Positions 1 to 64,000 of a stretch of DNA of 64,000 bases are shown here, one piece after another. Numbering within the stretch: position 1 is the stretch's first letter; every line of letters begins with the position of its first letter. Source of the stretch: a virus. Location: the IMG/VR virus record IMGVR_UViG_3300031963_008876, positions 62,001 to 126,000 of that record; one strand, given 5' to 3'. The notes below the pieces were generated by a model, which was given only the letters and a program-made list of their open reading frames with translations, was not told the DNA's origin and made no database searches. Position numbers and translations under genes: made by a program.

Positions 1-1063
1 ACTCAAGATCTGCGTTTGAAAATCCCTTGTTCATGATGTTTCGCAAACGTTCGCTACCAGTCTCAACTCCAGTTTCAAACATTTCTCCTCCGGCACGACT
101 TAGCAGTTCAAAATTGTGCTCTTTGAATTGAGTTTCACTTCGCACAATCCAATAACCACTGAATGTAAAGAATCTGTCAGGTAAATTGTTTTGTTGATAA
201 AACTCAATGATGCAGTTCAAAAATAGTTTAAAATCTTTGACGCTGCCGTTCATCAACGCATCGTTAAAATAAAAGTTACGCACACCATACTGTTGGTAAT
301 AGCCAATCATTTCATTAGCTAGTACCTTTCCGTTTTTGTATCTATATCCTCCAGCATGTGTGGGGATGTCACAAAACGCACAGCTTCTAACACATCCACG
401 ACTGCTTTCAATTGGCAATACCCCGCCGGGGTAGGCAGTTACATATTGTTCTATTGCAAAGTCACTATAATCTGCGATGTTGTTAGTATCAAGATCAACA
501 TCATTGACCAACACATCACTGTCTAATCCAGGTACATTGCTACCAGTTAAAAAATTGTAAAAACTGTTTTCAGCTTCTCCAGCAATCCAATGATCAATTA
601 GTCCTTGATTTTTTAACTTGTGTGCAAAATGCATCTTGGTACTAAAGCTACCGTTTTGTTCATTGATAAGACCTTGTCCGCCTACAATGATTGTGCCTGT
701 AAAATTTTTACGCAACAATGGAAAAAAGTCAAGACAAAATCGTTGACTTTCCCAACTGAATACACTTACTGCAATGATCTTGCAATCAAAAGCCATTAAT
801 TTTTCAACCCATGCTTGCAACCAACTAGAGTAAGTTGTTTTCTCCTCAGGCAACAGATTTTTGTTCCATTGTATCCAATATTGATCAATGGCATTGGCAG
901 TTGACGGATTAGAAGATTTAAAATTTTGATAAAAGTCCAAATTAATATCAAAAACTTTTGAAGTAACGCCCGCACGATTGCAAATTGATTTGAGTATGCC
1001 ACAGGCACTTTGAGGCCGAGTGGCACTCAAACGTGGTATACTTAAAATCAAAACATCAGTCAT
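1..1063 (-). CDS. Radical SAM enzyme, B12-binding-type architecture (3' end beyond left edge)
   Basis: An open frame of 354 codons runs from the ATG at 1063 off the left edge without a stop. The SAM/[4Fe-4S] motif is C224-x3-C228-x2-C231, in the context SSRGCVRSCAFCD. A later segment, ETGVETGSERLR, matches the GxExGS element of B12-binding/MiaB-like radical SAM cores. The ~200 residues before the cysteines begin VLILSIPRLS and contain VGGQG, as in the N-terminal Rossmann-like (cobalamin-binding type) domain of this class, but I see no DxHxxG cobalamin motif. The start overlaps the stop of the gp46 gene by 4 nt (ATGA), so it is probably the last gene of the gp55-gp47-gp46 transcript. Radical SAM identity is firm; the reaction is unknown. 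It differs in architecture from the five radical SAM genes at 41694-50261. Confidence 0.85.
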   Translation of the reverse strand, partial: MTDVLILSIPRLSATRPQSACGILKSICNRAGVTSKVFDINLDFYQNFKSSNPSTANAIDQYWIQWNKNLLPEEKTTYSSWLQAWVEKLMAFDCKIIAVSVFSWESQRFCLDFFPLLRKNFTGTIIVGGQGLINEQNGSFSTKMHFAHKLKNQGLIDHWIAGEAENSFYNFLTGSNVPGLDSDVLVNDVDLDTNNIADYSDFAIEQYVTAYPGGVLPIESSRGCVRSCAFCDIPTHAGGYRYKNGKVLANEMIGYYQQYGVRNFYFNDALMNGSVKDFKLFLNCIIEFYQQNNLPDRFFTFSGYWIVRSETQFKEHNFELLSRAGGEMFETGVETGSERLRNIMNKGFSNADLE

Positions 1064-3141
1064 GCCACTTCTATATCTGTGTTGTAGCTGGTAAAGCCAT
1101 TCTCTTTGATCACTTTGAGAATGTTTTCAACTCTGCTAGTAAGTTCATCTCTATGACTAACCAGCCAGATTGACTTGTGGCGTTCGCGACTCATCTTCTT
1201 CAACAGGCCTAGTGCATTTTCCACACCTTGTGTGTCCAACCCGTTGTCAATCATCTCGTCAATAAACAACAAGTTGATGGGCGAGTACAAACTTTCCCAA
1301 ACATCACGGAATGCCCAGCTCATGCTTAAGATCAATCGATTGCGTTCGCCACGACTCAAGTTGTCAAAATCCAGTTCACGACCCAGTTCTTCAATGCTCA
1401 CTGTCAAGTCGTTCATGAACTTCACTGTGTGTGGTAAGCCAATTCTATCCAAGTAGTGTGTGAGACGTTGATTCAAATAGCTCAAGTTCTGTTCAATAAT
1501 CTTCTTACGCACAAACGAGTCTTTTGAGGTCAAAAGTTTGAGCAAGAAGTCCTGATGGTCTTGCACTCTAGTAAGTTCGTTTAAGTGATCGTAACTCACA
1601 ACCTGTAGGGCCTGTTGTTGCATTTCGGTAATTTGTTCTGTATACGGATCGGTCTCTAGTGCTTTGCCATTGATCTGTGTCAGCAGGGTGTTCATGCGAC
1701 TGCGATGATCGATTGCCTGTGTTTCGGTATCATAATGTGTGACAGGTTGTGTGCCAACTTCTACAGGTGTGTGTTCTGCTAACTGTTCAGCATAGGGATC
1801 TGTTTCTGCACGTTTGGCATCAATCTTGTGTTGAATGTTTTCCAACTCACTAGAATGTCGAATAGCTTCTGTTTCTGTTTGGTAGTGTGTTGTGGGTTTG
1901 GCACCCAACTCGCCCAATGCGGTTAACGCATCTGTATTTTCCATCCACTGAGTATTGATAGACAATGCTTGTAGTGCTGCCTCTTGCAAGGCCTTTTCTT
2001 TTGTTGCCAATACTGTTTCGTGATTGGTATCATGGAAGTCTTGCCCGCAAGCATAGCACTTGTGATTTTTTAATTCTTCAATTTCGGCTTTGAGTTTGTT
2101 GATGACCTTTTGTTCTTTGGCCTCGTCTGCTACACATCGAGCAATGTATTTTTCTAAGTCTGTAATGTCTTTGGCTTTTTGAATGTAAGCAGCCAAATCT
2201 GTGTGTGCTTGAAGTTCTGCCAAGATGTCGATATGACTGAGTTTGTTGTAGGTTGATTCTAGCTCACCAATGTCTTTGTGTTGTTTTTGTTTCCAAGCAG
2301 TTTGTCGACCAACAAGAGCAGTATATGCATCTTGTTGTTGTTTTCTTGCAGACCACACAGCTAGATCTTTGTGAGCCAGCAGTTCTAGTTCAATATCAAT
2401 CTTTGCTAGATCGTCATACTGACCAACTAGATAAGCCACGTCACTGTCGTACTTCTTTTGCCAAAGCACTTGCCTACGCTTTAGACTCTCAATCTGTTCT
2501 TCGATGCGTTTGTTGGCTTCTTGCACAGCACGAATTCTAAACTCTTCAGACTGGATAGCATCTTTGGTTTGTCGGTTGAGTTCTTTGATGCGGTCCGCAC
2601 GTTCACTCAACAAGGTAATACCTAACAACTGCTCAATGATTGTGCGCTGGTCATTGGCCTTCAAACTTAGAAACGGTTCTGTGTAGGTGTTCAGCGCCAG
2701 CACATGTTTGAACATGTCATGGCTCATGCCAATAATACGCTCTATGGCGTCTTGTGTCTCTCTTGAATCTCCCTGTGCCTCATCCTCTGCGGCCTTGTGT
2801 TCGTTGTTTACATAGAACTTGAGTACGTTGGGTTTGCGCCCACGTTCAATTTTGTAGTCTGTGCCGTTGATATGAAAGTCTAAGCTGACCAACATGTGTT
2901 TGGCATTGGTTTTGTTTACTAGATTGTCTTTGCGGATGTTTGACAGTGCTTGGCCATATAATGCATAACTTAGTGCATTGATGATTGTGGTCTTACCTGT
3001 GCCGTTTCTCGATCCATCGCCACCCAAGTCTAAGTTTTCACCCAGCACCAGTGTAAGATCATTGCGGTCAAAGTCAATGGCCTGTGTGGCTGCGCCTACA
3101 CTCATGAAGTTTTTAACAGTGAGATTTCGTATTTGTATCAT
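1060..3141 (-). CDS. 46: Recombination endonuclease large subunit, gp46/SbcC/Rad50-like ATPase
   Basis: SMC-like ATPase partner of the gp47 nuclease. In T4 the pair resects DNA ends for recombination-dependent replication and host DNA degradation. Visible motifs: Walker A G43-SRNGTGKT51; a central coiled-coil-rich region (about 170-540) interrupted by a zinc hook C362-YA-C365; ABC signature LSRGER (595-600); Walker B LLFIDE (624-629); H-loop histidine H663 in VSHRDE. The length of 693 is somewhat above T4 gp46, with the extra length in the coiled coil. The start overlaps the gp47 stop by 4 nt (ATGA), indicating translational coupling and a 1:1 complex. Identification is firm. Confidence 0.93.
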   Translation of the reverse strand: MIQIRNLTVKNFMSVGAATQAIDFDRNDLTLVLGENLDLGGDGSRNGTGKTTIINALSYALYGQALSNIRKDNLVNKTNAKHMLVSLDFHINGTDYKIERGRKPNVLKFYVNNEHKAAEDEAQGDSRETQDAIERIIGMSHDMFKHVLALNTYTEPFLSLKANDQRTIIEQLLGITLLSERADRIKELNRQTKDAIQSEEFRIRAVQEANKRIEEQIESLKRRQVLWQKKYDSDVAYLVGQYDDLAKIDIELELLAHKDLAVWSARKQQQDAYTALVGRQTAWKQKQHKDIGELESTYNKLSHIDILAELQAHTDLAAYIQKAKDITDLEKYIARCVADEAKEQKVINKLKAEIEELKNHKCYACGQDFHDTNHETVLATKEKALQEAALQALSINTQWMENTDALTALGELGAKPTTHYQTETEAIRHSSELENIQHKIDAKRAETDPYAEQLAEHTPVEVGTQPVTHYDTETQAIDHRSRMNTLLTQINGKALETDPYTEQITEMQQQALQVVSYDHLNELTRVQDHQDFLLKLLTSKDSFVRKKIIEQNLSYLNQRLTHYLDRIGLPHTVKFMNDLTVSIEELGRELDFDNLSRGERNRLILSMSWAFRDVWESLYSPINLLFIDEMIDNGLDTQGVENALGLLKKMSRERHKSIWLVSHRDELTSRVENILKVIKENGFTSYNTDIEVA

Positions 3142-4154
3142 AAGTTTTGATAAATCTTTAACAGTAACTTGTTGTCGTAGAATTCTGATTCAATGTTAGT
3201 GAGTTGGTCTGTGACAATTTGATCCACTGACTCAAATTTAATCTCGCCTGGCGCCATATCTGTGTCTACATCTGAGTTTTTGTTTGGAATAAGCGACATC
3301 TCACGTAGGTCGTAGTCTTTCACAAACGTTTCTTTGATGAAGTTGGCTTCTTCATATGAAATCTCAATGTCTAGTCCAACACGCACATGCATTTTGGGCT
3401 TAAGAAGAGCCGGAGCGTTGTCAATAAGGTTGGCGAGTCCGTATACTCTATACGTCGGTTGAGCAGGCCAAGCATGAAAAACAGGCGCTGCTCCCCACTC
3501 CAATATAGTAAGTCCTCGTTCGTCGTCACCAGCATCTGCATAATTATGAGGGAACGCATTACCGATGTAGGTAATATTCTTTTTAGTCTGTCGCTTGTGG
3601 AAGTGTCCGGTGAATACATGTTCAAAATTCTCAAAGTCTTCTCTGCGCACTTCGCCATGGTCTGGCATCTCTACCATGGCATTCATCAAGTAGCCGGGCA
3701 GTTCAAAGTGTCCAAACATGTACTTGCCAGTTAGTTTAGGAATACGTTTATGGTCATCGCCGCAAAGCCAAGGAGCAATAACGACGTCACCGCTACTAAA
3801 CCAATCGTTACATATTTCCACATTGGGGAGATGACGTGCCCACTCCACGCTCTGAATATCACGCTTGTCGCGATAATAAAGATCGTGATTCCCAGGTATA
3901 AAATACACACGGTCAAAATTAGCATTTAGGTGCTCTAATGATCGAAGGCTATAGTTTAGGGTAACAATATTTAGGCTGGCTCGATTGTTGTGCCAGTCAC
4001 CCAGAAACATGGCAGTTTCGCACCCTTCCTCTTTGGCCTTAGCAGTGGCCCATTTTACAAAGGCCAAACAATCTTCATTGTGCAGAGTTGAATTGCTTTT
4101 GAGTCCAAAATGTATGTCAGTGAAGATTGCGGCTTTGCGGAATAGATTAGTCAT
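3138..4154 (-). CDS. 47: Recombination endonuclease catalytic subunit, gp47/SbcD/Mre11-like
   Basis: Mn-dependent calcineurin-type phosphoesterase forming the nuclease of the gp46/gp47 complex. All metal-binding blocks are present in order: D13-x-H15 (FTDIHFG), G52-D53-x-H55 (LGDWH), G88-N-H-D91 (FIPGNHD), a later histidine in MFGHFE, and GHFH (TGHFHKRQ). The length of 338 residues matches T4 gp47. It lies between gp55 (12 nt upstream) and gp46 (4-nt overlap), the recombination and late-transcription cluster of T4-like phages. A hydrophobic out-of-frame reading inside this gene (3731-3925) is rejected as a shadow. Confidence 0.93.
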   Translation of the reverse strand: MTNLFRKAAIFTDIHFGLKSNSTLHNEDCLAFVKWATAKAKEEGCETAMFLGDWHNNRASLNIVTLNYSLRSLEHLNANFDRVYFIPGNHDLYYRDKRDIQSVEWARHLPNVEICNDWFSSGDVVIAPWLCGDDHKRIPKLTGKYMFGHFELPGYLMNAMVEMPDHGEVRREDFENFEHVFTGHFHKRQTKKNITYIGNAFPHNYADAGDDERGLTILEWGAAPVFHAWPAQPTYRVYGLANLIDNAPALLKPKMHVRVGLDIEISYEEANFIKETFVKDYDLREMSLIPNKNSDVDTDMAPGEIKFESVDQIVTDQLTNIESEFYDNKLLLKIYQNL

Positions 4155-4166
4155 CCTGCTAGTATA

Positions 4167-5063
4167 CTACTGATCCAGACTAGATACAACCGGTCCGGAC
4201 ATGGCAGCCATGCCAGCTTTGCCGGAGTTCTGTCTAGTCCACGATGGGTTCAAGCCGTTCATCTCCAGGATGTCATCTCTGATATTTTGATTTTTCTTTT
4301 CAATGTTAAGAATCCGTGTAAAGCTATTAGTGATAGCAGCGGTATAGTAAGCAAAGGGGTTTTGCGATTTAGATTCGTCAAATTGTAAACCAATTTGACT
4401 AAGTTGAAGTAGAGCTTGTCCACGCATTTCCTCGTTGTAGGTGTAGCCACGCCAGTTGGAACGAGTGGCATAGCGTTCACACAGTTTCATAAACATCATG
4501 GCCAGCTTCTTGGTCATGTTGCCGTGATCCTTTGAAAACTCTCCTGTGGCCAAATCGCCACGCCAATGACTCTTGCCCACCAAAAACGGTACCTTTTGCT
4601 CGTCAAGTCTGTAGTGAAAAAACGGGGGAAAATTCACACGCACATGTGTGGGGTCTAGCACAGGTTCATCTATTAAATCTGCCAGCGGATCTTCTGACAC
4701 ATCATCCAAATCAAGTATGTCTTCCAGTTTCTTTTTCTTGGCAGCGGCTTTGGTAACTTTTTTGGGTGCCATGGGTATGTGTTCCCAGCAGGTGATTCTA
4801 AACACAAGATCTGTGTTGGGGATCTTCTTTTGATCAATCACTTCACCAGTTTCACGTTTGATACGATCTGCTCGATTTCTGCGAGCTTCAACAATGGTGC
4901 GCTGATTGATTTTGTCTAGACTGGGCAAAATTATGTCGTATTGGTGATCAATTGCTGGATCACGATAACAACAGTAGGTGTTTTTGCTCAGGTGTATTTC
5001 TTTTAAAATGTCACGATTGTTAAGGTAGTTTACCTTAGGTGCGGGTTTTGCAATTAGTGTCAT
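4167..5063 (-). CDS. 55: Late-transcription sigma factor, gp55-like
   Basis: Phage sigma factor that directs host RNA polymerase to late promoters; in T4 it works with gp33 and the gp45 clamp and recognises TATAAATA. The C-terminal half contains the gp55 core: NWRGYTYNEEMRGQALLQLS, then FDESKSQNPFAYYTAAITN, then a basic stretch with EKKNQNIRDD (about residues 195-265). This resembles region 2 of T4 gp55 (NNPFAYFT..., then KEKK). At 298 residues it is much longer than T4 gp55 (185): it carries an N-terminal extension with a lysine-rich patch (AAAKKKKLED) followed by an acidic stretch. Five NATAAATA motifs in this window are its natural targets. The ATG has a GGAG box 8 nt upstream. Confidence 0.85.
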   Translation of the reverse strand: MTLIAKPAPKVNYLNNRDILKEIHLSKNTYCCYRDPAIDHQYDIILPSLDKINQRTIVEARRNRADRIKRETGEVIDQKKIPNTDLVFRITCWEHIPMAPKKVTKAAAKKKKLEDILDLDDVSEDPLADLIDEPVLDPTHVRVNFPPFFHYRLDEQKVPFLVGKSHWRGDLATGEFSKDHGNMTKKLAMMFMKLCERYATRSNWRGYTYNEEMRGQALLQLSQIGLQFDESKSQNPFAYYTAAITNSFTRILNIEKKNQNIRDDILEMNGLNPSWTRQNSGKAGMAAMSGPVVSSLDQ

Positions 5064-5087
5064 GCAAGGGTCTCCAAGTATGTACTT

Positions 5088-5115
5088 ATTGTAGCAGATT
5101 TACAACACTTGTCAA
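5088..5115 (-). promoter_or_regulatory. Sigma70-type promoter for the gp55-gp47-gp46-radical SAM block
   Basis: On the minus strand, TTGACA (5115-5110), a 16-bp spacer, then TACAAT (5093-5088). The -35 is a perfect consensus and the -10 is one mismatch off. Transcription would start near 5081, giving a leader of about 18 nt with GGAG ahead of the gp55 ATG at 5063. The host polymerase could therefore make the late sigma factor before late transcription begins. It lies back-to-back with the late promoter at 5147. Confidence 0.75.
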
Positions 5116-5131
5116 CCTCTTGTTAAACTAT

Positions 5132-5154
5132 GCCGTTTTTATCAGCAATAAATA
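5132..5154 (+). promoter_or_regulatory. T4-type late promoter with upstream GCCGTTTTT element
   Basis: AATAAATA at 5147-5154 matches the NATAAATA late promoter used by gp55 holoenzyme in T4-like phages. GCCGTTTTT (5132-5140) lies 6 nt upstream; the same nine bases at the same spacing precede the late promoter at 12917. An AGGAA ribosome site follows before the ATG at 5171. It drives the baseplate block. Confidence 0.75.
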
Positions 5155-5170
5155 AGGTATAGGAACAACA

Positions 5171-6487
5171 ATGGCTACTACAAATTCACCAGCTGAACAA
5201 AATCCTGCAACAGACCCAGAGCTGCCGCAACCGGCTGCCCCAGAAACCATTGAGTCTCGTAATCCAGCACCAGTCGGAGATGAAGGATTAGATGCAACCA
5301 ACGAAGCTGAATTGGCACAGCTACGTGAAGCAGAAGGCGTTGCAGTTTTTGCACCATCACCGGTGTTCGCATCAGGCGATGAAGCAATAGATGCAGCCAA
5401 TGAAGCTGAATTGGCACAGTTACGTGAAGCAGAAGGTCGTGCAATATTTGCACCAGCACCGGCGTCAGCATCAGGCGATGAAGCATTAGATGCAACCAAC
5501 GAAGCTGAATTGGCACAGCTACGTGAAGCAGAAGGTCGTGCAATATTTGGACCAGCACCAGTAGCAACTGGCGACGCAGCATTATTGGCAGCAACCGAAG
5601 CTGCAGAATCTGCGCAGGCTGCCAATGTTGATCCCAATGATTTTGAAGCGGCAGCTGGCGCAGCCGCACAATCACAACTGCGTGATCAATTCACACTGCA
5701 ACAGCGATTTAACACATCCTCGCAAGGCGATTGGCGTGTGAGACTGAGATTGGCTCCAGGTGCAAAATATCTCTACAAAGCAGAAGATCCTGGCATTTTA
5801 CGCCCATTGGTTCCCACAGATGGAATAATTTTTCCCTACACGCCAACAATATCAACTCAGTACTCAGCCAAGTACGACAGTTACAATCTCACACACTCAA
5901 ACTATCGTGGATACTTTTATCAAAGCAGTCAAGTTGGTGATATAACTGTTACTGGAACATTCACAGCACAAGACACTGCTGAAGCTGAATATTTGCTGGC
6001 GGTAATACACTTTTTCCGTTCAGTTACAAAAATGTTTTATGGCAAAGATCCGCAACGTGGCTCACCGCCACCATTGGTTGAGCTGTCTGGATTTGGCGAA
6101 TATCAATTCAACAACCATCCTTGTTTGGTTGCCAGTTTCAATTATACCTTGCCCAATAACGTTGATTACATACAGGTCAAGCCTAACAATCAAGGCTTAA
6201 ACATGTCTGAGAGAACACCTAAAGTTTCAAGTTCTCCAGCTTCTACTATTGAAAGTGTGTTACGAAGACTAACAACTTCTCATTTACCAAAAGGTGCGCA
6301 AGGAACGCCAGCAGACTTGGGTGTGGTACGCAACACAGTAAATGGACTGGGCCAAACAACTTATGTTCCTACCAAGATAGAAATATCAGTTGTGTTGCAT
6401 CCACTACAAACTCGACAGCAAGTCAGCCAAGGATTCAGTCTAGAAAACTTTGCCAAAGGTAACTTACTCAAAGGAGGATTCTGGTAA
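5171..6487 (+). CDS. Baseplate/tail-tube junction protein, gp48/gp54-like
   Basis: Structural protein expected at the baseplate hub where the tail tube starts. The conserved part begins near residue 188 (DWRVRLRLAPGAKYLY) and continues with GIIFPYTPTISTQYSAKYD, a YFYQSSQVGDITVTGTFT segment and a LLAVIHFFRSVTKMFYG helix, the pattern of the gp48/gp54 tail-tube cap/initiator family in cyanophage-like myoviruses. I cannot tell gp48 from gp54. Unusually, about 180 residues precede this core: an Ala/Glu-rich, acidic extension with three near-identical 33-residue repeats (see 5279-5569). AGGAA lies 7 nt before the ATG. The stop overlaps the gp53 start by 1 nt. Confidence 0.72.
   Translation: MATTNSPAEQNPATDPELPQPAAPETIESRNPAPVGDEGLDATNEAELAQLREAEGVAVFAPSPVFASGDEAIDAANEAELAQLREAEGRAIFAPAPASASGDEALDATNEAELAQLREAEGRAIFGPAPVATGDAALLAATEAAESAQAANVDPNDFEAAAGAAAQSQLRDQFTLQQRFNTSSQGDWRVRLRLAPGAKYLYKAEDPGILRPLVPTDGIIFPYTPTISTQYSAKYDSYNLTHSNYRGYFYQSSQVGDITVTGTFTAQDTAEAEYLLAVIHFFRSVTKMFYGKDPQRGSPPPLVELSGFGEYQFNNHPCLVASFNYTLPNNVDYIQVKPNNQGLNMSERTPKVSSSPASTIESVLRRLTTSHLPKGAQGTPADLGVVRNTVNGLGQTTYVPTKIEISVVLHPLQTRQQVSQGFSLENFAKGNLLKGGFW
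5279..5569 (+). repeat. Three tandem 99-bp in-frame repeats
   Basis: Units start at 5279, 5378 and 5477, an exact 99-bp period (33 residues). Each encodes a version of DE-x-(L/I)-DA-(T/A)-NEAELAQLREAEG followed by an (A/P)-rich linker. A degraded fourth unit (GDAALLAATEAAESAQ) follows. Copies 2 and 3 are closest, so the last duplication is recent. Predicted short helices joined by flexible linkers. Confidence 0.9.
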
Positions 6488-6789
6488 TGGCCACAAACTA
6501 CGATGCAACCAGTCCTTACTATCAAACTGGGTACTCGCAATTTTTCTTGGATGTCATGGTCAACAGACCTATTCCCAAAGAAACTGATGATATTTTGTTC
6601 ACTATAAATTTAACCTATCAGTACAGACCCGACATGTTGGCCTATGACTTGTATGGCGTGCCAGGTCTTTGGTGGGTGTTTTATCAACGCAATCCAAACA
6701 CGCTGACAAAACCTCCACTGGATTTTGCTGTAGGAACACAAATTTATCTTCCCAAAGAGTCAACACTAAAATCTACATTGGGGTACTAA
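6487..6789 (+). CDS. 53: Baseplate wedge protein, gp53-like (LysM-type)
   Basis: Small 100-residue protein matching the gp53 family of environmental T4-like phages. It has PYYQTGY-x-QFFLDV at the N-terminus, then YQYRPDMLAYDLYGVPGLWW, VFYQRNPNTL, and ends IYLPKE, the LysM-like segment that in T4 gp53 clamps neighbouring wedges. T4 gp53 is longer (196 residues); the short form is usual in cyanophage-like relatives. A strong GGAGG site lies in the end of the preceding gene and the start overlaps its stop by 1 nt. Confidence 0.85.
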   Translation: MATNYDATSPYYQTGYSQFFLDVMVNRPIPKETDDILFTINLTYQYRPDMLAYDLYGVPGLWWVFYQRNPNTLTKPPLDFAVGTQIYLPKESTLKSTLGY

Positions 6790-6792
6790 CAC

Positions 6793-9501
6793 ATGGCCAC
6801 AACCGCAGACGTTCCAGTTACTTCCAATGCTGGTGGAGGAGATCAAAATACCAATCCTCCAGTAAAAACACTAATTCAAACACAAGCCACAAACGGAGAT
6901 TCTCGTGGTATTAACATATACACGGAAGATGGCACATTATCAAATTTCAGAAGAAATCCTGAAACAGGAGATTTATATAATGCTGCTGGCCTGCCTGGCG
7001 GCGTTGATTTAAAAACTGAACCAGGTGTTGGCGCCAATGACAACAATCCTGCACCAAGCACAGTCAACACACAGGCCACAGTAAATGCCACAAGTCCCAC
7101 TAACGAACTGATCAAGCCGCAGCCTAATGTACTAGATAAGTTTTCAAGCTATACCTATCAAGCATCAGTGTACTTGATGTCTAACGCACAGTATGCAGCA
7201 TATCAACTGTCTGAGAAAAAAACAATTAACGGTTATAATTTGCTGTTTCAAACTGGTGGAGCCCCCAACAACATTGGCGGTCCCCAAGGCCCCAAGGCTC
7301 CCCAACCACTTGCGTTTGAAGCTGGCCGCAATCCGTTTTTTCCTTACGACTACTACATAGATTCAGTAAAAGTCACCAACAAACTGTTTGGCAAAAATAC
7401 CATGGCAGCACACTCGGTAACTGATTTAAAGTTCACAGTGATTGAGCCAGCCAATATTACCTTGATAGACAACATTTACAAAGCAGTGCAAGACATAGCA
7501 CCCAAAGGTGCTGCTGGCGCTGTAAATTATGCGGCAGCAATATATCTCATGGTGATTAGATTTTTTGGTTACGATGCAAATGGAAATTTACAAACAGTTG
7601 GTGTGGCAGATCCAGTCTCTGGATTATCAGACTCTAGTTCTTTGATAGAAAAATATATTCCGTTTAGAATCAAAAATATCAACTGGTCTGTGGCAAACAA
7701 ACTGGTCAGCTATGATTTTGAATGTGCTCCAATTGGTCAGTTGATTGCGGGTGGTACCAAGAGAGGCACCATCCCTGGCGACATAGAACTCACTGGCGCT
7801 AGTGTGTCTGACATGCTTAAAGGCCAAGCAGTTTACGGCGAACCTCCTGCTGCTGCCACACCCGGGGCAACAACCACAGCAGACCGAACTCAAACAGATG
7901 GTCGAGGACGTCGGACTGCTTCCAGTGATTCAAGAGTTCCGCCTAAGGCAACTGCTGCGCCCAACAACAAAAAAACCATTCAGCGTGGATTAATTGAAGC
8001 CATGAATATCGAACAGCAACGATTGGTGTCAACTAACCAGTACACAGTAGCAGATGTATATGAATTGGAATTTGCTAACGGCGCCGAATTGATTCAAGAT
8101 GCCACTGTACAAAAACCAGGAACTCCTGTGAACAAATCTGCTACCGCAGTAAGTGCCCCAGTAACAAGCGATACTTCTGCTGCCAGCCCAGATAAGGGTG
8201 CCATGGATACCAAAACCAGAAGTTTTGGTATCACAGCCGGCATGCAAATACTGCAAGCAATTGAACTGATTGTGAGAAACTCCAGTTATATTACTGATCA
8301 AGCAAATTTGATTCTCAACGAAGAAAGCGGCAATCCAGAAGTCAAGCCAGGATCAGAAACGCAAGACTTCAAATGGTTCAACATTTTGATGTCAGCCACT
8401 CCGTTGGAGTATGATGAAAAACGCAACGATTTTGCTTATCGAGTAAAATTTATTATTGTGCCTTACTCACCAGCTGAAATGAAAAGCAGTTACTTTCCTG
8501 GAGTAAAGTTTCCAGGCTTGGTCAAACGTTACCCTTGGTGGTTTACCGGAGAAAATACAGCGGTGTTAAGCTACACTGCCACTTTCAATAAACTGTACAT
8601 TCAAACATTAACTGGATCCAGTCCAGAAAATTCAGCTCTGGCCAGTATTAGAAAAACACAGGCTACCAGCATGAGAGAAATTCCTTTTATATCTGTTCAA
8701 AGTCGCAGCACAGAATCTTCTCAAGGAGCAGGCGGCAAAGCCAACGAGCTGGGAGCCAGCGCAGCCGAGTACCTGTACAACCCATCTGACAATGCCAGTG
8801 CCAAGATAAAAATTCTAGGAGATCCTGCCTGGATACAACAAGGATCTGTTGCTGGAGCATTGGATGCAAGTAAAATTTCATACTCCCCATTTGCACGAGA
8901 TGGCACAATAAATTTTGATATCCGTGACGTGCTGTTTGAGTTGGTGTGGCAACGTCCAGAAGACTACAACTTAAACACAGGTCTTGCCGATCCATATAGC
9001 CGTACTGAAAAAATCTACGGTGATCGACAGCCCATTCAAAGTATTGTATACCGAGCAAAAGAAATTGTAAGTAGTTTTAATCAAGGACGATTTGAACAAG
9101 ACATTGACGCTACAATTTATTCTGTACCAATCCCACAAAAAACAAACACAGCCACACCTGTGGCCACACCAGAATTTGCCGGACAAACTGATGAGTTTGG
9201 CGGCGTAGATGAGGCTGTGGCTGCAAACGCCGCAAGAACTGCCGCAGCCACAGTGCGAAAAACCACAGCTACTGGACCAAGAAATGCTCCAATACCAAGA
9301 GGTGGTCCAGGTGTGGCCAGCGACTCATTTGCGCAAGCCGAGCTGGCTAGATTTAGCAACTACACACCCACCCCCTTTAACCCGTCTGAACCAGTTGTTA
9401 GTAATGGGCAGGTGGTTGGAGCTAATACAAATCAAGGTGCAGCTATAATCTTTAGAAATGCCAACCCTCGTGGCACACAAAGAGGCGCAAGAGAAACTTA
9501 A
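6793..9501 (+). CDS. Large tail/baseplate structural protein, possibly hub-associated
   Basis: 902 residues of soluble, Asn/Ala/Thr-rich protein with no signal peptide or membrane segment. Two folded regions are recognisable between low-complexity linkers: about 115-335 (YQASVYLMSNAQYAAY ... FFPYDYYIDSVKV ... PFRIKNINWSVANKLVSYDFE) and about 470-615 (FGITAGMQILQAIELIVRNS ... KWFNILMSATPLEYD ... YPWWFTGENTAVLSYTATFN). Large virion proteins of this type sit between gp53 and gp5 in cyanophage-like genomes. By position it could replace T4 gp27, but no motif proves that. The C-terminal ~150 residues look disordered. It begins 3 nt after gp53 and ends 8 nt before gp5. Confidence 0.6.
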   Translation: MATTADVPVTSNAGGGDQNTNPPVKTLIQTQATNGDSRGINIYTEDGTLSNFRRNPETGDLYNAAGLPGGVDLKTEPGVGANDNNPAPSTVNTQATVNATSPTNELIKPQPNVLDKFSSYTYQASVYLMSNAQYAAYQLSEKKTINGYNLLFQTGGAPNNIGGPQGPKAPQPLAFEAGRNPFFPYDYYIDSVKVTNKLFGKNTMAAHSVTDLKFTVIEPANITLIDNIYKAVQDIAPKGAAGAVNYAAAIYLMVIRFFGYDANGNLQTVGVADPVSGLSDSSSLIEKYIPFRIKNINWSVANKLVSYDFECAPIGQLIAGGTKRGTIPGDIELTGASVSDMLKGQAVYGEPPAAATPGATTTADRTQTDGRGRRTASSDSRVPPKATAAPNNKKTIQRGLIEAMNIEQQRLVSTNQYTVADVYELEFANGAELIQDATVQKPGTPVNKSATAVSAPVTSDTSAASPDKGAMDTKTRSFGITAGMQILQAIELIVRNSSYITDQANLILNEESGNPEVKPGSETQDFKWFNILMSATPLEYDEKRNDFAYRVKFIIVPYSPAEMKSSYFPGVKFPGLVKRYPWWFTGENTAVLSYTATFNKLYIQTLTGSSPENSALASIRKTQATSMREIPFISVQSRSTESSQGAGGKANELGASAAEYLYNPSDNASAKIKILGDPAWIQQGSVAGALDASKISYSPFARDGTINFDIRDVLFELVWQRPEDYNLNTGLADPYSRTEKIYGDRQPIQSIVYRAKEIVSSFNQGRFEQDIDATIYSVPIPQKTNTATPVATPEFAGQTDEFGGVDEAVAANAARTAAATVRKTTATGPRNAPIPRGGPGVASDSFAQAELARFSNYTPTPFNPSEPVVSNGQVVGANTNQGAAIIFRNANPRGTQRGARET

Positions 9502-9509
9502 GGTAGAAT

Positions 9510-11018
9510 ATGGCAGAAGAAATTGAACGCAGTAGAGGAAGACCGTCAAACTACAAACAAGATCGTGGTGGGGTTCCTGCTGAGTACGGTCCTTATGTTG
9601 GTCGAGTAATGAACAACATTGATCCTGCACGACTTGGAAGACTGCAAGTGTTCATTGAAGCATTCAATGCCGGCAGCAACAACCAAGATCAAAGCAAGTG
9701 GACCACAGTAAGTTACATGCCTCCGTTTTATGGAGTGACGCCTCCGGGCAAAACAGCTGACAACGATTCAGGTACCTATCCGGGCAATCCCAACAGCTAT
9801 GGCATGTGGTTTACTCCTCCTGATCTTGGCCTGCAAGTCATGTGTGTTTTTATCAATGGCGATCGTTCACAAGGTTACTACATTGGTGTGTTGCCAGAAA
9901 ATGGTCTCACACACATGATACCAGCCATTGGCGCTGAAGCAAACTATGTAACAACCAATGTAAATCAAGAATCATATTTTGCTGAATCACCACTGTTGCC
10001 AGTAACAGAACTCAACAGCAACAACAACAAACTAGACAACGCTGGAAGATTTTTTGATCAAGCCAAACCAGTGCAAAGCGTAGTTGCAGCGTCGTTGTTC
10101 CAACAAGGATTGGCCAAGGACACCGAACGCGGACCTATTCGCAGTTCAAGTCAACGTGAAAGCCCGTCAGCAGTGTTTGGCATTTCCACACCTGGAACAG
10201 CAATTTACCAGGGTGGACTGAAGCCTGCTGACATACGACAAAAACTCAACTCTGGTGCAGTAAAGCCAGCAGAGCTAGAAGTAATTGGCCGCATGGGCGG
10301 ACATACATTTGTCATGGACGACGGAGACATCAACGGAAGAAATCAACTGTTCCGCCTGCGTAGCGCCAAAGGTCATCAGTTCATGATGAATGACTCTAAC
10401 AATTTTATCTATCTGATTCATGCCAACGGACAAACTTGGATTGAGTTAGGACAAGAAGGTACCATTGATGTCTACAGCACAAACTCAGTAAACGTGCGCA
10501 GTCAAGGCGATGTTAACATTCATGCTGATCAAGACATCAACATGTACGCTGGGAGAAATTTTAACATCAAAGCCAAAAACAACTTCACAGTTGAAGCTGG
10601 AGTAAATGCATCTATTACCGCACAGGCTGATTTAAAGTTGTACAGCAAAGCCACAATTGGTGTAAAGGCCGACGGGACATTGGCTTTGGAAAGCGCCAGC
10701 GGAAGTTGGGCAGCTGGCAGCAGTTTTGTTGTATCAGCCGGCGGGATTGACTTAAATGGGCCTGCTGCTCCAGCAGTAGATGCACCCAAAGCACTGGAAA
10801 AAATCTTGCTAGACTCAACCACGTTCAGCACTTCAAAAGGATGGGAAGTTGAAAAAGACAAATTAGAAACTATTGTGCCTAGAGCACCCACACACGAACC
10901 CTGGCCTTATCACAATGCTGGTGTTGCGTCTGAATTGGACTTTGAAGAAGGCCAGCCTGATCCTCCACCAGGCGCTGAACCTGTTCCAGCTGGAGTAGAG
11001 ATTGTGAAAACAGCATGA
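9510..11018 (+). CDS. 5: Baseplate central spike/hub protein, gp5-like without lysozyme domain
   Basis: VgrG/gp5-type cell-puncturing spike. Residues about 25-130 form the OB-fold-like N-terminal domain (YGPYVGRVMNNIDPARLGRL, then WFTPPDLGLQVMCVFINGD). A linker leads to EVIGRMGGHTFVMDDGD and RLRSAKGHQFMMND, then the trimeric beta-prism from about residue 332 to 417 in short alternating repeats (DVNIHADQDINMYAGRNFNI). Unlike T4 gp5 there is no T4-lysozyme-like domain or processing site between OB fold and prism, as in cyanophage gp5. The C-terminal 80 residues are Pro/Glu-rich and could carry a tip or an effector adaptor. The stop overlaps the next start by 4 nt (ATGA). Confidence 0.85.
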   Translation: MAEEIERSRGRPSNYKQDRGGVPAEYGPYVGRVMNNIDPARLGRLQVFIEAFNAGSNNQDQSKWTTVSYMPPFYGVTPPGKTADNDSGTYPGNPNSYGMWFTPPDLGLQVMCVFINGDRSQGYYIGVLPENGLTHMIPAIGAEANYVTTNVNQESYFAESPLLPVTELNSNNNKLDNAGRFFDQAKPVQSVVAASLFQQGLAKDTERGPIRSSSQRESPSAVFGISTPGTAIYQGGLKPADIRQKLNSGAVKPAELEVIGRMGGHTFVMDDGDINGRNQLFRLRSAKGHQFMMNDSNNFIYLIHANGQTWIELGQEGTIDVYSTNSVNVRSQGDVNIHADQDINMYAGRNFNIKAKNNFTVEAGVNASITAQADLKLYSKATIGVKADGTLALESASGSWAAGSSFVVSAGGIDLNGPAAPAVDAPKALEKILLDSTTFSTSKGWEVEKDKLETIVPRAPTHEPWPYHNAGVASELDFEEGQPDPPPGAEPVPAGVEIVKTA

Positions 11019-12505
11019 GTGAATTTAAATTTTCTTTAGATGCGGCTGGAGAAGTATTCACAGTTAAGGCTCCTCCAGGCATGACGTTTGATCAGGCCAA
11101 AGCTATCTTTGACAAACAAGCAAGTACAGGAAGTCTAACAGGTTTAAAAGTTGGCGATGCGTTGAGTGCAGTCACCCAAGCAACACAAGGATTGTCGTCT
11201 GCCGCAGCCAGTTTGTCACAAGCTGCCAGTGGTATTGGCGGCACAGTGTCGGGAGCATTGCAAGGTGCATTAAAAAATATTCCTGGCGGTGTGGCTGGTG
11301 CTGCTTCAGGTATTGCTAACAGACTCACTGGTGGCCTTGGTGCACCGGGAATTTTACAAGCAGCTTCAGCATTGCCAAGCAGCATTGCTGGCGCAGTGAA
11401 CTCAGGAATAAGTGTAGCTAAACAAACACTTGGCAGCATACAAAGTGCCGCGGCTGGAGCATTGGCTCCAACGGCTGCTATTGGCATACCAGATTTTGCC
11501 AAGCAAGTGCCGGCATTGGGAGGCATTAGTAATCTATCAGTAAGCGAAGTAACTGCCAGTTTGGCGTCTGCATCTCGATCAATAGGACAAGTGGCCAATC
11601 AAGTTAGCAATTCTATAGGCGTTGGAAAATTTGGGTTTGACGGATCTCAGCTGGAAGCTGCTGGTGTTCTTAAACCTGGCACAGTATCACAATTTTTATC
11701 CAGTGGCACCAACACATTGACTAGTGTTTTGAAAAGTCCCACGGTGTTTACAGGCAAGGCCGGCATTACCAGCCTAAAAGATTTGTTAGGATCATTGCCA
11801 AAACAAGAAACCATACAACAAGAATTAATGAGCAATGGGTTAACTGGAGTTCAAGCCCTGGGTATTCCTACAGATAAACTCAGCGTCGGGGCCTTGGCTG
11901 GCACAGCATTAAATGCAGCCAAAAGTATACCCAATACCATGGACTGGGCACAAGGAAAAGCACTGGCCAGTGATGTTAAAACTGCACTAAATGAAACAGC
12001 ACGAAATGCAAGTTTTGCTGTGGATTTTGCAGAGACCAAAGTTGACGATGCAATGAAACAGTTGGCTCTCGGAGAGCCAGTGTTTGACACAGTAAACAGA
12101 GTCACACTAAATGCCGCTGCCATACGGGTAATTGGAAATCCAAAAATACCTCCAGTGGAATATAATAACACACCACCAAAAGTTACAACATCTGAGCTGG
12201 GAATTGAGTTTGGTATTGCTGTTGAACAGACCAATGCTATTCTTGATCAATCTGTTATTACTCTCAGCAAGAGTGATGCAAAACGAGCTAGGTTAAACAG
12301 TTACGGAAAAGACATTGCAGACCTTGAAAGCTATATCAATGACTATAATGCTGTTGATGGAAGATTGCAAGGACTCCTTCGCCAGGCCAAACTAGCAAAT
12401 GATTCGGCCCTTGTGGCCAAAATTGAAAAAGAACAACGACGAATTGCAGAATCAATCAAAGTAACCGAAAGCGCAATTGACGTGCTTAGACAGAACCTTG
12501 CTTGA
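11015..12505 (+). CDS. Ala/Gly/Ser-rich baseplate-region protein of unknown function
   Basis: 496 residues. The first ~45 (FKFSLDAAGEVFTVKAPPGM, then TFDQAKAIFDKQ) form a small compact module. Residues 50-260 are a long low-complexity Ala/Gly/Ser stretch with regularly spaced hydrophobics, such as an extended helix or a scaffold could have. The C-terminal ~110 residues (SDAKRARLNSYGKDIADLES onward) are a charged coiled-coil. Placement between gp5 and gp25 and an ATGA overlap with gp5 indicate a tail assembly role; a tape-measure or hub-chaperone role is possible but not shown. It could be mistaken for a membrane protein, but the hydrophobic stretches are broken by Ser/Thr/Gln and contain no clear transmembrane helix. 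Confidence 0.55.
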   Translation: MSEFKFSLDAAGEVFTVKAPPGMTFDQAKAIFDKQASTGSLTGLKVGDALSAVTQATQGLSSAAASLSQAASGIGGTVSGALQGALKNIPGGVAGAASGIANRLTGGLGAPGILQAASALPSSIAGAVNSGISVAKQTLGSIQSAAAGALAPTAAIGIPDFAKQVPALGGISNLSVSEVTASLASASRSIGQVANQVSNSIGVGKFGFDGSQLEAAGVLKPGTVSQFLSSGTNTLTSVLKSPTVFTGKAGITSLKDLLGSLPKQETIQQELMSNGLTGVQALGIPTDKLSVGALAGTALNAAKSIPNTMDWAQGKALASDVKTALNETARNASFAVDFAETKVDDAMKQLALGEPVFDTVNRVTLNAAAIRVIGNPKIPPVEYNNTPPKVTTSELGIEFGIAVEQTNAILDQSVITLSKSDAKRARLNSYGKDIADLESYINDYNAVDGRLQGLLRQAKLANDSALVAKIEKEQRRIAESIKVTESAIDVLRQNLA

Positions 12506-12508
12506 GCC

Positions 12509-12516
12509 GATAAATA
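12509..12516 (+). promoter_or_regulatory. T4-type late promoter before gp25
   Basis: GATAAATA in the 17-nt gap between two coding regions. Using T4 late-promoter spacing, transcription would begin near 12522, immediately before the ATG at 12523, so this transcript would be leaderless; no Shine-Dalgarno box is visible. Confidence 0.6.
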
Positions 12517-12522
12517 TTAATT

Positions 12523-12897
12523 ATGACCACATTCATTGGCTTCAACACCATAAATCAATATAAAAAATTTACCTTGGTTGACTTTGAGTTAATCAAACGA
12601 GATCTGCTGAATGCCTTCAACATCCGTCAAGGTGAATTGCCTGGCCGCCCGCAGTACGGCACTGTGATGTGGGACTATGTGTTTGAAAATCAAATCACTG
12701 AACTGCAACGCAATATTGAAACGGAAGTTCAACGTGTGTGCGGCGGCGATCCAAGAATACAAGTTACGCAAATGGCAGTGTTTCCTCAAGACAACGGGTT
12801 TCTAATACAGTTAGAAATAGCAGTATTGCCAGGAACTGATGCTGAATTTTTAAGTGTGTTCTTTGATAATCAACAACGCAGAGCCAGCTACGTATAA
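12523..12897 (+). CDS. 25: Baseplate wedge protein, gp25-like
   Basis: 124-residue member of the gp25/GpW baseplate family, which joins sheath to wedge and is also found in type VI secretion (TssE). Diagnostic features: an N-terminal hydrophobic strand, DLLNAFNIRQGELPGRPQYG (the conserved turn of the family, usually with RP-x-(F/Y)-G), then WDYVFENQITELQRNIETEV and a C-terminal beta hairpin. The length equals T4 gp25 (132) within a few residues. It has its own late promoter with almost no leader. Confidence 0.87.
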   Translation: MTTFIGFNTINQYKKFTLVDFELIKRDLLNAFNIRQGELPGRPQYGTVMWDYVFENQITELQRNIETEVQRVCGGDPRIQVTQMAVFPQDNGFLIQLEIAVLPGTDAEFLSVFFDNQQRRASYV

Positions 12898-12901
12898 CTG
12901 A

Positions 12902-12924
12902 GCCGTTTTTTCTGGTAATAAATA
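12902..12924 (+). promoter_or_regulatory. T4-type late promoter with upstream GCCGTTTTT element, before gp6
   Basis: AATAAATA at 12917-12924, preceded at exactly 6 nt by GCCGTTTTT (12902-12910). Both parts and the spacing equal the element at 5132-5154. The gp6 ATG lies at 12947 with AGAGG just upstream. Confidence 0.75.
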
Positions 12925-12946
12925 CAAGATCTAAAGGCAAAGAGGC

Positions 12947-15900
12947 ATGGCAAAGACCACAAGACAAACAGCAATATTTGGTGTAGAAGACTGGAAACAG
13001 ATCTATCAAACCTATCGTGAAGCTGATTTTCAAAGTTATGACTTTGAAACTCTACGCAAAAGTTTCATTGATTACATACGCCTCTACTACCCAGAAACTT
13101 TCAACGACTACATTGAAAGCTCAGAATTCATTGCGTTACTAGATGTAATTGCATTCATGGGTCAAGCCTTGGCCTTTCGCACGGACCTAAACACCAGAGA
13201 AAACTATTTAGACACAGCAGAACGCAGAGATTCAGTTGTGCGCCTGGCTAATCTAGTCAGCTATACTGCCAAACGCAACACCGCGGCCCAGGGATATCTC
13301 AAAGTATTCAATGTTACCACAACTGAAAATGTGATCGATTACAACGGAGTGAACTTGAGCAACGTTACTGTGGACTGGGCAGATCCAACAAACCCAGACT
13401 GGCAAGAACAATTTACCACTATCATTAATGCCGCGTTAGTAGACAGTCAACGCATTGGTCGTCCAGGCAATAGACAAACCATACTGGGTGTGCGCACAGA
13501 TGAATATGCTGTCAATCTTGTGCCAGGATTCTTACCAGTCATTCCGTATAACGCCACAGTGGACGGGATTTCAATGCCGTTTGAAGCAATAACTTCAACC
13601 AGTGTTGGTCGTGATTACATCTACGAGCCGGCGCCGCAACCAAACACCAGTTTCAATGTGTTGTATCGCAATGACCAACTGGGTTATCAATCTGCCAATA
13701 CCGGATACTTTTTTGCATTTAAACAAGGCACGTTACAAAATCAAGACTTCAACTTGGCCGAGCGCATTGCCAACCGCACAGTAAACATCAACATTGAAGG
13801 CGTAAACAACGAAGATCGTTGGTTGTTTCAACTTGACAACGTGGGAAGCATCAGCCGTGAATGGCAATACACAGAAAACATCTACGTTGGTGCTGCTGAA
13901 CAACTGACTGGCCTACGATCAATCTATTCCACAACCAGCAGAACAAACGATCAACTTACTATGATATTTGGGGATGGAGTGTTTTCAGAAATTCCAGTAG
14001 GAAATTTCCGTGCCTATGTGCGCAGTTCTAATGGACTGCAATACATTATCAATCCTGAAGAAATGCAAAACGTAGTTTTGCCTATCAGTTATACTGACCG
14101 CAACGGCAATTTGCAAACTATCACCTTTACTTGTGGTATTACTCGTCCAGTAAGCAATGCCCAAGCACGCGAGCCAATTGATGAAATCAAACAACGTGCG
14201 CCTGCTAGGTACTATACACAAAATCGCATGGTCAATGGTGAAGACTACAACTTGTTTCCTTACACACAGTACAATTCAATTATTAAATCTAAAGCATTGA
14301 ATCGTGCGTCAATTGGAACCAGTCGATATCTTGACTTGGTTGATAATACCGGCAAGTATTCAAGTACCAACAGCTTTGGCAGCGACGGTGGATTGTGGCA
14401 ACAAAATATTTTACCAACTATTTTGTTCAGTTGGACCAATCGCAATGAAATTGCTGATGTGATTACCAATCAGGTGCAACCACAGTTGACTGAAAGTACC
14501 ATGCGGCAGTTTTACTATGGGAATTTTCCAAGAAAGTTAATCAACACTTTAGATATCACTTGCACGGCCACAACAATTACAACCAATGCAATTACCTGCG
14601 CTACTGCTGCATTTTTTGATTATGCTTATGTTGGCATGCCAATCACATTCTCAGGCACAGTGTTTGGTGGCATTACTGCCGACTTGCCTTATTATGTGGT
14701 CAGTATAAATTCAGTCAACAGTACATTCACTGTAAGCACCACAGCCGGTGGATCAGCAGTTACATTAAGCTCGGCTACAGGCTCAATGAGTGCAGTTACT
14801 ACTTTGAGCACAGGCGGAAGCACCTGGAATCAAAGCACCACCTTGGCCAATGAAACCACTGGTTACTTTAAAAACAGTGCAGGCACACCCATTGCAGTAG
14901 GTGATGAATCTACAACCAATTTCTTGTACGCTATTGTTGGTAGCCTGGTACGTTTTGTGCCGCCACCGGGTTACTTTTTTGATAAAAACAACAAACTGCA
15001 ATTGGGCATTCCAACCAAAGCAGAAGAGCGTGTGGAAATTTGGGCCAGCCCCATACGAGTAACTGGCGATGGTATGAACTCAGGACTGGGTAATCTAATC
15101 AATGGGTCAGGGCCAGTCATACTCAATAACTTTGTTCCTACTGGCGCTATTGTAGACACTATTATTCCGTTATTTGTTACAGACTTGCCATTGTCGATTG
15201 AATCTGCAATGAGTGATCAAATTGCATTGTTTCGTAATTTTGGCCTAGGATACGACAATGACGGATCCATTACAGGTACTCCGTACTCTTGGTATTTGAT
15301 TCAATCTACCAACCTGAATCAGGACGCTGCCTGGAGTCAAGAGTACGCTGGTAATACTAGTGGTGCCAACTTAGACTCTTCATGGCTGATCCAGTTTGTG
15401 GTTCAAAATCAAAATTACACAATTACATTCCGTGGACTTGCATACAACTTTGGATCAGTGTTGCAAACAAGATTCTTCTTCTACGACGGTGCGCAAATCT
15501 ATGACAGCCGCACTGGCACAGTGATCAAAGATTTTATCAATGTGTTAGCAGTCAACACTCAACCAAACTCCAGTGAACCGCTTGAAGGAGACATTTACAT
15601 GACCATTACTGGTCAACCAGTTGAAAGCGACGGTTATGTGGATGACTTCCAGGTATTAGTAGGATACAGAGACTCAGACAATGATGGTGTGCCAGACAAC
15701 CCAGACTTCTTTAGTGAAATAGTAGGACCAGCCGGAACCACAGGACCTTATGTGTTTTTACAACAAACTGTGGACTTTGACAACCTACAGCGTTATTTGT
15801 TGGTTGAAGAAGGCGTGGTAATTTACAGCTACGCCACCCTTGATGATATTGAATTGGTAAAAACTGAATGGTCATCTGGGCAGGTATTCTATGCCTACAG

Positions 15901-16627
15901 CGAAGATGCATTCTATCAATTGAGCTTGACAGTAACAGGAGTGTTGGAACTCAATGCAGTCACAGGATGGATTGCAAGAACAGGACGACAAAGTTTGTAC
16001 TATCAGTACAGACACAACAGTCCATTGACCAGTAGAATTGATCCAGGAACAACCAATATCATTGACTTGTATGTGGTCACTTTGAGTTATTATAATGCCT
16101 ACCAGAACTGGTTGAAAGATACCACCGGTACAGTCACTGAACCTGAACAACCAACCATTGACGATCTAAGTACAGAATATCAACGACTACAAGATTACAA
16201 GATGGTGTCAGACAACATTGTGGTCAACTCAGTCAATTTTAAACCGCTGTTCGGACTCAAGGCCGCAGCAACATTGCGTGCCACTATCAAAGTGATACGA
16301 GCACAAAATTCAACAGCATCAACATCTGAAATCAAAAGCTCAGTACTAGCAGAAATGAACAGTTATTTTTCAATTGACAAATGGAACTTTGGTGACACAT
16401 TTTATTTCTCAGAACTTGCTGCCTACCTGCATCGACAACTTGGCACAATCATCAGTTCTGTAGTACTAGTTCCGTTGGATCCACAAAAGAGCTTTGGTGA
16501 TTTGTACGAAATTCGTTCTCAACCCAATGAGATTTTTGCCAATGCCGCAACCATTGATAACATTGATGTGATTGAAGCATTGACCAGTACTAACCTGCGC
16601 ACAGCAGCAGGCAGCGGAGTAATTTAA
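12947..16627 (+). CDS. 6: Baseplate wedge protein, gp6-like (baseplate J family), enlarged
   Basis: Core wedge protein that forms the baseplate inner ring. The N-terminal ~130 residues (DWKQIYQTYREADFQSYDFE, then SEFIALLDVIAFMGQALAFR and TRENYLDTAERRDSV) are the classic gp6 signature, followed by the baseplate-J-like beta domain. At 1226 residues it is about twice T4 gp6 (660). Inserted material includes a ~85-residue beta module at about 535-620 (VGMPITFSGTVFGGI ... STFTVSTTAGGSAVTL), also present in the next gene, and a calcium-loop-like DSDNDGVPDNPD at 909-920. The gp6-like C-terminus resumes near 1080 (MVSDNIVVNSVNFKPLFGLK). Its stop overlaps the giant gene start by 1 nt. Confidence 0.87.
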   Translation: MAKTTRQTAIFGVEDWKQIYQTYREADFQSYDFETLRKSFIDYIRLYYPETFNDYIESSEFIALLDVIAFMGQALAFRTDLNTRENYLDTAERRDSVVRLANLVSYTAKRNTAAQGYLKVFNVTTTENVIDYNGVNLSNVTVDWADPTNPDWQEQFTTIINAALVDSQRIGRPGNRQTILGVRTDEYAVNLVPGFLPVIPYNATVDGISMPFEAITSTSVGRDYIYEPAPQPNTSFNVLYRNDQLGYQSANTGYFFAFKQGTLQNQDFNLAERIANRTVNINIEGVNNEDRWLFQLDNVGSISREWQYTENIYVGAAEQLTGLRSIYSTTSRTNDQLTMIFGDGVFSEIPVGNFRAYVRSSNGLQYIINPEEMQNVVLPISYTDRNGNLQTITFTCGITRPVSNAQAREPIDEIKQRAPARYYTQNRMVNGEDYNLFPYTQYNSIIKSKALNRASIGTSRYLDLVDNTGKYSSTNSFGSDGGLWQQNILPTILFSWTNRNEIADVITNQVQPQLTESTMRQFYYGNFPRKLINTLDITCTATTITTNAITCATAAFFDYAYVGMPITFSGTVFGGITADLPYYVVSINSVNSTFTVSTTAGGSAVTLSSATGSMSAVTTLSTGGSTWNQSTTLANETTGYFKNSAGTPIAVGDESTTNFLYAIVGSLVRFVPPPGYFFDKNNKLQLGIPTKAEERVEIWASPIRVTGDGMNSGLGNLINGSGPVILNNFVPTGAIVDTIIPLFVTDLPLSIESAMSDQIALFRNFGLGYDNDGSITGTPYSWYLIQSTNLNQDAAWSQEYAGNTSGANLDSSWLIQFVVQNQNYTITFRGLAYNFGSVLQTRFFFYDGAQIYDSRTGTVIKDFINVLAVNTQPNSSEPLEGDIYMTITGQPVESDGYVDDFQVLVGYRDSDNDGVPDNPDFFSEIVGPAGTTGPYVFLQQTVDFDNLQRYLLVEEGVVIYSYATLDDIELVKTEWSSGQVFYAYSEDAFYQLSLTVTGVLELNAVTGWIARTGRQSLYYQYRHNSPLTSRIDPGTTNIIDLYVVTLSYYNAYQNWLKDTTGTVTEPEQPTIDDLSTEYQRLQDYKMVSDNIVVNSVNFKPLFGLKAAATLRATIKVIRAQNSTASTSEIKSSVLAEMNSYFSIDKWNFGDTFYFSELAAYLHRQLGTIISSVVLVPLDPQKSFGDLYEIRSQPNEIFANAATIDNIDVIEALTSTNLRTAAGSGVI

Positions 16628-19600
16628 TGGCACGAGTACGCTCAGTAGACTTTCTTCCGCAAATTTTTCAAACTGACACTAACAAACAGTTTTTAGCGGC
16701 CACACTTGATCAACTGATTCAAGAACCTAAATTTAAAAAGACACAAGGCTTCATTGGCCGTACAGTCGGCCCGGGTGTAAATCCCAACGACAAGTATGTG
16801 GTAGAACCAACAAAAACACGCAGTGATTATCAACTAGAACCAGGAGTGGTCAGTTTAGATCCTGCTGATACCACAACAATTAAAAATACCATTACCTATC
16901 CAGGTATGCTTGATGCATTGGAGTTCCAAGGATCACCAACGCAACGACCAGACAGATTGTTTTCAAGTGATTACTATACTTGGGATCCGTTTATTAATTT
17001 TGATACATTTGTAAACTTCTCTCAGTATTTCTGGTTACCCAATGGACCCAACGCAGTTGACGTTGCGGCCACAGGAGTGCCGGTAACAGACGACTTTGAA
17101 GTCACAAGAGCCAATGGCGTTTATACATTTTCTGGAATATCCGGCGAGAATCCAACTATTGAAGTGGTGCGTGGCGGCAGCTATACATTCCAGGTTGCAC
17201 AAAACTCTACAGAAACTGTAAACTACCGTGTTGGAAATTCTGGTATTTCTGCATATACCATTGACTTCCTCAACAACCCCACACTAACGCTGGCTCGTGG
17301 AAACACCTATGTGTTTAATTTGAACTTGCAAGGCGATTTTCCGTTCTGGATCAAAACTGAACAGACACTAGGATCAGCTAATCCTTATAACGATGGTGTC
17401 AGTCGCAATGGATCAAACTTTGGCCTTGTGACATTTACTGTGCCAAGAAATGCACCAAACACATTGTACTATGTGAGTGGCACACAAACTAACATGCGCG
17501 GTACGCTGAACATTGTGGATGGAACACCTGGCACTGGTCCAGGATTTTGGATACAAACAGAGCCAGGTGTGTCTGGCAAAATTCCTACCACACCCAACAT
17601 CAGTTCACGTGACGTGTTTGGTGTAACCAACAATGGTGAAGACCTTGGCACAGTGATTTTCAATGTGCCTACAAAAACAGCTCAGAGTTTTTATTACAAT
17701 TTGCCAGTGTTCAGTCAAAATGTTGATTTGCTCACAGAACTCAAATTTGAACAAATCAACAATCAACCTCTAGACACGTTCATTGAGACCTACGGCGGCA
17801 TTGACGGAATAACCAGTCTCAACAACAGAACTTTAATTTTTACAAATTCAAACACTGATGCTGAAAGTGGTGGGTGGATTCGAACCAGTTTCTTTGACCC
17901 ACTAGAAGCAGGGTCTGCCAATAACGGATTGATTGGCAGCTTTGACACTGAACCATTCTCTTACACAGCAGAAATTGCCCCAGAAGATAGATATCAACTT
18001 TGGCAAATCAACTACGTAGTAAGTGATGGAATTACCTATCTTAGATTGTCTAGAATAGCTACTATTGACAATTTGAACAAATGGACCATTAGATATGGCA
18101 CTGTGTACAGCAGTACCAACTGGTACAAAGATGCCGCAGGTACGTTTAGACAAATCCCTCTGCTGACAGCTTTGTTAAACACCTTGTACTATCAAGATGG
18201 CACAGATCCAGAAATTTTTGGTACAATTAAACTGTTGGATGAAACAGAAAGTTCTACTCTGTTCATTGATGACATTTTGGGACAAAAAAATTACACCAGC
18301 CCTAACGGTGTATCTTTTACCAACGGATTAAAAATAGTATTTCGGGGCGATGTTATTCCAGCAAGCTACAGTAGTGGAACAATATCTTTTGTTTGCACAT
18401 CTACCAACGCTGGGTTCAACACAATTAGCACAGCAACCACAGAAGATTTGTATGTTGGTCAACGGGTAGTATTTACTGGCACAGTGATTGGAGGATTAGT
18501 TGCTGGACAATCGTATTACGTTCAGAGTATTGTAAACTCGTTTCAATTTACGGTATCAAGTGTAGTTGACGGCAGTGCTGTGACTCTAACCACAGCCACA
18601 GCCGACATGAATGCCACCGCTATCAACTATCGTGAATATTATGTGGCTGGCGTAGGTACTGCTATTGAGTTGTTGCCTGTTACAAATTTTGTCACTCCAG
18701 AATCTTATGTAATCAATGACAATGATTCTAGCTTGCCAGTGCCTGAAGAATTGGATTATTTCACAATTGATCGTGCAAGTCAAGACCTTAATTCTTGGAC
18801 ACGTTCAAACCGTTGGTTCCACATTGATGTGATCAATGCTACGGCTGCTTATAACAACACTGTGGCCACACTAGACAACAACTATCGTGGCAAACGTCCA
18901 ATTATTCAATTTCAACCAGACATTAGACTGTTTAACATGGGTACTCAGGGCAAACAACCTGTGGACATAATTGATCAGTTAGAGACAGATGCATTCTCTA
19001 ACATTCAAGGATCAACTGGATACTCAGTAGACGGATATACTTTTACAAATGGTACCAGAGTTATTTTTGCTGCTGACGAAGATCCAGATGTAAGAGACAA
19101 AATTTATGTAGTAGAATTTATTGTGCCTGACACAGTGCCGCCACTGATTGCACAACCTATTATCAATCTCACACTGGCGTCTGACGGCGAAGTATTGACT
19201 GACCAGTCTACACTGTGCTTGTCAGGTGACACGTTGCAAGGATTAACTTTCTGGTATGACGGAGCTGCTTGGATTGAGGCGCAACAAAAAACTGGAGTTC
19301 AACAGGCACCGTTGTTTGACGTGTATGACGCTGATCGAGTTAGTTTTGGTAATCAAGCAAAATATCCCAGCTCAGACTTTATTGGTAGCAAACTATTCAG
19401 TTATGCAATTGGCGACACAAGAATACTTGATACAGTTTTAAAAATTCCATTACAGTATCTCAGTATCTCCAATGTGGGAGATATTGTGTTTGACAACAAC
19501 CTCTACAAAGATACATTTGTATACACCAGAGATAACGTATCAGTAACTGTTGCTATTAGCTCTGGCAGTGCTAGAGAATATGCTGACAGAACAGCATACA

Positions 19601-22600
19601 CAAGATTAATTGGGTGGCAGAATGCAATTACTACTACCCAAATGTATCAACAATTTAAGTTTACTTACAATACTGGAATATTAAAATTGGATGTGCCAGT
19701 TATTAACCAAACTGGTAATTCTGTACCAGTGGTCAAAGTTTATGTTGGTAGTGTATTCCAAGATCCTACCAAATACACTTACGTTGTAAGTGGCAACAAT
19801 ACTACCATTACATTACTCAACACTTATGTAGTGGGTGACATTATTGAAGTTTTGGTTTTAAGCGATCAAATTAGCGCCGCGGCCTTTTATCAAGTGCCAT
19901 CTAACCTGCAGAACAACCCGCTTAATGCCAACAGCACCAGCTTTACACTAGGAACCATACGTCAAAACTACGAAAGTATTTGCGAAAATTTACCAGGCAT
20001 CCAAGGTGCTATTGCTGGTGCTAACAACACTAGAGACCTTGGCAATATCATTCCTTATGGATTGACTATCCTACAACAAAGTGCTCCAATGACTTTGGCT
20101 GGATATTTCTTGCGCAGTGAAGAATACAACATCTTCAATGCATTGACCTACAACAGTAGAGAATACACTAAGTTTAAAAGTATCATGCTGGAAAATGTGA
20201 CTCAGCAAGAAATCAATTTTCAAACTACTGCTCAAATCTTAGACACTGCTATTGAAGAAATCAATGCTGGTAAAGTAGAAACACAACCATTCTACTGGTC
20301 AGACATGCTGCCATCGGGTGCGGTGTATACTGAAAACACCTACACTGTGAGTTTTATTACGTCTAGTGTGTTTGATACTGTGCAGGTATACAATTATACA
20401 TCTGCAAATTATTTAGGGTTGAACGTATACCTCAATGATCGTTTGCTCACTCGTGATTTAGAATATTCTGTGGCCACAGACGGACCTCGTGTGACTATTT
20501 TGGTCACACTGTCGGTGGGCGATCAAATTGCCATCAGAGAATATACAAGCACTTATGGCAACTTTGTTCCAAACACTCCTACCAAACTTGGTTTGTACCG
20601 TGCTTTTAGACCAAGAATTACAGTTCAACAAACCAGTACAGGCGAACAAACAGTACTGATCGGGCACGATGGATCAGTTACAAAAACATTTGATGACATT
20701 AGAGATGATGTGTTGTTGGAATTTGAAACTAGAATTTTTAACAATTTAAAATTAGACGGCAATCCTGTTCCTATGGTGGCAGCTGATGTTATCCCAGGAC
20801 AGTTTAGAGACACTGGATTTACCTACAGCGAAGTCAACAATATTTTGTCACAAGATTTTCTTAGCTGGGTGGCCTGGAACAAACTTGACTACAACACACA
20901 AGACTATCAAGCCAACAATGAGTTTACATGGAACTATAGTGAAGCGCAAAACAAACTCAACAATGATTATTTGTTAGGAGCCTGGCGCGGTATCTATCGT
21001 TACTTTTACGACACTCAACAACCAGAATACACACCTTGGGAAATGCTGGGACTCAGCATCAAACCAGACTGGTGGGATGACACCTACGGGCCTGCACCTT
21101 ACACTGAAGGTAACTTAGTGCTTTGGGACGACATGGAAGCTGGGTATGTCAGAGACCCAGTTGCACCTTATTATCTGCCAAAATATGCAAGACCAGGACT
21201 GACATCAGTTATTCCCACAGGCGGCGAAGGAGCATTGCTAAGTCCATTTGATTCGGTAGTAGGGACCTGGGATGAAGGACAATTCCGTAAGAGTTGGAGC
21301 ATTGGCGACGGTGGCCCAGTTGAAGCTTCATGGTGGAATTCAAGTTCATATCCGTTTGCAGTCATGCGCCTGTTGGCCTTGACACAACCAGCTAAGTTTT
21401 TTGCATTGTTTGCTGATCGTGATTTGTATCGCTACCAAGAAGAATTTGGACAATATCTATATGATGACCGGTACAGACTAGATGCCAATGGTATTGAAAT
21501 ATACGGCAATGGTGTGAGCAAAGCCAGTTACATTGACTGGATTGTGGACTACAACAGACAATCAGGAATAGATTCAACTGAAGATTTAACTGCTGACCTG
21601 GCCAATCTTGATGTGCGGTTGTGTTATCGCATGGCCAGCTTCTCAGACAAAAAATACATTAAACTTTACACTGAAAAAAGCAGCCCAGCCAGCACCAATA
21701 CCAGCTTTTTGATTCCTGACGAAAGTTACAATTTACTGCTGTACAAAAATCAACCATTTGACCGAGCCAGCTACAGTTCAGTATTGGTTCAAACAGTGCC
21801 AGGCGGCTATGCAGTATTTGGCTACAGTACCACACAGCCTTATTTTAGCATACTGCAAAGTCAAAGCGGAGGGCAATTGCGCACCATAACTGTGCTGGAC
21901 ACTAGAATTCAAGTGCCAAAATCTTATACCAATACTGTGGTACAAGTTCCGTATGGATTTATATTTGATACCAAAACAGCAGTAGTTGACTTTTTGTTGA
22001 GTCTGGGCCAATATTTAGAAACTCAAGGTCTTACTTTCACAAACAGAGCCAATGGGTATGAGCTTGACTGGAATCAAATGGCCAATGAATTTTTGTATTG
22101 GGCAGCACAAGGCTGGAGCGATGATGCATTAATTGCATTAAACCCATTGGCATTCCGACTTAGTGTTACTAAGGAACAAGCAGTTGTTGACTCAATTCAA
22201 GCACAAACCAGTGAAAACATTCTACTAGATCAAAATCGTAGAGAGTTGCCTACTCGACAATTGAACATTGTTCGCATTGACAACACATTCAGTGTTGAGC
22301 CTTTAGCTGATCAAACTCTAAGTTTTATCGACATCAAATATACATCTTACGAACACATGATTGTGTTGGACAATGCAAGTGTGTTTGGAGACTTGATATA
22401 CGATCCAGTGACTGGTGCAAGACAAAATCGTTTGAACTTGGTATCCACTACTTCTACCGAATGGAATGGTGCTGTGGACGCACAAGGATTTATTCTCAAT
22501 CAAGACAATGTAGAAGAATGGCAAAATTATAAAATTTACAGCAAAGGTACGATTGTCAAATACAAAGGCACCTATTGGAGCGCCATGGCAATTGTTCAGC

Positions 22601-25600
22601 CTAGCGAGACATTTGACTATAACGAGTGGGTACAAAGTGATTACTCTCAAATTGAATTGGGAATGTTGCCTAACCTTGCAAACAAAGCCAATCAGTTGGC
22701 CAACAGTTATGATATTAATGCTGCCAACTTAGAAAGTGATAATGATCTATTGAGCTATGGCCTTATTGGCTTTAGACCTCGGCAGTACATGGCAGCATTA
22801 AATTTAGATGATGTGAGTCAGGTAAACATCTATCGACAGTTCTTGGACTCCAAAGGTACTATCCTAAGTGCAGAATTGTTTAGTCAGGCAGTGTTAGGAA
22901 AAGAAACAGGCGACTATAACATTTATGAAAACTGGGCGGTACAACGTGCAGTATACGGAGCCAACGCCAATCGCAGTTATTTTGAACTGCGATTGAATCG
23001 TGCGCTGCTAGATGCCAGCCCAAGTTTGGTGCAGGTAATATTGCCTTTGGAATCCAGCAAAGCTGATCAAACTGTTTTGTTGGAAAATGTATGGAAAGAA
23101 AGTTTTAAACTTACTTCGCCTAACATTCTTCCAACAACAACTGAATTGCCAACAGATACTGCACTTCCATCAGCTGGATATGTAAATCTTGACGATGCTG
23201 ACATTACAGCATTTGACATTGATGATCCTGCTAGCCTCGAAGCCAACATTAATAATATCAACGTAGGTACAAGTATTTGGGTCGCCAAAGTCAATGACTA
23301 TGATTGGAACATTTACCGAGCTGAGTCAGTACCAGGTACAATCAGTCATGTATGTGATAATTTGAATAACACCAGCCGTGTGATTTTTACTGCTGACCAC
23401 GGACTTGTTGCTGGCAATAGAATTATTATCAGATTTTTTGATACAGAAGTTGATGGTGTATATGATGTGTTGTCTGTTGTTAATTTGAACACAATAAACA
23501 TTGCTTTTAGATTTTTAAGCAATCGAACAGTAGTTAACGGTACTGGCCTAGCGTTTACTTTAAAAACCATGAGAGTAAGTCAAGCCAGCAATGTAGACAC
23601 TCTTCCATATGCCAACAGTTTGCTGTTTGGTGCAAAAGTTTGGGTTGACGACAATGGAGATGGTTTGTGGCAAGTGATTGAAAAACAAAACATTTTCAGC
23701 GAAGTTACTTCAATTGCACCAGAGTATCTAGATGCCACAGAGGCATATGGATCAAGCGTATCTCAGGCCACTAATAGATTTGCTGCTTTAGTCGGCAGCC
23801 CAAGATATGGATTTCCAACGTCTGCAAATCCAAAAGGCGGCGTTTACACTTATGTAAGAAGCACAAGCGATGTTTACCAGCCAGCTAGTCCTGTATCAAG
23901 CGGCGATGCGCTATTGACTTTGGATATAACTGGAGCAAGAGCGTATGGTACTTCAGTAAAATTTGGCAACAAAGACTGGGCAGTTGCAGGAGCACCATTG
24001 AGCTTGGGATCAGCCAGTCAAACCAATAACGGCTATGCCTGTGTAATCTATCGTGACACTGGATCTTATTTGCCAGACACCAACCCATATTTTAATTGGC
24101 AACTGTTGACCACTCCTGGTAGTGTGAGTGCAGACCAAGGAAGATTTGGCTATTCTGTAGCAATGAGTCTTGACGAACGTTGGATGTACGTTGGTGCACC
24201 TGATGTAAACAAAGTGTATGCTTATGGCCGGGTTGACTGGGAAGATCAGTACTTTAGAACTGTAGGCAACGGATCTACAAAAGTATACTTGATCAATGAT
24301 TACATCACTATAAGTGCAGCCACACAATTGCGTGTCACAGTTGATGGTGAGATTCAAACGTTGAACACAGATTACACAGTAAATGCTGCGTTGAACACAG
24401 TGACATTTGTGTCTGCACCTGTAAGTGGATCTGATATTATCATTCGTCGTATTGCATTGCAAGATCTTGATGGCGCTGATTATTTCAGTGTAACAGCCAC
24501 TGGTGGATCGGGATCAGGAGCCTTGTTCACAGTTAGCAGACGTCGCGGAACTGTCACAGTTGGCGTTCAAGATGGCGGTACAGGTTATACTGTGGGCAAT
24601 ACATTGACTATTCCTGCTACCAGTTTTGGCGGCGGCACAGTGCCAGCCAATGATATTACATTTACGGTGGGCAGTGTAATAAGTGGTGAAATTATCACTA
24701 TTAGCACACCATCGTACACACCGCCAGCATTGGCAACTGTATTCTCATTAAATGAATATTTCTATCAAGTTGCACTGACAGACAGCACAATATACAGTTT
24801 TCAAATTGAAGTTGATGGAGTGCTTCAACGACCAAACATTGACTACACATTTAACACTTCAACCAAAGATGTTACCTTCTTGAATTCACCAGCCAGTGGC
24901 ACCAGTATTTTGGCTCGAGCCAAAGACTATTGGTTGTATGTTGACACACTCACTGCTGGCGGTCTAGCTGCTGGCGCTCAATTTGGCTACAGCGTGAGTT
25001 GTAGTACTGATGGTCGTCAAGTCATGATTGGTGCGCCGTATGCCACTGCTGATGGAGAAACTGAAGCAGGTGTGGTATATGTGTTTGATCGCAATGTGCA
25101 AAAGTTTATCTGGAACAATGATCCAAGCTCGTCAAGTTTCACGGTGCTAGGTACACCAGTTGCGCCGGTGAGTGTGATTGTAAACAATCAGTTCTTGACC
25201 AATCAAAACTCCACCACACAAGATGCAAGCAATACCTTTACGGTCAATGGATCTACTGTGACTGTGAATCTTGCAAGCAATTTACAATCAGGTGATATTG
25301 TTGAAATTGAAACCAATCAGTTTGAACTGTTGCAAATCGTAACACAAGACGCTGTAGCTGAATTTAGCAACTTTGGGCAGAGTGTTGATCTCTGCAAATA
25401 CAATTGCAGTCTATACGTTGGCGAACCGCAAAGCAGCATCCAGATTTACAAAGGTGGTGTGGTTGAACGAAGTCTAAATCAAAGCAGAGTGTATGGTGTA
25501 ATTACTGCGCTGAATGCCAGTCCTGCCCTCACAGCTGGCAATACTTTGCGGGTGAACAATATGGATGTGGCGGTACCAACAGCACCCAACAACACTGTGT

Positions 25601-28600
25601 CTGGTTTGGCCGCAGCCATTAACGCTGCTGTGCCCAATGTAACAGCCACAGTGACCAGTGGCCTGCTCACACTCAGCGTGACAAATTTTGATTCTGCGCC
25701 TGCTGGAAACAAACTACAAGTGGCCCCAGGCAGCATAGGAGCAGCATTTGACAGTCTTGGATTTAACACATTTGAATGGACACAAACAATTCAAAGCCCG
25801 TACCCTGTAAAATTTGCTGGGTTTGGCTCCAGTATCAGCGTTGATGATACTGCAACCACTTTGGTAGTAGGTGCTCCTCGTGGAACCATGTACTTGATCA
25901 CAATATTTGATGACTATGTAGAGTTGTTTGATGCAGGTGCAACATCATTCTTTACCACTATAGATCAAAGTGGTGCTGTTTACACATATGATTTGTTGAA
26001 CAGTGCCAACAGTAGCATAACCAATCCAAGCAAGTTTATTTTTGGTAATCAGATTGCCATAACTTCAATTGATTATCTGGATCAGTTGGGAGTTTCGGTT
26101 GACTACACATCTGGAGTGCTTTGGATGGGCGCACCTGGTACAGACTTCGGGGACAGTAGCAGTAGCAATTACGGTCAAGCTCATGTGTGGCAAAATGCCA
26201 CACGATCACCAGCTTGGGCTCCAATTAGAATTGAACAACCAGTTGTTGATGTGCGTCTGTTAAACAGCGTTTTCTTGTATGACAGAATATCATCGGCCAC
26301 AACAGAATTTTTAGACTTCTTTAATCCATTGCAAGGCAAGATACTTGGTGCTGCTCGTCAGAACATTGATTACATTGGCGCAGTTGACCCTGGCAGTTAC
26401 AATGTAGGACCAGTTGGAGTGCGCGGCACCACCTGGGGCGCAGAACATGTGGGAGAAATTTGGTGGGATATCAGTACAGTAAGATTTATTGATCCCAACC
26501 AAGACGATATTGTTTACGCCAGCCGACGTTGGGGACAAGTGTTTCCTGGCAGCTCAATTGATGTGTATCAGTGGATTGTGAGTTCTGTTCCACCTGCTAA
26601 CTATGCTGGTCCTGGAACACCTTACAGCATATCTAGTTATACTATCAACACTGTGTTAAGTCGAGATGGCAACTTTAACACTCAATACTTTTTCTGGGTG
26701 CGTGGTATCACTGATGTGGCCACACAGAAAAATAAAACTCTTAGTGCAGCAACTATTTCTCAGTATATTGAAAATCCTCGATCAACTGGCATTGCATATC
26801 TAGCACCAATTAATTCCAGCACAGTTGCATTATACAATTGTGAAACATTAATTGAAGCTGAAGATACCATACTCCACATTGAATTTGATAAAGAACTAAC
26901 CAATGCCAATGTTCACGTGGAATATGAACTGATAGCTCAAGGGCGTGCTGATGGCTTCTTGAGTGATAATCTCTATAGAAAACTACAAGATTCATTCTGC
27001 GGAGTTGACACAGCAGGTAATATAGTGCCAGACATTAATCTGGGGCCAGCTGAACGTTACGGAGTACAATTCCGTCCTCGACAGTCAATGTTTGTTGATA
27101 GATTTGCGGCACTAAAAAATTACATTGTTCGAGCCAATACTGTATTAAAACAGTACACAATAAGTGAAAGCCGTAGCTTTGCTTTGTTAAACAGTGCTGA
27201 ACCTGAACTGCCATCTACAACGATAGTTAATGGAGCAACAGTAATTAACTGGAACAAGCGGATACCTAACTTAGAAATTTTAACTTATAATTTTGAAGCA
27301 CCTGGCGGCGACGCCATTGGTTACAAATATCTTGTGGTTAGCGACAGTGACAATCGAGGTCTTTGGACAATTTACACTGTAGAAGAAAATCCAAACACTG
27401 GCAATCCAGAATTGGTATTGAGTCGAGTGCAAAATTATCGCACAACAGACTACTGGAGTTACATTGACTGGTATCGTCCAGGATACAATTCCAGTATCAA
27501 ACCTGTGGCAGAAGTTCCAACTTATTCTAGCTTGGCAACAATATCTGTGACCACAGGAGCCAGCGTAAAAGTAACTGCAAATGCACAAGGCAAATTTGAA
27601 ATTTATCTAAAAACTGATCTTGGATTTGAGCGTGTGGGACTTGAAGATGGAACTATTGCAATTTCTGCAGAAATCTATGATTATGCTCTTGGAAGATTTG
27701 GATTTGACGTTGAAGTGTTTGATGCACAATACTTTGACCAAGAACCTGTAATTGAAACAAGAAAAATTATCCAAGCTATCAATGAAGAATTGTTTGTGGA
27801 TGATTTGGCCATTGAACGAAATCGCAGTTTGACTTTGATGTTTGACTTTATACTCAGCGAGTTTGCTGCTCCTGAATGGCTGGTCAAAACATCACTGATT
27901 GACGTTGATCACAGAATTCGAGAATTGCTGCCATTCCAGAATTACAGCCGTGACAATCAAGAATTTGTGATTGACTACCTTCAAGAAGTAAAACCATATC
28001 ACGTGCAAGTGCGCGAGTTCAATCTCACGTACTTTGGCAACGACTTGTACCAAGGAGATTTAACAGACTTTGACGTTCCAGCGTTTTATAACACCACATT
28101 ACCTGTACCACAATATACAAGTCCTATCTTGTTGCCGTACGCACACAGCGCGGCTCAAATTAGTAACACACTAAGTGATACTGAATCAACTGATCAAATT
28201 TGGACAGAGTGGCCTTACAGTCAGTGGTACAACAATTATCTGTTGAGCGTGGAAACAATTGTTGTTACATTCAACGGAACTGGATACACTACTGCACCTC
28301 AGGTTACCATAGTAGGAGATGCGGTAACGCCCGCAGAAGCCACTGCTTTGATTAATTCAGCAGGACAAGTAGTAGCAATCAACGTAACCAATCCTGGCAG
28401 CGGATACCAAGCAACTCCCGCCATAGTGTTTTCAGGTGGTAACGGCACAGGCGCTCAAGCCTATGCCAACATGATTAACAGAAACTCAGCTGACTTTGAT
28501 GCACAAGTTTACAACGTTAACCCTGCGGTAAATTTTGATCAATGGGAAATTGATACCAATAGCAACATACCTCTTACCACGGTGAGAGCATTCAAAACAG

Positions 28601-31329
28601 TAATCAAGTACGACCGTTATCAGTATCAAACATCAGTACAAACTTGGAGTTCTACTGGAATTTACCTCAACGGAACTTTGGTACGTTATGATGATCGTGT
28701 GTGGAGTGCTGACAGTAGCGACGGAAGTTCAGCTGTGGTTGGCCCTACATTTGATCTTGAAGATTGGGTGGAAGTTGACCCGGGCACATTGAGTGGTGTA
28801 GACCGTACCATGGGCTACTATGTGTCTGGCATTAACTCGCCAGGACTTGAATTGCCTTTGTTGATTGATGGTGTTGACTACCCAGGAGTTCAAGTGTGGG
28901 GTGATTACTTCTTGGGCACAGAAATTGTTGATGCTCAATACGAAAGTGAATTTACAGACATTGAATTAGGGCTACGCAACACAGATGTCAATGTAGACGG
29001 CGGCGAATTTATTGGGCCTTACGAAGGACATGCGCCAGAAGAATTGGTCAACGGATCAGAGTTTGATACATTGGACATAAGAGTTTATACTCGACCAGGA
29101 TCTGACTGGCAAATGGACGGTCATGGATTCCAAATTGGTGTTATCAACTATGTGTACAACCCAGCAACATCTTATATTTTGAGCTGGAGCGGAGTGGTAG
29201 ATCATCCAGTGCAAGTACTGGTTAGCAATCAAACGTCAGGGCGTACCATGACATTAGATGTGGATTACTACATCAATTGGGGCAACGAAACTGTAGAAAT
29301 TGTTCCTAGCGAAGGATTTGCCACTGATGATGTTGTGAACATTTCAGTATATGAATTAGGTGGCGGCAACCAGTTGTATCGGGACAACTATACTGGTGCA
29401 GAAATTGGAAATTCAGTGATAATTCCAGTAGACGATGCAGAAATCTACACTGTGGCTATTTTTGTCAACGGCGAATCGTCTGCTGTCCCGTCTTGGGAAC
29501 CATACTACGATGCAGATGCCTGGAACATTTTGCAAAGTTATCCAATCAACATGGTGGTTATTAATACCAGTGTTTACTACAGATCAATACAGGCAGTACC
29601 AGAAGGCACTGATATAACTGACACAACGTATTGGGAAGTGTATGTTCCCACATTGTTGACCAAAGTAACTTTGGCCAGTACACCCGGCGATGCTGACGGT
29701 ATCGCATTGGTAGCATTTGGAATTCAAACACCAACACAATACTCATGGTCTACTCCACAAGTTCAATATCAAGTGGTTGATGCAACAGTGATCAGCACTA
29801 GTGGATTTACATTAGATAATTCTGTTGCAGGAACAAATCCTGCCAACATGATTGTAACAGTAAATGGACTGCGCTTGACTCCCCCAGCTGGCATTGAGTG
29901 GCAGGGAGACGACAGCTCAACCAGTTTTGGCCTGCCACAGAGATTGGGAAGTAGCTTTTTACAATCAACTATTAATGCCATAACAGATATACAAGTATAC
30001 AAAAACAGTGAGTTGCAAGTACAGAGCTTTGGTGCAACAGCTGGTGACTATTCTGTAACCAACTGGGACGGATCTAACACTCCAGGAAGACAAGTGGTGT
30101 TCAATGCTGCGCCAGCGGCTGGTGATACAATTTTAATTTCAGTAAGTACCCTGGCTGATTATAGTCTGGCAGGATCGTTATTGCAACTCAATACAACACC
30201 ACCATTGGATAGCATAATATCAGTAACCACATTCAATGAAACCACTCAGCAAAGTATTGCCACATTAGTGTTTGTTGGACCAATTGTTGAAGGTATTACT
30301 ATTGCAGAACCCTACGACAGCACTGATTTTGATACTGGATCAGTCAGCGGATTGCCAGGATCGTTTGACTACAGCGCAGGTACTGCTATCAGCAAAAATG
30401 ATTTTTATCTAGATCGTCCAGGCATTGAAGCAGGCAGACTATGGGTAACATTAGATGGTTATCGTTTGTTTGAAGGTCAAGATTACACTGTGGTAGACGA
30501 CTACATAATTTTGGCCAGTGGTGCAATTGGCACATCTCAAATTTTAGCTGTTACAGAATTTACTGAAAGTCTAGTGCCCGAAGCATCCGCATTCCGCATA
30601 TTCCAAGACATGCGTGGAGTTCAAGGAACTTACAGAATTACACCAGCAACCACAACCACGCTAACACAACCTTTGTTGGCTGCTGGCAACACAATTCATG
30701 TGGCTGATGCAAACGCATGTGCTGAACCCAATTTGCCAGAAGGTATATTTGGTATAATTACCATCGACGGTGAGCGAATCATGTACAGAGAGCGCAATGT
30801 GGGCACACATACCTTGACAGGTCTGCGTCGCGGCACAGCAGGAACAGGTGCAGCCGACCATGAAACTGGCGCAGATGTGTATGACATGAGCCGCGGCAAT
30901 TTGTTGGCCGAGCAGTATCAAAACTATGTGGTAAGTGATACCAGTGTTGGCGATGGTTCAACAACAATATTCTATGCCCCAAGTATTGATATCAGTGACT
31001 TTGGTGATTCCAGCAGCATTTACACAGAAACTATAGAAGTATATGTTGGAGGTGTTCGTCAGTATAACTACAGCGATAGTTCTGTATCAATTGAGCCCGG
31101 GCAATATCGTTGGATTGTAACTGATTTTGAACCGCTAGCAATTGAGTTTATTACTGATTCAAACCCAATTGATCCTATGTTAGCACCTCCTCCAGGCGTG
31201 GAAATAACCATATTGCAACGCCGCGGCTTGGGCTGGTACGGAACCGGAATCAAAGTCAATGACGGTTTGGCCCTGCAAGAAACTGACACACCGCAGGCAA
31301 GGTTCTTGACCGGGCGGAACGGAGCATAA
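16627..31329 (+). CDS. Giant 4900-residue baseplate/tail protein (candidate gp7-position protein)
   Basis: One uninterrupted frame of 14.7 kb, in the place of T4 gp7. The N-terminus (VDFLPQIFQTDTNKQFLAAT, then LDQLIQEPKFKKTQGFIG) looks like a virion-anchoring domain. Segments visible in order: two cupredoxin-like beta sandwiches at about 170-360, the second degraded (VRGGSYTFQV, ARGNTYVFNL, YYVSGTQTNMRGTLNIV) without Cys/His copper ligands; a beta module shared with gp6 (about 582-663); a DDNGDG calcium-like loop (about 2340); an FG-GAP-like propeller (about 2370-3193); glycine-rich GTGYTVGNTLTIP and GTGYTTAPQVTI/GSGYQATPAIVFSGG modules (about 2620-2690, 3880-3950); and near the C-terminus IITIDGERIMYRER/TLTGLRRGT (about 4690-4740). 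These modules are common in adhesive virion proteins. Wedge, fibre or both remains open. GGAG precedes the ATG, which overlaps gp6 by 1 nt. Confidence 0.75.
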   Translation: MARVRSVDFLPQIFQTDTNKQFLAATLDQLIQEPKFKKTQGFIGRTVGPGVNPNDKYVVEPTKTRSDYQLEPGVVSLDPADTTTIKNTITYPGMLDALEFQGSPTQRPDRLFSSDYYTWDPFINFDTFVNFSQYFWLPNGPNAVDVAATGVPVTDDFEVTRANGVYTFSGISGENPTIEVVRGGSYTFQVAQNSTETVNYRVGNSGISAYTIDFLNNPTLTLARGNTYVFNLNLQGDFPFWIKTEQTLGSANPYNDGVSRNGSNFGLVTFTVPRNAPNTLYYVSGTQTNMRGTLNIVDGTPGTGPGFWIQTEPGVSGKIPTTPNISSRDVFGVTNNGEDLGTVIFNVPTKTAQSFYYNLPVFSQNVDLLTELKFEQINNQPLDTFIETYGGIDGITSLNNRTLIFTNSNTDAESGGWIRTSFFDPLEAGSANNGLIGSFDTEPFSYTAEIAPEDRYQLWQINYVVSDGITYLRLSRIATIDNLNKWTIRYGTVYSSTNWYKDAAGTFRQIPLLTALLNTLYYQDGTDPEIFGTIKLLDETESSTLFIDDILGQKNYTSPNGVSFTNGLKIVFRGDVIPASYSSGTISFVCTSTNAGFNTISTATTEDLYVGQRVVFTGTVIGGLVAGQSYYVQSIVNSFQFTVSSVVDGSAVTLTTATADMNATAINYREYYVAGVGTAIELLPVTNFVTPESYVINDNDSSLPVPEELDYFTIDRASQDLNSWTRSNRWFHIDVINATAAYNNTVATLDNNYRGKRPIIQFQPDIRLFNMGTQGKQPVDIIDQLETDAFSNIQGSTGYSVDGYTFTNGTRVIFAADEDPDVRDKIYVVEFIVPDTVPPLIAQPIINLTLASDGEVLTDQSTLCLSGDTLQGLTFWYDGAAWIEAQQKTGVQQAPLFDVYDADRVSFGNQAKYPSSDFIGSKLFSYAIGDTRILDTVLKIPLQYLSISNVGDIVFDNNLYKDTFVYTRDNVSVTVAISSGSAREYADRTAYTRLIGWQNAITTTQMYQQFKFTYNTGILKLDVPVINQTGNSVPVVKVYVGSVFQDPTKYTYVVSGNNTTITLLNTYVVGDIIEVLVLSDQISAAAFYQVPSNLQNNPLNANSTSFTLGTIRQNYESICENLPGIQGAIAGANNTRDLGNIIPYGLTILQQSAPMTLAGYFLRSEEYNIFNALTYNSREYTKFKSIMLENVTQQEINFQTTAQILDTAIEEINAGKVETQPFYWSDMLPSGAVYTENTYTVSFITSSVFDTVQVYNYTSANYLGLNVYLNDRLLTRDLEYSVATDGPRVTILVTLSVGDQIAIREYTSTYGNFVPNTPTKLGLYRAFRPRITVQQTSTGEQTVLIGHDGSVTKTFDDIRDDVLLEFETRIFNNLKLDGNPVPMVAADVIPGQFRDTGFTYSEVNNILSQDFLSWVAWNKLDYNTQDYQANNEFTWNYSEAQNKLNNDYLLGAWRGIYRYFYDTQQPEYTPWEMLGLSIKPDWWDDTYGPAPYTEGNLVLWDDMEAGYVRDPVAPYYLPKYARPGLTSVIPTGGEGALLSPFDSVVGTWDEGQFRKSWSIGDGGPVEASWWNSSSYPFAVMRLLALTQPAKFFALFADRDLYRYQEEFGQYLYDDRYRLDANGIEIYGNGVSKASYIDWIVDYNRQSGIDSTEDLTADLANLDVRLCYRMASFSDKKYIKLYTEKSSPASTNTSFLIPDESYNLLLYKNQPFDRASYSSVLVQTVPGGYAVFGYSTTQPYFSILQSQSGGQLRTITVLDTRIQVPKSYTNTVVQVPYGFIFDTKTAVVDFLLSLGQYLETQGLTFTNRANGYELDWNQMANEFLYWAAQGWSDDALIALNPLAFRLSVTKEQAVVDSIQAQTSENILLDQNRRELPTRQLNIVRIDNTFSVEPLADQTLSFIDIKYTSYEHMIVLDNASVFGDLIYDPVTGARQNRLNLVSTTSTEWNGAVDAQGFILNQDNVEEWQNYKIYSKGTIVKYKGTYWSAMAIVQPSETFDYNEWVQSDYSQIELGMLPNLANKANQLANSYDINAANLESDNDLLSYGLIGFRPRQYMAALNLDDVSQVNIYRQFLDSKGTILSAELFSQAVLGKETGDYNIYENWAVQRAVYGANANRSYFELRLNRALLDASPSLVQVILPLESSKADQTVLLENVWKESFKLTSPNILPTTTELPTDTALPSAGYVNLDDADITAFDIDDPASLEANINNINVGTSIWVAKVNDYDWNIYRAESVPGTISHVCDNLNNTSRVIFTADHGLVAGNRIIIRFFDTEVDGVYDVLSVVNLNTINIAFRFLSNRTVVNGTGLAFTLKTMRVSQASNVDTLPYANSLLFGAKVWVDDNGDGLWQVIEKQNIFSEVTSIAPEYLDATEAYGSSVSQATNRFAALVGSPRYGFPTSANPKGGVYTYVRSTSDVYQPASPVSSGDALLTLDITGARAYGTSVKFGNKDWAVAGAPLSLGSASQTNNGYACVIYRDTGSYLPDTNPYFNWQLLTTPGSVSADQGRFGYSVAMSLDERWMYVGAPDVNKVYAYGRVDWEDQYFRTVGNGSTKVYLINDYITISAATQLRVTVDGEIQTLNTDYTVNAALNTVTFVSAPVSGSDIIIRRIALQDLDGADYFSVTATGGSGSGALFTVSRRRGTVTVGVQDGGTGYTVGNTLTIPATSFGGGTVPANDITFTVGSVISGEIITISTPSYTPPALATVFSLNEYFYQVALTDSTIYSFQIEVDGVLQRPNIDYTFNTSTKDVTFLNSPASGTSILARAKDYWLYVDTLTAGGLAAGAQFGYSVSCSTDGRQVMIGAPYATADGETEAGVVYVFDRNVQKFIWNNDPSSSSFTVLGTPVAPVSVIVNNQFLTNQNSTTQDASNTFTVNGSTVTVNLASNLQSGDIVEIETNQFELLQIVTQDAVAEFSNFGQSVDLCKYNCSLYVGEPQSSIQIYKGGVVERSLNQSRVYGVITALNASPALTAGNTLRVNNMDVAVPTAPNNTVSGLAAAINAAVPNVTATVTSGLLTLSVTNFDSAPAGNKLQVAPGSIGAAFDSLGFNTFEWTQTIQSPYPVKFAGFGSSISVDDTATTLVVGAPRGTMYLITIFDDYVELFDAGATSFFTTIDQSGAVYTYDLLNSANSSITNPSKFIFGNQIAITSIDYLDQLGVSVDYTSGVLWMGAPGTDFGDSSSSNYGQAHVWQNATRSPAWAPIRIEQPVVDVRLLNSVFLYDRISSATTEFLDFFNPLQGKILGAARQNIDYIGAVDPGSYNVGPVGVRGTTWGAEHVGEIWWDISTVRFIDPNQDDIVYASRRWGQVFPGSSIDVYQWIVSSVPPANYAGPGTPYSISSYTINTVLSRDGNFNTQYFFWVRGITDVATQKNKTLSAATISQYIENPRSTGIAYLAPINSSTVALYNCETLIEAEDTILHIEFDKELTNANVHVEYELIAQGRADGFLSDNLYRKLQDSFCGVDTAGNIVPDINLGPAERYGVQFRPRQSMFVDRFAALKNYIVRANTVLKQYTISESRSFALLNSAEPELPSTTIVNGATVINWNKRIPNLEILTYNFEAPGGDAIGYKYLVVSDSDNRGLWTIYTVEENPNTGNPELVLSRVQNYRTTDYWSYIDWYRPGYNSSIKPVAEVPTYSSLATISVTTGASVKVTANAQGKFEIYLKTDLGFERVGLEDGTIAISAEIYDYALGRFGFDVEVFDAQYFDQEPVIETRKIIQAINEELFVDDLAIERNRSLTLMFDFILSEFAAPEWLVKTSLIDVDHRIRELLPFQNYSRDNQEFVIDYLQEVKPYHVQVREFNLTYFGNDLYQGDLTDFDVPAFYNTTLPVPQYTSPILLPYAHSAAQISNTLSDTESTDQIWTEWPYSQWYNNYLLSVETIVVTFNGTGYTTAPQVTIVGDAVTPAEATALINSAGQVVAINVTNPGSGYQATPAIVFSGGNGTGAQAYANMINRNSADFDAQVYNVNPAVNFDQWEIDTNSNIPLTTVRAFKTVIKYDRYQYQTSVQTWSSTGIYLNGTLVRYDDRVWSADSSDGSSAVVGPTFDLEDWVEVDPGTLSGVDRTMGYYVSGINSPGLELPLLIDGVDYPGVQVWGDYFLGTEIVDAQYESEFTDIELGLRNTDVNVDGGEFIGPYEGHAPEELVNGSEFDTLDIRVYTRPGSDWQMDGHGFQIGVINYVYNPATSYILSWSGVVDHPVQVLVSNQTSGRTMTLDVDYYINWGNETVEIVPSEGFATDDVVNISVYELGGGNQLYRDNYTGAEIGNSVIIPVDDAEIYTVAIFVNGESSAVPSWEPYYDADAWNILQSYPINMVVINTSVYYRSIQAVPEGTDITDTTYWEVYVPTLLTKVTLASTPGDADGIALVAFGIQTPTQYSWSTPQVQYQVVDATVISTSGFTLDNSVAGTNPANMIVTVNGLRLTPPAGIEWQGDDSSTSFGLPQRLGSSFLQSTINAITDIQVYKNSELQVQSFGATAGDYSVTNWDGSNTPGRQVVFNAAPAAGDTILISVSTLADYSLAGSLLQLNTTPPLDSIISVTTFNETTQQSIATLVFVGPIVEGITIAEPYDSTDFDTGSVSGLPGSFDYSAGTAISKNDFYLDRPGIEAGRLWVTLDGYRLFEGQDYTVVDDYIILASGAIGTSQILAVTEFTESLVPEASAFRIFQDMRGVQGTYRITPATTTTLTQPLLAAGNTIHVADANACAEPNLPEGIFGIITIDGERIMYRERNVGTHTLTGLRRGTAGTGAADHETGADVYDMSRGNLLAEQYQNYVVSDTSVGDGSTTIFYAPSIDISDFGDSSSIYTETIEVYVGGVRQYNYSDSSVSIEPGQYRWIVTDFEPLAIEFITDSNPIDPMLAPPPGVEITILQRRGLGWYGTGIKVNDGLALQETDTPQARFLTGRNGA
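23737..26205 (+). other. FG-GAP-like beta-propeller segment within the giant protein
   Basis: Recurrent units pair an F/Y-G-x-S-V strand with a V-G-(A/S/E)-P strand: AYGSSVSQ ... ALVGSPRYG; AYGTSVKF ... AVAGAPLSL; RFGYSVAMS ... YVGAPDVN; QFGYSVSCS ... MIGAPYAT; NFGQSVDLC ... YVGEPQSS; GFGSSISVD ... VVGAPRGT; LGVSVDYT ... WMGAPGTD. Seven such pairs can be read, the blade number of integrin-alpha-type propellers, though two glycine-rich/beta modules are inserted between blades. Interpretation as a host-surface-binding propeller is inference. Confidence 0.7.
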
Positions 31330-31332
31330 ATA
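31325..31332 (+). promoter_or_regulatory. T4-type late promoter before the 49-residue gene
   Basis: CATAAATA overlapping the TAA stop of the giant gene (31327-31329). Predicted start of transcription near 31338, two bases before the ATG at 31340, so again almost leaderless. Confidence 0.6.
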
Positions 31333-31339
31333 ATAGACC

Positions 31340-31489
31340 ATGTCAAATACCGAAGTTAATAAACCTCAGAATCCCAAACCCGCTGATCCACAGCGCCGCC
31401 CAAATGAGCAGGGCACTATTTCTGTGCAGGCTCACATGAGGATTTTTGATCCAAAAACCCAAAAAACTTATGTGGAGGGAAGAGCATGA
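31340..31489 (+). CDS. Small 49-residue protein between structural genes
   Basis: An open frame of 49 codons that starts 10 nt after the giant gene, directly behind a late promoter, and ends with an ATGA overlap onto the next gene. That placement and coupling argue for a real gene. The protein starts MSNTEVNKPQNPKPADPQRR and is hydrophilic and Pro/Asn/Gln-rich for 27 residues. It ends VQAHMRIFDPKTQKTYVEGR plus Ala, which aligns with the N-terminus of the following protein (IEGFVKIHDPVSGEILLDKK). It may be a partial duplicate or a partner that uses the same strand-forming motif. Confidence 0.6.
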   Translation: MSNTEVNKPQNPKPADPQRRPNEQGTISVQAHMRIFDPKTQKTYVEGRA

Positions 31490-32091
31490 TAGTACCAGGA
31501 CTGTGCAAAATTGAAGGATTTGTAAAAATACATGACCCAGTTTCGGGCGAAATTTTACTAGATAAAAAGAACGCAATTCACTACGAAAATATATCCATTG
31601 CCATGGCCCAAACACTGAGCAATAGAGGACTGGGTAGAATATACGAAATGGCATTTGGCAACGGCGGCAGCTCTGTAGATCCCACAGGCGTGATCACTTA
31701 CTTGCCCCCAAATACCACAGGACAAAACGCTGATCTTTATAACGAAACATACGCCAAGGTTGTGGACGATAATGATGCAGCAGACACTGACCCAACCAAT
31801 AATAAAATGACAGTGCTACACACATCGGGCACAGTGTACACAGATATCTTGGTAACTTGTTTGCTGGACTACGGCGAACCACCAGAACAACAGGCTTTTG
31901 ATAATTCTACCAATTTCAATGGTGAATTTGTTTTTGACGAACTGGGACTCAAATCCTGGAATGGATCTGCTGACGATTTAAGATTGATTACACATGTGAT
32001 TTTTCACCCTGTGCAAAAGAGCTTGAACCGTCAAATTCAGATTGACTACACACTGCGGATACAGACGCTGAGCAACATAAACGCTGTATAA
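31486..32091 (+). CDS. Virion structural protein of unknown role
   Basis: 201 residues beginning MIVPGLCKIEGFVKIHDPVS. The central part is rich in Asn/Asp/Thr (YEMAFGNGGSSVDPTGVITY) and the end is beta-rich (RQIQIDYTLRIQTLSNINAV). It sits between the giant protein and the fibre-like protein, under late promoters on both sides, so a tail/fibre attachment role is likely. I do not recognise a named family. The stop codon is inside the next late promoter (TATAAATA 32087-32094). Confidence 0.6.
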   Translation: MIVPGLCKIEGFVKIHDPVSGEILLDKKNAIHYENISIAMAQTLSNRGLGRIYEMAFGNGGSSVDPTGVITYLPPNTTGQNADLYNETYAKVVDDNDAADTDPTNNKMTVLHTSGTVYTDILVTCLLDYGEPPEQQAFDNSTNFNGEFVFDELGLKSWNGSADDLRLITHVIFHPVQKSLNRQIQIDYTLRIQTLSNINAV

Positions 32092-32094
32092 ATA
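32087..32094 (+). promoter_or_regulatory. Consensus T4 late promoter TATAAATA
   Basis: An exact copy of the T4 late consensus, overlapping the stop codon of the upstream gene. The predicted start of transcription is about 32100; AGGA at 32102-32105 and the ATG at 32120 follow. This is the best late promoter in the window and serves the tail-fibre-like gene. Confidence 0.8.
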
Positions 32095-32119
32095 TTCGAA
32101 CTAGGAACAGGTAACTGAC

Positions 32120-33901
32120 ATGGCATATACAATTACACTAACAGACGGCACAGTTTTTGCAACTATTGCTGATGGTGCAACAAACACCGCAAGCGCAATG
32201 ACATTAGTGGGCAAAAACTACGCTGGATACGGTCAATTTTTGGACAATAACTTTGTTCGATTGTTGGAAAATGGATCTAACACTTCGGCGCCCGCTGCTC
32301 CGTTGACCGGACAGTTGTGGTGGGACAAAACCAACAACTTGCTGAAAGTTTACAATGGTTCTGTATTCAAAACTATTAGTGCTGCCACTGCAAGTTCTAG
32401 TGCTCCTGCATCAAACGTCACTGGCGACTTGTGGTATGATACCACTAACCAGCAGCTGAAAGTTTGGACTGGCGCTGCATTTATTGTGGTTGGCCCAGCA
32501 TACAGTGCCAGCCAAGGAACGTCAGGTGCAATTCCTGAAACCATTACAGACTCAGTTGGTGGTACAAAATACATTACCAGTTTGTATGTAAACAACAACC
32601 GTGTGGGTATTGTGTATGATACATCAAGTTTTGTTCCTCAAGCCAGCTTGCAAGCAACATTCCCCACAGTTTATCCTGGCATTACATTAACAGCTACTAA
32701 TAGCCCAATTTTTGCTGGTACTGCAAACAATGCCAGCTACCTTAACAGCTTGACCAGTTCACAATTCATGCGCAGTGATACCAATACTTCTACCACTGGT
32801 ATTTTGCGTGTGTTAAACAATTCAGGATTGTTTGTGGGTGCAACCAACGCATTCAGCGTAACACAAAGTTCAAATGATGCACAAATCCGCGGAGACATTT
32901 CAGGCGGCAATTTGATTATTCAAGCCAACGTGGGCGGAACTATCTACAACGTTGCTAGAGCATTAGGAGGCAATGGAACATTTGCAGTGGCCAATGCTGC
33001 CACAGTTGGCACCACACTTGGCGTTACAGGCAACGTCACAGGCGGTAACGTATTAACAGGCGGATTGGTCTCAGCCACAGGCAACGTCACAGGCGGTAAC
33101 GTGATTGCAACCACCTTGGTACAAGGTGTCACAGTCAGTGCCAGCGGAAACGTACAAGCTGGCAACTTGCGTACTACTGGCCTGGTGTCGGCCACTGGTA
33201 ACATTGATTCAGCTGGTAACATTGCTGGCACTTTCTTCCTTGGTAACGGCAGCCAGCTCACAGGGTTGAGCGCAGCGGTTAGCGTGACCAAGATTGTTAA
33301 CGGATCCACTGAAGCCAACATTGGCGCACCAGGTGGTAACGCCAACATTTCTGTAGGCGGAACAGGAAACGTAGCAGTGTTTACAACTTCTGGTGCAATT
33401 CTTACAGGCCTAACTGTGCCTAGTATTGACAAGTCTGGCACAAACGCTGTAGGCAACATTGGGTCATCTGTGAATTATTTTAACCGTGTGTTTGCCACAG
33501 CTACCACAGCCTTGTACGCTGACGTTGCAGAACGTTTTGAAGCAGACGAGTTACTAGAACCAGGCACTGTGGTTGAACTAGGCGGCACAAAAGAAATCAC
33601 TCGAGCACGTAAAGATCTAAGCGAAAATGTGTTTGGTGTGATAAGTACTAGACCAGCTTATACCATGAACGGTGGCGCAGGCGAGGACGATACACATCCT
33701 CCAGTTGCAATGACTGGGCGTGTACCAGTTCAAGCAATTGGTGTAATACACAAAGGTGATAGATTGGTCAGCGCAGGCAACGGTGTTGCTCGTGCTGCAC
33801 AAGCTGGTGAAGCCACAGCCTTCAATGTAATTGGCCGATCACTAGATAACAAACTAGACGCTGGATTGGGTACAATTGAAGCTATTGTGACAATAAAATA
33901 A
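32120..33901 (+). CDS. Tail-fibre-like virion protein with C-terminal chaperone-like domain
   Basis: 593 residues. The N-terminal ~125 residues contain two copies of a TGQLWWDKTNNLLKVYNGSVF / TGDLWYDTTNQQLKVWTGAAF unit seen in phage fibres. The middle has collagen-like short repeats of the G-N-(V/I)-x-(A/S)-G-N type, giving an elongated trimer (about 295-375). The last ~120 residues (ALYADVAERFEADELLEPGT, VFGVISTRPAYTMN, HPPVAMTGRVPVQAIG) are the conserved end domain of many cyanophage structural proteins, likely a trimerisation/self-assembly domain. Late promoter TATAAATA and AGGA precede it. Confidence 0.75.
   Translation: MAYTITLTDGTVFATIADGATNTASAMTLVGKNYAGYGQFLDNNFVRLLENGSNTSAPAAPLTGQLWWDKTNNLLKVYNGSVFKTISAATASSSAPASNVTGDLWYDTTNQQLKVWTGAAFIVVGPAYSASQGTSGAIPETITDSVGGTKYITSLYVNNNRVGIVYDTSSFVPQASLQATFPTVYPGITLTATNSPIFAGTANNASYLNSLTSSQFMRSDTNTSTTGILRVLNNSGLFVGATNAFSVTQSSNDAQIRGDISGGNLIIQANVGGTIYNVARALGGNGTFAVANAATVGTTLGVTGNVTGGNVLTGGLVSATGNVTGGNVIATTLVQGVTVSASGNVQAGNLRTTGLVSATGNIDSAGNIAGTFFLGNGSQLTGLSAAVSVTKIVNGSTEANIGAPGGNANISVGGTGNVAVFTTSGAILTGLTVPSIDKSGTNAVGNIGSSVNYFNRVFATATTALYADVAERFEADELLEPGTVVELGGTKEITRARKDLSENVFGVISTRPAYTMNGGAGEDDTHPPVAMTGRVPVQAIGVIHKGDRLVSAGNGVARAAQAGEATAFNVIGRSLDNKLDAGLGTIEAIVTIK
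33026..33102 (+). repeat. 26-bp direct repeat, 51 bp apart, in the fibre gene
   Basis: The bases encoding TGNVTGGNV occur as identical 26-bp copies beginning at 33026 and 33077 (17-residue period). Similar but diverged GN-rich units continue downstream. Such repeats allow length change in the fibre shaft by slippage or recombination. Confidence 0.8.
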
Positions 33902-33913
33902 CGGGATACAAGA

Positions 33914-34864
33914 ATGACATATTCATCAGGCGGCTTAATTCAGGCCACAGATTACAACGGTTTTGTTAGCACCACTGCTGGCGCCAACGTTAACGCCACC
34001 TGGAACACAACATATGGGCAAACAGCAGTAGGCACAGTGAGTGCTGCTGGCACAGTAACAGCCACACAATGGGCCAGCTTGGTAAACACTATCAGCTCGC
34101 AGGCCAGCCATCAAGGCACTACAATTACTGCCAGAAGTGCTCCGACCACAGGAACTCTTGTGAGTGTGTTGGCAGCAGTAAACACTGACCTTACCAATAC
34201 CTACAACAATCGATATCAAGCTGTGGCTGTTGGCTCGCAGTTTACTGGCTGGAGTGGTACAAATTCTAAAACAGCAGCCACATCAGGTGCTACCTGGACT
34301 ATTACTTTTACTAATACTGTTACCTTTGCATCATCTGCTGCTGCTCAATATTTTTTCAATGCTGGAGGCTTGGTGAAAATTGACGTGGCCAAATCAGCAA
34401 CAGGACAAACAGGCGATCCAGAATGGAATGACTTGGCCTCAACCCTGTGCGGCGATATTTGGATTTCAGGACTGGCATCAGCTCACTCCATCGCTGGTAC
34501 ATCATACACTGGTGTAACCAAAATTGGCGGAACTGGTACACCAAATACATTGACCACAGGCAACGGTTGGGATGCCCTAACCGCTGGTGGAGCTGCCGTG
34601 ATAGTTTACAAACAATTTGCTGACACAGCACCTTACACTGCAAACTTCATTCAGCACTCGCTTGCTAAAAATGCAGGATCAACTGCATTGACTATCACCA
34701 CGCTTTGGTCAGCATCTGACGGCGACCCAATTTCAGGCGGTACGGCTGCTTCAGGTGCAACACCTGGCACAGCGCCTTGTACCATTGTGACCTACTATCC
34801 ACCTAGCACAACATATCTAAGCGCAAGTTGGGGAACCCCTTCAGTCGCCGCAACAACAGCTTAA
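33914..34864 (+). CDS. Virion structural protein, tail-fibre neighbour
   Basis: 316 residues, Thr/Ser/Ala/Gly-rich. It starts MTYSSGGLIQATDYNGFVST with the pattern INxxxYN(G/T)F followed by WNTTYGQTAVGTVSAAGTVT and TQWASLVNTISSQASHQG, a format shared by small structural proteins next to fibre genes in marine T4-like phages. The rest is predicted beta-rich with repeated GNGW, GGTAA and Thr runs; no enzyme motif. GGGA lies 9 nt before the ATG, and only 12 nt separate it from the fibre gene. Last gene of the structural block. Confidence 0.6.
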   Translation: MTYSSGGLIQATDYNGFVSTTAGANVNATWNTTYGQTAVGTVSAAGTVTATQWASLVNTISSQASHQGTTITARSAPTTGTLVSVLAAVNTDLTNTYNNRYQAVAVGSQFTGWSGTNSKTAATSGATWTITFTNTVTFASSAAAQYFFNAGGLVKIDVAKSATGQTGDPEWNDLASTLCGDIWISGLASAHSIAGTSYTGVTKIGGTGTPNTLTTGNGWDALTAGGAAVIVYKQFADTAPYTANFIQHSLAKNAGSTALTITTLWSASDGDPISGGTAASGATPGTAPCTIVTYYPPSTTYLSASWGTPSVAATTA

Positions 34865-34868
34865 CCAA

Positions 34869-34885
34869 AAGGGTTGTAAACCCTT
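34869..34885 (+). other. Short inverted repeat between the structural and accessory blocks
   Basis: AAGGGTT-GTA-AACCCTT, seven perfectly paired bases with a 3-nt loop. It sits 5 nt after the last structural stop and overlaps the -35 box of the next promoter. There is no U-run after it, so a classic terminator is doubtful. It could be a weak attenuator/processing hairpin or a repressor site controlling the promoter. Confidence 0.45.
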
Positions 34886-34902
34886 GCACTCTCTGTTATA
34901 AT
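34874..34902 (+). promoter_or_regulatory. Sigma70-like promoter for the accessory block
   Basis: TTGTAA (34874-34879), a 17-bp spacer, and a perfect TATAAT (34897-34902). Transcription would start near 34909, at the ATG of the 101-residue gene (34908), so the first gene would have no leader. It is the only good promoter seen ahead of about 19 kb of overlapping accessory genes, suggesting early, host-polymerase expression rather than late expression. Confidence 0.65.
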
Positions 34903-34907
34903 TCAAT

Positions 34908-35213
34908 ATGGATACTGAAAACTTAATTGCTCATGCACGAGCAAGATTTGATCACGCCACCGCCAAACGTATTCTCCGAGAAAAATACGAAGCACGGATG
35001 ATCTTTGCGCACGACGGCGGTATGTGGCGTGCTGGCCCTGAACTCATAAACATCTTGGCCACTGTGCCTCCGGGCAATGCAGTGTTATTGGACTTGTATG
35101 AAACTCCTGTACAAGTTAGACCCGAAGAATTGCGTGGTATGGCCATGACTCGCTGGCAAGAGCAAATGAATGCTTGGCTTGCAGAACACAACAAACTTAG
35201 CAAAAAGAGATGA
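34908..35213 (+). CDS. Conserved-looking 101-residue protein, unknown function
   Basis: Small soluble protein: MDTENLIAHARARFDHATAK, a central FAHDGGMWRAGPELINILAT, and an amphipathic C-terminal helix MTRWQEQMNAWLAEHNKLSK. No catalytic motif, signal peptide or membrane segment. It is first after the sigma70-like promoter and overlaps the following glycosyltransferase by 4 nt (ATGA), so it may be an accessory factor of that enzyme. I do not recognise it as a named family. Confidence 0.6.
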   Translation: MDTENLIAHARARFDHATAKRILREKYEARMIFAHDGGMWRAGPELINILATVPPGNAVLLDLYETPVQVRPEELRGMAMTRWQEQMNAWLAEHNKLSKKR

Positions 35214-36007
35214 CCACTGGCGCACTGATATTTGCTTTTGACAACGAGCAAACTGATTATATTTCTATGGCAGCATGGTCTGCCAAAAACATACACCGAC
35301 ATCTTGGAATTCCTGTGGCTGTGGTAACTGATTATGAAAACCCGCCAGGCGACTTTGATTATGTCATAAATTCTCAGGCACAAAGTGGTGGTACCAGATA
35401 CTTTGAAGATTACAATCAAACTGTGACTTGGCACAATGCTGGTAGAGTAGATGCATATACACTAAGCCCGTGGGAACAGACCCTGGTACTAGATGCAGAC
35501 TATGTTGTGGCCAGCTCAGACCTCAAAACTGTTTTGGCATGTGACACAGATTTCATGTGTCACAAAACTGCTGTAAATCTTGCTGGCGGCCATCCGTTAA
35601 CAGGACTCAATGTATTTGGACGTCACAACATTCCCATGTATTGGGCCACTGTGATGATGTTTCGACGATCAAACACTGCACAGTACATTTTTGATTGTAT
35701 GAACATGATTCGTGACAACTGGCAACACTACAGAGATCTCTATCAGATAGACAAGAAAACTTATAGAAACGACTTTGCGTTGACCATCGCCATCGGCATT
35801 GTAAGCGGGCACACTGGCTCAGTAGACCAAATTCCCTGGCCCTTGATGACTGCCATGCCCGACACTGTGTTGACCAGTAATAGCCCAGACTACTACACAA
35901 TAAATTACATGGACGGTGATCAAAAGCACAAAACTCTGGGTTGGGCAGGTATGGATTTTCACGCCATGGGCAAACGTCATTTGGAGATGATAATTGCGTC
36001 CCATTGA
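35210..36007 (+). CDS. GT-A-type glycosyltransferase-like protein
   Basis: 265 residues with the layout of a small GT-A enzyme: an N-terminal Rossmann-like strand and helix (GALIFAFDNEQTDYISMAAW, then LGIPVAVVTD), the metal-binding D-x-D in EQTLVLDADYVV (about residues 85-96), a mid domain with MYWATVMMFRRS, and a C-terminal histidine-bearing segment (AGMDFHAMGKRH). The family resembles GT8-type and other phage glycosyltransferases, using a nucleotide sugar with divalent metal. The product is unknown. It overlaps both neighbours and resembles the next gene. Confidence 0.68.
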   Translation: MTTGALIFAFDNEQTDYISMAAWSAKNIHRHLGIPVAVVTDYENPPGDFDYVINSQAQSGGTRYFEDYNQTVTWHNAGRVDAYTLSPWEQTLVLDADYVVASSDLKTVLACDTDFMCHKTAVNLAGGHPLTGLNVFGRHNIPMYWATVMMFRRSNTAQYIFDCMNMIRDNWQHYRDLYQIDKKTYRNDFALTIAIGIVSGHTGSVDQIPWPLMTAMPDTVLTSNSPDYYTINYMDGDQKHKTLGWAGMDFHAMGKRHLEMIIASH

Positions 36008-36761
36008 TGAACAAGGTTATGTGATACTGGCTGTCAACTCTGACAAAGTTGACTACTTGGATTGTGCTAGAACATTGACCAAAACAATCAAACGTTGGGA
36101 TCCAGGTGCAAAGGTTTGTTTGATCACAGATGCCAAGCAAAGCAACGATCCCGTATACGATCACTATCGAGTGATTGACAATGTGGATCGTGAAAACCCT
36201 TGGGCCAATGATTGGCAGGTATTCAAGAACTCACCGTTTAGGGAAACCATAAAGCTAGAAGCAGACATGCTGATTGTGAGTGACATATCGCACTGGTGGA
36301 CCTTGTTTAGGCATCGTGATGTTGTGGTATCAACTGGTTGCAGAAACTGGCAAGACCAAGTCAGTCTAGCTAGAAACTACAGATCAGTGTTTGATGCAAA
36401 CAACTTACCAGATGTGTACAATGCCATAACTTACTGGCGATTGAGCCTCACAGCTCGAGAGTTCTTTATGTTAGTGCGTGATATATTTGCCAACTGGCCG
36501 CAATTCAGGCAACTGTTGAAGTTTGCACCCGAAACAGCAGATACTGATCTAGTGTATGCCATGGCAGCTGAAATAATGGGTGTAGAACGTGTGACCTTGC
36601 CATTTGTTTCATATCCAAAAATTGTACACATGAAACGGCACCACGCTGGCACTGAAACTGAACACTGGGGTCGTGAACTGGTATGGGAATATTCAGACTG
36701 GCGCCTGCGTATCAACACAGTGGCACAGTGGGGTGCATTTCATTACGGGCGAGGCTGGTGA
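35994..36761 (+). CDS. GT-A-type glycosyltransferase-like protein, second copy
   Basis: 255 residues, related in layout to the preceding gene: YVILAVNSDKVDYLDCARTL, VCLITDAK, then RETIKLEADMLIVSD with E-x-D in the metal-binding position where the neighbour has DAD. It also shares the WATVMMF-like block as NAITYWRLSLTAREFF. The start is a TTG at 35994, supported by GGAGATGA just upstream; no in-frame ATG is near. It overlaps the previous gene by 14 nt and the next by 1 nt. Probably a tandem duplicate that has diverged in acceptor or donor. Confidence 0.62.
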   Translation: MRPIDEQGYVILAVNSDKVDYLDCARTLTKTIKRWDPGAKVCLITDAKQSNDPVYDHYRVIDNVDRENPWANDWQVFKNSPFRETIKLEADMLIVSDISHWWTLFRHRDVVVSTGCRNWQDQVSLARNYRSVFDANNLPDVYNAITYWRLSLTAREFFMLVRDIFANWPQFRQLLKFAPETADTDLVYAMAAEIMGVERVTLPFVSYPKIVHMKRHHAGTETEHWGRELVWEYSDWRLRINTVAQWGAFHYGRGW

Positions 36762-37090
36762 TGACACCTGAAGAATTTTTTGGCGCATTGGAACACATGC
36801 CTATGCCTATGCCTGTAACTTATCGACTGTATCACGATGACCAAGGTTGTCCTTTATTTTACAGCATGGAAGGTCTGCCTGGTACATACATAGAAATTGA
36901 TCAAGAAACATTTGCCAAAAATTCCACTCGTGTGCGTGTTCGAGATGGAAAAATTGTAGAAACAACTTGGAAAACCACACAAAAACTTGTACCACAAAAT
37001 TCAGGCACAATGTGTCATCCTGATGATGTAACTATTGTGGTAAAAGAACACGGCACATATTGGAGCAAACAAACTTATGAAACAGATTGA
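36761..37090 (+). CDS. Small unknown protein between glycosyltransferases
   Basis: 109 residues from the ATG in the TGATG junction with the upstream gene (a longer start 26 codons earlier would lie inside that gene and is less likely). It contains EFFGALEHMPMPMPVTYRLY, FYSMEGLPGTYIEIDQETFA and a charged C-terminus ending SKQTYETD. Predicted mixed alpha/beta, cytoplasmic, no known motif. It overlaps the next gene by 14 nt. Function unknown; by context it belongs to the glycosylation block. Confidence 0.6.
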   Translation: MTPEEFFGALEHMPMPMPVTYRLYHDDQGCPLFYSMEGLPGTYIEIDQETFAKNSTRVRVRDGKIVETTWKTTQKLVPQNSGTMCHPDDVTIVVKEHGTYWSKQTYETD

Positions 37091-38000
37091 CGTTGCAGAC
37101 TTAGATTGCATATACTTGAGCTATGACGAACCACAACGAGAAGAATTTTGGGTCAAGATTAGGAATATGGTTCCTTGGGCACAACGGGTGGATGGCGTTA
37201 AAGGGAGCGATGCAGCTCACAAAGCGGCAGCCTCAGCGTCTAGTACGGATAGATTCATTCTCATCGATGGCGACAATCTCCCCGACCCGGCGTTTTTTAA
37301 TCAGACACTTGTTTTTCCTAATGAAGAATATGAGAGTGCTGTGTTCCGGTGGCGGGCACGTAACCATATCAACGGACTGATGTATGGCAATGGTGGCCTG
37401 AGCTCTTGGACCAAAGACTTTGTGGGCAACATGCGTACACACGAAGCCACAGATGGTCGCGCAGAAACTGAAGTGGAGTTTTGCTTTGATCCATTGTACT
37501 GGCCCATGCATGACTGCTACTCCAATACCTATCCCAATGGATCACCATTCCATGCCTGGCGTGCAGGGTTCCGTGAAGGTGTCAAGATGTGCCTGCAACG
37601 TGGGCGCCGACCCACAGTGGAAGAATTTAAAAATCAGGTGCTACGTAATCTTGACAACTTGACTATCTGGCACAACATTGGCACAGACGTTGATCATGGA
37701 GAATGGGCCATTGCTGGCAGCCGCCAAGGCACATACATGACCATGCTCACAAACTGGGATTACAAGCAGGTGCAAGATTTTGCTGCACTAGAGGCGCTGT
37801 GGAATACTGTGAAAGATTCAAACCCTCGCATACTCAGCAATCAACTGGGCCCAGAACTGGGCACACAATTGGATCTTCCAATGGGTATATTGGAAGCAGA
37901 ACAATCAGCGTTCTTCAAATATCACTATCGGTCAGACTGGCGCAATCGTGGTGTTATGACACGCGAGATTGATGTAATTAGACAACAAGAAGGATGGTAA
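37077..38000 (+). CDS. GT-A-fold glycosyltransferase-like protein (homologous to the end of 58271-61870)
   Basis: 307 residues: DLDCIYLSYDEPQREEFWVK, then RVDGVKGSDAAHKAAASASS and TDRFILIDGDNLPD, i.e. D-G-D in the GT-A metal position (about residues 63-65). The second half has HINGLMYGNGGLSSWTKDFV and SPFHAWRAGFREGVKMC. The same blocks in the same order form the C-terminal domain of the ten-repeat protein (RVDGVNGRVAAYHAAA ... PLNGLVYGHQ ... SPWMAWRTAFREVIKLM), where the DGD is lost. This is therefore the probably active version. Sugar donor unknown. Confidence 0.62.
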   Translation: MKQIDVADLDCIYLSYDEPQREEFWVKIRNMVPWAQRVDGVKGSDAAHKAAASASSTDRFILIDGDNLPDPAFFNQTLVFPNEEYESAVFRWRARNHINGLMYGNGGLSSWTKDFVGNMRTHEATDGRAETEVEFCFDPLYWPMHDCYSNTYPNGSPFHAWRAGFREGVKMCLQRGRRPTVEEFKNQVLRNLDNLTIWHNIGTDVDHGEWAIAGSRQGTYMTMLTNWDYKQVQDFAALEALWNTVKDSNPRILSNQLGPELGTQLDLPMGILEAEQSAFFKYHYRSDWRNRGVMTREIDVIRQQEGW

Positions 38001-38001
38001 T

Positions 38002-38922
38002 ATGAAAAAATTAATCGCAACACTTTTGGCCGCACTGGCATTGCATGCTCAGGCAGAAGTAATCACAATCAAGTCTCCATATGGCGCACAGCATGCAGGG
38101 CATGCAGCATTGTATAAAATTATGGAAAAAGCCAATACTGCTCAAACTCAGTACGACTTTATACTAGAGTTAAAACCTGGTGCTAACGGAGTGTTAGCAC
38201 TAAAAGATCTGGATCGTGCGCCAGCTACATCGCTGGGATTAATTCATGCTGGCTATGTGCAGAATACCATGGACAATTTGCTAAACGAAACAGACTATGT
38301 TCCGGTTATGGCTCTTGGCGACGCCTGTTGGTTTGTTGCAAGCAACCAGGGTAATGAACAACAGGGTCTACGCAGTTTATATGGTAACCGTTTAGATCTG
38401 GTCATGGGCGGTGTTGGCATTGGAACAGCAGCACATTTGACTTCTATGGAGATTGCTGAAAAAATAAATCACCCCATTAGGTTTGTTAGTTTTAAATCAG
38501 GTGCAGAAGCAAATATTGTATTGGCTGGAGAAAACGGAGTACATGTCAGCATGATGTCAAGCAACGAATTTACAAATTTAAAAACACGGAACCCTCGCTT
38601 GCAAAGACTAGCTGTACATTGTGAACGCAGACTGCCCGAAGCTCCGGGAGTTGCTACCACAAAACAACAAGGCATCACAGCACCGTATGTCTTTAACACA
38701 ATTGTGGCCAATGTACACATGCCCGCAACCAAACTACAAGAAATCAAAGTTATATTAAACAATGCTGTGGTTGCAGTTGGTCAAGATCAAATACTGGCCA
38801 TGAGCGATTTTAATCCTCCTAATTTTAGAAATCAAAGTGTTGATGACTATCACAAAGAAAAAGTGCGTGTTATGAAAGCAGCATTGATCAAACACCGTGC
38901 GGCAATTGAGGCTGCAAAATGA
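38002..38922 (+). CDS. TctC/Bug-type periplasmic substrate-binding protein
   Basis: 306 residues with a clear Sec signal peptide, MKKLIATLLAALALHAQA, cleavage likely before EVITI. The mature part resembles tripartite tricarboxylate transporter receptors: IKSPYGAQHAGHAALYKIME, a central LVMGGVGIGTAAHLTSMEIA that matches the ligand-loop region, RFVSFKSGAEANIVLAGENG, and VHVSMMSSNEFTN. These proteins bind small carboxylates in the periplasm. No TctA/TctB membrane partner is present here, so it would feed a host transporter or act as a ligand scavenger or sensor. The family is greatly expanded in Betaproteobacteria and unexpected in a phage. It starts just after the preceding stop and overlaps the ANL gene by 4 nt. 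Confidence 0.7.
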   Translation: MKKLIATLLAALALHAQAEVITIKSPYGAQHAGHAALYKIMEKANTAQTQYDFILELKPGANGVLALKDLDRAPATSLGLIHAGYVQNTMDNLLNETDYVPVMALGDACWFVASNQGNEQQGLRSLYGNRLDLVMGGVGIGTAAHLTSMEIAEKINHPIRFVSFKSGAEANIVLAGENGVHVSMMSSNEFTNLKTRNPRLQRLAVHCERRLPEAPGVATTKQQGITAPYVFNTIVANVHMPATKLQEIKVILNNAVVAVGQDQILAMSDFNPPNFRNQSVDDYHKEKVRVMKAALIKHRAAIEAAK

Positions 38923-40004
38923 AACGAGTGGTACTGGCTGTCGCTGACCCTTGGAACTATTTTAATCAATGGCCAGGATACAGCTTGTCCATTATCAATC
39001 CAGACGGCGATGCCAACCGCAAACAATATCTCTTAGACAATTTAGACTGGAGTTTGTTGGTCACATCTGATGGCGTACAACATCGTGATGGTGGTGATTA
39101 CGGCGACGAGAAAATGGTAATGTACACTTCAGGCACAACCGGAGATTCAAAGTTTTTTAGTTATTCCACCACTCAGGTACAGCATGTTGTTGATAACATA
39201 ATTGCCAGCTACGAATTAACAGCCAATGATCGATTTTTGAGCGTTATGCCACTGTGGCATGGCCACGGACATATCCTAAACTATGTTGTTGCAACCGCTG
39301 GCATGCAAGTACACCATGTTCGACCGCCTGACTTGAAAAAACAAATAGAATTCAGCCCAACCTGGGTGTCTGCAATTCCTGACATACTTAGAGTAATGTC
39401 ACGCACTCAAAAATTCCCCGACTTGCGATTTGCTAGATCAGCCAGTGTTGCATTGCCCAACCAAGTGTTTGATGATTTAAAAAGATCATTTAATACCCCA
39501 ATCATTGAATCGTTTGGCATGTCTGAAGCCTGTAGCCATTGCTTTACCAATCCGTTGTATGGTGAACAACGTATAGGAACCATTGGACTTCCTGACGGGA
39601 TTGACGCAGACATACGCAACGGTAGCTTATGGCTGCGCGGCCCACAATGTCACACATCAGATTGGTTTGATACTGAAGACTTGGCTGAGCAAGACTCTGC
39701 AGGATACTACAAAATACTAGGACGTAGATCAGATCGACTGACCTTGCATGGCATCAAACTAAATCCATTGAGCATAGAAAATCAACTGTACAATCACATA
39801 CCACAACTGGATGAAGTTGTGGTGTTTGGCGAAAACAAAATGATGTGTGTGTACACCGGCAATGTTTTGCCCAATCAAGTGCGACAAGCATTAACTGATA
39901 TTTCCACACACTGTAACCCCAAGTTCCTTAAACAAGTTGAAAGCATACCTAAAAATACCGCAGGCAAAGTATCACGTTCACTGCTAAAGGAAATTTACAA
40001 TTGA
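38919..40004 (+). CDS. ANL-superfamily adenylate-forming enzyme (acyl-CoA synthetase-like), shortened
   Basis: Expected to activate a carboxylic acid as acyl-AMP. Motifs present: P-loop Y69-TSGTTGDSK78; FGMSEA 199-204; TED (242-244); hinge GRRSDR (258-263) followed by HGIKLNPLSIE; and the C-terminal catalytic lysine K350 in PKNTAGKVSR. At 361 residues it lacks most of the N-terminal subdomain of ordinary ANL enzymes (~500-550), beginning only 65 residues before the P-loop, yet the active-site set is complete. No carrier protein is seen nearby. It overlaps the binding-protein gene and the SGNH gene by 4 nt each, so acid capture, activation and transfer could be linked. The substrate is unknown. 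Confidence 0.82.
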   Translation: MKRVVLAVADPWNYFNQWPGYSLSIINPDGDANRKQYLLDNLDWSLLVTSDGVQHRDGGDYGDEKMVMYTSGTTGDSKFFSYSTTQVQHVVDNIIASYELTANDRFLSVMPLWHGHGHILNYVVATAGMQVHHVRPPDLKKQIEFSPTWVSAIPDILRVMSRTQKFPDLRFARSASVALPNQVFDDLKRSFNTPIIESFGMSEACSHCFTNPLYGEQRIGTIGLPDGIDADIRNGSLWLRGPQCHTSDWFDTEDLAEQDSAGYYKILGRRSDRLTLHGIKLNPLSIENQLYNHIPQLDEVVVFGENKMMCVYTGNVLPNQVRQALTDISTHCNPKFLKQVESIPKNTAGKVSRSLLKEIYN

Positions 40005-40711
40005 ATATCCTAGTGAACGGACCCAGTGTGTCACGAGGCCCTGGCAGTTGGCCGTACTTGTTGCAAGAGCACTACAACGCCGACCTTGTTAATTTGAGTC
40101 AGGCAGGGGCTGGAAATACTTACATTCATGAAACTACCGTGGCTGAACTTGCACAACGATCTTATGATCTAGTGGCAATCATGTGGGGAGATCAACAACG
40201 ACTAGATATCAAAGTAAAAAACATTGATTATTTTCATGATACTATCTACACCAGCAAATTCCAAAAGGCCATGAATGATTGGCCAGAGAAGATAGTAGAG
40301 CCTGTTAACGACCAAGACTATGTGCAAGACAACTGGGTGTTTGGTTGCGGATACATCAATACCAAAGATCCTTGTTTGGTAGAACTGTTTGATTCGTATT
40401 ACCAGCATACTGACATTGACTCTCGATACTTTAGCAGTATTATCAAAATGATCAGTCTCCAGGGCGTACTTAAAAATCTTGGAATAAAATATGTATTTTG
40501 CGGCACCCGCACATTGCCTTTGTTAAAACGCTACGAACATTTGTACAATCTATTAGATTGGAATTGTATAATCAATGATTTTACTCCCCATCACGTGGCC
40601 TACCGGGACAATTGCTGGGAAGCTGATCAACTACACCCTGGCCCGGCCGCACACCAAGAATTTGCCAAACACATGATTGCTCAACTTCAACAAAGACATA
40701 TACTTACATAA
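40001..40711 (+). CDS. SGNH/GDSL-hydrolase-like protein (acyl esterase or acyltransferase)
   Basis: 236 residues. Likely nucleophile serine S9 in NGPSVSRGPGSW, a block II glycine in LSQAGAGNTY, and a C-terminal D-x-x-H-P (DQLHPGPAAHQEFA) that supplies the catalytic Asp/His. The TTG start at 40001 gives a 4-nt overlap with the ANL gene; an ATG alternative is not available nearby. SGNH enzymes commonly add or remove acyl groups on sugars, which fits between an acyl-activating enzyme and glycosyltransferase-like genes. Two other SGNH-like genes lie at 51410 and 53516. Confidence 0.65.
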   Translation: MNILVNGPSVSRGPGSWPYLLQEHYNADLVNLSQAGAGNTYIHETTVAELAQRSYDLVAIMWGDQQRLDIKVKNIDYFHDTIYTSKFQKAMNDWPEKIVEPVNDQDYVQDNWVFGCGYINTKDPCLVELFDSYYQHTDIDSRYFSSIIKMISLQGVLKNLGIKYVFCGTRTLPLLKRYEHLYNLLDWNCIINDFTPHHVAYRDNCWEADQLHPGPAAHQEFAKHMIAQLQQRHILT

Positions 40712-41697
40712 TGATTAATATTCCGCACATTGATCTTAAGATTTGGAATCCTGAATTCAAAACAATTGAAATTGTGTCAGAGTTACAACAGCACGGCAAT
40801 GTGTCTATTGGCATTGACGGCGAAGGCAGTGATTGTGAAACGCTGGGCTTGTATAAACTATTGGATGCAGTATGCAGTAACTTAGGTTACACACCCGGCG
40901 CCATAAGCATACACACTTGCAATCAATTAGAACACCATTCTTGCTATAAAATTATTAAACATCCGCCGTTGTACATACCCAGCGGGCAACAGTTTGCATC
41001 TCAGCACACGCTACCTGAGAAACGCTGGGACGCAATCAAGCACTTTGGAATTTTTGTTGGACGTAGCAGTTGGCAACGATTGTGGATGGCCAGTCACACA
41101 TGGAGCAACTACGGCGACATAACCTCCATGACTTATCATTACGATAGTAGCGTCGATTATCATCGCACACACTTGAGCTTTGATGAACTAGCATATCAAA
41201 TAGGATTGCCTAATGCAGTTAACACAGCAGGCAAGTTCATGCAACAATTGCCCATCAAGAACGAATCTGTTGATAGCTATCCTATACTAACTCCAGCACA
41301 CTTTGCTATTGCTAAACTGTATCCTGATTTTTTTGTGGAAATAGTATGCGAAACTTTTCTAAGCGGCAACAGCTTTTACCCCACGGAAAAAACCTGGAGA
41401 CCGTTTATATGTCGTACACCGTTTTTGACTCTGGGCCCACGTGGCTTTTTGGCAAACTTACACAAGCTGGGATTTAGAACATTCTCTCAGTGGTGGGACG
41501 AAAGCTACGACCAAGATGCTGACCTAGACAATGGGCGAATAGCCATCAAGTGTATACAACAAACACAACAACGCTTGAGCATACTCAGCACACAGGAGCT
41601 TGAAGGCATGTACATTGACATGAAAGATACTTTAGAACATAACTATCAACACTTCATGCAGTTAAAAGAAACGGACTTTGTAAAAATATGGCCATGA
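40711..41697 (+). CDS. TEK-family glycosyltransferase-like protein 1
   Basis: 328 residues. The diagnostic C-terminal block is FYPTEKTWRPFICRTPFL, followed by GPRGFLANLHKLGFRTFSQW and WDESYDQ (about 222-272). The same T/S-EK-x-(W/F/L)-(R/K)-(P/A) ... P-F ... G-(F/Y)-x-(T/V)-F ... (E/N)-S-Y-D pattern is present in four other genes of this window. It recalls the conserved C-terminal region of GT10/fucosyltransferase-like enzymes, where a Glu/Lys pair contacts the nucleotide sugar, but that assignment is by resemblance only. The N-terminal part is unlike the other four. Overlaps: 1 nt before, ~4 nt after (with a radical SAM gene). Confidence 0.6.
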   Translation: MINIPHIDLKIWNPEFKTIEIVSELQQHGNVSIGIDGEGSDCETLGLYKLLDAVCSNLGYTPGAISIHTCNQLEHHSCYKIIKHPPLYIPSGQQFASQHTLPEKRWDAIKHFGIFVGRSSWQRLWMASHTWSNYGDITSMTYHYDSSVDYHRTHLSFDELAYQIGLPNAVNTAGKFMQQLPIKNESVDSYPILTPAHFAIAKLYPDFFVEIVCETFLSGNSFYPTEKTWRPFICRTPFLTLGPRGFLANLHKLGFRTFSQWWDESYDQDADLDNGRIAIKCIQQTQQRLSILSTQELEGMYIDMKDTLEHNYQHFMQLKETDFVKIWP

Positions 41698-43094
41698 ACA
41701 AAGGCGATGAAACAGTAGACAACAAGAGTCGGTTCCTAAACTCTGCTGAAAAAATGGCAGAGAACCTAGGCCCTGCGCTGTGCCTGGCCAAATGGAAGCA
41801 AGTGAGCCTGCACCTGCCCACAGGACTTAACAATAGTTGTTACCATCCGCCATTGCACAAGATACCCGTAGAAAACTTAGCTACCAATCCAGGATCCTTG
41901 CACAACACACCGCACAAGAAAGCGCAACGTGTGATGATGCTACGCAACGAAAAGCCCGCAGAGTGCGAGTACTGCTGGAACATGGAAGCGGAAAACAAAC
42001 TGAGTGACAGGCACTATCGTTCAGGCGAGCCTTGGGCCGCAGTGGACTTTGAAAAGATCCAGAACTCAACAGGAGAAGAAAGTGACGTTATCCCTAGCTA
42101 CGTTGAGGTTAATTTTAATAATGTTTGTAATCTCATGTGCAGTTATTGCAGTCCGCAATTCTCTAGCAGCTGGCAACAAGAAGTGGATCGATCAGGCGGC
42201 TACCCTACTGCTCGTGTTCACAATGATCCTGGGCATTTTGGTGGAGATCGCCGGGTTATACCAGTTAGAGAGCATAACCCTTATGTAGACGCATTCTGGG
42301 AGTGGTGGCCTACTTTGTACCCAGAACTGGTGCATTTCCGCATGACTGGGGGCGAACCCTTGTTAGACAAGAACACATACAGAGTGTTTGATCATGTGTT
42401 GGAGAACCCATCTGCCAAACTACATTTGAATGTAACATCAAACTTCTCAGTGGATGAAAAGTCATGGCAGAAGTACTTGGGGTATGTCAAGCAGTTGTGC
42501 GACGGGCGCATAGAACACTTCATGCAGTACGTGAGTTTAGACGGCTGGGGCTCACAAGCAGAATACATGCGTCACGGTATGGACTTCAATTTACTATGGG
42601 ACAGGGTAAATCAATTTCTAACAGAAGTACCCAGCTACAACAGTCTAACGTTTATTGTGACCATGAACAATCTATCAGTAACCAGCTTGGAAAACCTGTT
42701 TGCTGGCATTCTAGGTCTGCGTAAAACCTATAGCAAAACCTATCAACGTGTGTGGTTTGATACACCTGTACTACGCGAACCGGCTTGGCAGAGTTTGCAA
42801 ATACTGCCAGAAAGCTATGCTGAACGACTGGAATATCTCTGGGCGTGGATGATACGTTGGACAGAAACTGCCGAAGATCCATTCCACGGATTCAAAGACT
42901 ACGAACTTGCTAGACTGGACAGAGACATTGCATGGATGCGAGCAGGCCAAGGACAAGATCATTCCGCAGCAAAGGCAGACTTTTATAGATTCTTTCGAGA
43001 ACACGATCGCCGCAGAGGCACTGACTTTTTAAAGACCTTTCCAGAAATGAAAAGCTGGTGGGCAGAATGTGCATATCATGCTAGGAACACATAA
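41694..43094 (+). CDS. Radical SAM enzyme with N-terminal auxiliary cysteine cluster, 1
   Basis: About 466 residues. Radical SAM motif C-x3-C-x2-C in FNNVCNLMCSYCSP (C145, C149, C152 from this start), SAM-binding MTGGEPLLD downstream, and a partial TIM-barrel core. Before the core lie a cysteine in NSCYHPP and C-x2-C in ECEYCWN, placed as an auxiliary Fe-S ligand set like the SPASM/twitch domain but N-terminal. The start is chosen at the ATGA overlap (41694); an ATG two codons earlier is also possible. Closest in layout to the gene at 44168 (shared (C)xAKW, HPP, HNT/HKK and CEYCW elements). It follows one TEK-family gene and overlaps the start of another. Substrate unknown. Confidence 0.8.
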   Translation: MNKGDETVDNKSRFLNSAEKMAENLGPALCLAKWKQVSLHLPTGLNNSCYHPPLHKIPVENLATNPGSLHNTPHKKAQRVMMLRNEKPAECEYCWNMEAENKLSDRHYRSGEPWAAVDFEKIQNSTGEESDVIPSYVEVNFNNVCNLMCSYCSPQFSSSWQQEVDRSGGYPTARVHNDPGHFGGDRRVIPVREHNPYVDAFWEWWPTLYPELVHFRMTGGEPLLDKNTYRVFDHVLENPSAKLHLNVTSNFSVDEKSWQKYLGYVKQLCDGRIEHFMQYVSLDGWGSQAEYMRHGMDFNLLWDRVNQFLTEVPSYNSLTFIVTMNNLSVTSLENLFAGILGLRKTYSKTYQRVWFDTPVLREPAWQSLQILPESYAERLEYLWAWMIRWTETAEDPFHGFKDYELARLDRDIAWMRAGQGQDHSAAKADFYRFFREHDRRRGTDFLKTFPEMKSWWAECAYHARNT

Positions 43095-44181
43095 GCTCAT
43101 AGTAGACGAATGGGCCGAAGTCTGGGACTTGCTCAAGCCATATGCTGACAGCAGTTTTTGGCAGTTGCCCAGCTTGGATCCTGCCAATGTGTATGTTGTT
43201 GGCCGTGTGATATTGAAAGACAACTGGCAGACAATAACTGACTGGGCCACTCAGCACCCTGGACGCATTGTGTTCTCCAACCCTGCAGAAGGATCAGAAA
43301 CCATACTGCTACAGCTCAAGCGACTGCGCATTGCTGACTTGGTCCAAGACGGGCGCATAGGACTGTTGACGTCTGGGGATTTAGAACCAGGGTGGAGCTA
43401 TTGTAAAACAGACTGTTACTTTTCAAACATAGTGGAATACACAGAAAACAAATCGGCGCAACTACAAGCTGACATGGATTCAAAAGCGCATCGCCCATAT
43501 GATTTTCTTTTTTTAAATGGCCGCCTGCGCCCACATCGCAAAGCACTGATAGACGGCCTGCGTGAAAATCAGCTGTTGGATCATGCATTATGGACCAACC
43601 TGGGCAGTTCTGTTGAAATGGCATTTACTTCTGCACTGCAAACCAATCAGCTTGAGCCTATTAGACTGTTGCCCCCAGAATATGAAATTGAACGTGCTGT
43701 ACCCAACATGGAATCAGCGTATGCACACAGTTTTTGCAAGCATCATTTGTTTGGCAATACCTGGGGCGATGCCATTGTTAATCCTGCTTGCTACACAAGC
43801 ACATGGTTCTCAGTGGTAACAGAAACCATATTTGATTACCCGCACACATTTAGAACAGAAAAGATATGGAAGCCCATATTAATGGCACACCCATTTGTGG
43901 CAGCTGCCAACAGGGGTTACTTGCGAGACTTGCGCAACGCAGGATTCCGCACGTTCCACAACTACATCGACGAATCCTACGACCAAATTGATTGTCCAAG
44001 CAAGCGAATAGATAGTATAATAGCAACAATTGGCGAGATCTGTCAGAACGGTGCTGCTGAATTCTGGACAGCCGCCCAGGATATCTGTAAATATAATCAA
44101 CAGCACCTAGTGGAGCACAATCAATTGGAACGTGCCCAACTCCCCATCAATTTAGAAAAGTATTTAGATGAACGATCTTGA
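43078..44181 (+). CDS. TEK-family glycosyltransferase-like protein 2
   Basis: About 367 residues from the ATG (a GTG nine bases earlier is possible). C-terminal family block: VVTETIF ... FRTEKIWKPILMAHPFVAAA, then GYLRDLRNAGFRTFHNYIDE and SYDQ. The mid-region has FLFLNGRLRPHRKALIDGLR, an N-x-R/H-R-x-x-L-(I/V) element that recurs in other members as a Rossmann-type core. It sits between two closely related radical SAM genes, overlapping the first by 17 nt and the second by 14 nt, which suggests one functional set. Confidence 0.62.
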   Translation: MLGTHKLIVDEWAEVWDLLKPYADSSFWQLPSLDPANVYVVGRVILKDNWQTITDWATQHPGRIVFSNPAEGSETILLQLKRLRIADLVQDGRIGLLTSGDLEPGWSYCKTDCYFSNIVEYTENKSAQLQADMDSKAHRPYDFLFLNGRLRPHRKALIDGLRENQLLDHALWTNLGSSVEMAFTSALQTNQLEPIRLLPPEYEIERAVPNMESAYAHSFCKHHLFGNTWGDAIVNPACYTSTWFSVVTETIFDYPHTFRTEKIWKPILMAHPFVAAANRGYLRDLRNAGFRTFHNYIDESYDQIDCPSKRIDSIIATIGEICQNGAAEFWTAAQDICKYNQQHLVEHNQLERAQLPINLEKYLDERS

Positions 44182-45499
44182 GTTCCGTCAGCAAGTATTA
44201 GACCCTCTCTCAGCCAGCTTTTGTGCGGCAAAATGGTATAACGCAACCATTTGGTTAGGAAGTGGACAGACCACAAGTTGTCATCACCCGCCAGCTCATT
44301 TGATCGACAAAGATAAAGTCAGCATCAACCCTAGGCTACTGCACAATACTGATCAAAAGAAGGCAGATCGCCAACAAATGATCAACGGGGAGCGTCCCCC
44401 TGGCTGTGAGTACTGTTGGAAAATAGAAGACATGGGTCGCAATGCCATTTCAGACCGTGTGTATAAGAGTAAGATATATCCCATAGAGGCATTACATGAA
44501 GCTAGAAATACACCATACACTGAAGACGTCAACCTCCGTACACTTGAGATCGCTTTTGATCGCACTTGTCAGTTTGCTTGTAGCTATTGTAATCCAGCTT
44601 TCAGTTCAACATGGGTTAAAGACATCCGACGCAACGGAGCTTACCAGAACTTGGTCAGTGATGGTCGCAACCATTTTACCCATGATCATGCTAACGCACA
44701 ACTTTGGGATTATGGAGAACACAATCCTTACATTGATGCATTTTTTAAGTGGTGGGAGTCGGATCTGCATCGCACACTGCAAGAGCTCCGTATCACAGGA
44801 GGAGAGCCCCTCATGTCTGGTCACACATGGAAGCTCATTGACTGGTTTCGAACAAATTCAGGCAAGAGTTCAACACGCCTGGCTATCAACAGTAACCTAG
44901 GCACAGACGTAGACATTGACCGCTTGCTAGATGCAACGCAAAACATGGCAATTGACATATACACTTCAAACGAAGCTGTGGGTGTGCAAGCAGAGTACAT
45001 ACGCGACGGGTTGGTCTGGGCGGACTGGATGAACAATGTCAACCGCTTGTTAAGTTCCAAGCAGTTCCGTAGCATACATGTGATGTGTACCATCAATGCC
45101 CTGTGCCTAGACAGCTTGGATCAATTGCTAGAGTGCATAGTGAAATGGAAGCTGGAGTATGGGCGTGATGCTATATCATTCACACTAAACATCTTGCGTT
45201 TTCCCAGCTTTCAAAGTCCGTTGATACTGCCTGCGGAGTTGAAAACACACTACAAAACAGTGTTGGAAACTTGGCTCACAAATCACAGCCACAGTGAATA
45301 CCTGCACGAACACGAAATCAATCATTTACAAAGATTGATTGATTACCTGGATGTGGTGAAAACACCGCATTCAGACACATTTGAAATGCCCAAGCTATTG
45401 AATGATTTCAAACAATTCCACACACAGTATGACCAGCGTCGCAACAAAGACTTTGGCACAGCGTTCCCAAATCTGCAGGCCTGGTATAATTCACTATAA
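44168..45499 (+). CDS. Radical SAM enzyme with N-terminal auxiliary cysteine cluster, 2
   Basis: 443 residues. Motif C134-x3-C138-x2-C141 (DRTCQFACSYCNP), SAM-binding RITGGEPLMS, and N-terminal auxiliary cysteines C38 (SCHHPP) and C80-x2-C83 (GCEYCWK). A further cysteine, C19, in FCAAKW, matches CLAKW of the gene at 41694, so the two are paralogues. The C-terminal sequence DQRRNKDFGTAFPNLQAWYN parallels DRRRGTDFLKTFPEMKSWW in that paralogue. The reading ends at the first of four TATAAT boxes. Substrate unknown; likely a peptide or glycan precursor given the neighbours. Confidence 0.8.
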   Translation: MNDLEFRQQVLDPLSASFCAAKWYNATIWLGSGQTTSCHHPPAHLIDKDKVSINPRLLHNTDQKKADRQQMINGERPPGCEYCWKIEDMGRNAISDRVYKSKIYPIEALHEARNTPYTEDVNLRTLEIAFDRTCQFACSYCNPAFSSTWVKDIRRNGAYQNLVSDGRNHFTHDHANAQLWDYGEHNPYIDAFFKWWESDLHRTLQELRITGGEPLMSGHTWKLIDWFRTNSGKSSTRLAINSNLGTDVDIDRLLDATQNMAIDIYTSNEAVGVQAEYIRDGLVWADWMNNVNRLLSSKQFRSIHVMCTINALCLDSLDQLLECIVKWKLEYGRDAISFTLNILRFPSFQSPLILPAELKTHYKTVLETWLTNHSHSEYLHEHEINHLQRLIDYLDVVKTPHSDTFEMPKLLNDFKQFHTQYDQRRNKDFGTAFPNLQAWYNSL

Positions 45500-45520
45500 T
45501 TCACTATAATGTCATATAAT
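45485..45520 (+). repeat. Four TATAAT hexamers at exact 10-bp spacing
   Basis: TATAAT occurs at 45485, 45495, 45505 and 45515. The first three are part of a perfect 10-bp tandem repeat (TATAATTCAC). The array spans the stop of one radical SAM gene (45497-45499) and the start of the next (45509). The hexamer equals the sigma70 -10 consensus, but I see no TTGACA-like box at 16-18 bp from any of the four. It may be a weak internal promoter, a slippage product that lengthened the junction, or both. Confidence 0.8.
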
Positions 45521-46768
45521 TACAACTCTACAGATCTAGTAAGACCCACAGAATTAACTGAGCGTGAGGAATTCTTACTAAAAGATTCAAAGACATTTTG
45601 CATTTATCCCTGGATCCATTTGCACGCCTATCCCACAGGCGAGGCATATCCCTGCTGTCATGCTGAAATGAAGCCAGGCATAGTAGGCAACTGTAGAACA
45701 AATACCTTAGAAGAAATATGGCAGGATGCACCCATGCAGAAGCTACGTGCAGACATGCTGAGCGAAACGCCACACGCTGCCTGCACACGTTGTTATGAGC
45801 AGGAAGAATCAGGATTCTTTTCAGGCCGTAAGAGTGCCAACAAACATCACGGACATCACATAAAGAAGCTGGATCAAAATCCTTTTGAAATGACCTACTG
45901 GGACATTCGTTTCTCAAACTTGTGCAATCTAAAATGCCGTAGCTGCGGATACATATTCAGCTCACAATGGTATCAGGATCAAGCCAAACTTGCTGGCGGC
46001 GACTGGAAAGCCCGCAACACAGTGCTAAACTATGCAGGGCGTACTGAAACTGACATGTGGGAACAATTAAAGCCTCATTTGGACTATGTGGAACAGATCT
46101 ACTTTGCTGGCGGTGAACCCTTGCTTATGGCGGAACACTACAATATTCTAGACGAGCTGGTGCGAAGAAAACGCTTTGACGTTAGACTCATATACAACAC
46201 CAACTTCACACACACGGATCTCAAGGGTCGTTCAGTATTTGAATACTGGCGCCAGTTCGATTCAGTTGCTGTGGGTGCCAGCCTGGATGCGTCGGGCGCA
46301 CGTGGGGAATACATTAGAAAAGGCACAGACTGGGCCGTAGTAGAACAGAACAGACGTGATATGTTGCGTGTGTGCCCTGAAGTGGATTTTTACATTTCAC
46401 CTACCTTGAGCATAATGAATGCCTGGCACCTGCCTGATTTCCACCGTGACTGGGTGGAAAAAGGCCTGATCCGCGCACAGGATTTAAATATAAATATCCT
46501 ACAAGATCCTGCGCACTATAGAATAGACATTGCCACAGCCGAATACAAACACTCACTCACAGCACTGTATCAAAATCATATCCATTGGCTTAAAGGTCAG
46601 GACCCGCTAAATCGTGCCACACAAGGCTTTGAATCAGCCATTACCTTTATGATGGCCACAGACAACACACACTTGATAGATACATTCTGGCGCAAAACAA
46701 ATGAACTAGATTCAATAAGAAATGAATCAATATTGGATATAATTCCAGAATTGGCGGCACTAAAATGA
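45509..46768 (+). CDS. Radical SAM enzyme with N-terminal auxiliary cysteine cluster, 3
   Basis: 419 residues of a second sub-type. The N-terminal cluster is C31 (CIYPWIHLHAYPTGEAYPCC), C49-C50 and C92-x2-C95, the order W-(I/V)-H-L ... G-x-x-x-P-C-C ... L-x-E-I-W ... C-x2-C being the SPASM-type half-cluster moved to the front. The core motif is C139-x3-C143-x2-C146 (FSNLCNLKCRSCG), with FAGGEPLL for SAM and SLDAS later. These 'twitch'-type proteins occur in phage and bacterial clusters, mostly without assigned reactions. It overlaps the next gene by 4 nt. Confidence 0.8.
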   Translation: MSYNYNSTDLVRPTELTEREEFLLKDSKTFCIYPWIHLHAYPTGEAYPCCHAEMKPGIVGNCRTNTLEEIWQDAPMQKLRADMLSETPHAACTRCYEQEESGFFSGRKSANKHHGHHIKKLDQNPFEMTYWDIRFSNLCNLKCRSCGYIFSSQWYQDQAKLAGGDWKARNTVLNYAGRTETDMWEQLKPHLDYVEQIYFAGGEPLLMAEHYNILDELVRRKRFDVRLIYNTNFTHTDLKGRSVFEYWRQFDSVAVGASLDASGARGEYIRKGTDWAVVEQNRRDMLRVCPEVDFYISPTLSIMNAWHLPDFHRDWVEKGLIRAQDLNINILQDPAHYRIDIATAEYKHSLTALYQNHIHWLKGQDPLNRATQGFESAITFMMATDNTHLIDTFWRKTNELDSIRNESILDIIPELAALK

Positions 46769-47982
46769 ATATTCCACACGATCAATTTTGCGTATTGCCC
46801 TGGGTGAGTTTAGAAGCCTCTCCCATTGGCACTGTACGCCCATGTTGTCTGGCAGATGATGAACTGACGGATGACTCTGGCACAAAGTTCTCGCTATTGA
46901 ATGCTAACTTTGCTGACATACAAAACTCACGTGCAATGACACGCCTGCGTGAACAGTTTCTTGCAGGCGAAAAGCCACAGACCTGCCGCAAGTGCTGGAT
47001 GGAAGAACGTGCTGGCCGCACATCAAAACGCATGCACACCTTGGACAGAATGAAACACATGGGCATATCAGGAGAATGGACCACTGACGCCAAGCCGCTG
47101 ATGTTCCTGGATTTGAAGCTGGGCAACATCTGCAATTTAAAATGTCGTATATGCGGATCATGGTCATCAAGCCAATTTGCCACAGAAGAATTAAATGACA
47201 TGCATCCAGATGACGATAAGAAAAAGACATTTCCCTATCAGATGCTGCGAGCAGGTGCGTGGCCCAGGGAAAATCAATCATTTTGGACAGAAATTGATGC
47301 CTGTTTAAATGACATACGCTACATTGAATTTACAGGTGGCGAGCCATTCATGATTGATCAGCACTTTGACATGTTGCAGGGCATTGTGGATCGCGGAATT
47401 GCACATCAAGTGGAAATACACTACAACACAAATGGCACACAATGGCCTGCTCGCGGCCCGGACATCTGGCGCCATTTTAAAACAGTAGAAGTGGCGTTCT
47501 CAATAGATGATGTGGGTGAACGCTTTGAATATCAACGCACCAATGCAGACTGGGCATTGGTGCTGGACACAATCACAAGTTTTCAATATCTTAGAGATCA
47601 ACTGCCCAACCTGCGTTTACAATGCTGTAGTACCGTGAATGTGTTTAATGTGCGGTACATTGATCAACTAGCACACTGGATAGCACTGCAACGCTTTGAC
47701 TTTGTGTACTGGAACATGATGCATGATGCCTGGTACTTTTCAATTGCCACACTGCCTGACACAGCCAAAGCTGCTGTCACAGAACACCTACGTTCAGCAG
47801 ATGTGCCCGCACAATATCGTGAGGAGTTTGATAGAATCACAGACTTTATGAATGGGGGTGCGTCAACGGACGGCTTTATGTTGCGAATGAAAGTACGTGA
47901 TTTAGATCGCAAAAGAAAACAAAATTTACGTGATGTAGCGCCAGAATTTGCTGAAATAATTGGGTATGACTATGACCAGTAA
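46765..47982 (+). CDS. Radical SAM enzyme with N-terminal auxiliary cysteine cluster, 4
   Basis: 405 residues, same sub-type as the preceding gene. N-terminal C9 (FCVLPWVSLEASPIGTVRPC), C27-C28, C74-x2-C77 (TCRKCW); radical SAM motif C123-x3-C127-x2-C130 (GNICNLKCRICGSWSSSQ); FTGGEPFMI for SAM binding; SIDDVGERFEYQR, aligning with SLDASGARGEYIR of its neighbour, is likely part of the substrate site. The ATGA start ties it to gene 3, and its 3' end overlaps a TEK-family gene. Tandem duplication with divergence is the likely origin of genes 3, 4 and 5. Confidence 0.8.
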   Translation: MNIPHDQFCVLPWVSLEASPIGTVRPCCLADDELTDDSGTKFSLLNANFADIQNSRAMTRLREQFLAGEKPQTCRKCWMEERAGRTSKRMHTLDRMKHMGISGEWTTDAKPLMFLDLKLGNICNLKCRICGSWSSSQFATEELNDMHPDDDKKKTFPYQMLRAGAWPRENQSFWTEIDACLNDIRYIEFTGGEPFMIDQHFDMLQGIVDRGIAHQVEIHYNTNGTQWPARGPDIWRHFKTVEVAFSIDDVGERFEYQRTNADWALVLDTITSFQYLRDQLPNLRLQCCSTVNVFNVRYIDQLAHWIALQRFDFVYWNMMHDAWYFSIATLPDTAKAAVTEHLRSADVPAQYREEFDRITDFMNGGASTDGFMLRMKVRDLDRKRKQNLRDVAPEFAEIIGYDYDQ

Positions 47983-48979
47983 TCTGGTATTGATGCACGA
48001 CACCAGACTGGTTCCTGCCAATTTGTCAAGGCATTTTCCTGTGGACTATGAGTTTTTTGATCCTGGCAAAACATATCCCAGCAACACAGTTTTTGTTTAT
48101 GATCATTATCTCAGTGAAATTGCAGTCAAACAGCATCTTGACAGTCATCTGCAAGCTGGCTACAGAGTAATATACGACAACAAAAATGAACATTGGTTTA
48201 CCACTGACCAATGGTGGATTGTTGAGCTGCTACAAAAATATCCACAACAACACCTTTTGTTTAGTTTGGGATCACAGCCTGGCGCATTGCCTGGACTCAG
48301 AGTGCAGGCTGTGCCTGCTTGGATATGGCTGCGTTGCCGAGACTATTGGGAAAAATTGAACTATCACAATATTGCATATACTCCAACTGCACGGTATAAA
48401 ACATTGTGTATGATCAACTACACACGACCCTGGCGAGACCTGGTGTGGCAAGCATTGAATCCCATGGAGGCAGATGTGATGCGTAGTTATTTGTCCCAGG
48501 GGATCAGCATGCCCGACGATGTTACAGGTGATGGACACTTGTGGCAGGTAAATCCACGTTGGTTTCATATTTCTGCAATGAGCTTGGTGTGCGAAAGTTC
48601 AATTGGTGCTGTTTCTGGAGAAATTTCAGTCACTGCACCGTCAGGTGTGTTTGTGAGCGAAAAAAGTCTAAAGCCCATGGCCATGCAACATCCATTTATT
48701 GTGGTAGCAACCCCGGGTACCCTAGCAGAGATACAGAGTTTTGGATTTGAAACATTCCCAGAGTTATGGGACGAAAGCTACGATTCAATTGTGGACTTTG
48801 GTCAGCGATTAAACGTCATTATGCAACAAGTGCAACAGTTTGATACAGCACAATTAAACCAGCTGGTAGTGCAACAAAAACTCCAACACAATCAGCACAG
48901 GATTTTTGATCCTGCGGTAACACAGCAATTGCTACAGCAACAGGTGTTGGATCCCATATTAGAATTTTTAAATGAATAA
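47972..48979 (+). CDS. TEK-family glycosyltransferase-like protein 3
   Basis: About 335 residues from the ATG at 47972 (an ATG two codons earlier and a TTG further up are alternatives). Family block: GVFVSEKSLKPMAMQHPFIV, then GTLAEIQSFGFETFPELWDE and SYDSIVDFGQRL. The S-EK-x-L-K-P form differs slightly from the others. The mid element KTLCMINYTRPWRDLVWQAL corresponds to the N-x-R-x-x-R-x-x-L block of protein 2. It lies between radical SAM genes 4 and 5, overlapping 4 by 11 nt and 5 by 8 nt. Confidence 0.6.
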   Translation: MTSNLVLMHDTRLVPANLSRHFPVDYEFFDPGKTYPSNTVFVYDHYLSEIAVKQHLDSHLQAGYRVIYDNKNEHWFTTDQWWIVELLQKYPQQHLLFSLGSQPGALPGLRVQAVPAWIWLRCRDYWEKLNYHNIAYTPTARYKTLCMINYTRPWRDLVWQALNPMEADVMRSYLSQGISMPDDVTGDGHLWQVNPRWFHISAMSLVCESSIGAVSGEISVTAPSGVFVSEKSLKPMAMQHPFIVVATPGTLAEIQSFGFETFPELWDESYDSIVDFGQRLNVIMQQVQQFDTAQLNQLVVQQKLQHNQHRIFDPAVTQQLLQQQVLDPILEFLNE

Positions 48980-50261
48980 ACCTGATACCATGTGCCTGGC
49001 ACCTTGGGTGCATACCTATCTAAGCCCGCAAACTGAACGGCGCATGTGCTGTGCGTCACGCGAGCCTGCACAGAATTTTCGGCAGTACATAGACACTGAG
49101 TCAGGTACTGGTCAGTATATTCCTGTCACACTTGAAGAACATTGGAATTCAAATCACATGCGATCAGTGCGTCGCAGAATGATGGCCGGAGAAACTTTAC
49201 CTGAATGCGAAGTATGCAATGACCGACTCCTTAACACTAGCGTTTACCGCACCTACTTCGATCATTTATTTCAGCACAAACTGCCAGAAGTATACGCTAA
49301 CACACAGCCCGATGGCACTACGACTATGGAACCTGTTTCATGGGATTATAGGTTCTCAAACTTATGTAACTTCAAATGCAGAACCTGCGGAGATATGCTT
49401 TCAAGTGCCTGGGAGAGTGAACAAAAACAGAACAACATGGTCAACTGGGCTGATCCTAAAAACAATTGGATGCGAGACAGTATACGTGACAGCATCTCCC
49501 AATTTCAGGATAGTCAAATTGAAGCCGAATTTGCTGCCGCCGTTGAACAACATCGTGTAGAAGAAATCTACTGGGTGGGCGGAGAGCCGCTAATGTACGA
49601 ACAGCATTGGCGCCACATGAAAAGAATTGTTGAACTAGGAGATGGACCACGTGTTTATGCTAGATATAATACTAATCTCAGCCGTGTGCGTTACGGCGGT
49701 GTGGATCTATTTGATGATATCCTGGCGCACATTCGCGATTGGCAAATATGTGCTTCCCTGGATGGAACTGAGCAGATCGGGGAATATATTCGTACAGGAT
49801 TGGATTATGCACAGTTCTGTCGTAATTTTGAACACGGACTCAAATACGCTACCAACCCTAGACAGATGCGTCTTGACTTTACCCTCACACTGCCCGGCAT
49901 GTTCGAGACTGGCGCAATGGAAAAGTTATCACAGACGTATGGGGTACAATTGTTAGCCAAAGTGATATTCAGCTTTAGTCCAGACATTGTTATGAGTCCA
50001 CTTGCGCTGCCCAGACACTTGTTGGATCCATGGGTTGACGAACTAGCAGGCCGCTCCGCAGGTGACATGCGTGATGTACTGCTACAATTAAAGAACCGTC
50101 CATGCTTTGAGGAACAATGGCCGGATACATATCGCGCAGGACTTGCAAAAGGCAAAGCTCGTGTGTTACAATTAGAAAGCATACGCACACAGAAGATTAC
50201 TATGGCAGAAATACTTGCTCAAAGACCAGCAGTGCTAGAATGGTGGAATAAAATTGCTTGA
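48972..50261 (+). CDS. Radical SAM enzyme with N-terminal auxiliary cysteine cluster, 5
   Basis: 429 residues. N-terminal cluster C8 (CLAPWVHTYLSPQTERRMCC), C26-C27, C79-x2-C82 (ECEVCN). Radical SAM motif C132-x3-C136-x2-C139 (FSNLCNFKCRTCGDMLSS), WVGGEPLMY, then CASLDGTEQIGEYIR, the same substrate-side block as genes 3 and 4. The C-terminus is helical and ends in LAQRPAVLEWWNKIA. It overlaps TEK protein 3 by 8 nt and the next unknown gene by 8 nt. The fifth of five such enzymes in 8.6 kb. Confidence 0.8.
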   Translation: MNKPDTMCLAPWVHTYLSPQTERRMCCASREPAQNFRQYIDTESGTGQYIPVTLEEHWNSNHMRSVRRRMMAGETLPECEVCNDRLLNTSVYRTYFDHLFQHKLPEVYANTQPDGTTTMEPVSWDYRFSNLCNFKCRTCGDMLSSAWESEQKQNNMVNWADPKNNWMRDSIRDSISQFQDSQIEAEFAAAVEQHRVEEIYWVGGEPLMYEQHWRHMKRIVELGDGPRVYARYNTNLSRVRYGGVDLFDDILAHIRDWQICASLDGTEQIGEYIRTGLDYAQFCRNFEHGLKYATNPRQMRLDFTLTLPGMFETGAMEKLSQTYGVQLLAKVIFSFSPDIVMSPLALPRHLLDPWVDELAGRSAGDMRDVLLQLKNRPCFEEQWPDTYRAGLAKGKARVLQLESIRTQKITMAEILAQRPAVLEWWNKIA

Positions 50262-51315
50262 TCACATTGAAATAGACCTACGCGGACAAAACAGCCTACT
50301 AACTGTGCATATAGATGTGGCGGACAACACACTAAGTCGCAAATGGCTAACCGCGCTAAATGACATCATTAGAACTGATCTTCATTTGGAAAAGAATTAC
50401 TGTTGGATGGGATGGACTGAAAGTGAACGAAATGCACAATACCTTTGTGAGCAAATTAATGCTAGTATTGATCACATCAATCGAAGTGGTATTGGCTATT
50501 GTATTGATTGTGATGCTTATACTGTAGAGAATACCATTGAGCCAGGAATCATTGGCACCAATCTAATCATCGGTGGCGTGGTGCATGAAAAAATGAACAA
50601 TCTACACAGGTATTTTGAAGACCTACAAGGGTGGTCAGGTGGCATTTCAAATTATTATACTCGTGCAGATCCTGCTACACGCTGGCACATACGTCAACTA
50701 AATCTCCTGTGTCATGAATATGAAAGTCTTGTATTGAGCATGCGCAAGGCTGTGCATGCCCCTGAATGGCGCAGACCCTCACAGTTGATGTGTTGGCTTA
50801 ATGCACCGCGTTTTGCACTAGAACCCGCGGACTATGAATTGTTTGGCGTAGAAACCATCAACAGAACTCTAGGCGGTGTTTATTTGGGTGTAAATAAAGC
50901 AGTTGGCAAACATCACTGGGAGGTGTTCAATGATGAAGGTAGGGATTCGCGTGTTGGCGAGCTTGTTACTACAGGACTGCGTGCTCAAACTGAAGCCGCT
51001 GGCGACTTTGATATCGAATGGGCCCGTGACCCAGGAGCATATCACTGGCAAATCAAAAAGTTACAAGAATTCCGCGCCTGGCTATTGGACAATGGGTTTG
51101 ATCCAGAGGACAAAAGTCTCACCATTGGTCACCCAAAGGTGGCACAAGTTGACGTGATGCGAACATTTGGAACAACGGATTATGAAAAGATTTGGGCGCA
51201 GTTGGCTCAACATCTTGATGTGTTGAGCATACGTACCGGGTGGGGCGAAGCTACATACAACTATCGCTGGAGCGATCCAGACTATCATGAACAGCAAATA
51301 AGGAGATTGAAATGA
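50254..51315 (+). CDS. Unknown 353-residue protein downstream of the radical SAM array
   Basis: Starts at a TTG (50254) that overlaps the radical SAM stop; no nearby ATG is in frame. Soluble and acidic, with many Trp and Tyr: YCWMGWTESERNAQYLCEQI, GGVVHEKMNNLHRYFEDLQGW, CWLNAPRFALEPADYELFG, GVYLGVNKAVGKHHWEVFND, and a C-terminal SIRTGWGEATYNYRWSDPDY. No catalytic motif, signal peptide or transmembrane segment is recognisable. Its position directly after radical SAM gene 5 makes it a candidate partner or substrate of the array. Function unknown. Confidence 0.65.
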   Translation: MLDHIEIDLRGQNSLLTVHIDVADNTLSRKWLTALNDIIRTDLHLEKNYCWMGWTESERNAQYLCEQINASIDHINRSGIGYCIDCDAYTVENTIEPGIIGTNLIIGGVVHEKMNNLHRYFEDLQGWSGGISNYYTRADPATRWHIRQLNLLCHEYESLVLSMRKAVHAPEWRRPSQLMCWLNAPRFALEPADYELFGVETINRTLGGVYLGVNKAVGKHHWEVFNDEGRDSRVGELVTTGLRAQTEAAGDFDIEWARDPGAYHWQIKKLQEFRAWLLDNGFDPEDKSLTIGHPKVAQVDVMRTFGTTDYEKIWAQLAQHLDVLSIRTGWGEATYNYRWSDPDYHEQQIRRLK

Positions 51316-51413
51316 ATTGGATTAGACAAATTTGGGATAGAATTACACTAGAGTATCGTTATCGTAAAAAACTAAAAGAGCTACGCAAAAGAGATCCTTT
51401 TATCTACAAATGA
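51312..51413 (+). CDS. 33-residue basic protein, coupled on both sides
   Basis: ATG at 51312 overlaps the previous stop (ATGA) and the TGA at 51411-51413 overlaps the next ATG in the same way, so the frame fits exactly between two genes. The peptide begins MNWIRQIWDRITLEYRYRKK and ends KELRKRDPFIYK, an amphipathic helix with a strong positive charge. GGAG lies 8 nt before the ATG. A tiny peptide of this kind could be a membrane-surface or RNA-binding factor; function is unknown. The double coupling is the main reason to believe it is real. Confidence 0.65.
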   Translation: MNWIRQIWDRITLEYRYRKKLKELRKRDPFIYK

Positions 51414-52057
51414 AAAATCAGTTACTCACAATAGGTGATAGCTTTACACATGGTGACGAATTGTCAGATGTGTATCAAGCCTGGCCCTATCGTCTGTCAG
51501 ACAAACTAGGATACGAAGTCCACAATCTTGGACAGTCAGGGTGCAGTAACGCTAGTATTTTGCGTAGAACATTAGAAGAACTTGCGACCAATCATTATGA
51601 TTTAGTTATTATAGGGTGGACTTATCCGGGTAGAATTGAATGGAAAGATGACATTGGCATAGCGTATGATTTATGGCCAGGTGTGCCCAACGATACTAAA
51701 TTTTTTAAAGATCATCCTTGGAGAGTTGATTTTTTAAACTTTATAAGTCAACATCACAATTCTGCTTATCTATACCAACAGTATCTGATACAAACAATTT
51801 TGTTGCAATCGTTTTGCCAAGTCAACAGCATTGATTATAGAATGTTAGATGTACAATGGCACAATTACTACAGAAAAGTTGGATCAGAAATGCATGATAA
51901 GTTAGAAGCAAAAATAGATACAACAAAATTTATAGGTTGGCAAAAGTTTGGTATGAGAGAACTAGTGGCTGATTTACCAAAAGGTCCTCAAAATCATCCG
52001 CTAGAACAAGGACATGAGAGAATAGCAAATGAAATCGCAAAACATATTGGGAATTAG
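51410..52057 (+). CDS. SGNH/GDSL-hydrolase-like protein 2
   Basis: 215 residues. Block I is IGDSFTHGDE with likely nucleophile S11, block II NLGQSGCSNASI, and the C-terminal QNHPLEQGHERIANEI supplies the histidine in the usual place, although the Asp of D-x-x-H is replaced by Asn (N-H-P). Base composition is more AT-rich than upstream genes, by eye. It overlaps the carbamoyltransferase by 29 nt, longer than most junctions here. A role in acyl group addition or removal on a glycan is inferred from family and context. Confidence 0.65.
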   Translation: MKNQLLTIGDSFTHGDELSDVYQAWPYRLSDKLGYEVHNLGQSGCSNASILRRTLEELATNHYDLVIIGWTYPGRIEWKDDIGIAYDLWPGVPNDTKFFKDHPWRVDFLNFISQHHNSAYLYQQYLIQTILLQSFCQVNSIDYRMLDVQWHNYYRKVGSEMHDKLEAKIDTTKFIGWQKFGMRELVADLPKGPQNHPLEQGHERIANEIAKHIGN

Positions 52058-53519
52058 TGCAGGCTTTCATGACGCTGCCTTGACCTTGTTAGACCAGCAC
52101 GGCAAGATTGTGTTTGCCGGCCATTCAGAACGTTACAGCAAGCAAAAAAATGATGCTGATATTTCATCAGCCATGCTTGACGAAATTGACATGAGTCAGG
52201 TAGGTACCATTGCGTACTACGAACGTCCGTGGATGAAACAACTGCGTCAATGGTATGCAGGACAGGGTATTGAGTGGAACAAAGTAACCACAAGACAAAT
52301 ACTAGAGCAACAGCTTGGCGCTGACCAAGTCAATGGCAAACGCATTAAAAACTACAATCATCATTTGTGTCATGCTGCTGCTGGTTTTCAAACAAGCCCT
52401 TATCCCATAGCCACAGTGGTTGTGATAGATGCTGTGGGCGAATGGGACACAGTGTCAATCTGGGGAGCAATGTATGATAAAAATCTTAAAGCAACGTATA
52501 CTCGACTTTGGTCGCAGAGTTATCCACATTCAATTGGATTATTCTACAGTGCTATTACTAAGCGCATTGGCCTACACCCACTAGACGAAGAATACATCAC
52601 CATGGGCATGGCCGGATGGGGAACACCTCGATGGACCGAAGTCATGCGTGATGTACTCGTGGACAATCCAGAACAACTGCGGTTTAGATCAAACTTACAC
52701 ACAGGACTTGATTCAAGTTTTTTAGATTGTGCAACCAATGAAGATATTGCTGCTTCGGCACAACAACTCACAGAGTATCTAATACACCAAGTTATGACCA
52801 AGGCCAAAAACTTTGGGTGGAGTGACAACTTGGTTTACATGGGCGGAGTGGCGCTAAACTGTTTGGCCAATAGGAGGTTAGGTGAATACTTTGATAACAT
52901 ATGGATTATGCCTTGTCCTGGTGATGCTGGCAGTAGCCTGGGCGCCGCCGCTCTTGCACACGGCGGTTGTGTTCAGTGGACTAGTGCTAGTCTTGGCCAT
53001 AATATACCTGGTGATTACCCTGTTTACAATGCCATGGCTGCTCTTCTCACTGATCGTATTGTGGGTGTGGCATCGGGCCGAGCAGAATTCGGACCCAGAG
53101 CCCTAGGCAATAGATCATTGCTAGCAGACCCCCGTGGCGCTGACATAAAAGACCAAGTGAATTCGATCAAACGCAGACAAAAATTTAGACCTTTTGCCCC
53201 AGTTATTCTGGAGGAGTTGGCTGACGATTACTTTGATATGCCTCGTTGCTGGAGTGACAGTAGGTATATGCAAATTGTCGCTCGTTGCCGGCATCCTGAC
53301 TTATTTCCCGCTGTTATTCATGTTGACGGCACTAGTCGTGTACAGACTGTGCCCCGCGACGGATCAGGCATAAGAAAGCTGTTGGAAGCATGGTACGCCG
53401 AGACAGGTTGCCCTATGTTGCTTAATACAAGTTTAAACATACGTGGGGAGCCAATGGTAAACGACAGAGCAGACGCAGACCGATTTGAAACACTGTATGG
53501 TGTAAAGGTATGTTCATGA
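52029..53519 (+). CDS. Carbamoyltransferase, NodU/CmcH family
   Basis: 496 residues. These enzymes make carbamoyl-adenylate from carbamoyl phosphate and ATP, then transfer carbamoyl to a hydroxyl of a sugar or natural product. The N-terminal Kae1-like domain starts ILGISAGFHDAALTLL; metal-binding histidines lie in NYNHHLCHAAAGF (H111, H112, H115); VVVIDAVGEW and YMGGVALNCLANR follow; the C-terminal domain has EFGPRALGNRSLLADPR and MLLNTSLNIRGEPMVND. The protein ends RFETLYGVKVCS and that 3' end recurs, diverged, at 54252-54347. Homologues are known in cyanophages. It overlaps both neighbours. Confidence 0.9.
   Translation: MKSQNILGISAGFHDAALTLLDQHGKIVFAGHSERYSKQKNDADISSAMLDEIDMSQVGTIAYYERPWMKQLRQWYAGQGIEWNKVTTRQILEQQLGADQVNGKRIKNYNHHLCHAAAGFQTSPYPIATVVVIDAVGEWDTVSIWGAMYDKNLKATYTRLWSQSYPHSIGLFYSAITKRIGLHPLDEEYITMGMAGWGTPRWTEVMRDVLVDNPEQLRFRSNLHTGLDSSFLDCATNEDIAASAQQLTEYLIHQVMTKAKNFGWSDNLVYMGGVALNCLANRRLGEYFDNIWIMPCPGDAGSSLGAAALAHGGCVQWTSASLGHNIPGDYPVYNAMAALLTDRIVGVASGRAEFGPRALGNRSLLADPRGADIKDQVNSIKRRQKFRPFAPVILEELADDYFDMPRCWSDSRYMQIVARCRHPDLFPAVIHVDGTSRVQTVPRDGSGIRKLLEAWYAETGCPMLLNTSLNIRGEPMVNDRADADRFETLYGVKVCS
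52882..53106 (+). CDS. Possible overprinted 74-residue membrane protein (low confidence)
   Basis: In another frame inside the carbamoyltransferase gene, a GTG at 52882 preceded by a perfect AGGAGG (52872-52877, 4-nt spacing) opens a 74-codon frame. It encodes two or three hydrophobic stretches (LCLVLVMLAVAW; GLVLVLAIIYLVITLF; WLLFSLIVLWVW) and a polar tail HRAEQNSDPEP, a holin-like plan. Against it: out-of-frame readings elsewhere in this window are also hydrophobic (3731-3925; 42004-42288), and GGAGG may be chance. The ribosome site is what sets it apart. Confidence 0.2.
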   Translation: MNTLITYGLCLVLVMLAVAWAPPLLHTAVVFSGLVLVLAIIYLVITLFTMPWLLFSLIVLWVWHRAEQNSDPEP

Positions 53520-54202
53520 TTATAATTATGGGCGATAGTTGGGGCGTGGGAGAATGGGGATCGGATAAAGATCGCAGTTGTTGTTTAACGGGTCCGGGAA
53601 TAGGTCAATTGTTTTCTTTGCATGGCAAAGTAATAAATTTTAGTCAGGGCGGTGCTAATAATTTTGAACAACAACAGGAGTTTGAACGGTTGTTGGCAAA
53701 ATTCAAACCAGATGACAATGATCAATTTTATTGGATAGTTACAGATCCTTTAAGAAATGTTGTACCTAGCACGTTACTAGAAACTGCTTCAAGTATTGAA
53801 TCTGCCGCACAAGAACTGTTAAATTTGTTTTTTAAAAATATTAATTTCATTGCAACTAGTCGCAATATAACCATTAGGTTAATTGGAGGGCTCTGTGATC
53901 TTGAACCTATATCTTACAGCCATTTAAAAGTGGTTGTTCCAAGTTGGTGCAAAATGCTTAATGCAACTCATACATCATCAATTTTTGTAGATGACACAAT
54001 TAAAGAGCTTGCACCATATATTGCAGCGCATAGGCCTGATTTAAAACATGAATGGACAGAAATAGCCAAAACTGCATTGGACAAAAGAAAAAGTGTTAAG
54101 TACTTAGAATCTTGTGGGCTAATAGTGGCAGACCATCCTTCAAGACAAGCGCACAGATTACTAAGAGATTATTTGTCACCGGGCAACGAAAATGTTTTTT
54201 AA
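53516..54202 (+). CDS. SGNH-hydrolase-like protein 3 (inserted gene)
   Basis: About 228 residues from the ATG at the ATGA junction (an ATG two codons earlier is also possible). Block I IIIMGDSWGVGEW, block II NFSQGGANNF, and a C-terminal DHPSRQAHRLLRDYL for the Asp/His. The core is diverged from the other two SGNH genes. The gene is flanked on the left by the true 3' end of the carbamoyltransferase and on the right by a second, diverged copy of that 3' end, so it looks like an insertion or replacement. It is visibly more AT-rich than the flanks. Confidence 0.6.
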   Translation: MIIIMGDSWGVGEWGSDKDRSCCLTGPGIGQLFSLHGKVINFSQGGANNFEQQQEFERLLAKFKPDDNDQFYWIVTDPLRNVVPSTLLETASSIESAAQELLNLFFKNINFIATSRNITIRLIGGLCDLEPISYSHLKVVVPSWCKMLNATHTSSIFVDDTIKELAPYIAAHRPDLKHEWTEIAKTALDKRKSVKYLESCGLIVADHPSRQAHRLLRDYLSPGNENVF

Positions 54203-54251
54203 AAACATTGGTGTTAATATAATGCTAATTCAATCAGTTGATTCTTGTGGG

Positions 54252-54347
54252 AGTTTGACCTTGCACATACGTGGTGAGCCCATGGTCAACGATAGAGCAG
54301 ATGCAGATAGATTTGAACGTGAGTATGGTGTCAAGGTCTGTTCATGA
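54252..54347 (+). pseudogene. Remnant: second copy of carbamoyltransferase 3' end
   Basis: In frame from AGT at 54252 to TGA at 54345-54347 the translation is SLTLHIRGEPMVNDRADADR then FEREYGVKVCS, nearly the same as the last ~30 residues of the gene ending at 53519 (SLNIRGEPMVND...). The DNA has diverged mostly at third positions. The stop overlaps the following ATG (54344) exactly as an intact carbamoyltransferase would. The remaining gap sequence (54203-54251) holds an A/T palindrome at 54192-54208 and an isolated TATAAT (54218-54223) without a -35. Confidence 0.85.
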
Positions 54348-54889
54348 ATGTGCATGCAATTCATTTGCCCAATCAGGCTCGATGTTTTTTAATTGACAGC
54401 TTTTTCCCACAAAGTCATCTAGCCAGCATACATGAAATATGTGAGGCTTTCAGCAAAGAGTCTGTGGCCTGGCAGCATCCTGAGTGGACCACGTATCGTT
54501 ACATATATCAAAACTGCTCACCTGAATGGCAGTCAGTTGTGGACTATCTAAAAGTTCCCAACCCAGAACTCACTCAAGCACTGGGCTATGCTGTGACATG
54601 TGATGAAGTGTTGTTATGGGCAGAGTTTCAAGGCATTGGAATATTGCAACCGCATGTTGAAATACCCGGCGGTAAAAATCTCAGTCAGTTGTATATTACC
54701 AAACAGCCAGTGCCCAATAACGGCACTACCATCTATACCGATCAAAAAGAAATATTATGCTTGTTGCCGTATCGTGACAACTTTGGATGGTTCTTTGATG
54801 ACAGTGGTCGAGTCATGCATGGGCGTGACAATGACGTACCACCAGACATCATACGTTTTACCATGATGATGCACTGGTCTAAAGTGTAA
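54344..54889 (+). CDS. Possible 2-oxoglutarate/Fe(II) oxygenase-like protein
   Basis: 181 residues. A cupin-type metal triad may be H104-x-E106 (ILQPHVEIPG) and H159 (RVMHGRD), with an arginine at R171 (PDIIRFTMMMHW) to hold 2-oxoglutarate, and the surrounding strands LYITKQPV, GTTIYTD and LLPYRDNFGWFFDD. Most such enzymes use H-x-D rather than H-x-E, so the call is tentative. The N-terminus (ARCFLIDSFFPQSHLASIHE) resembles the entry helix of prolyl-hydroxylase-like phage proteins. The ATG is in the stop of the carbamoyltransferase remnant. It abuts the convergent amidinotransferase with no gap and no terminator. Confidence 0.5.
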   Translation: MNVHAIHLPNQARCFLIDSFFPQSHLASIHEICEAFSKESVAWQHPEWTTYRYIYQNCSPEWQSVVDYLKVPNPELTQALGYAVTCDEVLLWAEFQGIGILQPHVEIPGGKNLSQLYITKQPVPNNGTTIYTDQKEILCLLPYRDNFGWFFDDSGRVMHGRDNDVPPDIIRFTMMMHWSKV

Positions 54890-55918
54890 TTACAGATAAG
54901 TTTCTAAACCGCCACGACGGCGGATATCCTGTGTGCAACAAGATATACCGCCGTCCCAGAAGTAGCTGTGACGCAACTCACATATAATGGGTTCAATCCC
55001 ATGCTTCCTACAGTAATCAAAAACTTCTTTGTTGTACGCACTAAAGATCACGTGCGATTCATCTAACACAAGACAGTTGACATCAAACACAGTTTCGGCC
55101 ACAAAGCCAGTCCATTTGGTCAGATAAGTGTTCACAAAGTCTGTGAACTCAGGTGTGGGTGTTTGGCCTTGCACATACCATGCGCCAGGTGATTGTTCGT
55201 ACTTGAACTTGCCCACTTCCATAGCGGCCCAGATTGAACTGTCCCAGATCTTACATACGTCCCAGCCAGGAAAGTCTTTGGCTAGATCCAAGTTAACATC
55301 GTGCTTGCTGGACAGTAACACACCGGGTTTGAGAATAGCAAACACAGCATCACCGTGTCCATCTGTAACAGCTTCGTGTATGCGATACTCTGGACCTAGG
55401 CAATTGTCCACAATCCAACGAGTTTGATCAGGACGCAAAAAGTCTGAGTTGTCAAAGAACACATCACGCCCCACACGCACAATACAACTTGCACTTGCAC
55501 CATTTAGTATGCAATCTGGATCCCAGGCGCTTTTGTGTGGGTTAATGACTGCATCTCCGTAGCCTCGGCAAACGTTATCCAGTTCAGGCATGGCCAACAC
55601 ACGCAACAATTTGCCGCCCAAGGTGATTTGCCAGTCGCGTGGTGTGAGTGGCGGCAGCGGAGCACCTCCTCCTTCAGTTTGGAACCATACAAATTGATCT
55701 TTTGCAGGTAGATCTGGACGACGAACTTGAGCTCCAAACTGCTCAATGGTCTTGGACAAGTTAGCAAGATCTTCTTCAGTTTCATGGAGAATCTGTTGCA
55801 GTTGATTGCGCACTTGTGGATTGTCTATGAAATCAAAGTAGTCAGGCGAGTAAGCACGACCCACAATTACTTCTTCAAGTGGTTGCCAGCTGGTGTAGGA
55901 GTTAACGATATTGCTCAT
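54890..55918 (-). CDS. Glycine amidinotransferase-like enzyme (GATM family)
   Basis: Transfers an amidino (guanidino) group, normally from arginine, to an amine. 342 residues from the ATG (a TTG four codons earlier is less likely). Signature elements: FAETVFDVNCLVLDESHVIF-type beta-propeller strands, D-G-H-G-D (DGHGDAVF) for the catalytic His/Asp, and the catalytic cysteine in WDGGISCCTQDIRRRG near the end, matching GG-x-x-x-C-x-T-x-D-x-R-R of mammalian and bacterial amidinotransferases. The family has been reported in marine cyanophages and pelagiphages. It overlaps the preceding TEK-family gene by 17 nt. Confidence 0.88.
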   Translation of the reverse strand: MSNIVNSYTSWQPLEEVIVGRAYSPDYFDFIDNPQVRNQLQQILHETEEDLANLSKTIEQFGAQVRRPDLPAKDQFVWFQTEGGGAPLPPLTPRDWQITLGGKLLRVLAMPELDNVCRGYGDAVINPHKSAWDPDCILNGASASCIVRVGRDVFFDNSDFLRPDQTRWIVDNCLGPEYRIHEAVTDGHGDAVFAILKPGVLLSSKHDVNLDLAKDFPGWDVCKIWDSSIWAAMEVGKFKYEQSPGAWYVQGQTPTPEFTDFVNTYLTKWTGFVAETVFDVNCLVLDESHVIFSAYNKEVFDYCRKHGIEPIICELRHSYFWDGGISCCTQDIRRRGGLETYL

Positions 55919-57092
55919 GTATTTTCTCAATCAAGCTATTTAAACGCTTGCTCTTGTTGGCAACAAATAATTGCTGGTTGTGTTCTATGTCTGCTCTGGC
56001 AGCTTCGAACAACTGCGGTAACCTGGGTTGAGCGGCTGCTATGCTGTCACGCAAGCTCTCCCAACGCTGTGTGTGGTTTGCAATTTTATCGTAACTGTTA
56101 TCCAGTATGCCATCAAACACACGATAGCCCAGATCACGCAACACTTGCAAACTACCAGCACCACCGCCCACAAAAAACAACTGCCCGTGTTTGATAGGTT
56201 TGAATGTTTTTTCTGTAACAAATGCACCATTTGACTGATCCACATCAAATTGACTTTCCAACACTATGTTACAGTATGCGTTTGCAAAATATTTTGGTTC
56301 CATTACAGAATGATTGTTGCGATCGCTATCACTTAGTTCATCGCTGATGTAAGGTGCCTGATCCAGGAACCGTTTGCGATCATAACGCAGCTGACTGATC
56401 ATATCTACTTCTATTGGGCAGTCGGTATCTTCACCGTAAGGTTCTTCACAATAACTCCAATAACTGTTGCTCAGTATACCAGAGCGATGCAGGTCTGCCA
56501 TGGCAGTGGCCCGCCACCATTTGTGCAGTCTGCTCAAACAAGTAAAATCTCGTTCTCGTGGCAAGTTGTGAATTTCTAAAGGCGCACTGTTGATGTTGCG
56601 CTGATAATACCACAGTTCAAAGTCGTGAAATGTAACAAAGCCGGGCAACTGGTCTGCGGATGTATTACTGCTGACAAATATATAACAGTCTGGTGGCAAC
56701 AGGTGTTGTTCGGCTAATGCGTCCAGTCTGTTTTTGATTCGTCTAGGACTGTCACCTTCGTGGTACATGAACAACACACGTAACTCACTGCGGTGCAGTT
56801 TTTTTCTTACAGCAACTGTCATTAATTCAAAGTAGTCAATGTCAAAGTCAAAGAATCCCAAGCAAACAGGATAGTATGTGTTGGCTGGCAAGCTGTGGTC
56901 GATGTTGTGAACTGTTAAATCAATACCATGTTGACCACAGTATTCTTGTATTCGCACAGGAGTAGTGTATGGCCAGTGCTCGCCAAACTGTCTCCAGCCG
57001 GGAGTGTAAGGTCTAGCTTCGTGCCGTGCCAGGGCAGGATATATTTTACCTTTGATGGTTTGATCAGCAACAAGATTAAGTTTGTAATTCAT
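55902..57092 (-). CDS. TEK-family glycosyltransferase-like protein 4
   Basis: 396 residues. Family block: NGAFVTEKTFKPIKHGQLFF, then GSLQVLRDLGYRVFDGILDN and SYDKIANHTQRW. Earlier, ELRVLFMYHEGDSP and RDFTCLSRLHKWWRATAMAD match the R-x-x-x-L ... K-x-x-R core of the others, and CEEPYGEDTDCPIEVD may be an acidic site. The N-terminus (MNYKLNLVADQTIKGKIYPA) has no signal peptide. It overlaps protein 5 by 17 nt and the amidinotransferase by 17 nt, so all three are probably one transcript. Confidence 0.6.
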   Translation of the reverse strand: MNYKLNLVADQTIKGKIYPALARHEARPYTPGWRQFGEHWPYTTPVRIQEYCGQHGIDLTVHNIDHSLPANTYYPVCLGFFDFDIDYFELMTVAVRKKLHRSELRVLFMYHEGDSPRRIKNRLDALAEQHLLPPDCYIFVSSNTSADQLPGFVTFHDFELWYYQRNINSAPLEIHNLPRERDFTCLSRLHKWWRATAMADLHRSGILSNSYWSYCEEPYGEDTDCPIEVDMISQLRYDRKRFLDQAPYISDELSDSDRNNHSVMEPKYFANAYCNIVLESQFDVDQSNGAFVTEKTFKPIKHGQLFFVGGGAGSLQVLRDLGYRVFDGILDNSYDKIANHTQRWESLRDSIAAAQPRLPQLFEAARADIEHNQQLFVANKSKRLNSLIEKIHEQYR

Positions 57093-58272
57093 ACAACATG
57101 TTTTGTAGTTCAGGCCAAAGTATGCTAGTCAATCCGCCTTGGTAAAAATGATGAAAGTTGTGTTCTACTAAGGGCACACATGCACGATGAATTTGCTCAC
57201 GTTCTTTCAACGACAAACTGTCAAGGTCCTTGAGTAATTTTACTACCTTTTCCACACGCAGTTGATCATCGGTTTCTTGGTCGTAACTTTCGTCAAACAC
57301 AGAATCAAATGTTTTGAAACCATAACTGCGCATGTATTCCAAACTGCCAGCAGGCGCCATCAACACAAACGGCATTTCTAATGCAATGGCCTTGAATGTT
57401 TTTTCAGTAATGTGCAATCGACGTCCAAAATAAACTGTTTCAGTTGGCACATACACAAGAGAATCCTGCGCTTCTGTAAAATTGGTAAGCCAACAGCTGG
57501 CCATCTGTTGAGTTTCTTCGCCAGCAAACAGTCTAGGCAATTCAGCAGTTCGAAACACTTGCTCAATGTCTGGATATATGTTATTATACTTCTTAGCAAT
57601 GTCAACAATGTCAACATTTTCATACACACAGACTCGTGGAGCTGAAATGTGATTGTGTTCCAATTGCTGTTTGAACACATGATACAAAAACAACACTCGA
57701 TGATCACGTTTGCCAGCAACAATCCGATTGGGACTCATGAACGTTTTGGTAGGAGCACGATCACGTGCTCTAGGAATCAAAAAAGACTTATCGTATCCAC
57801 GAAACCAATCTTGACAGGCCCATCCATGATAAAAATAGTAATGACTTTTCCAGCCATATATATCACACAACTGTTCAACTTGTTCTCCATGCTCGCTAAC
57901 AATAACATGTCCTTGTGATGTTTTTATTTGTTTGTTTTTAATAATGTTTGCTAAATTTAGATCAGTATAATTTGCAATTAAAAAATCAGCCATGTTAATG
58001 TAGTTGCTGTCAGGATCGTTAAGTCTGTACACAACATCAGCCATGCGATCTAACACTTCGTTAAACAATCCTCCATGTGCATCTAAATGAACTGGTTCTT
58101 GATCATGAAAAAATATATAATCTTCTTCCTCGATGCCATCATACCCAAAATTCAACAATGCGTTGGGGCTGGTATCACCAGGTGGATCACAAAAGAACAT
58201 GCGTGTGCCAGGAACATTTTGCTTGATCCAAGGCCAAAATGTATTGTTGTAAATTTCGTCTATTCTAATCAT
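57076..58272 (-). CDS. TEK-family glycosyltransferase-like protein 5
   Basis: 398 residues. Family block: RRLHITEKTFKAIALEMPFV, then GSLEYMRSYGFKTFDSVFDE and SYDQETDDQLR. Preceding elements EEEDYIFFHDQEP, VIVSEHGEQVEQL and RDHRVLFLYHVFKQQLEH fit a two-Rossmann (GT-B) fold with HDQEP in the acceptor half; this is inference. Its ATG is complementary to a CATG that also contains the start of the divergent repeat protein, so the two genes share two bases at their starts. Confidence 0.62.
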   Translation of the reverse strand: MIRIDEIYNNTFWPWIKQNVPGTRMFFCDPPGDTSPNALLNFGYDGIEEEDYIFFHDQEPVHLDAHGGLFNEVLDRMADVVYRLNDPDSNYINMADFLIANYTDLNLANIIKNKQIKTSQGHVIVSEHGEQVEQLCDIYGWKSHYYFYHGWACQDWFRGYDKSFLIPRARDRAPTKTFMSPNRIVAGKRDHRVLFLYHVFKQQLEHNHISAPRVCVYENVDIVDIAKKYNNIYPDIEQVFRTAELPRLFAGEETQQMASCWLTNFTEAQDSLVYVPTETVYFGRRLHITEKTFKAIALEMPFVLMAPAGSLEYMRSYGFKTFDSVFDESYDQETDDQLRVEKVVKLLKDLDSLSLKEREQIHRACVPLVEHNFHHFYQGGLTSILWPELQNMLYELQT

Positions 58273-61200
58273 GTTTGATGTTTTTTATTCGGGGAAAAAA
58301 CCCAATGTTGTGGTGGGAGTACAAGAAGCTGAATCGATTGATCATGCACGTCAGTTGAGTCGCACACGATATTTTTGGTGGATACACTACTTAGCAGATC
58401 TCGAGCACTGGGATTTTTCTTGGGAGCCTGTACCGTGGCAAAGTCACCAACGCCACGCCTGGGCCAACCAACATCAACCTGACGCTGGCATATATCTTGT
58501 GCCTGCAAACTGGGATGGGCAAGAAACCAATTATCACTCTGCTCCTGCAATACATCACGGGGTTGATGCAAACTACTGGCACATTCCCGGCTGGATTGAT
58601 GCTACCAGCATAGATCCACAATGGAGTCCAGACCCAATGGATCCACCTTATATCTACGAGTTTCCTGTGGAGTGGGGATGGGATAGAATTGGTGGGCCAC
58701 AGTATCGAGTTCCTGGTGCTAGTGAAATCAAATACGTCAACGCTTTTGTAACAAAAACTCAGCACAATCCATTGCCTTGGTTTCAGCATTGTGAGTTTAA
58801 CTGGACTGACGAAGCCTATCGTTGGCGCCCATGTCCCGAAGATCCTCCTTACATCTATGTGTTTGGTAATCAATGGTATCCAGCTGAAGTCATGCCTACT
58901 GTGGAATATCGAGTTCCTGGCGCCACAGAACGCAAATACATGGATCTGCGTGTGCAGTTACCAGAACGTCACACTAACCACTGGCACACTTTGCATGATT
59001 GCGAATGGGATTATTCATGGGTGCCAGACCCAGGAGATCCACCTTATATCTATGTTTTTGGCAATCAACATTGGCCTGCTGAAAAAATGCCCACAGTGGA
59101 ATATCATGTGCCAGGCGCTACCGAGCGCAAGTACATGCACATGACTGCAAGATTACTCAGTGACAAAACCAATTGGACCATACACGAATACATCAAACGA
59201 TGGGACTATTCATGGGTGCCGGATCCAGGAGACCCACCATACATCTACATATGGGGCAATCAACATTGGCCCGGCGAGATCATGCCCACCTTAACATATA
59301 CAATGCCTGGTGCAACAGATATCAAATACGTAGATGGACCACAACCTGAGTTGGGCAGTTGCATGGGCAATTGGGAATGGTGCGAAGATATCAACGACAG
59401 TGAGTGGGATTGGACGTGGGTACCCAACCCCAAGGACCCTCCCTATATCTATGTGTTTGGCAATCAATGGAATCCGCCAGAATTAAAAGCCAGTATCAAG
59501 TATCATGTAGATGGTGCTACAGAAGTCAAGTATATGGATCGACGCACCACAAGATTGCCGCAGCCTGATCTTTTTACTAATGTTCTTCCAGTGACGCAGT
59601 TTGATTACTCTTGGGAACCTGATCCCACAGATCCGCCAATGACCTATGTGTTTGGTAGTCAGTGGAATCCTGGTGTGCTAGAACCCGCTGTAACATACAG
59701 CACTGGAGGCACAGAAATCAAGTATGTAGACAACATAATTGCTCAAGTGGCACCAAACCCTGAGTCCTGGACACTGCTGGACGATGTGATAGAGTTTGAC
59801 TACAGTTGGAGACCAAATCCCACAGATCCCCCTTACATTTATGTGTTTGGTAATCAATGGCTAAGTGCAGAAGTCCGACCTGCACTAGAGTATCATGTGC
59901 CAGGTGCTACAGAACGCAAGTACATGGATCATCCACGGGCTCAACGTCGTGGCAACCCAGAGTTATTTGTGAAGTTACATCCTTGTGCGTTTGATTGGTC
60001 GTGGGAACCAGAACCAGGATCGCCTCCTTACAAGTATGTGTTTGGTAATCAATGGCACGCCGCAGAAATCATGCCCACAGTTGAATACAACATGCCAGGT
60101 GCTACTGAACTCAAGTATATGGACGAGCCAAAAGCTAAACTACCCGAAAACCCCAATCGACCTTGGTACAATGTAGTTGAGAGCGACATGGATTATTCAT
60201 GGGTACCGGATCCCGGAGATCCTCCATATATCTATGTGTTTGGCAATCAATGGCACTCAGCTGAAATCATGCCCACAGTAGAATATCGCATGCCCGGCGC
60301 TACAGAACGCAAGTACGTGGATATATCCGCACAATTGCTACCTGACTTGACACACTGGCACATACCTGATCATGTTGATGTCACGGACATGGACTTCTCT
60401 TGGGTACCTGATCCAGGTGAGCCGCCCTACATCTATCAGTTTGCCACACAGCACCAAAAAACAGGCGGCCCGCAATATCGGGTGCCATGTGCTAGTGAAG
60501 TCAAGTATGTGGATATGATGCGAGCCGAAGTCAAACGTGAGGCTGTGCCTATTTTTGAAATTGATCACATGGACGGCAATGCTGGTCAGATCCCTAACGT
60601 GGTCAAAAAGATTCGATATTTTGACAACTATAGAGACACTCTAATACGTCTGGCCAAGAGTCTAGTGGGCGAATACGAGCATGTGTGGGTGTGTAGCAGT
60701 ATATGCGATTACACTGACTTTGATTTTTCATGGCATCCAGAAACATGGCAAAGCACCATGCTCCATGTGTTCCCTAGCAACAAACAAAAGTTTGGGGACA
60801 CATTCTACATGCATGTGCCTACCTTTGCTGAACGAGCAGAAAAGAAACAGTTGTTAGAATGGTATTCGGTAAACTATGTGTCACGACGGGCAGTGCCACG
60901 CAGACCTATGCCTGTGATTGTGCATGATGGCGACAGTCAAGTTGATGCTGTAAAGTCACAAGACTTTGTGGGTCCATTGGCCATGTTTACCAATCATGAC
61001 TATGTGCCTAGCGACCTTGTTACAGTGCCCTTGTGGCGGCAAGAAACCAAGACTATTGTGCCTGTAAGTTCAGGCGCTGGCAGTGTAGTTGTGCCTAAAG
61101 TGGCTGTGCCCTTTATCAAGACACAGTTGTATGACTATCCGCACATAGACAAAACACAACGAATGTTGAAAGACAAGCCATTAGACATTGTGTTTATCAG

Positions 61201-61870
61201 CAATGGTGAAATCAACGCTAATCGACACTTTGAACATCTAGCCAGTGCGACTTGTAATTTAAAAAATAAACTGCATCGTGTGGATGGTGTGAATGGACGT
61301 GTGGCTGCTTATCATGCTGCCGCACAGGTCAGCGGTACACCTTGGTTCTTTGCAGTATTTGCTAAGTTGCAGGTCAATAAAGAATTTGACTGGAACTGGC
61401 AACCTGACCGCATGCAACAGGCCAAACACTATATCTTTCATGCCAAGAATCCTCTCAATGGACTGGTATACGGACACCAGGCCATGATTGCATACAACAA
61501 GAAGTTAGTGCTAGAGAACAAAGGTCTGGGCCTAGACTTCACACTAGACCAGCCACACGAAGTAGTACCCATCTTGTCAGGCACAGCATGGTACACTGAC
61601 TCACCGTGGATGGCCTGGCGTACTGCTTTCCGTGAAGTAATTAAACTGATGACCACTTTGCCTGATGTGGAAAGTGAATACCGCTTGAACAAATGGCTTG
61701 ATATCAACAGCGACGAAGCGGACCCGCAGTGGAGTCGACTTGGTGCAGAAGATGCTGAGGAATATTACAACTCAGTCAACGGAGACTTTGCAGAACTGCG
61801 AAAGAGTTATGATTGGGCTTGGCTGGCTAGCTATGCGTTTATTAAACGATCTCTAACAACTGATCAATAA
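58271..61870 (+). CDS. Ten-repeat protein with C-terminal GT-A-like domain
   Basis: 1199 residues. Ten units of about 60-70 residues follow one plan: (F/W)-D-(Y/F/W)-S-W-x-P-(D/N)-P-x-(D/E)-P-P-Y-I-Y-V-F-G-N-Q, a variable segment, then (P-G)-A-(T/S)-E-(R/I)-KY(M/V)D. Degenerate units bracket them at the N-terminus (WDFSWEPVPWQSHQRHAWAN) and at FDFSWHPETWQ. The last ~220 residues (PLDIVFISNGEINANRHFEH onward) are homologous to the protein at 37077 but the D-G-D is replaced (FFAVFAKLQV). The unit also resembles FDWNWQPDRMQQAKHYIFHA within that domain, so the array may have grown from it. No signal peptide. The start shares CATG with the divergent gene; the 3' end overlaps the convergent aminotransferase by 29 nt. 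Confidence 0.65.
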   Translation: MFDVFYSGKKPNVVVGVQEAESIDHARQLSRTRYFWWIHYLADLEHWDFSWEPVPWQSHQRHAWANQHQPDAGIYLVPANWDGQETNYHSAPAIHHGVDANYWHIPGWIDATSIDPQWSPDPMDPPYIYEFPVEWGWDRIGGPQYRVPGASEIKYVNAFVTKTQHNPLPWFQHCEFNWTDEAYRWRPCPEDPPYIYVFGNQWYPAEVMPTVEYRVPGATERKYMDLRVQLPERHTNHWHTLHDCEWDYSWVPDPGDPPYIYVFGNQHWPAEKMPTVEYHVPGATERKYMHMTARLLSDKTNWTIHEYIKRWDYSWVPDPGDPPYIYIWGNQHWPGEIMPTLTYTMPGATDIKYVDGPQPELGSCMGNWEWCEDINDSEWDWTWVPNPKDPPYIYVFGNQWNPPELKASIKYHVDGATEVKYMDRRTTRLPQPDLFTNVLPVTQFDYSWEPDPTDPPMTYVFGSQWNPGVLEPAVTYSTGGTEIKYVDNIIAQVAPNPESWTLLDDVIEFDYSWRPNPTDPPYIYVFGNQWLSAEVRPALEYHVPGATERKYMDHPRAQRRGNPELFVKLHPCAFDWSWEPEPGSPPYKYVFGNQWHAAEIMPTVEYNMPGATELKYMDEPKAKLPENPNRPWYNVVESDMDYSWVPDPGDPPYIYVFGNQWHSAEIMPTVEYRMPGATERKYVDISAQLLPDLTHWHIPDHVDVTDMDFSWVPDPGEPPYIYQFATQHQKTGGPQYRVPCASEVKYVDMMRAEVKREAVPIFEIDHMDGNAGQIPNVVKKIRYFDNYRDTLIRLAKSLVGEYEHVWVCSSICDYTDFDFSWHPETWQSTMLHVFPSNKQKFGDTFYMHVPTFAERAEKKQLLEWYSVNYVSRRAVPRRPMPVIVHDGDSQVDAVKSQDFVGPLAMFTNHDYVPSDLVTVPLWRQETKTIVPVSSGAGSVVVPKVAVPFIKTQLYDYPHIDKTQRMLKDKPLDIVFISNGEINANRHFEHLASATCNLKNKLHRVDGVNGRVAAYHAAAQVSGTPWFFAVFAKLQVNKEFDWNWQPDRMQQAKHYIFHAKNPLNGLVYGHQAMIAYNKKLVLENKGLGLDFTLDQPHEVVPILSGTAWYTDSPWMAWRTAFREVIKLMTTLPDVESEYRLNKWLDINSDEADPQWSRLGAEDAEEYYNSVNGDFAELRKSYDWAWLASYAFIKRSLTTDQ
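58620..60515 (+). repeat. Ten diverged tandem repeats (about 190-210 bp each)
   Basis: PPYIY-type units can be read near 58641, 58846, 59037, 59229, 59439, 59631, 59826, 60024, 60216 and 60420. Units 2, 3, 7, 8 and 9 share long stretches of identical protein (DPPYIYVFGNQ, AEIMPTVEY, PGATERKYMD); units 1 and 10 both have the odd ending GGPQYRVP. DNA identity is high between some pairs, allowing unequal recombination. Confidence 0.88.
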
Positions 61871-62942
61871 TGTATTCTACCTCTAAGTCTGTAAGCTCAG
61901 GGTAGATAGGCAAACTCAAACATCTGCGGCTAAGTGCATAACTGGCACTCAACATGTCTGGCCCTTGGTACTGTTGGAATACAGGCAGTTCCTGTAGTGG
62001 TTCGGCATAGTGGATCTTGGTTTCAATCTTGCGCAAAGAGAGATTGCGTTGCACAATGTCACGTTGATCCACTTCAATCACAAACTTGTGATAGCAATGT
62101 TTGTCAAAATTGCTTTTGTCAATCAATGATCGTATGGGTGACTTTTCCAAGCGGTTCATCCAATAGGCAGCAATAGTACTTCTACGACTTTGCCATGCAG
62201 CCAAGTGCCGGGTCTTGATCATCATTTGCGCACAGTCCACCTCACTCATGCGTGAGTTGGTGCCTATTTCGCTGTGCTTGAGATACTTGCCGTTGTTTAC
62301 ATAGTCTCTAGCAAACTCTTGCAGTTCATACCTGTTGGTCACTACAGCACCACCGTTGCCGTAGTTGGCAAAGTTTTTTGTAGGGTCAAAACTTATAGCG
62401 GCTGATTCGCTATGTCTATGGCATTTGTCGGCCAACCAGTGCTGTGCGGCATCTTCCACAATGATGTCGCCGTGATTGCGCCAGTGCTGATGAACACTCT
62501 GTCCATACAGGCCAACAAGGCACACTGCTTGATAACTTAGGTCTCGAGGCAACTTTCTATAGTCCATTTGCCCATAGTTGTCTGTGTCCAAGATGTAGAT
62601 ATTCCAGCCGGCTCGAATCCAAGCATTGGCAGTGGCTGGATAGGTCAGCGCAGGTATGACCACTGTGGGTGGTGTGATGCCGATCTTGCTTCTAAAGTAT
62701 TCAGCAATGATCTCTAGGGCATGTGTGCCTGAGTGACACAAGGTAGCATACTTGACACCGTTCTTTCTGCTGATCCAATGCGCAAACTCAGCAGTATAGT
62801 TGCCATCCATCAGTTGTCCCGAACGCAACACTTCATCAGTCACGTCCAGGATTTCCTGTCGGAGATTGTTATACTGCTTGCGGAGACCAGTAAACGGAAT
62901 TGTTAAGCCAGTGGTAGTAATTTTCAAATCCTTCTTGAACAT
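61842..62942 (-). CDS. DegT/DnrJ/EryC1/StrS-family PLP aminotransferase
   Basis: Sugar aminotransferase type: makes amino-sugars from keto-sugar nucleotides, pairing with the epimerase next door. Numbering from the longer start at 62957, the PLP lysine is K184 (SFDPTKNFANYGNGGAVVTN), the pyridine-binding aspartate D159 (DIIVEDAAQ), the phosphate-side segment CHSGTHALE, and ALTYPATANA. About 366 residues from the ATG at 62942, typical for the family. The family N-terminal motif IPFTGLRKQY begins about 14 residues after this ATG, with no closer ATG, GTG or TTG. It overlaps the upstream epimerase by 74 nt in a different frame, unusual here, and the convergent repeat-protein gene by 29 nt. Confidence 0.88.
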   Translation of the reverse strand: MFKKDLKITTTGLTIPFTGLRKQYNNLRQEILDVTDEVLRSGQLMDGNYTAEFAHWISRKNGVKYATLCHSGTHALEIIAEYFRSKIGITPPTVVIPALTYPATANAWIRAGWNIYILDTDNYGQMDYRKLPRDLSYQAVCLVGLYGQSVHQHWRNHGDIIVEDAAQHWLADKCHRHSESAAISFDPTKNFANYGNGGAVVTNRYELQEFARDYVNNGKYLKHSEIGTNSRMSEVDCAQMMIKTRHLAAWQSRRSTIAAYWMNRLEKSPIRSLIDKSNFDKHCYHKFVIEVDQRDIVQRNLSLRKIETKIHYAEPLQELPVFQQYQGPDMLSASYALSRRCLSLPIYPELTDLEVEYIIDQLLEIV

Positions 62943-63837
62943 CAACCCGGGGATCAAAGCCTAATACTTGTCTGGCCTTGTCGATATTTAGTGCGCCACG
63001 GCTGGGAAAGTCTGCGTCTTTGTCTTTTACTTCTATTGAGCCCGAGCCCACAATGTCAACCACCATTTGGGCGGCCTGGAGGAGTGAGACTGAATGAGAT
63101 TTAGTGATATTGTAAGTGTCGTTCGCAGCACCCACTTCCAATGCAGCCGCCACAATGCCATCCGCAGCGTCATCAACATAGGTAAAGTCAAGAGTCTCTC
63201 CCGCTCCGTTGACATTGAGAACTTGACCACGCATGGCTCGGAGCATAAATTTTGCCACAACACGATCTTCAACATCCAACGGACCGTATACCGCTGAGGG
63301 GCGTATAATAACATATTCCATTCCTGTTCGACGAGCATAATCTTTTACCAGCCATTCTCCTGCAAGTTTCATGATGCCGTATTGTCCAATTGGATTGCAC
63401 GGAGCATCCTCAGTTACCTGATCGTCGAAGTCTCCGTACACCATTGAGCTTGAGATGTACACAAAGCGTCTAACACCGTATCTTTTGGCACTCTCAAGAA
63501 CGTTGATCAGGCCACGCATCATTACATCAGCGCCGTGTGCAGGATTGGCGTTGACAACTTTCTGACGTGGAAATGAGGCCATATGGACAATCACTTCAGG
63601 CTGTTGAACTCTGATCACATAGTCAATGGTGTCCGCAGTTTCAATTGAGGCTGCATACAAAGGATGCCGATCAATCTTGACGGCTCGTTCTTCCATCAAG
63701 TAGTCTAATTCGGCCTGTGGAATAATGCCATAGTTGGTTTTGTTGTCAATGATGCTGACTGTGTGACCCTGGCGTTTGAGCCTTTGCACCACATTGTGTC
63801 CAATTAGGCCGTAGCCACCAGTTGTTAGTATTTTCAT
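62869..63837 (-). CDS. NAD-dependent sugar epimerase/dehydratase (extended SDR)
   Basis: 322 residues. Rossmann motif TGGYGLIGHNV (G-x-x-G-x-x-G) at the N-terminus; catalytic Y-x-x-x-K in YGIMKLAGEW; serine in YISSSMVYG; RPSAVYGP and DFTYVDDAADGIV are the substrate-side blocks of the GalE/RmlB-like group. The start is set at 63837 by GGAG 7 nt upstream; a longer start nine codons earlier has no such site. It overlaps the downstream aminotransferase by 74 nt and the upstream unknown gene by 4 nt. Together with the aminotransferase it gives a nucleotide-amino-sugar route. Confidence 0.9.
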   Translation of the reverse strand: MKILTTGGYGLIGHNVVQRLKRQGHTVSIIDNKTNYGIIPQAELDYLMEERAVKIDRHPLYAASIETADTIDYVIRVQQPEVIVHMASFPRQKVVNANPAHGADVMMRGLINVLESAKRYGVRRFVYISSSMVYGDFDDQVTEDAPCNPIGQYGIMKLAGEWLVKDYARRTGMEYVIIRPSAVYGPLDVEDRVVAKFMLRAMRGQVLNVNGAGETLDFTYVDDAADGIVAAALEVGAANDTYNITKSHSVSLLQAAQMVVDIVGSGSIEVKDKDADFPSRGALNIDKARQVLGFDPRVDVQEGFENYYHWLNNSVYWSPQAV

Positions 63838-64000
63838 TTGTTTCTCCACTTCATTTGATACCACATATAGACTCGTTCGTCCATTATGGTAAAGTTGCCT
63901 GCTCTACTGTAGTCCCAAAAACGCCCATTGATATATTGTCCTGGATAGCCATAAGTTTCGATCAACCAACGCTCTTGCTCTATAGTATGCACACCTTTGT
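63834..64000 (-). CDS. C-terminal end of an unidentified protein (cut by right edge)
   Basis: The last ~54 codons of a gene entering from the right edge are open: QERWLIETYGYPGQYINGRF, WDYSRAGNFTIMDERVYMWY, QMKWRNK then stop. The TGA overlaps the epimerase ATG (ATGA), so they are coupled. Aromatic and basic, possibly part of a small protein or an enzyme tail. Too short for a family call. Confidence 0.6.
   Translation of the reverse strand, partial: KGVHTIEQERWLIETYGYPGQYINGRFWDYSRAGNFTIMDERVYMWYQMKWRNK

Follow-up and report, generated by a model that had tools for sequence, protein, structure and literature searches.

A Conserved Radical SAM Scaffold with Variable Glycosyltransferase-like Genes in Large Freshwater Tailed Phages

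Background

Cassettes of radical SAM (rSAM) genes accompanied by glycosyltransferases have been described in the host-recognition clusters of pelagimyophages, which lie within the structural region, flanked by VrlC and gp14 (PMC7029224). According to that work, radical SAM proteins are missing from its freshwater members, and GT8 is the main glycosyltransferase family (PMC7029224). Several radical SAM genes are also reported for the distantly T4-like Campylobacter phage IBB_35 / CP220 (PMC3322345).

The window analysed in this work is a stretch of 64,000 nucleotides from an IMG/VR virus record (IMGVR_UViG_3300031963_008876, positions 62,001 to 126,000). It contains an array in which rSAM genes are interspersed with genes of a family named TEK, and which the original prediction regarded as a candidate for an undescribed system. 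The rSAM cassettes of pelagimyophages and the rSAM genes of phage 332-Vera represent partial prior art, while a description of the cassette itself was not found in the accessible text of the open-licence literature searched.

Array Layout and Radical SAM Proteins

The open reading frames at 40711–50261 follow the order T1-R1-T2-R2-R3-R4-T3-R5, where T denotes TEK-family and R radical SAM proteins, exactly as originally predicted. The near-universal overlaps claimed for the array are also borne out: the successive junctions measure -10, -26, -14, +9, -4, -23, and -8 nt, so that six of seven overlap and the seventh leaves 9 nt.

R1–R5 are radical SAM enzymes of the N-twitch type, with activity predicted from sequence. 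All are encoded on the plus strand, and all five exceed the curated cut-off of 170 bits for NF033640 (N_Twi_rSAM), scoring 281–387 bits over nearly the full profile length: R1 (41688–43094) reaches 315 bits, R2 (44168–45499) 297, R3 (45509–46768) 387, R4 (46765–47982) 329, and R5 (48972–50261) 281. R3 and R4 carry an N-terminal domain of the SPASM type, above the Pfam cut-off; in R3, this cluster domain matches PF13186 at 7e-12. Within the set of R1–R5 orthologues, the C-x3-C-x2-C motif is present in 231 of 234 sequences and GGEP in all 234. In an alignment of 99 rSAM rows, picked at 370–500 aa, seven cysteines are invariant, including the core motif and the N-terminal C31, C49, C92, and C95 (R3 numbering; 99 of 99 rows). 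The cysteine pattern proposed for every rSAM thus stands for the core and the N-terminal cysteines and is conserved across orthologues, whereas the doubled CC occurs in R3–R5 and is absent from R1 and R2.

Structure prediction had been suggested for all eight array proteins; of the eight, two kinds were covered, one by R3 and the other by a TEK protein from outside the array. The R3 model (pLDDT 88) has a radical SAM core whose nearest solved folds, in a second look at Foldseek hits with VIA, are BlsE, SuiB, a sactipeptide maturase, anSME, and viperin (Z 13.1–13.8), with SkfB also among the matches. PDB entry 5why is presumably of the CteB type. These matches cover the core and not the N-terminal domain, and they include enzymes acting on peptides, nucleotides, and sugars alike.

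TEK Proteins

Three TEK genes lie within the array on the plus strand: T1 (40711–41697), in the variable slot before R1 and a member of alignment A1; T2 (43069–44181), between R1 and R2; and T3 (47960–48979), between R4 and R5. The two further TEK genes predicted at 55902–58272 are relatives of the array TEKs encoded on the reverse strand, namely T5 (55902–57092) and T4 (57076–58272; hereafter TEK T4, as distinct from phage T4). The E-K pair is invariant in A1, and TEK is nearly invariant in alignment A4, which comprises 101 of the 106 listed rows.

Judging by the model of one member, the TEK family resembles glycosyltransferases. The predicted structure of TEK T4 (pLDDT 91, pTM 0.90) adopts a two-domain GT-B fold, with matches spanning residues 1–398. 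All TEK matches to the PDB obtained with Foldseek had E > 0.001; in a second look at these hits with VIA, which covers only families within them, glycosyltransferases fill all 50 rows (Z 8.8–11.6). The values are 11.6 for phage T4 BGT, 10.8 for alpha-1,3-fucosyltransferase, 10.6 for phage T4 AGT, 9.7 for Poglut1, and 9.3 for exostosin. A viral protein of 788 aa annotated as a UDP-glucose/GDP-mannose dehydrogenase also matches the TEK fold.

Sequence searches returned no comparable match. In Pfam, NCBIfam, and PHROG the TEK proteins matched no family above cut-off, glycosyltransferases included, a sequence-profile search against PDB chains yielded no matches at E up to 10, and a single search of the phage collection with TEK T4 as the query yielded none. 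We assume that a TEK-type donor motif is conserved in GT10 fucosyltransferases, and none of the sequence searches run showed GT10 homology. The original description of the TEK proteins as glycosyltransferase-like is therefore upheld by the fold of the modelled member and not by a sequence match to a named glycosyltransferase family.

Conservation and Variable Slots

The original prediction proposed a search for the cassette in other phage genomes, and the cassette does recur. Loci were selected with R4 as the query, and the best 80 of 129 were taken, which makes them a set of close relatives; 49 of the 80 were kept at below 90% R4 identity, one being the window's own phage. Genes in these loci were labelled by their best BLAST hits to window genes. 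R1 was found in 44 of the 49 loci (mean pairwise identity 73.1%), R2 in 46 (72.4%), R3 in 47, and R5 in 48 (73.8%), while the presence of R4 in all 49 (73.5%) follows from its use as the query. Wherever a non-redundant locus has the complete set (43 of 43, the window's own phage among them), R1–R5 are collinear, and the array is real in the sense that its five-rSAM order recurs more than by chance. Further sets comprised 80 of 308 R1 loci and 44 distinct R5 loci from 45 confirmed. Each of R1–R5 forms one clade in the rSAM tree (8 rows each for R1 and R2), in which the Vibrio rows and several from outside the island form long branches that make their own placing unsure.

The spaces between these genes are far less constant. 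The slot between R1 and w370, the conserved left border of the island, is filled in 27 of 39 loci and holds 11 TEK genes. The main variable slots are R1/R2, occupied in 39 of 44 loci and containing 40 TEK genes overall, and R4/R5, occupied in 26 of 48 and containing 24. R5 and w502, by contrast, are adjacent without any insert in 44 of 44 loci. Identity between loci is 72–74% for R1–R5 vs 50–61% for T2, T4, and T5: T2 has an orthologue in 34 of 49 loci at a mean of 49.9%, T5 occurs in 30 at 54.0%, a count affected by loci that end before it, and TEK T4 occurs in 26. Median dN/dS is 0.05–0.14 for 11 genes (8–25 pairs each). The inserted genes form 39 clusters, of which 37 representatives were compared with Pfam after two reverse ORFs were dropped; besides TEKs, the slots contain epimerase, DegT, UDP-sugar dehydrogenase, GHMP kinase, methyltransferase, and APS kinase families.

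Across loci it is the rSAMs that stay constant and largely the TEKs that vary. The array is therefore a conserved rSAM scaffold whose variable slots take up TEKs and other genes, and a strict form of the alternation or pairing originally proposed is not supported. Outside the lineage, 5 of 66 TEKs adjoin an rSAM gene, against a mean of 3.08 after shuffling (p 0.17); the count covers the 39 non-redundant loci among 60 without the scaffold, from a set of 80 of 535 confirmed TEK loci. With adjacency at the shuffled level, strict pairing is rejected as a general rule, and the independent occurrence of rSAM and TEK genes originally named as refuting the idea is partly observed.

Neighbouring Genes and Wider Distribution

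Upstream of the island, Pfam recognizes gp25 above its cut-off, while baseplate-V and gp53 score just or somewhat short of their own thresholds. Such a gene set is consistent with a contractile, T4-like tail, and the island follows these tail-type genes. A Thr/Ser/Ala/Gly-rich protein (33914–34864, plus strand), fibre-like on reading its sequence and matching neither Pfam nor PHROG, is a possible acceptor for the island enzymes. It was detected in 14 of 49 loci; the 10-kb flanks examined often end before this gene. The border gene w370 (37077–38000, plus strand; 38 of 49 loci, 76.4% identity) has no Pfam match above cut-off and would be glycosyltransferase-like going by a DGD motif read by eye. 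An AMP-binding (ANL) enzyme (38919–40004, plus strand; PF00501, 4e-23) is variable-slot cargo, with this label in 8 of 80 loci.

Directly after R5 lies w502 (50254–51315, plus strand), a conserved protein that is matched once in every one of 11 large records and has neither a Pfam family nor a related PDB sequence at E < 1. It is followed on the same strand by an SGNH/GDSL-like protein (51410–52057; PF19547 (DUF6071) at 9e-11, PF13472 (Lipase_GDSL_2) at 4e-7, below cut-off) and a carbamoyltransferase (52029–53519; PF02543 3e-38, PF16861 1e-48; 41 of 49 loci). Further downstream, a DegT-type sugar aminotransferase (61842–62957; PF01041, 5e-53; DegT matches in 11 of 11 large records) and an NAD-dependent sugar epimerase/dehydratase (62869–63864; PF01370, 3e-46) are encoded on the minus strand. 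Among the neighbouring genes, Pfam bears out the carbamoyltransferase, the ANL enzyme, the DegT aminotransferase, and the epimerase. The SGNH reading of 40001–40711 and the amidinotransferase reading of 54890–55930 find no such backing, with zero Pfam families each; the latter gene (minus strand; 28 of 49 loci, 85.8% identity) belongs to PHROG 25854, whose function is unnamed.

The related phage records measure 286–364 kb, and 11 large records were compared, two of them (G002 and G013) with 100%-identical window proteins. By hand count, these 11 carry 7–17 N_Twi_rSAM genes above cut-off each, 114 in all, many outside the island. In the regions listed, such genes also stand singly or in pairs among core-type genes, which we read by eye as terminase and RecA-like. 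The glycan link proposed below may therefore not extend to every rSAM copy. The differing rSAM predicted at the left edge is present at 2–1063 of the window (minus strand, CVRSCAFC), where the edge of the window truncates it. A scan of genome contigs gave hits at two loci of a single Elusimicrobia MAG.

Proposed Pathway and Alternatives

At a little under an even chance, the reading tentatively preferred is that in large freshwater tailed phages the island encodes a cytoplasmic (soluble) pathway for building a glycan, probably one that decorates virion proteins. DegT and the epimerase, joined in some relatives by UDP-sugar dehydrogenase and GHMP kinase, would supply a modified sugar, which the GT-B TEK enzymes would transfer. 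The five N-twitch rSAMs may then tailor the sugar or the acceptor by oxidation, epimerisation, decarboxylation, or C-C/C-S chemistry, and the carbamoyltransferase and SGNH-type genes could add finishing groups. The rSAM steps would form the invariant core, and the most likely acceptor would be a virion surface protein encoded upstream in the tail region. The outcome would be a variable coat affecting host binding or recognition: with TEKs and other slot genes exchanged from phage to phage, the final glycan would change. A more specific version, possible but on balance doubtful, holds that the five fixed rSAMs build a common unusual core on virion proteins, that exchangeable GT-Bs cap it, and that coats consequently differ within the lineage.

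The same enzymes might instead alter the host surface (O-antigen, capsule, or LPS core) by way of host lipid carriers and so exclude rival phages. This appears rather unlikely, although sugar-nucleotide enzymes are present and phage glycosyltransferase clusters have been interpreted as host-surface modifiers in the accessible text on pelagimyophages (PMC7029224) and jumbo cyanophages (PMC7824862). Of the initiating phosphoglycosyltransferase and flippase families, PF02397 and PF01943 were sought and matched in 0 of 11 large records. Moreover, hydropathy analysis of 15 proteins (T1–T5, R1–R5, and five conserved neighbours) gave no 19-residue peak above 1.42 and no strongly hydrophobic segment. 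Host machinery could fill both gaps, for instance by supplying a flippase or initiating transferase, which keeps host-surface targets within reach. A role in hypermodifying phage DNA or nucleotides, with the rSAMs building a base modification, is suggested by phage T4 BGT being the best VIA match of TEK T4 with AGT close behind, yet fucosyltransferase and protein O-glucosyltransferase fall within 2 Z of BGT, and the island follows tail-type genes. The hydroxymethylated pyrimidine supply expected for DNA glucosylation (PF00303, the thymidylate-synthase type and hydroxymethylase family) appears in 0 of 11 large scaffold records and only in a twelfth, TEK-only record. Routes free of PF00303 could serve, or the enzyme could have been missed if the records are incomplete, but this explanation is considered very unlikely.

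It is also conceivable, if unlikely, that the rSAMs are peptide maturases yielding a RiPP-like product or a cross-link in a structural protein, with the glycosyltransferases acting on the peptide or protein. The occurrence of SuiB, a sactipeptide maturase, SkfB, and anSME among the closest folds is consistent with this, as is the SPASM-type domain of R3 and R4; however, a peptide-recognition domain is not among the Pfam matches, and the junctions, six overlapping and one of 9 nt, are too tight to fit a precursor peptide gene inside the array. A precursor could be encoded elsewhere, or the substrate could be a large virion protein. The least probable account, and a highly improbable one, is that these are lineage-specific accessory genes without a shared pathway, the rSAM, TEK, SGNH, and methyltransferase genes multiplying and co-locating by chance in a permissive region. 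The many rSAM genes outside the island and the shuffled-level adjacency outside the lineage would agree with it, but the order fixed in 43 of 43 loci, the single clade formed by each R, the low dN/dS, and the uninterrupted R5–w502 pair argue against it.

Under the preferred reading of a glycan pathway acting on virion proteins, the combination of a constant set of radical enzymes and interchangeable transferases points to a modular way for freshwater phages to vary their coats. The island offers a repeatable genomic handle on the role of N-twitch radical SAM enzymes and on the abundance of glycosyltransferase genes in many large phages. Part of the chemistry is testable in the cultured phage QD01 (laboratory host Vibrio natriegens Vmax), which has three related rSAM genes, according to tblastn and annotation, with glycosyltransferase candidates nearby.

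Comparison with Known Systems

In the accessible literature, no modular coat-diversifying device of the kind proposed here was found described for any virus. The pelagimyophage cluster resembles the island in being variable, in lying in the structural region, and in combining tail fibres with glycosyltransferases, but a conserved five-rSAM scaffold is absent from its description in the part considered (PMC7029224). Aeromonas giant phage 332-Vera has eight radical SAM genes within its structural gene cluster; it differs in belonging to a phiKZ-type family, the word 'glycosyl' is absent from the main text considered, and the rSAM likeness is one of description (PMC12390700). A common origin with the Campylobacter phage rSAMs is not supported by CP220, whose matches to NF033640 reach at most 31 bits and cover the core only and thus do not pass as N-twitch proteins.

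Related rSAMs lie near glycosyltransferase-type genes in Vibrio phages K566/K567 and in KVP40-like phages. In K566, four stand in a row beside GT8 and weak GT4-like genes, and a fifth lies farther along the genome. The K566/KVP40-type rSAMs are 21–25% identical to those of the window, the NF033640 cut-off is reached by two of five in K566 and none of three in KVP40, and neither phage has a TEK or w502 match. Among GT-B enzymes, TEK T4 matches phage T4 BGT/AGT, alpha-1,3-fucosyltransferase, and Poglut1 over its full length (Z 9.7–11.6), at a sequence identity of just 3–9%. Finally, NF033640, the family common to R1–R5, is a family name without a function, whereas here five fixed paralogues make up one phage cassette.

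Conserved Scaffold and Variable Slots

Reading of the open reading frames bears out the original prediction of an eight-gene array, in which five radical SAM enzymes (rSAMs R1–R5; 41688..43094, 44168..45499, 45509..46768, 46765..47982 and 48972..50261) and three TEK proteins (T1–T3; 40711..41697, 43069..44181 and 47960..48979) lie on the plus strand, with overlaps at six of the seven junctions. The window spans bases 62001-126000 within a virus record 149,596 bases long. All five rSAMs exceed the cut-off of the NCBIfam family N_Twi_rSAM (NF033640, 170 bits). The cysteine motifs are likewise kept: in an alignment of 99 sequences drawn from all five paralogous groups, the four N-terminal and the C-x3-C-x2-C cysteines are invariant, as is GGEP. 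From this invariant set, a single auxiliary [4Fe-4S] cluster is predicted in the N-terminal region, in addition to the cluster that binds SAM. A separate radical SAM frame of another type was also found as expected at the left end of the window (2-1063, minus strand), cut by its edge.

The IMG/VR scans provided the best 80 of 129 loci for R4, 80 of 308 for R1, and 44 loci for R5. All five rSAMs occur in 43 of the 49 R4 loci that form the non-redundant set (<90% identity), and the order R1-R2-R3-R4-R5 is kept in every one of these 43. Inserts occur between R1 and R2 in 39/44 loci (40 TEK genes), between R4 and R5 in 26/48 (24 TEK), between the left-border gene w370 (37077..38000, +) and R1 in 27/39 (11 TEK), and between R3 and R4 in 15/48 (nine rSAM, no TEK). 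They are found in 6/46 loci between R2 and R3, in 6/41 between w502 (50254..51315, +) and the carbamoyltransferase (52029..53519, +), and in none of 44 between R5 and w502. Mean between-locus identity is 72-74% for the rSAMs versus 50-61% for T2, T4 and T5, with intermediate values for the carbamoyltransferase (69%) and w502 (64%) and the highest for the 54890-55930 gene (86%). Median dN/dS is 0.05-0.14 across the 11 genes tested, and each of R1–R5 forms one clade in the tree (eight rows per enzyme). Taken together, the order, inserts, identities, dN/dS and clades identify the rSAMs as the scaffold and the TEKs as largely the exchangeable part. Of the claimed rSAM/TEK alternation, the rSAM order thus recurs, but the TEKs sit in variable slots rather than fixed positions. 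The reverse-strand TEK genes T4 (57076..58272) and T5 (55902..57092) are present in 26/49 and 30/49 loci, some of which end before reaching them.

Eleven large related records (286-364 kb, possibly incomplete; two are copies of the window phage) each carry 7-17 N_Twi_rSAM genes above the cut-off, counted by hand, 5-14 TEK matches and a single w502 match. w502 has no PDB relative by sequence and is an attractive target for structure determination. The rSAMs outside the island stand singly or in pairs among genes read by eye as core; at locus L345, a TEK and an epimerase lie alongside, together with two further small genes. In two large phages, an unnamed protein family recognized by eye (DWMPTDTKE) adjoins rSAM genes (L345:6081-6866, minus; L347:6861-7658, plus), and the L345 copy had no match in a Pfam scan.

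Distribution Outside the Lineage

Vibrio phage K566 carries a run of rSAM 0303, GT8 0304, rSAMs 0305 and 0306, GT4-like 0307 (a weak match, under Pfam's cut-off), rSAM 0308 and GT8 0309, the last two on the opposite strand to 0303-0307. The NF033640 cut-off is passed by 0303 and 0306 and failed by 0305 and 0308. KVP40 has three weaker rSAM relatives; their neighbour 0274 is annotated by its depositors as PF00534, which a Pfam scan at E 0.001 did not reproduce. Searches of both phages returned neither TEK nor w502 matches. TEK–rSAM pairing does not extend to a general rule, as adjacency is at the shuffled level in TEK loci outside the freshwater phage lineage that carries the scaffold.

The uncultured Elusimicrobia MAG G001 contains 48 NF033640 matches above cut-off (counted by hand; loci L293, L294, L296-L315, L329 and L330), many as tandem ORFs. 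Among six long ORFs scanned, TPR repeats are fused to the rSAM domain N-terminally in five and C-terminally in one. Eight Elusimicrobia rows cluster with the phage R3 clade in an unrooted tree.

Structure Models

No Pfam or NCBIfam family matches the TEK proteins above cut-off, and their single PHROG match, that of T2, is weak (E 0.005) and has no assigned function. Structure models cover T4 and R3 only. The model of the T4 protein (pLDDT 91) is GT-B along the entire chain. The Foldseek matches listed are glycosyltransferases and phosphorylases of this fold class, none of them reaching E 0.001. VIA matches of the same model include phage T4 beta-glucosyltransferase (Z 11.6), alpha-1,3-fucosyltransferase (10.8), phage T4 alpha-glucosyltransferase (10.6), Poglut1 (9.7) and exostosin (9.3). 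A viral structure library gave 22 matches that reach E 0.001, one from a Mimivirus and 21 from uncultured Caudovirales; 21 are unnamed, and the named one (788 aa) is annotated as a UDP-glucose/GDP-mannose dehydrogenase. The R3 core (model pLDDT 88) lies nearest BlsE, SuiB, a sactipeptide maturase, anSME, viperin, SkfB and DesII (Z 13.0-13.8), a set of folds that would fit a sugar, a peptide or a nucleotide substrate alike.

Possible Function and Relation to Known Systems

The gene setting fits glycan assembly, combining a sugar aminotransferase, an epimerase, the carbamoyltransferase and GT-B proteins with slot genes that include dehydrogenase, kinase, methyltransferase and APS-kinase families (Pfam, 37 insert representatives). 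DegT matches occur in all 11 large records, and PF00303 in none. Strongly hydrophobic segments are lacking in the 15 proteins tested, and the two lipid-carrier families searched, PF02397 and PF01943, have no match in the 11 large records. Both results favour an acceptor that is soluble, for which a virion protein would be the simplest candidate. The island enzymes would then assemble a glycan on a product of the tail genes upstream.

Several other window genes deserve mention. A 4900-aa protein (16627-31329, +), in which threonine is the most frequent residue (9.5%), is encoded 3' of baseplate-type genes. By eye, the 1199-aa protein at 58271-61870 (+) shows about ten aromatic-rich repeats of the DPPYIYVFGNQW type, and its C-terminal part looks similar to w370; a Pfam scan gave nothing above cut-off. 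The gene at 38002-38922 (+) encodes a TctC-type solute receptor (PF03401) with a hydrophobic start. Such receptors are frequent in Burkholderiales, and this odd cargo for a phage is perhaps a hint at the host.

In the open-licence literature searched, no earlier description was found of five rSAMs forming a conserved scaffold whose GT-B slots are exchangeable. The kind of system is nevertheless partly known already from two reports. Pelagimyophage host recognition clusters combine rSAM cassettes with glycosyltransferases (PMC7029224), and 332-Vera has eight rSAMs inside a structural cluster (PMC12390700).
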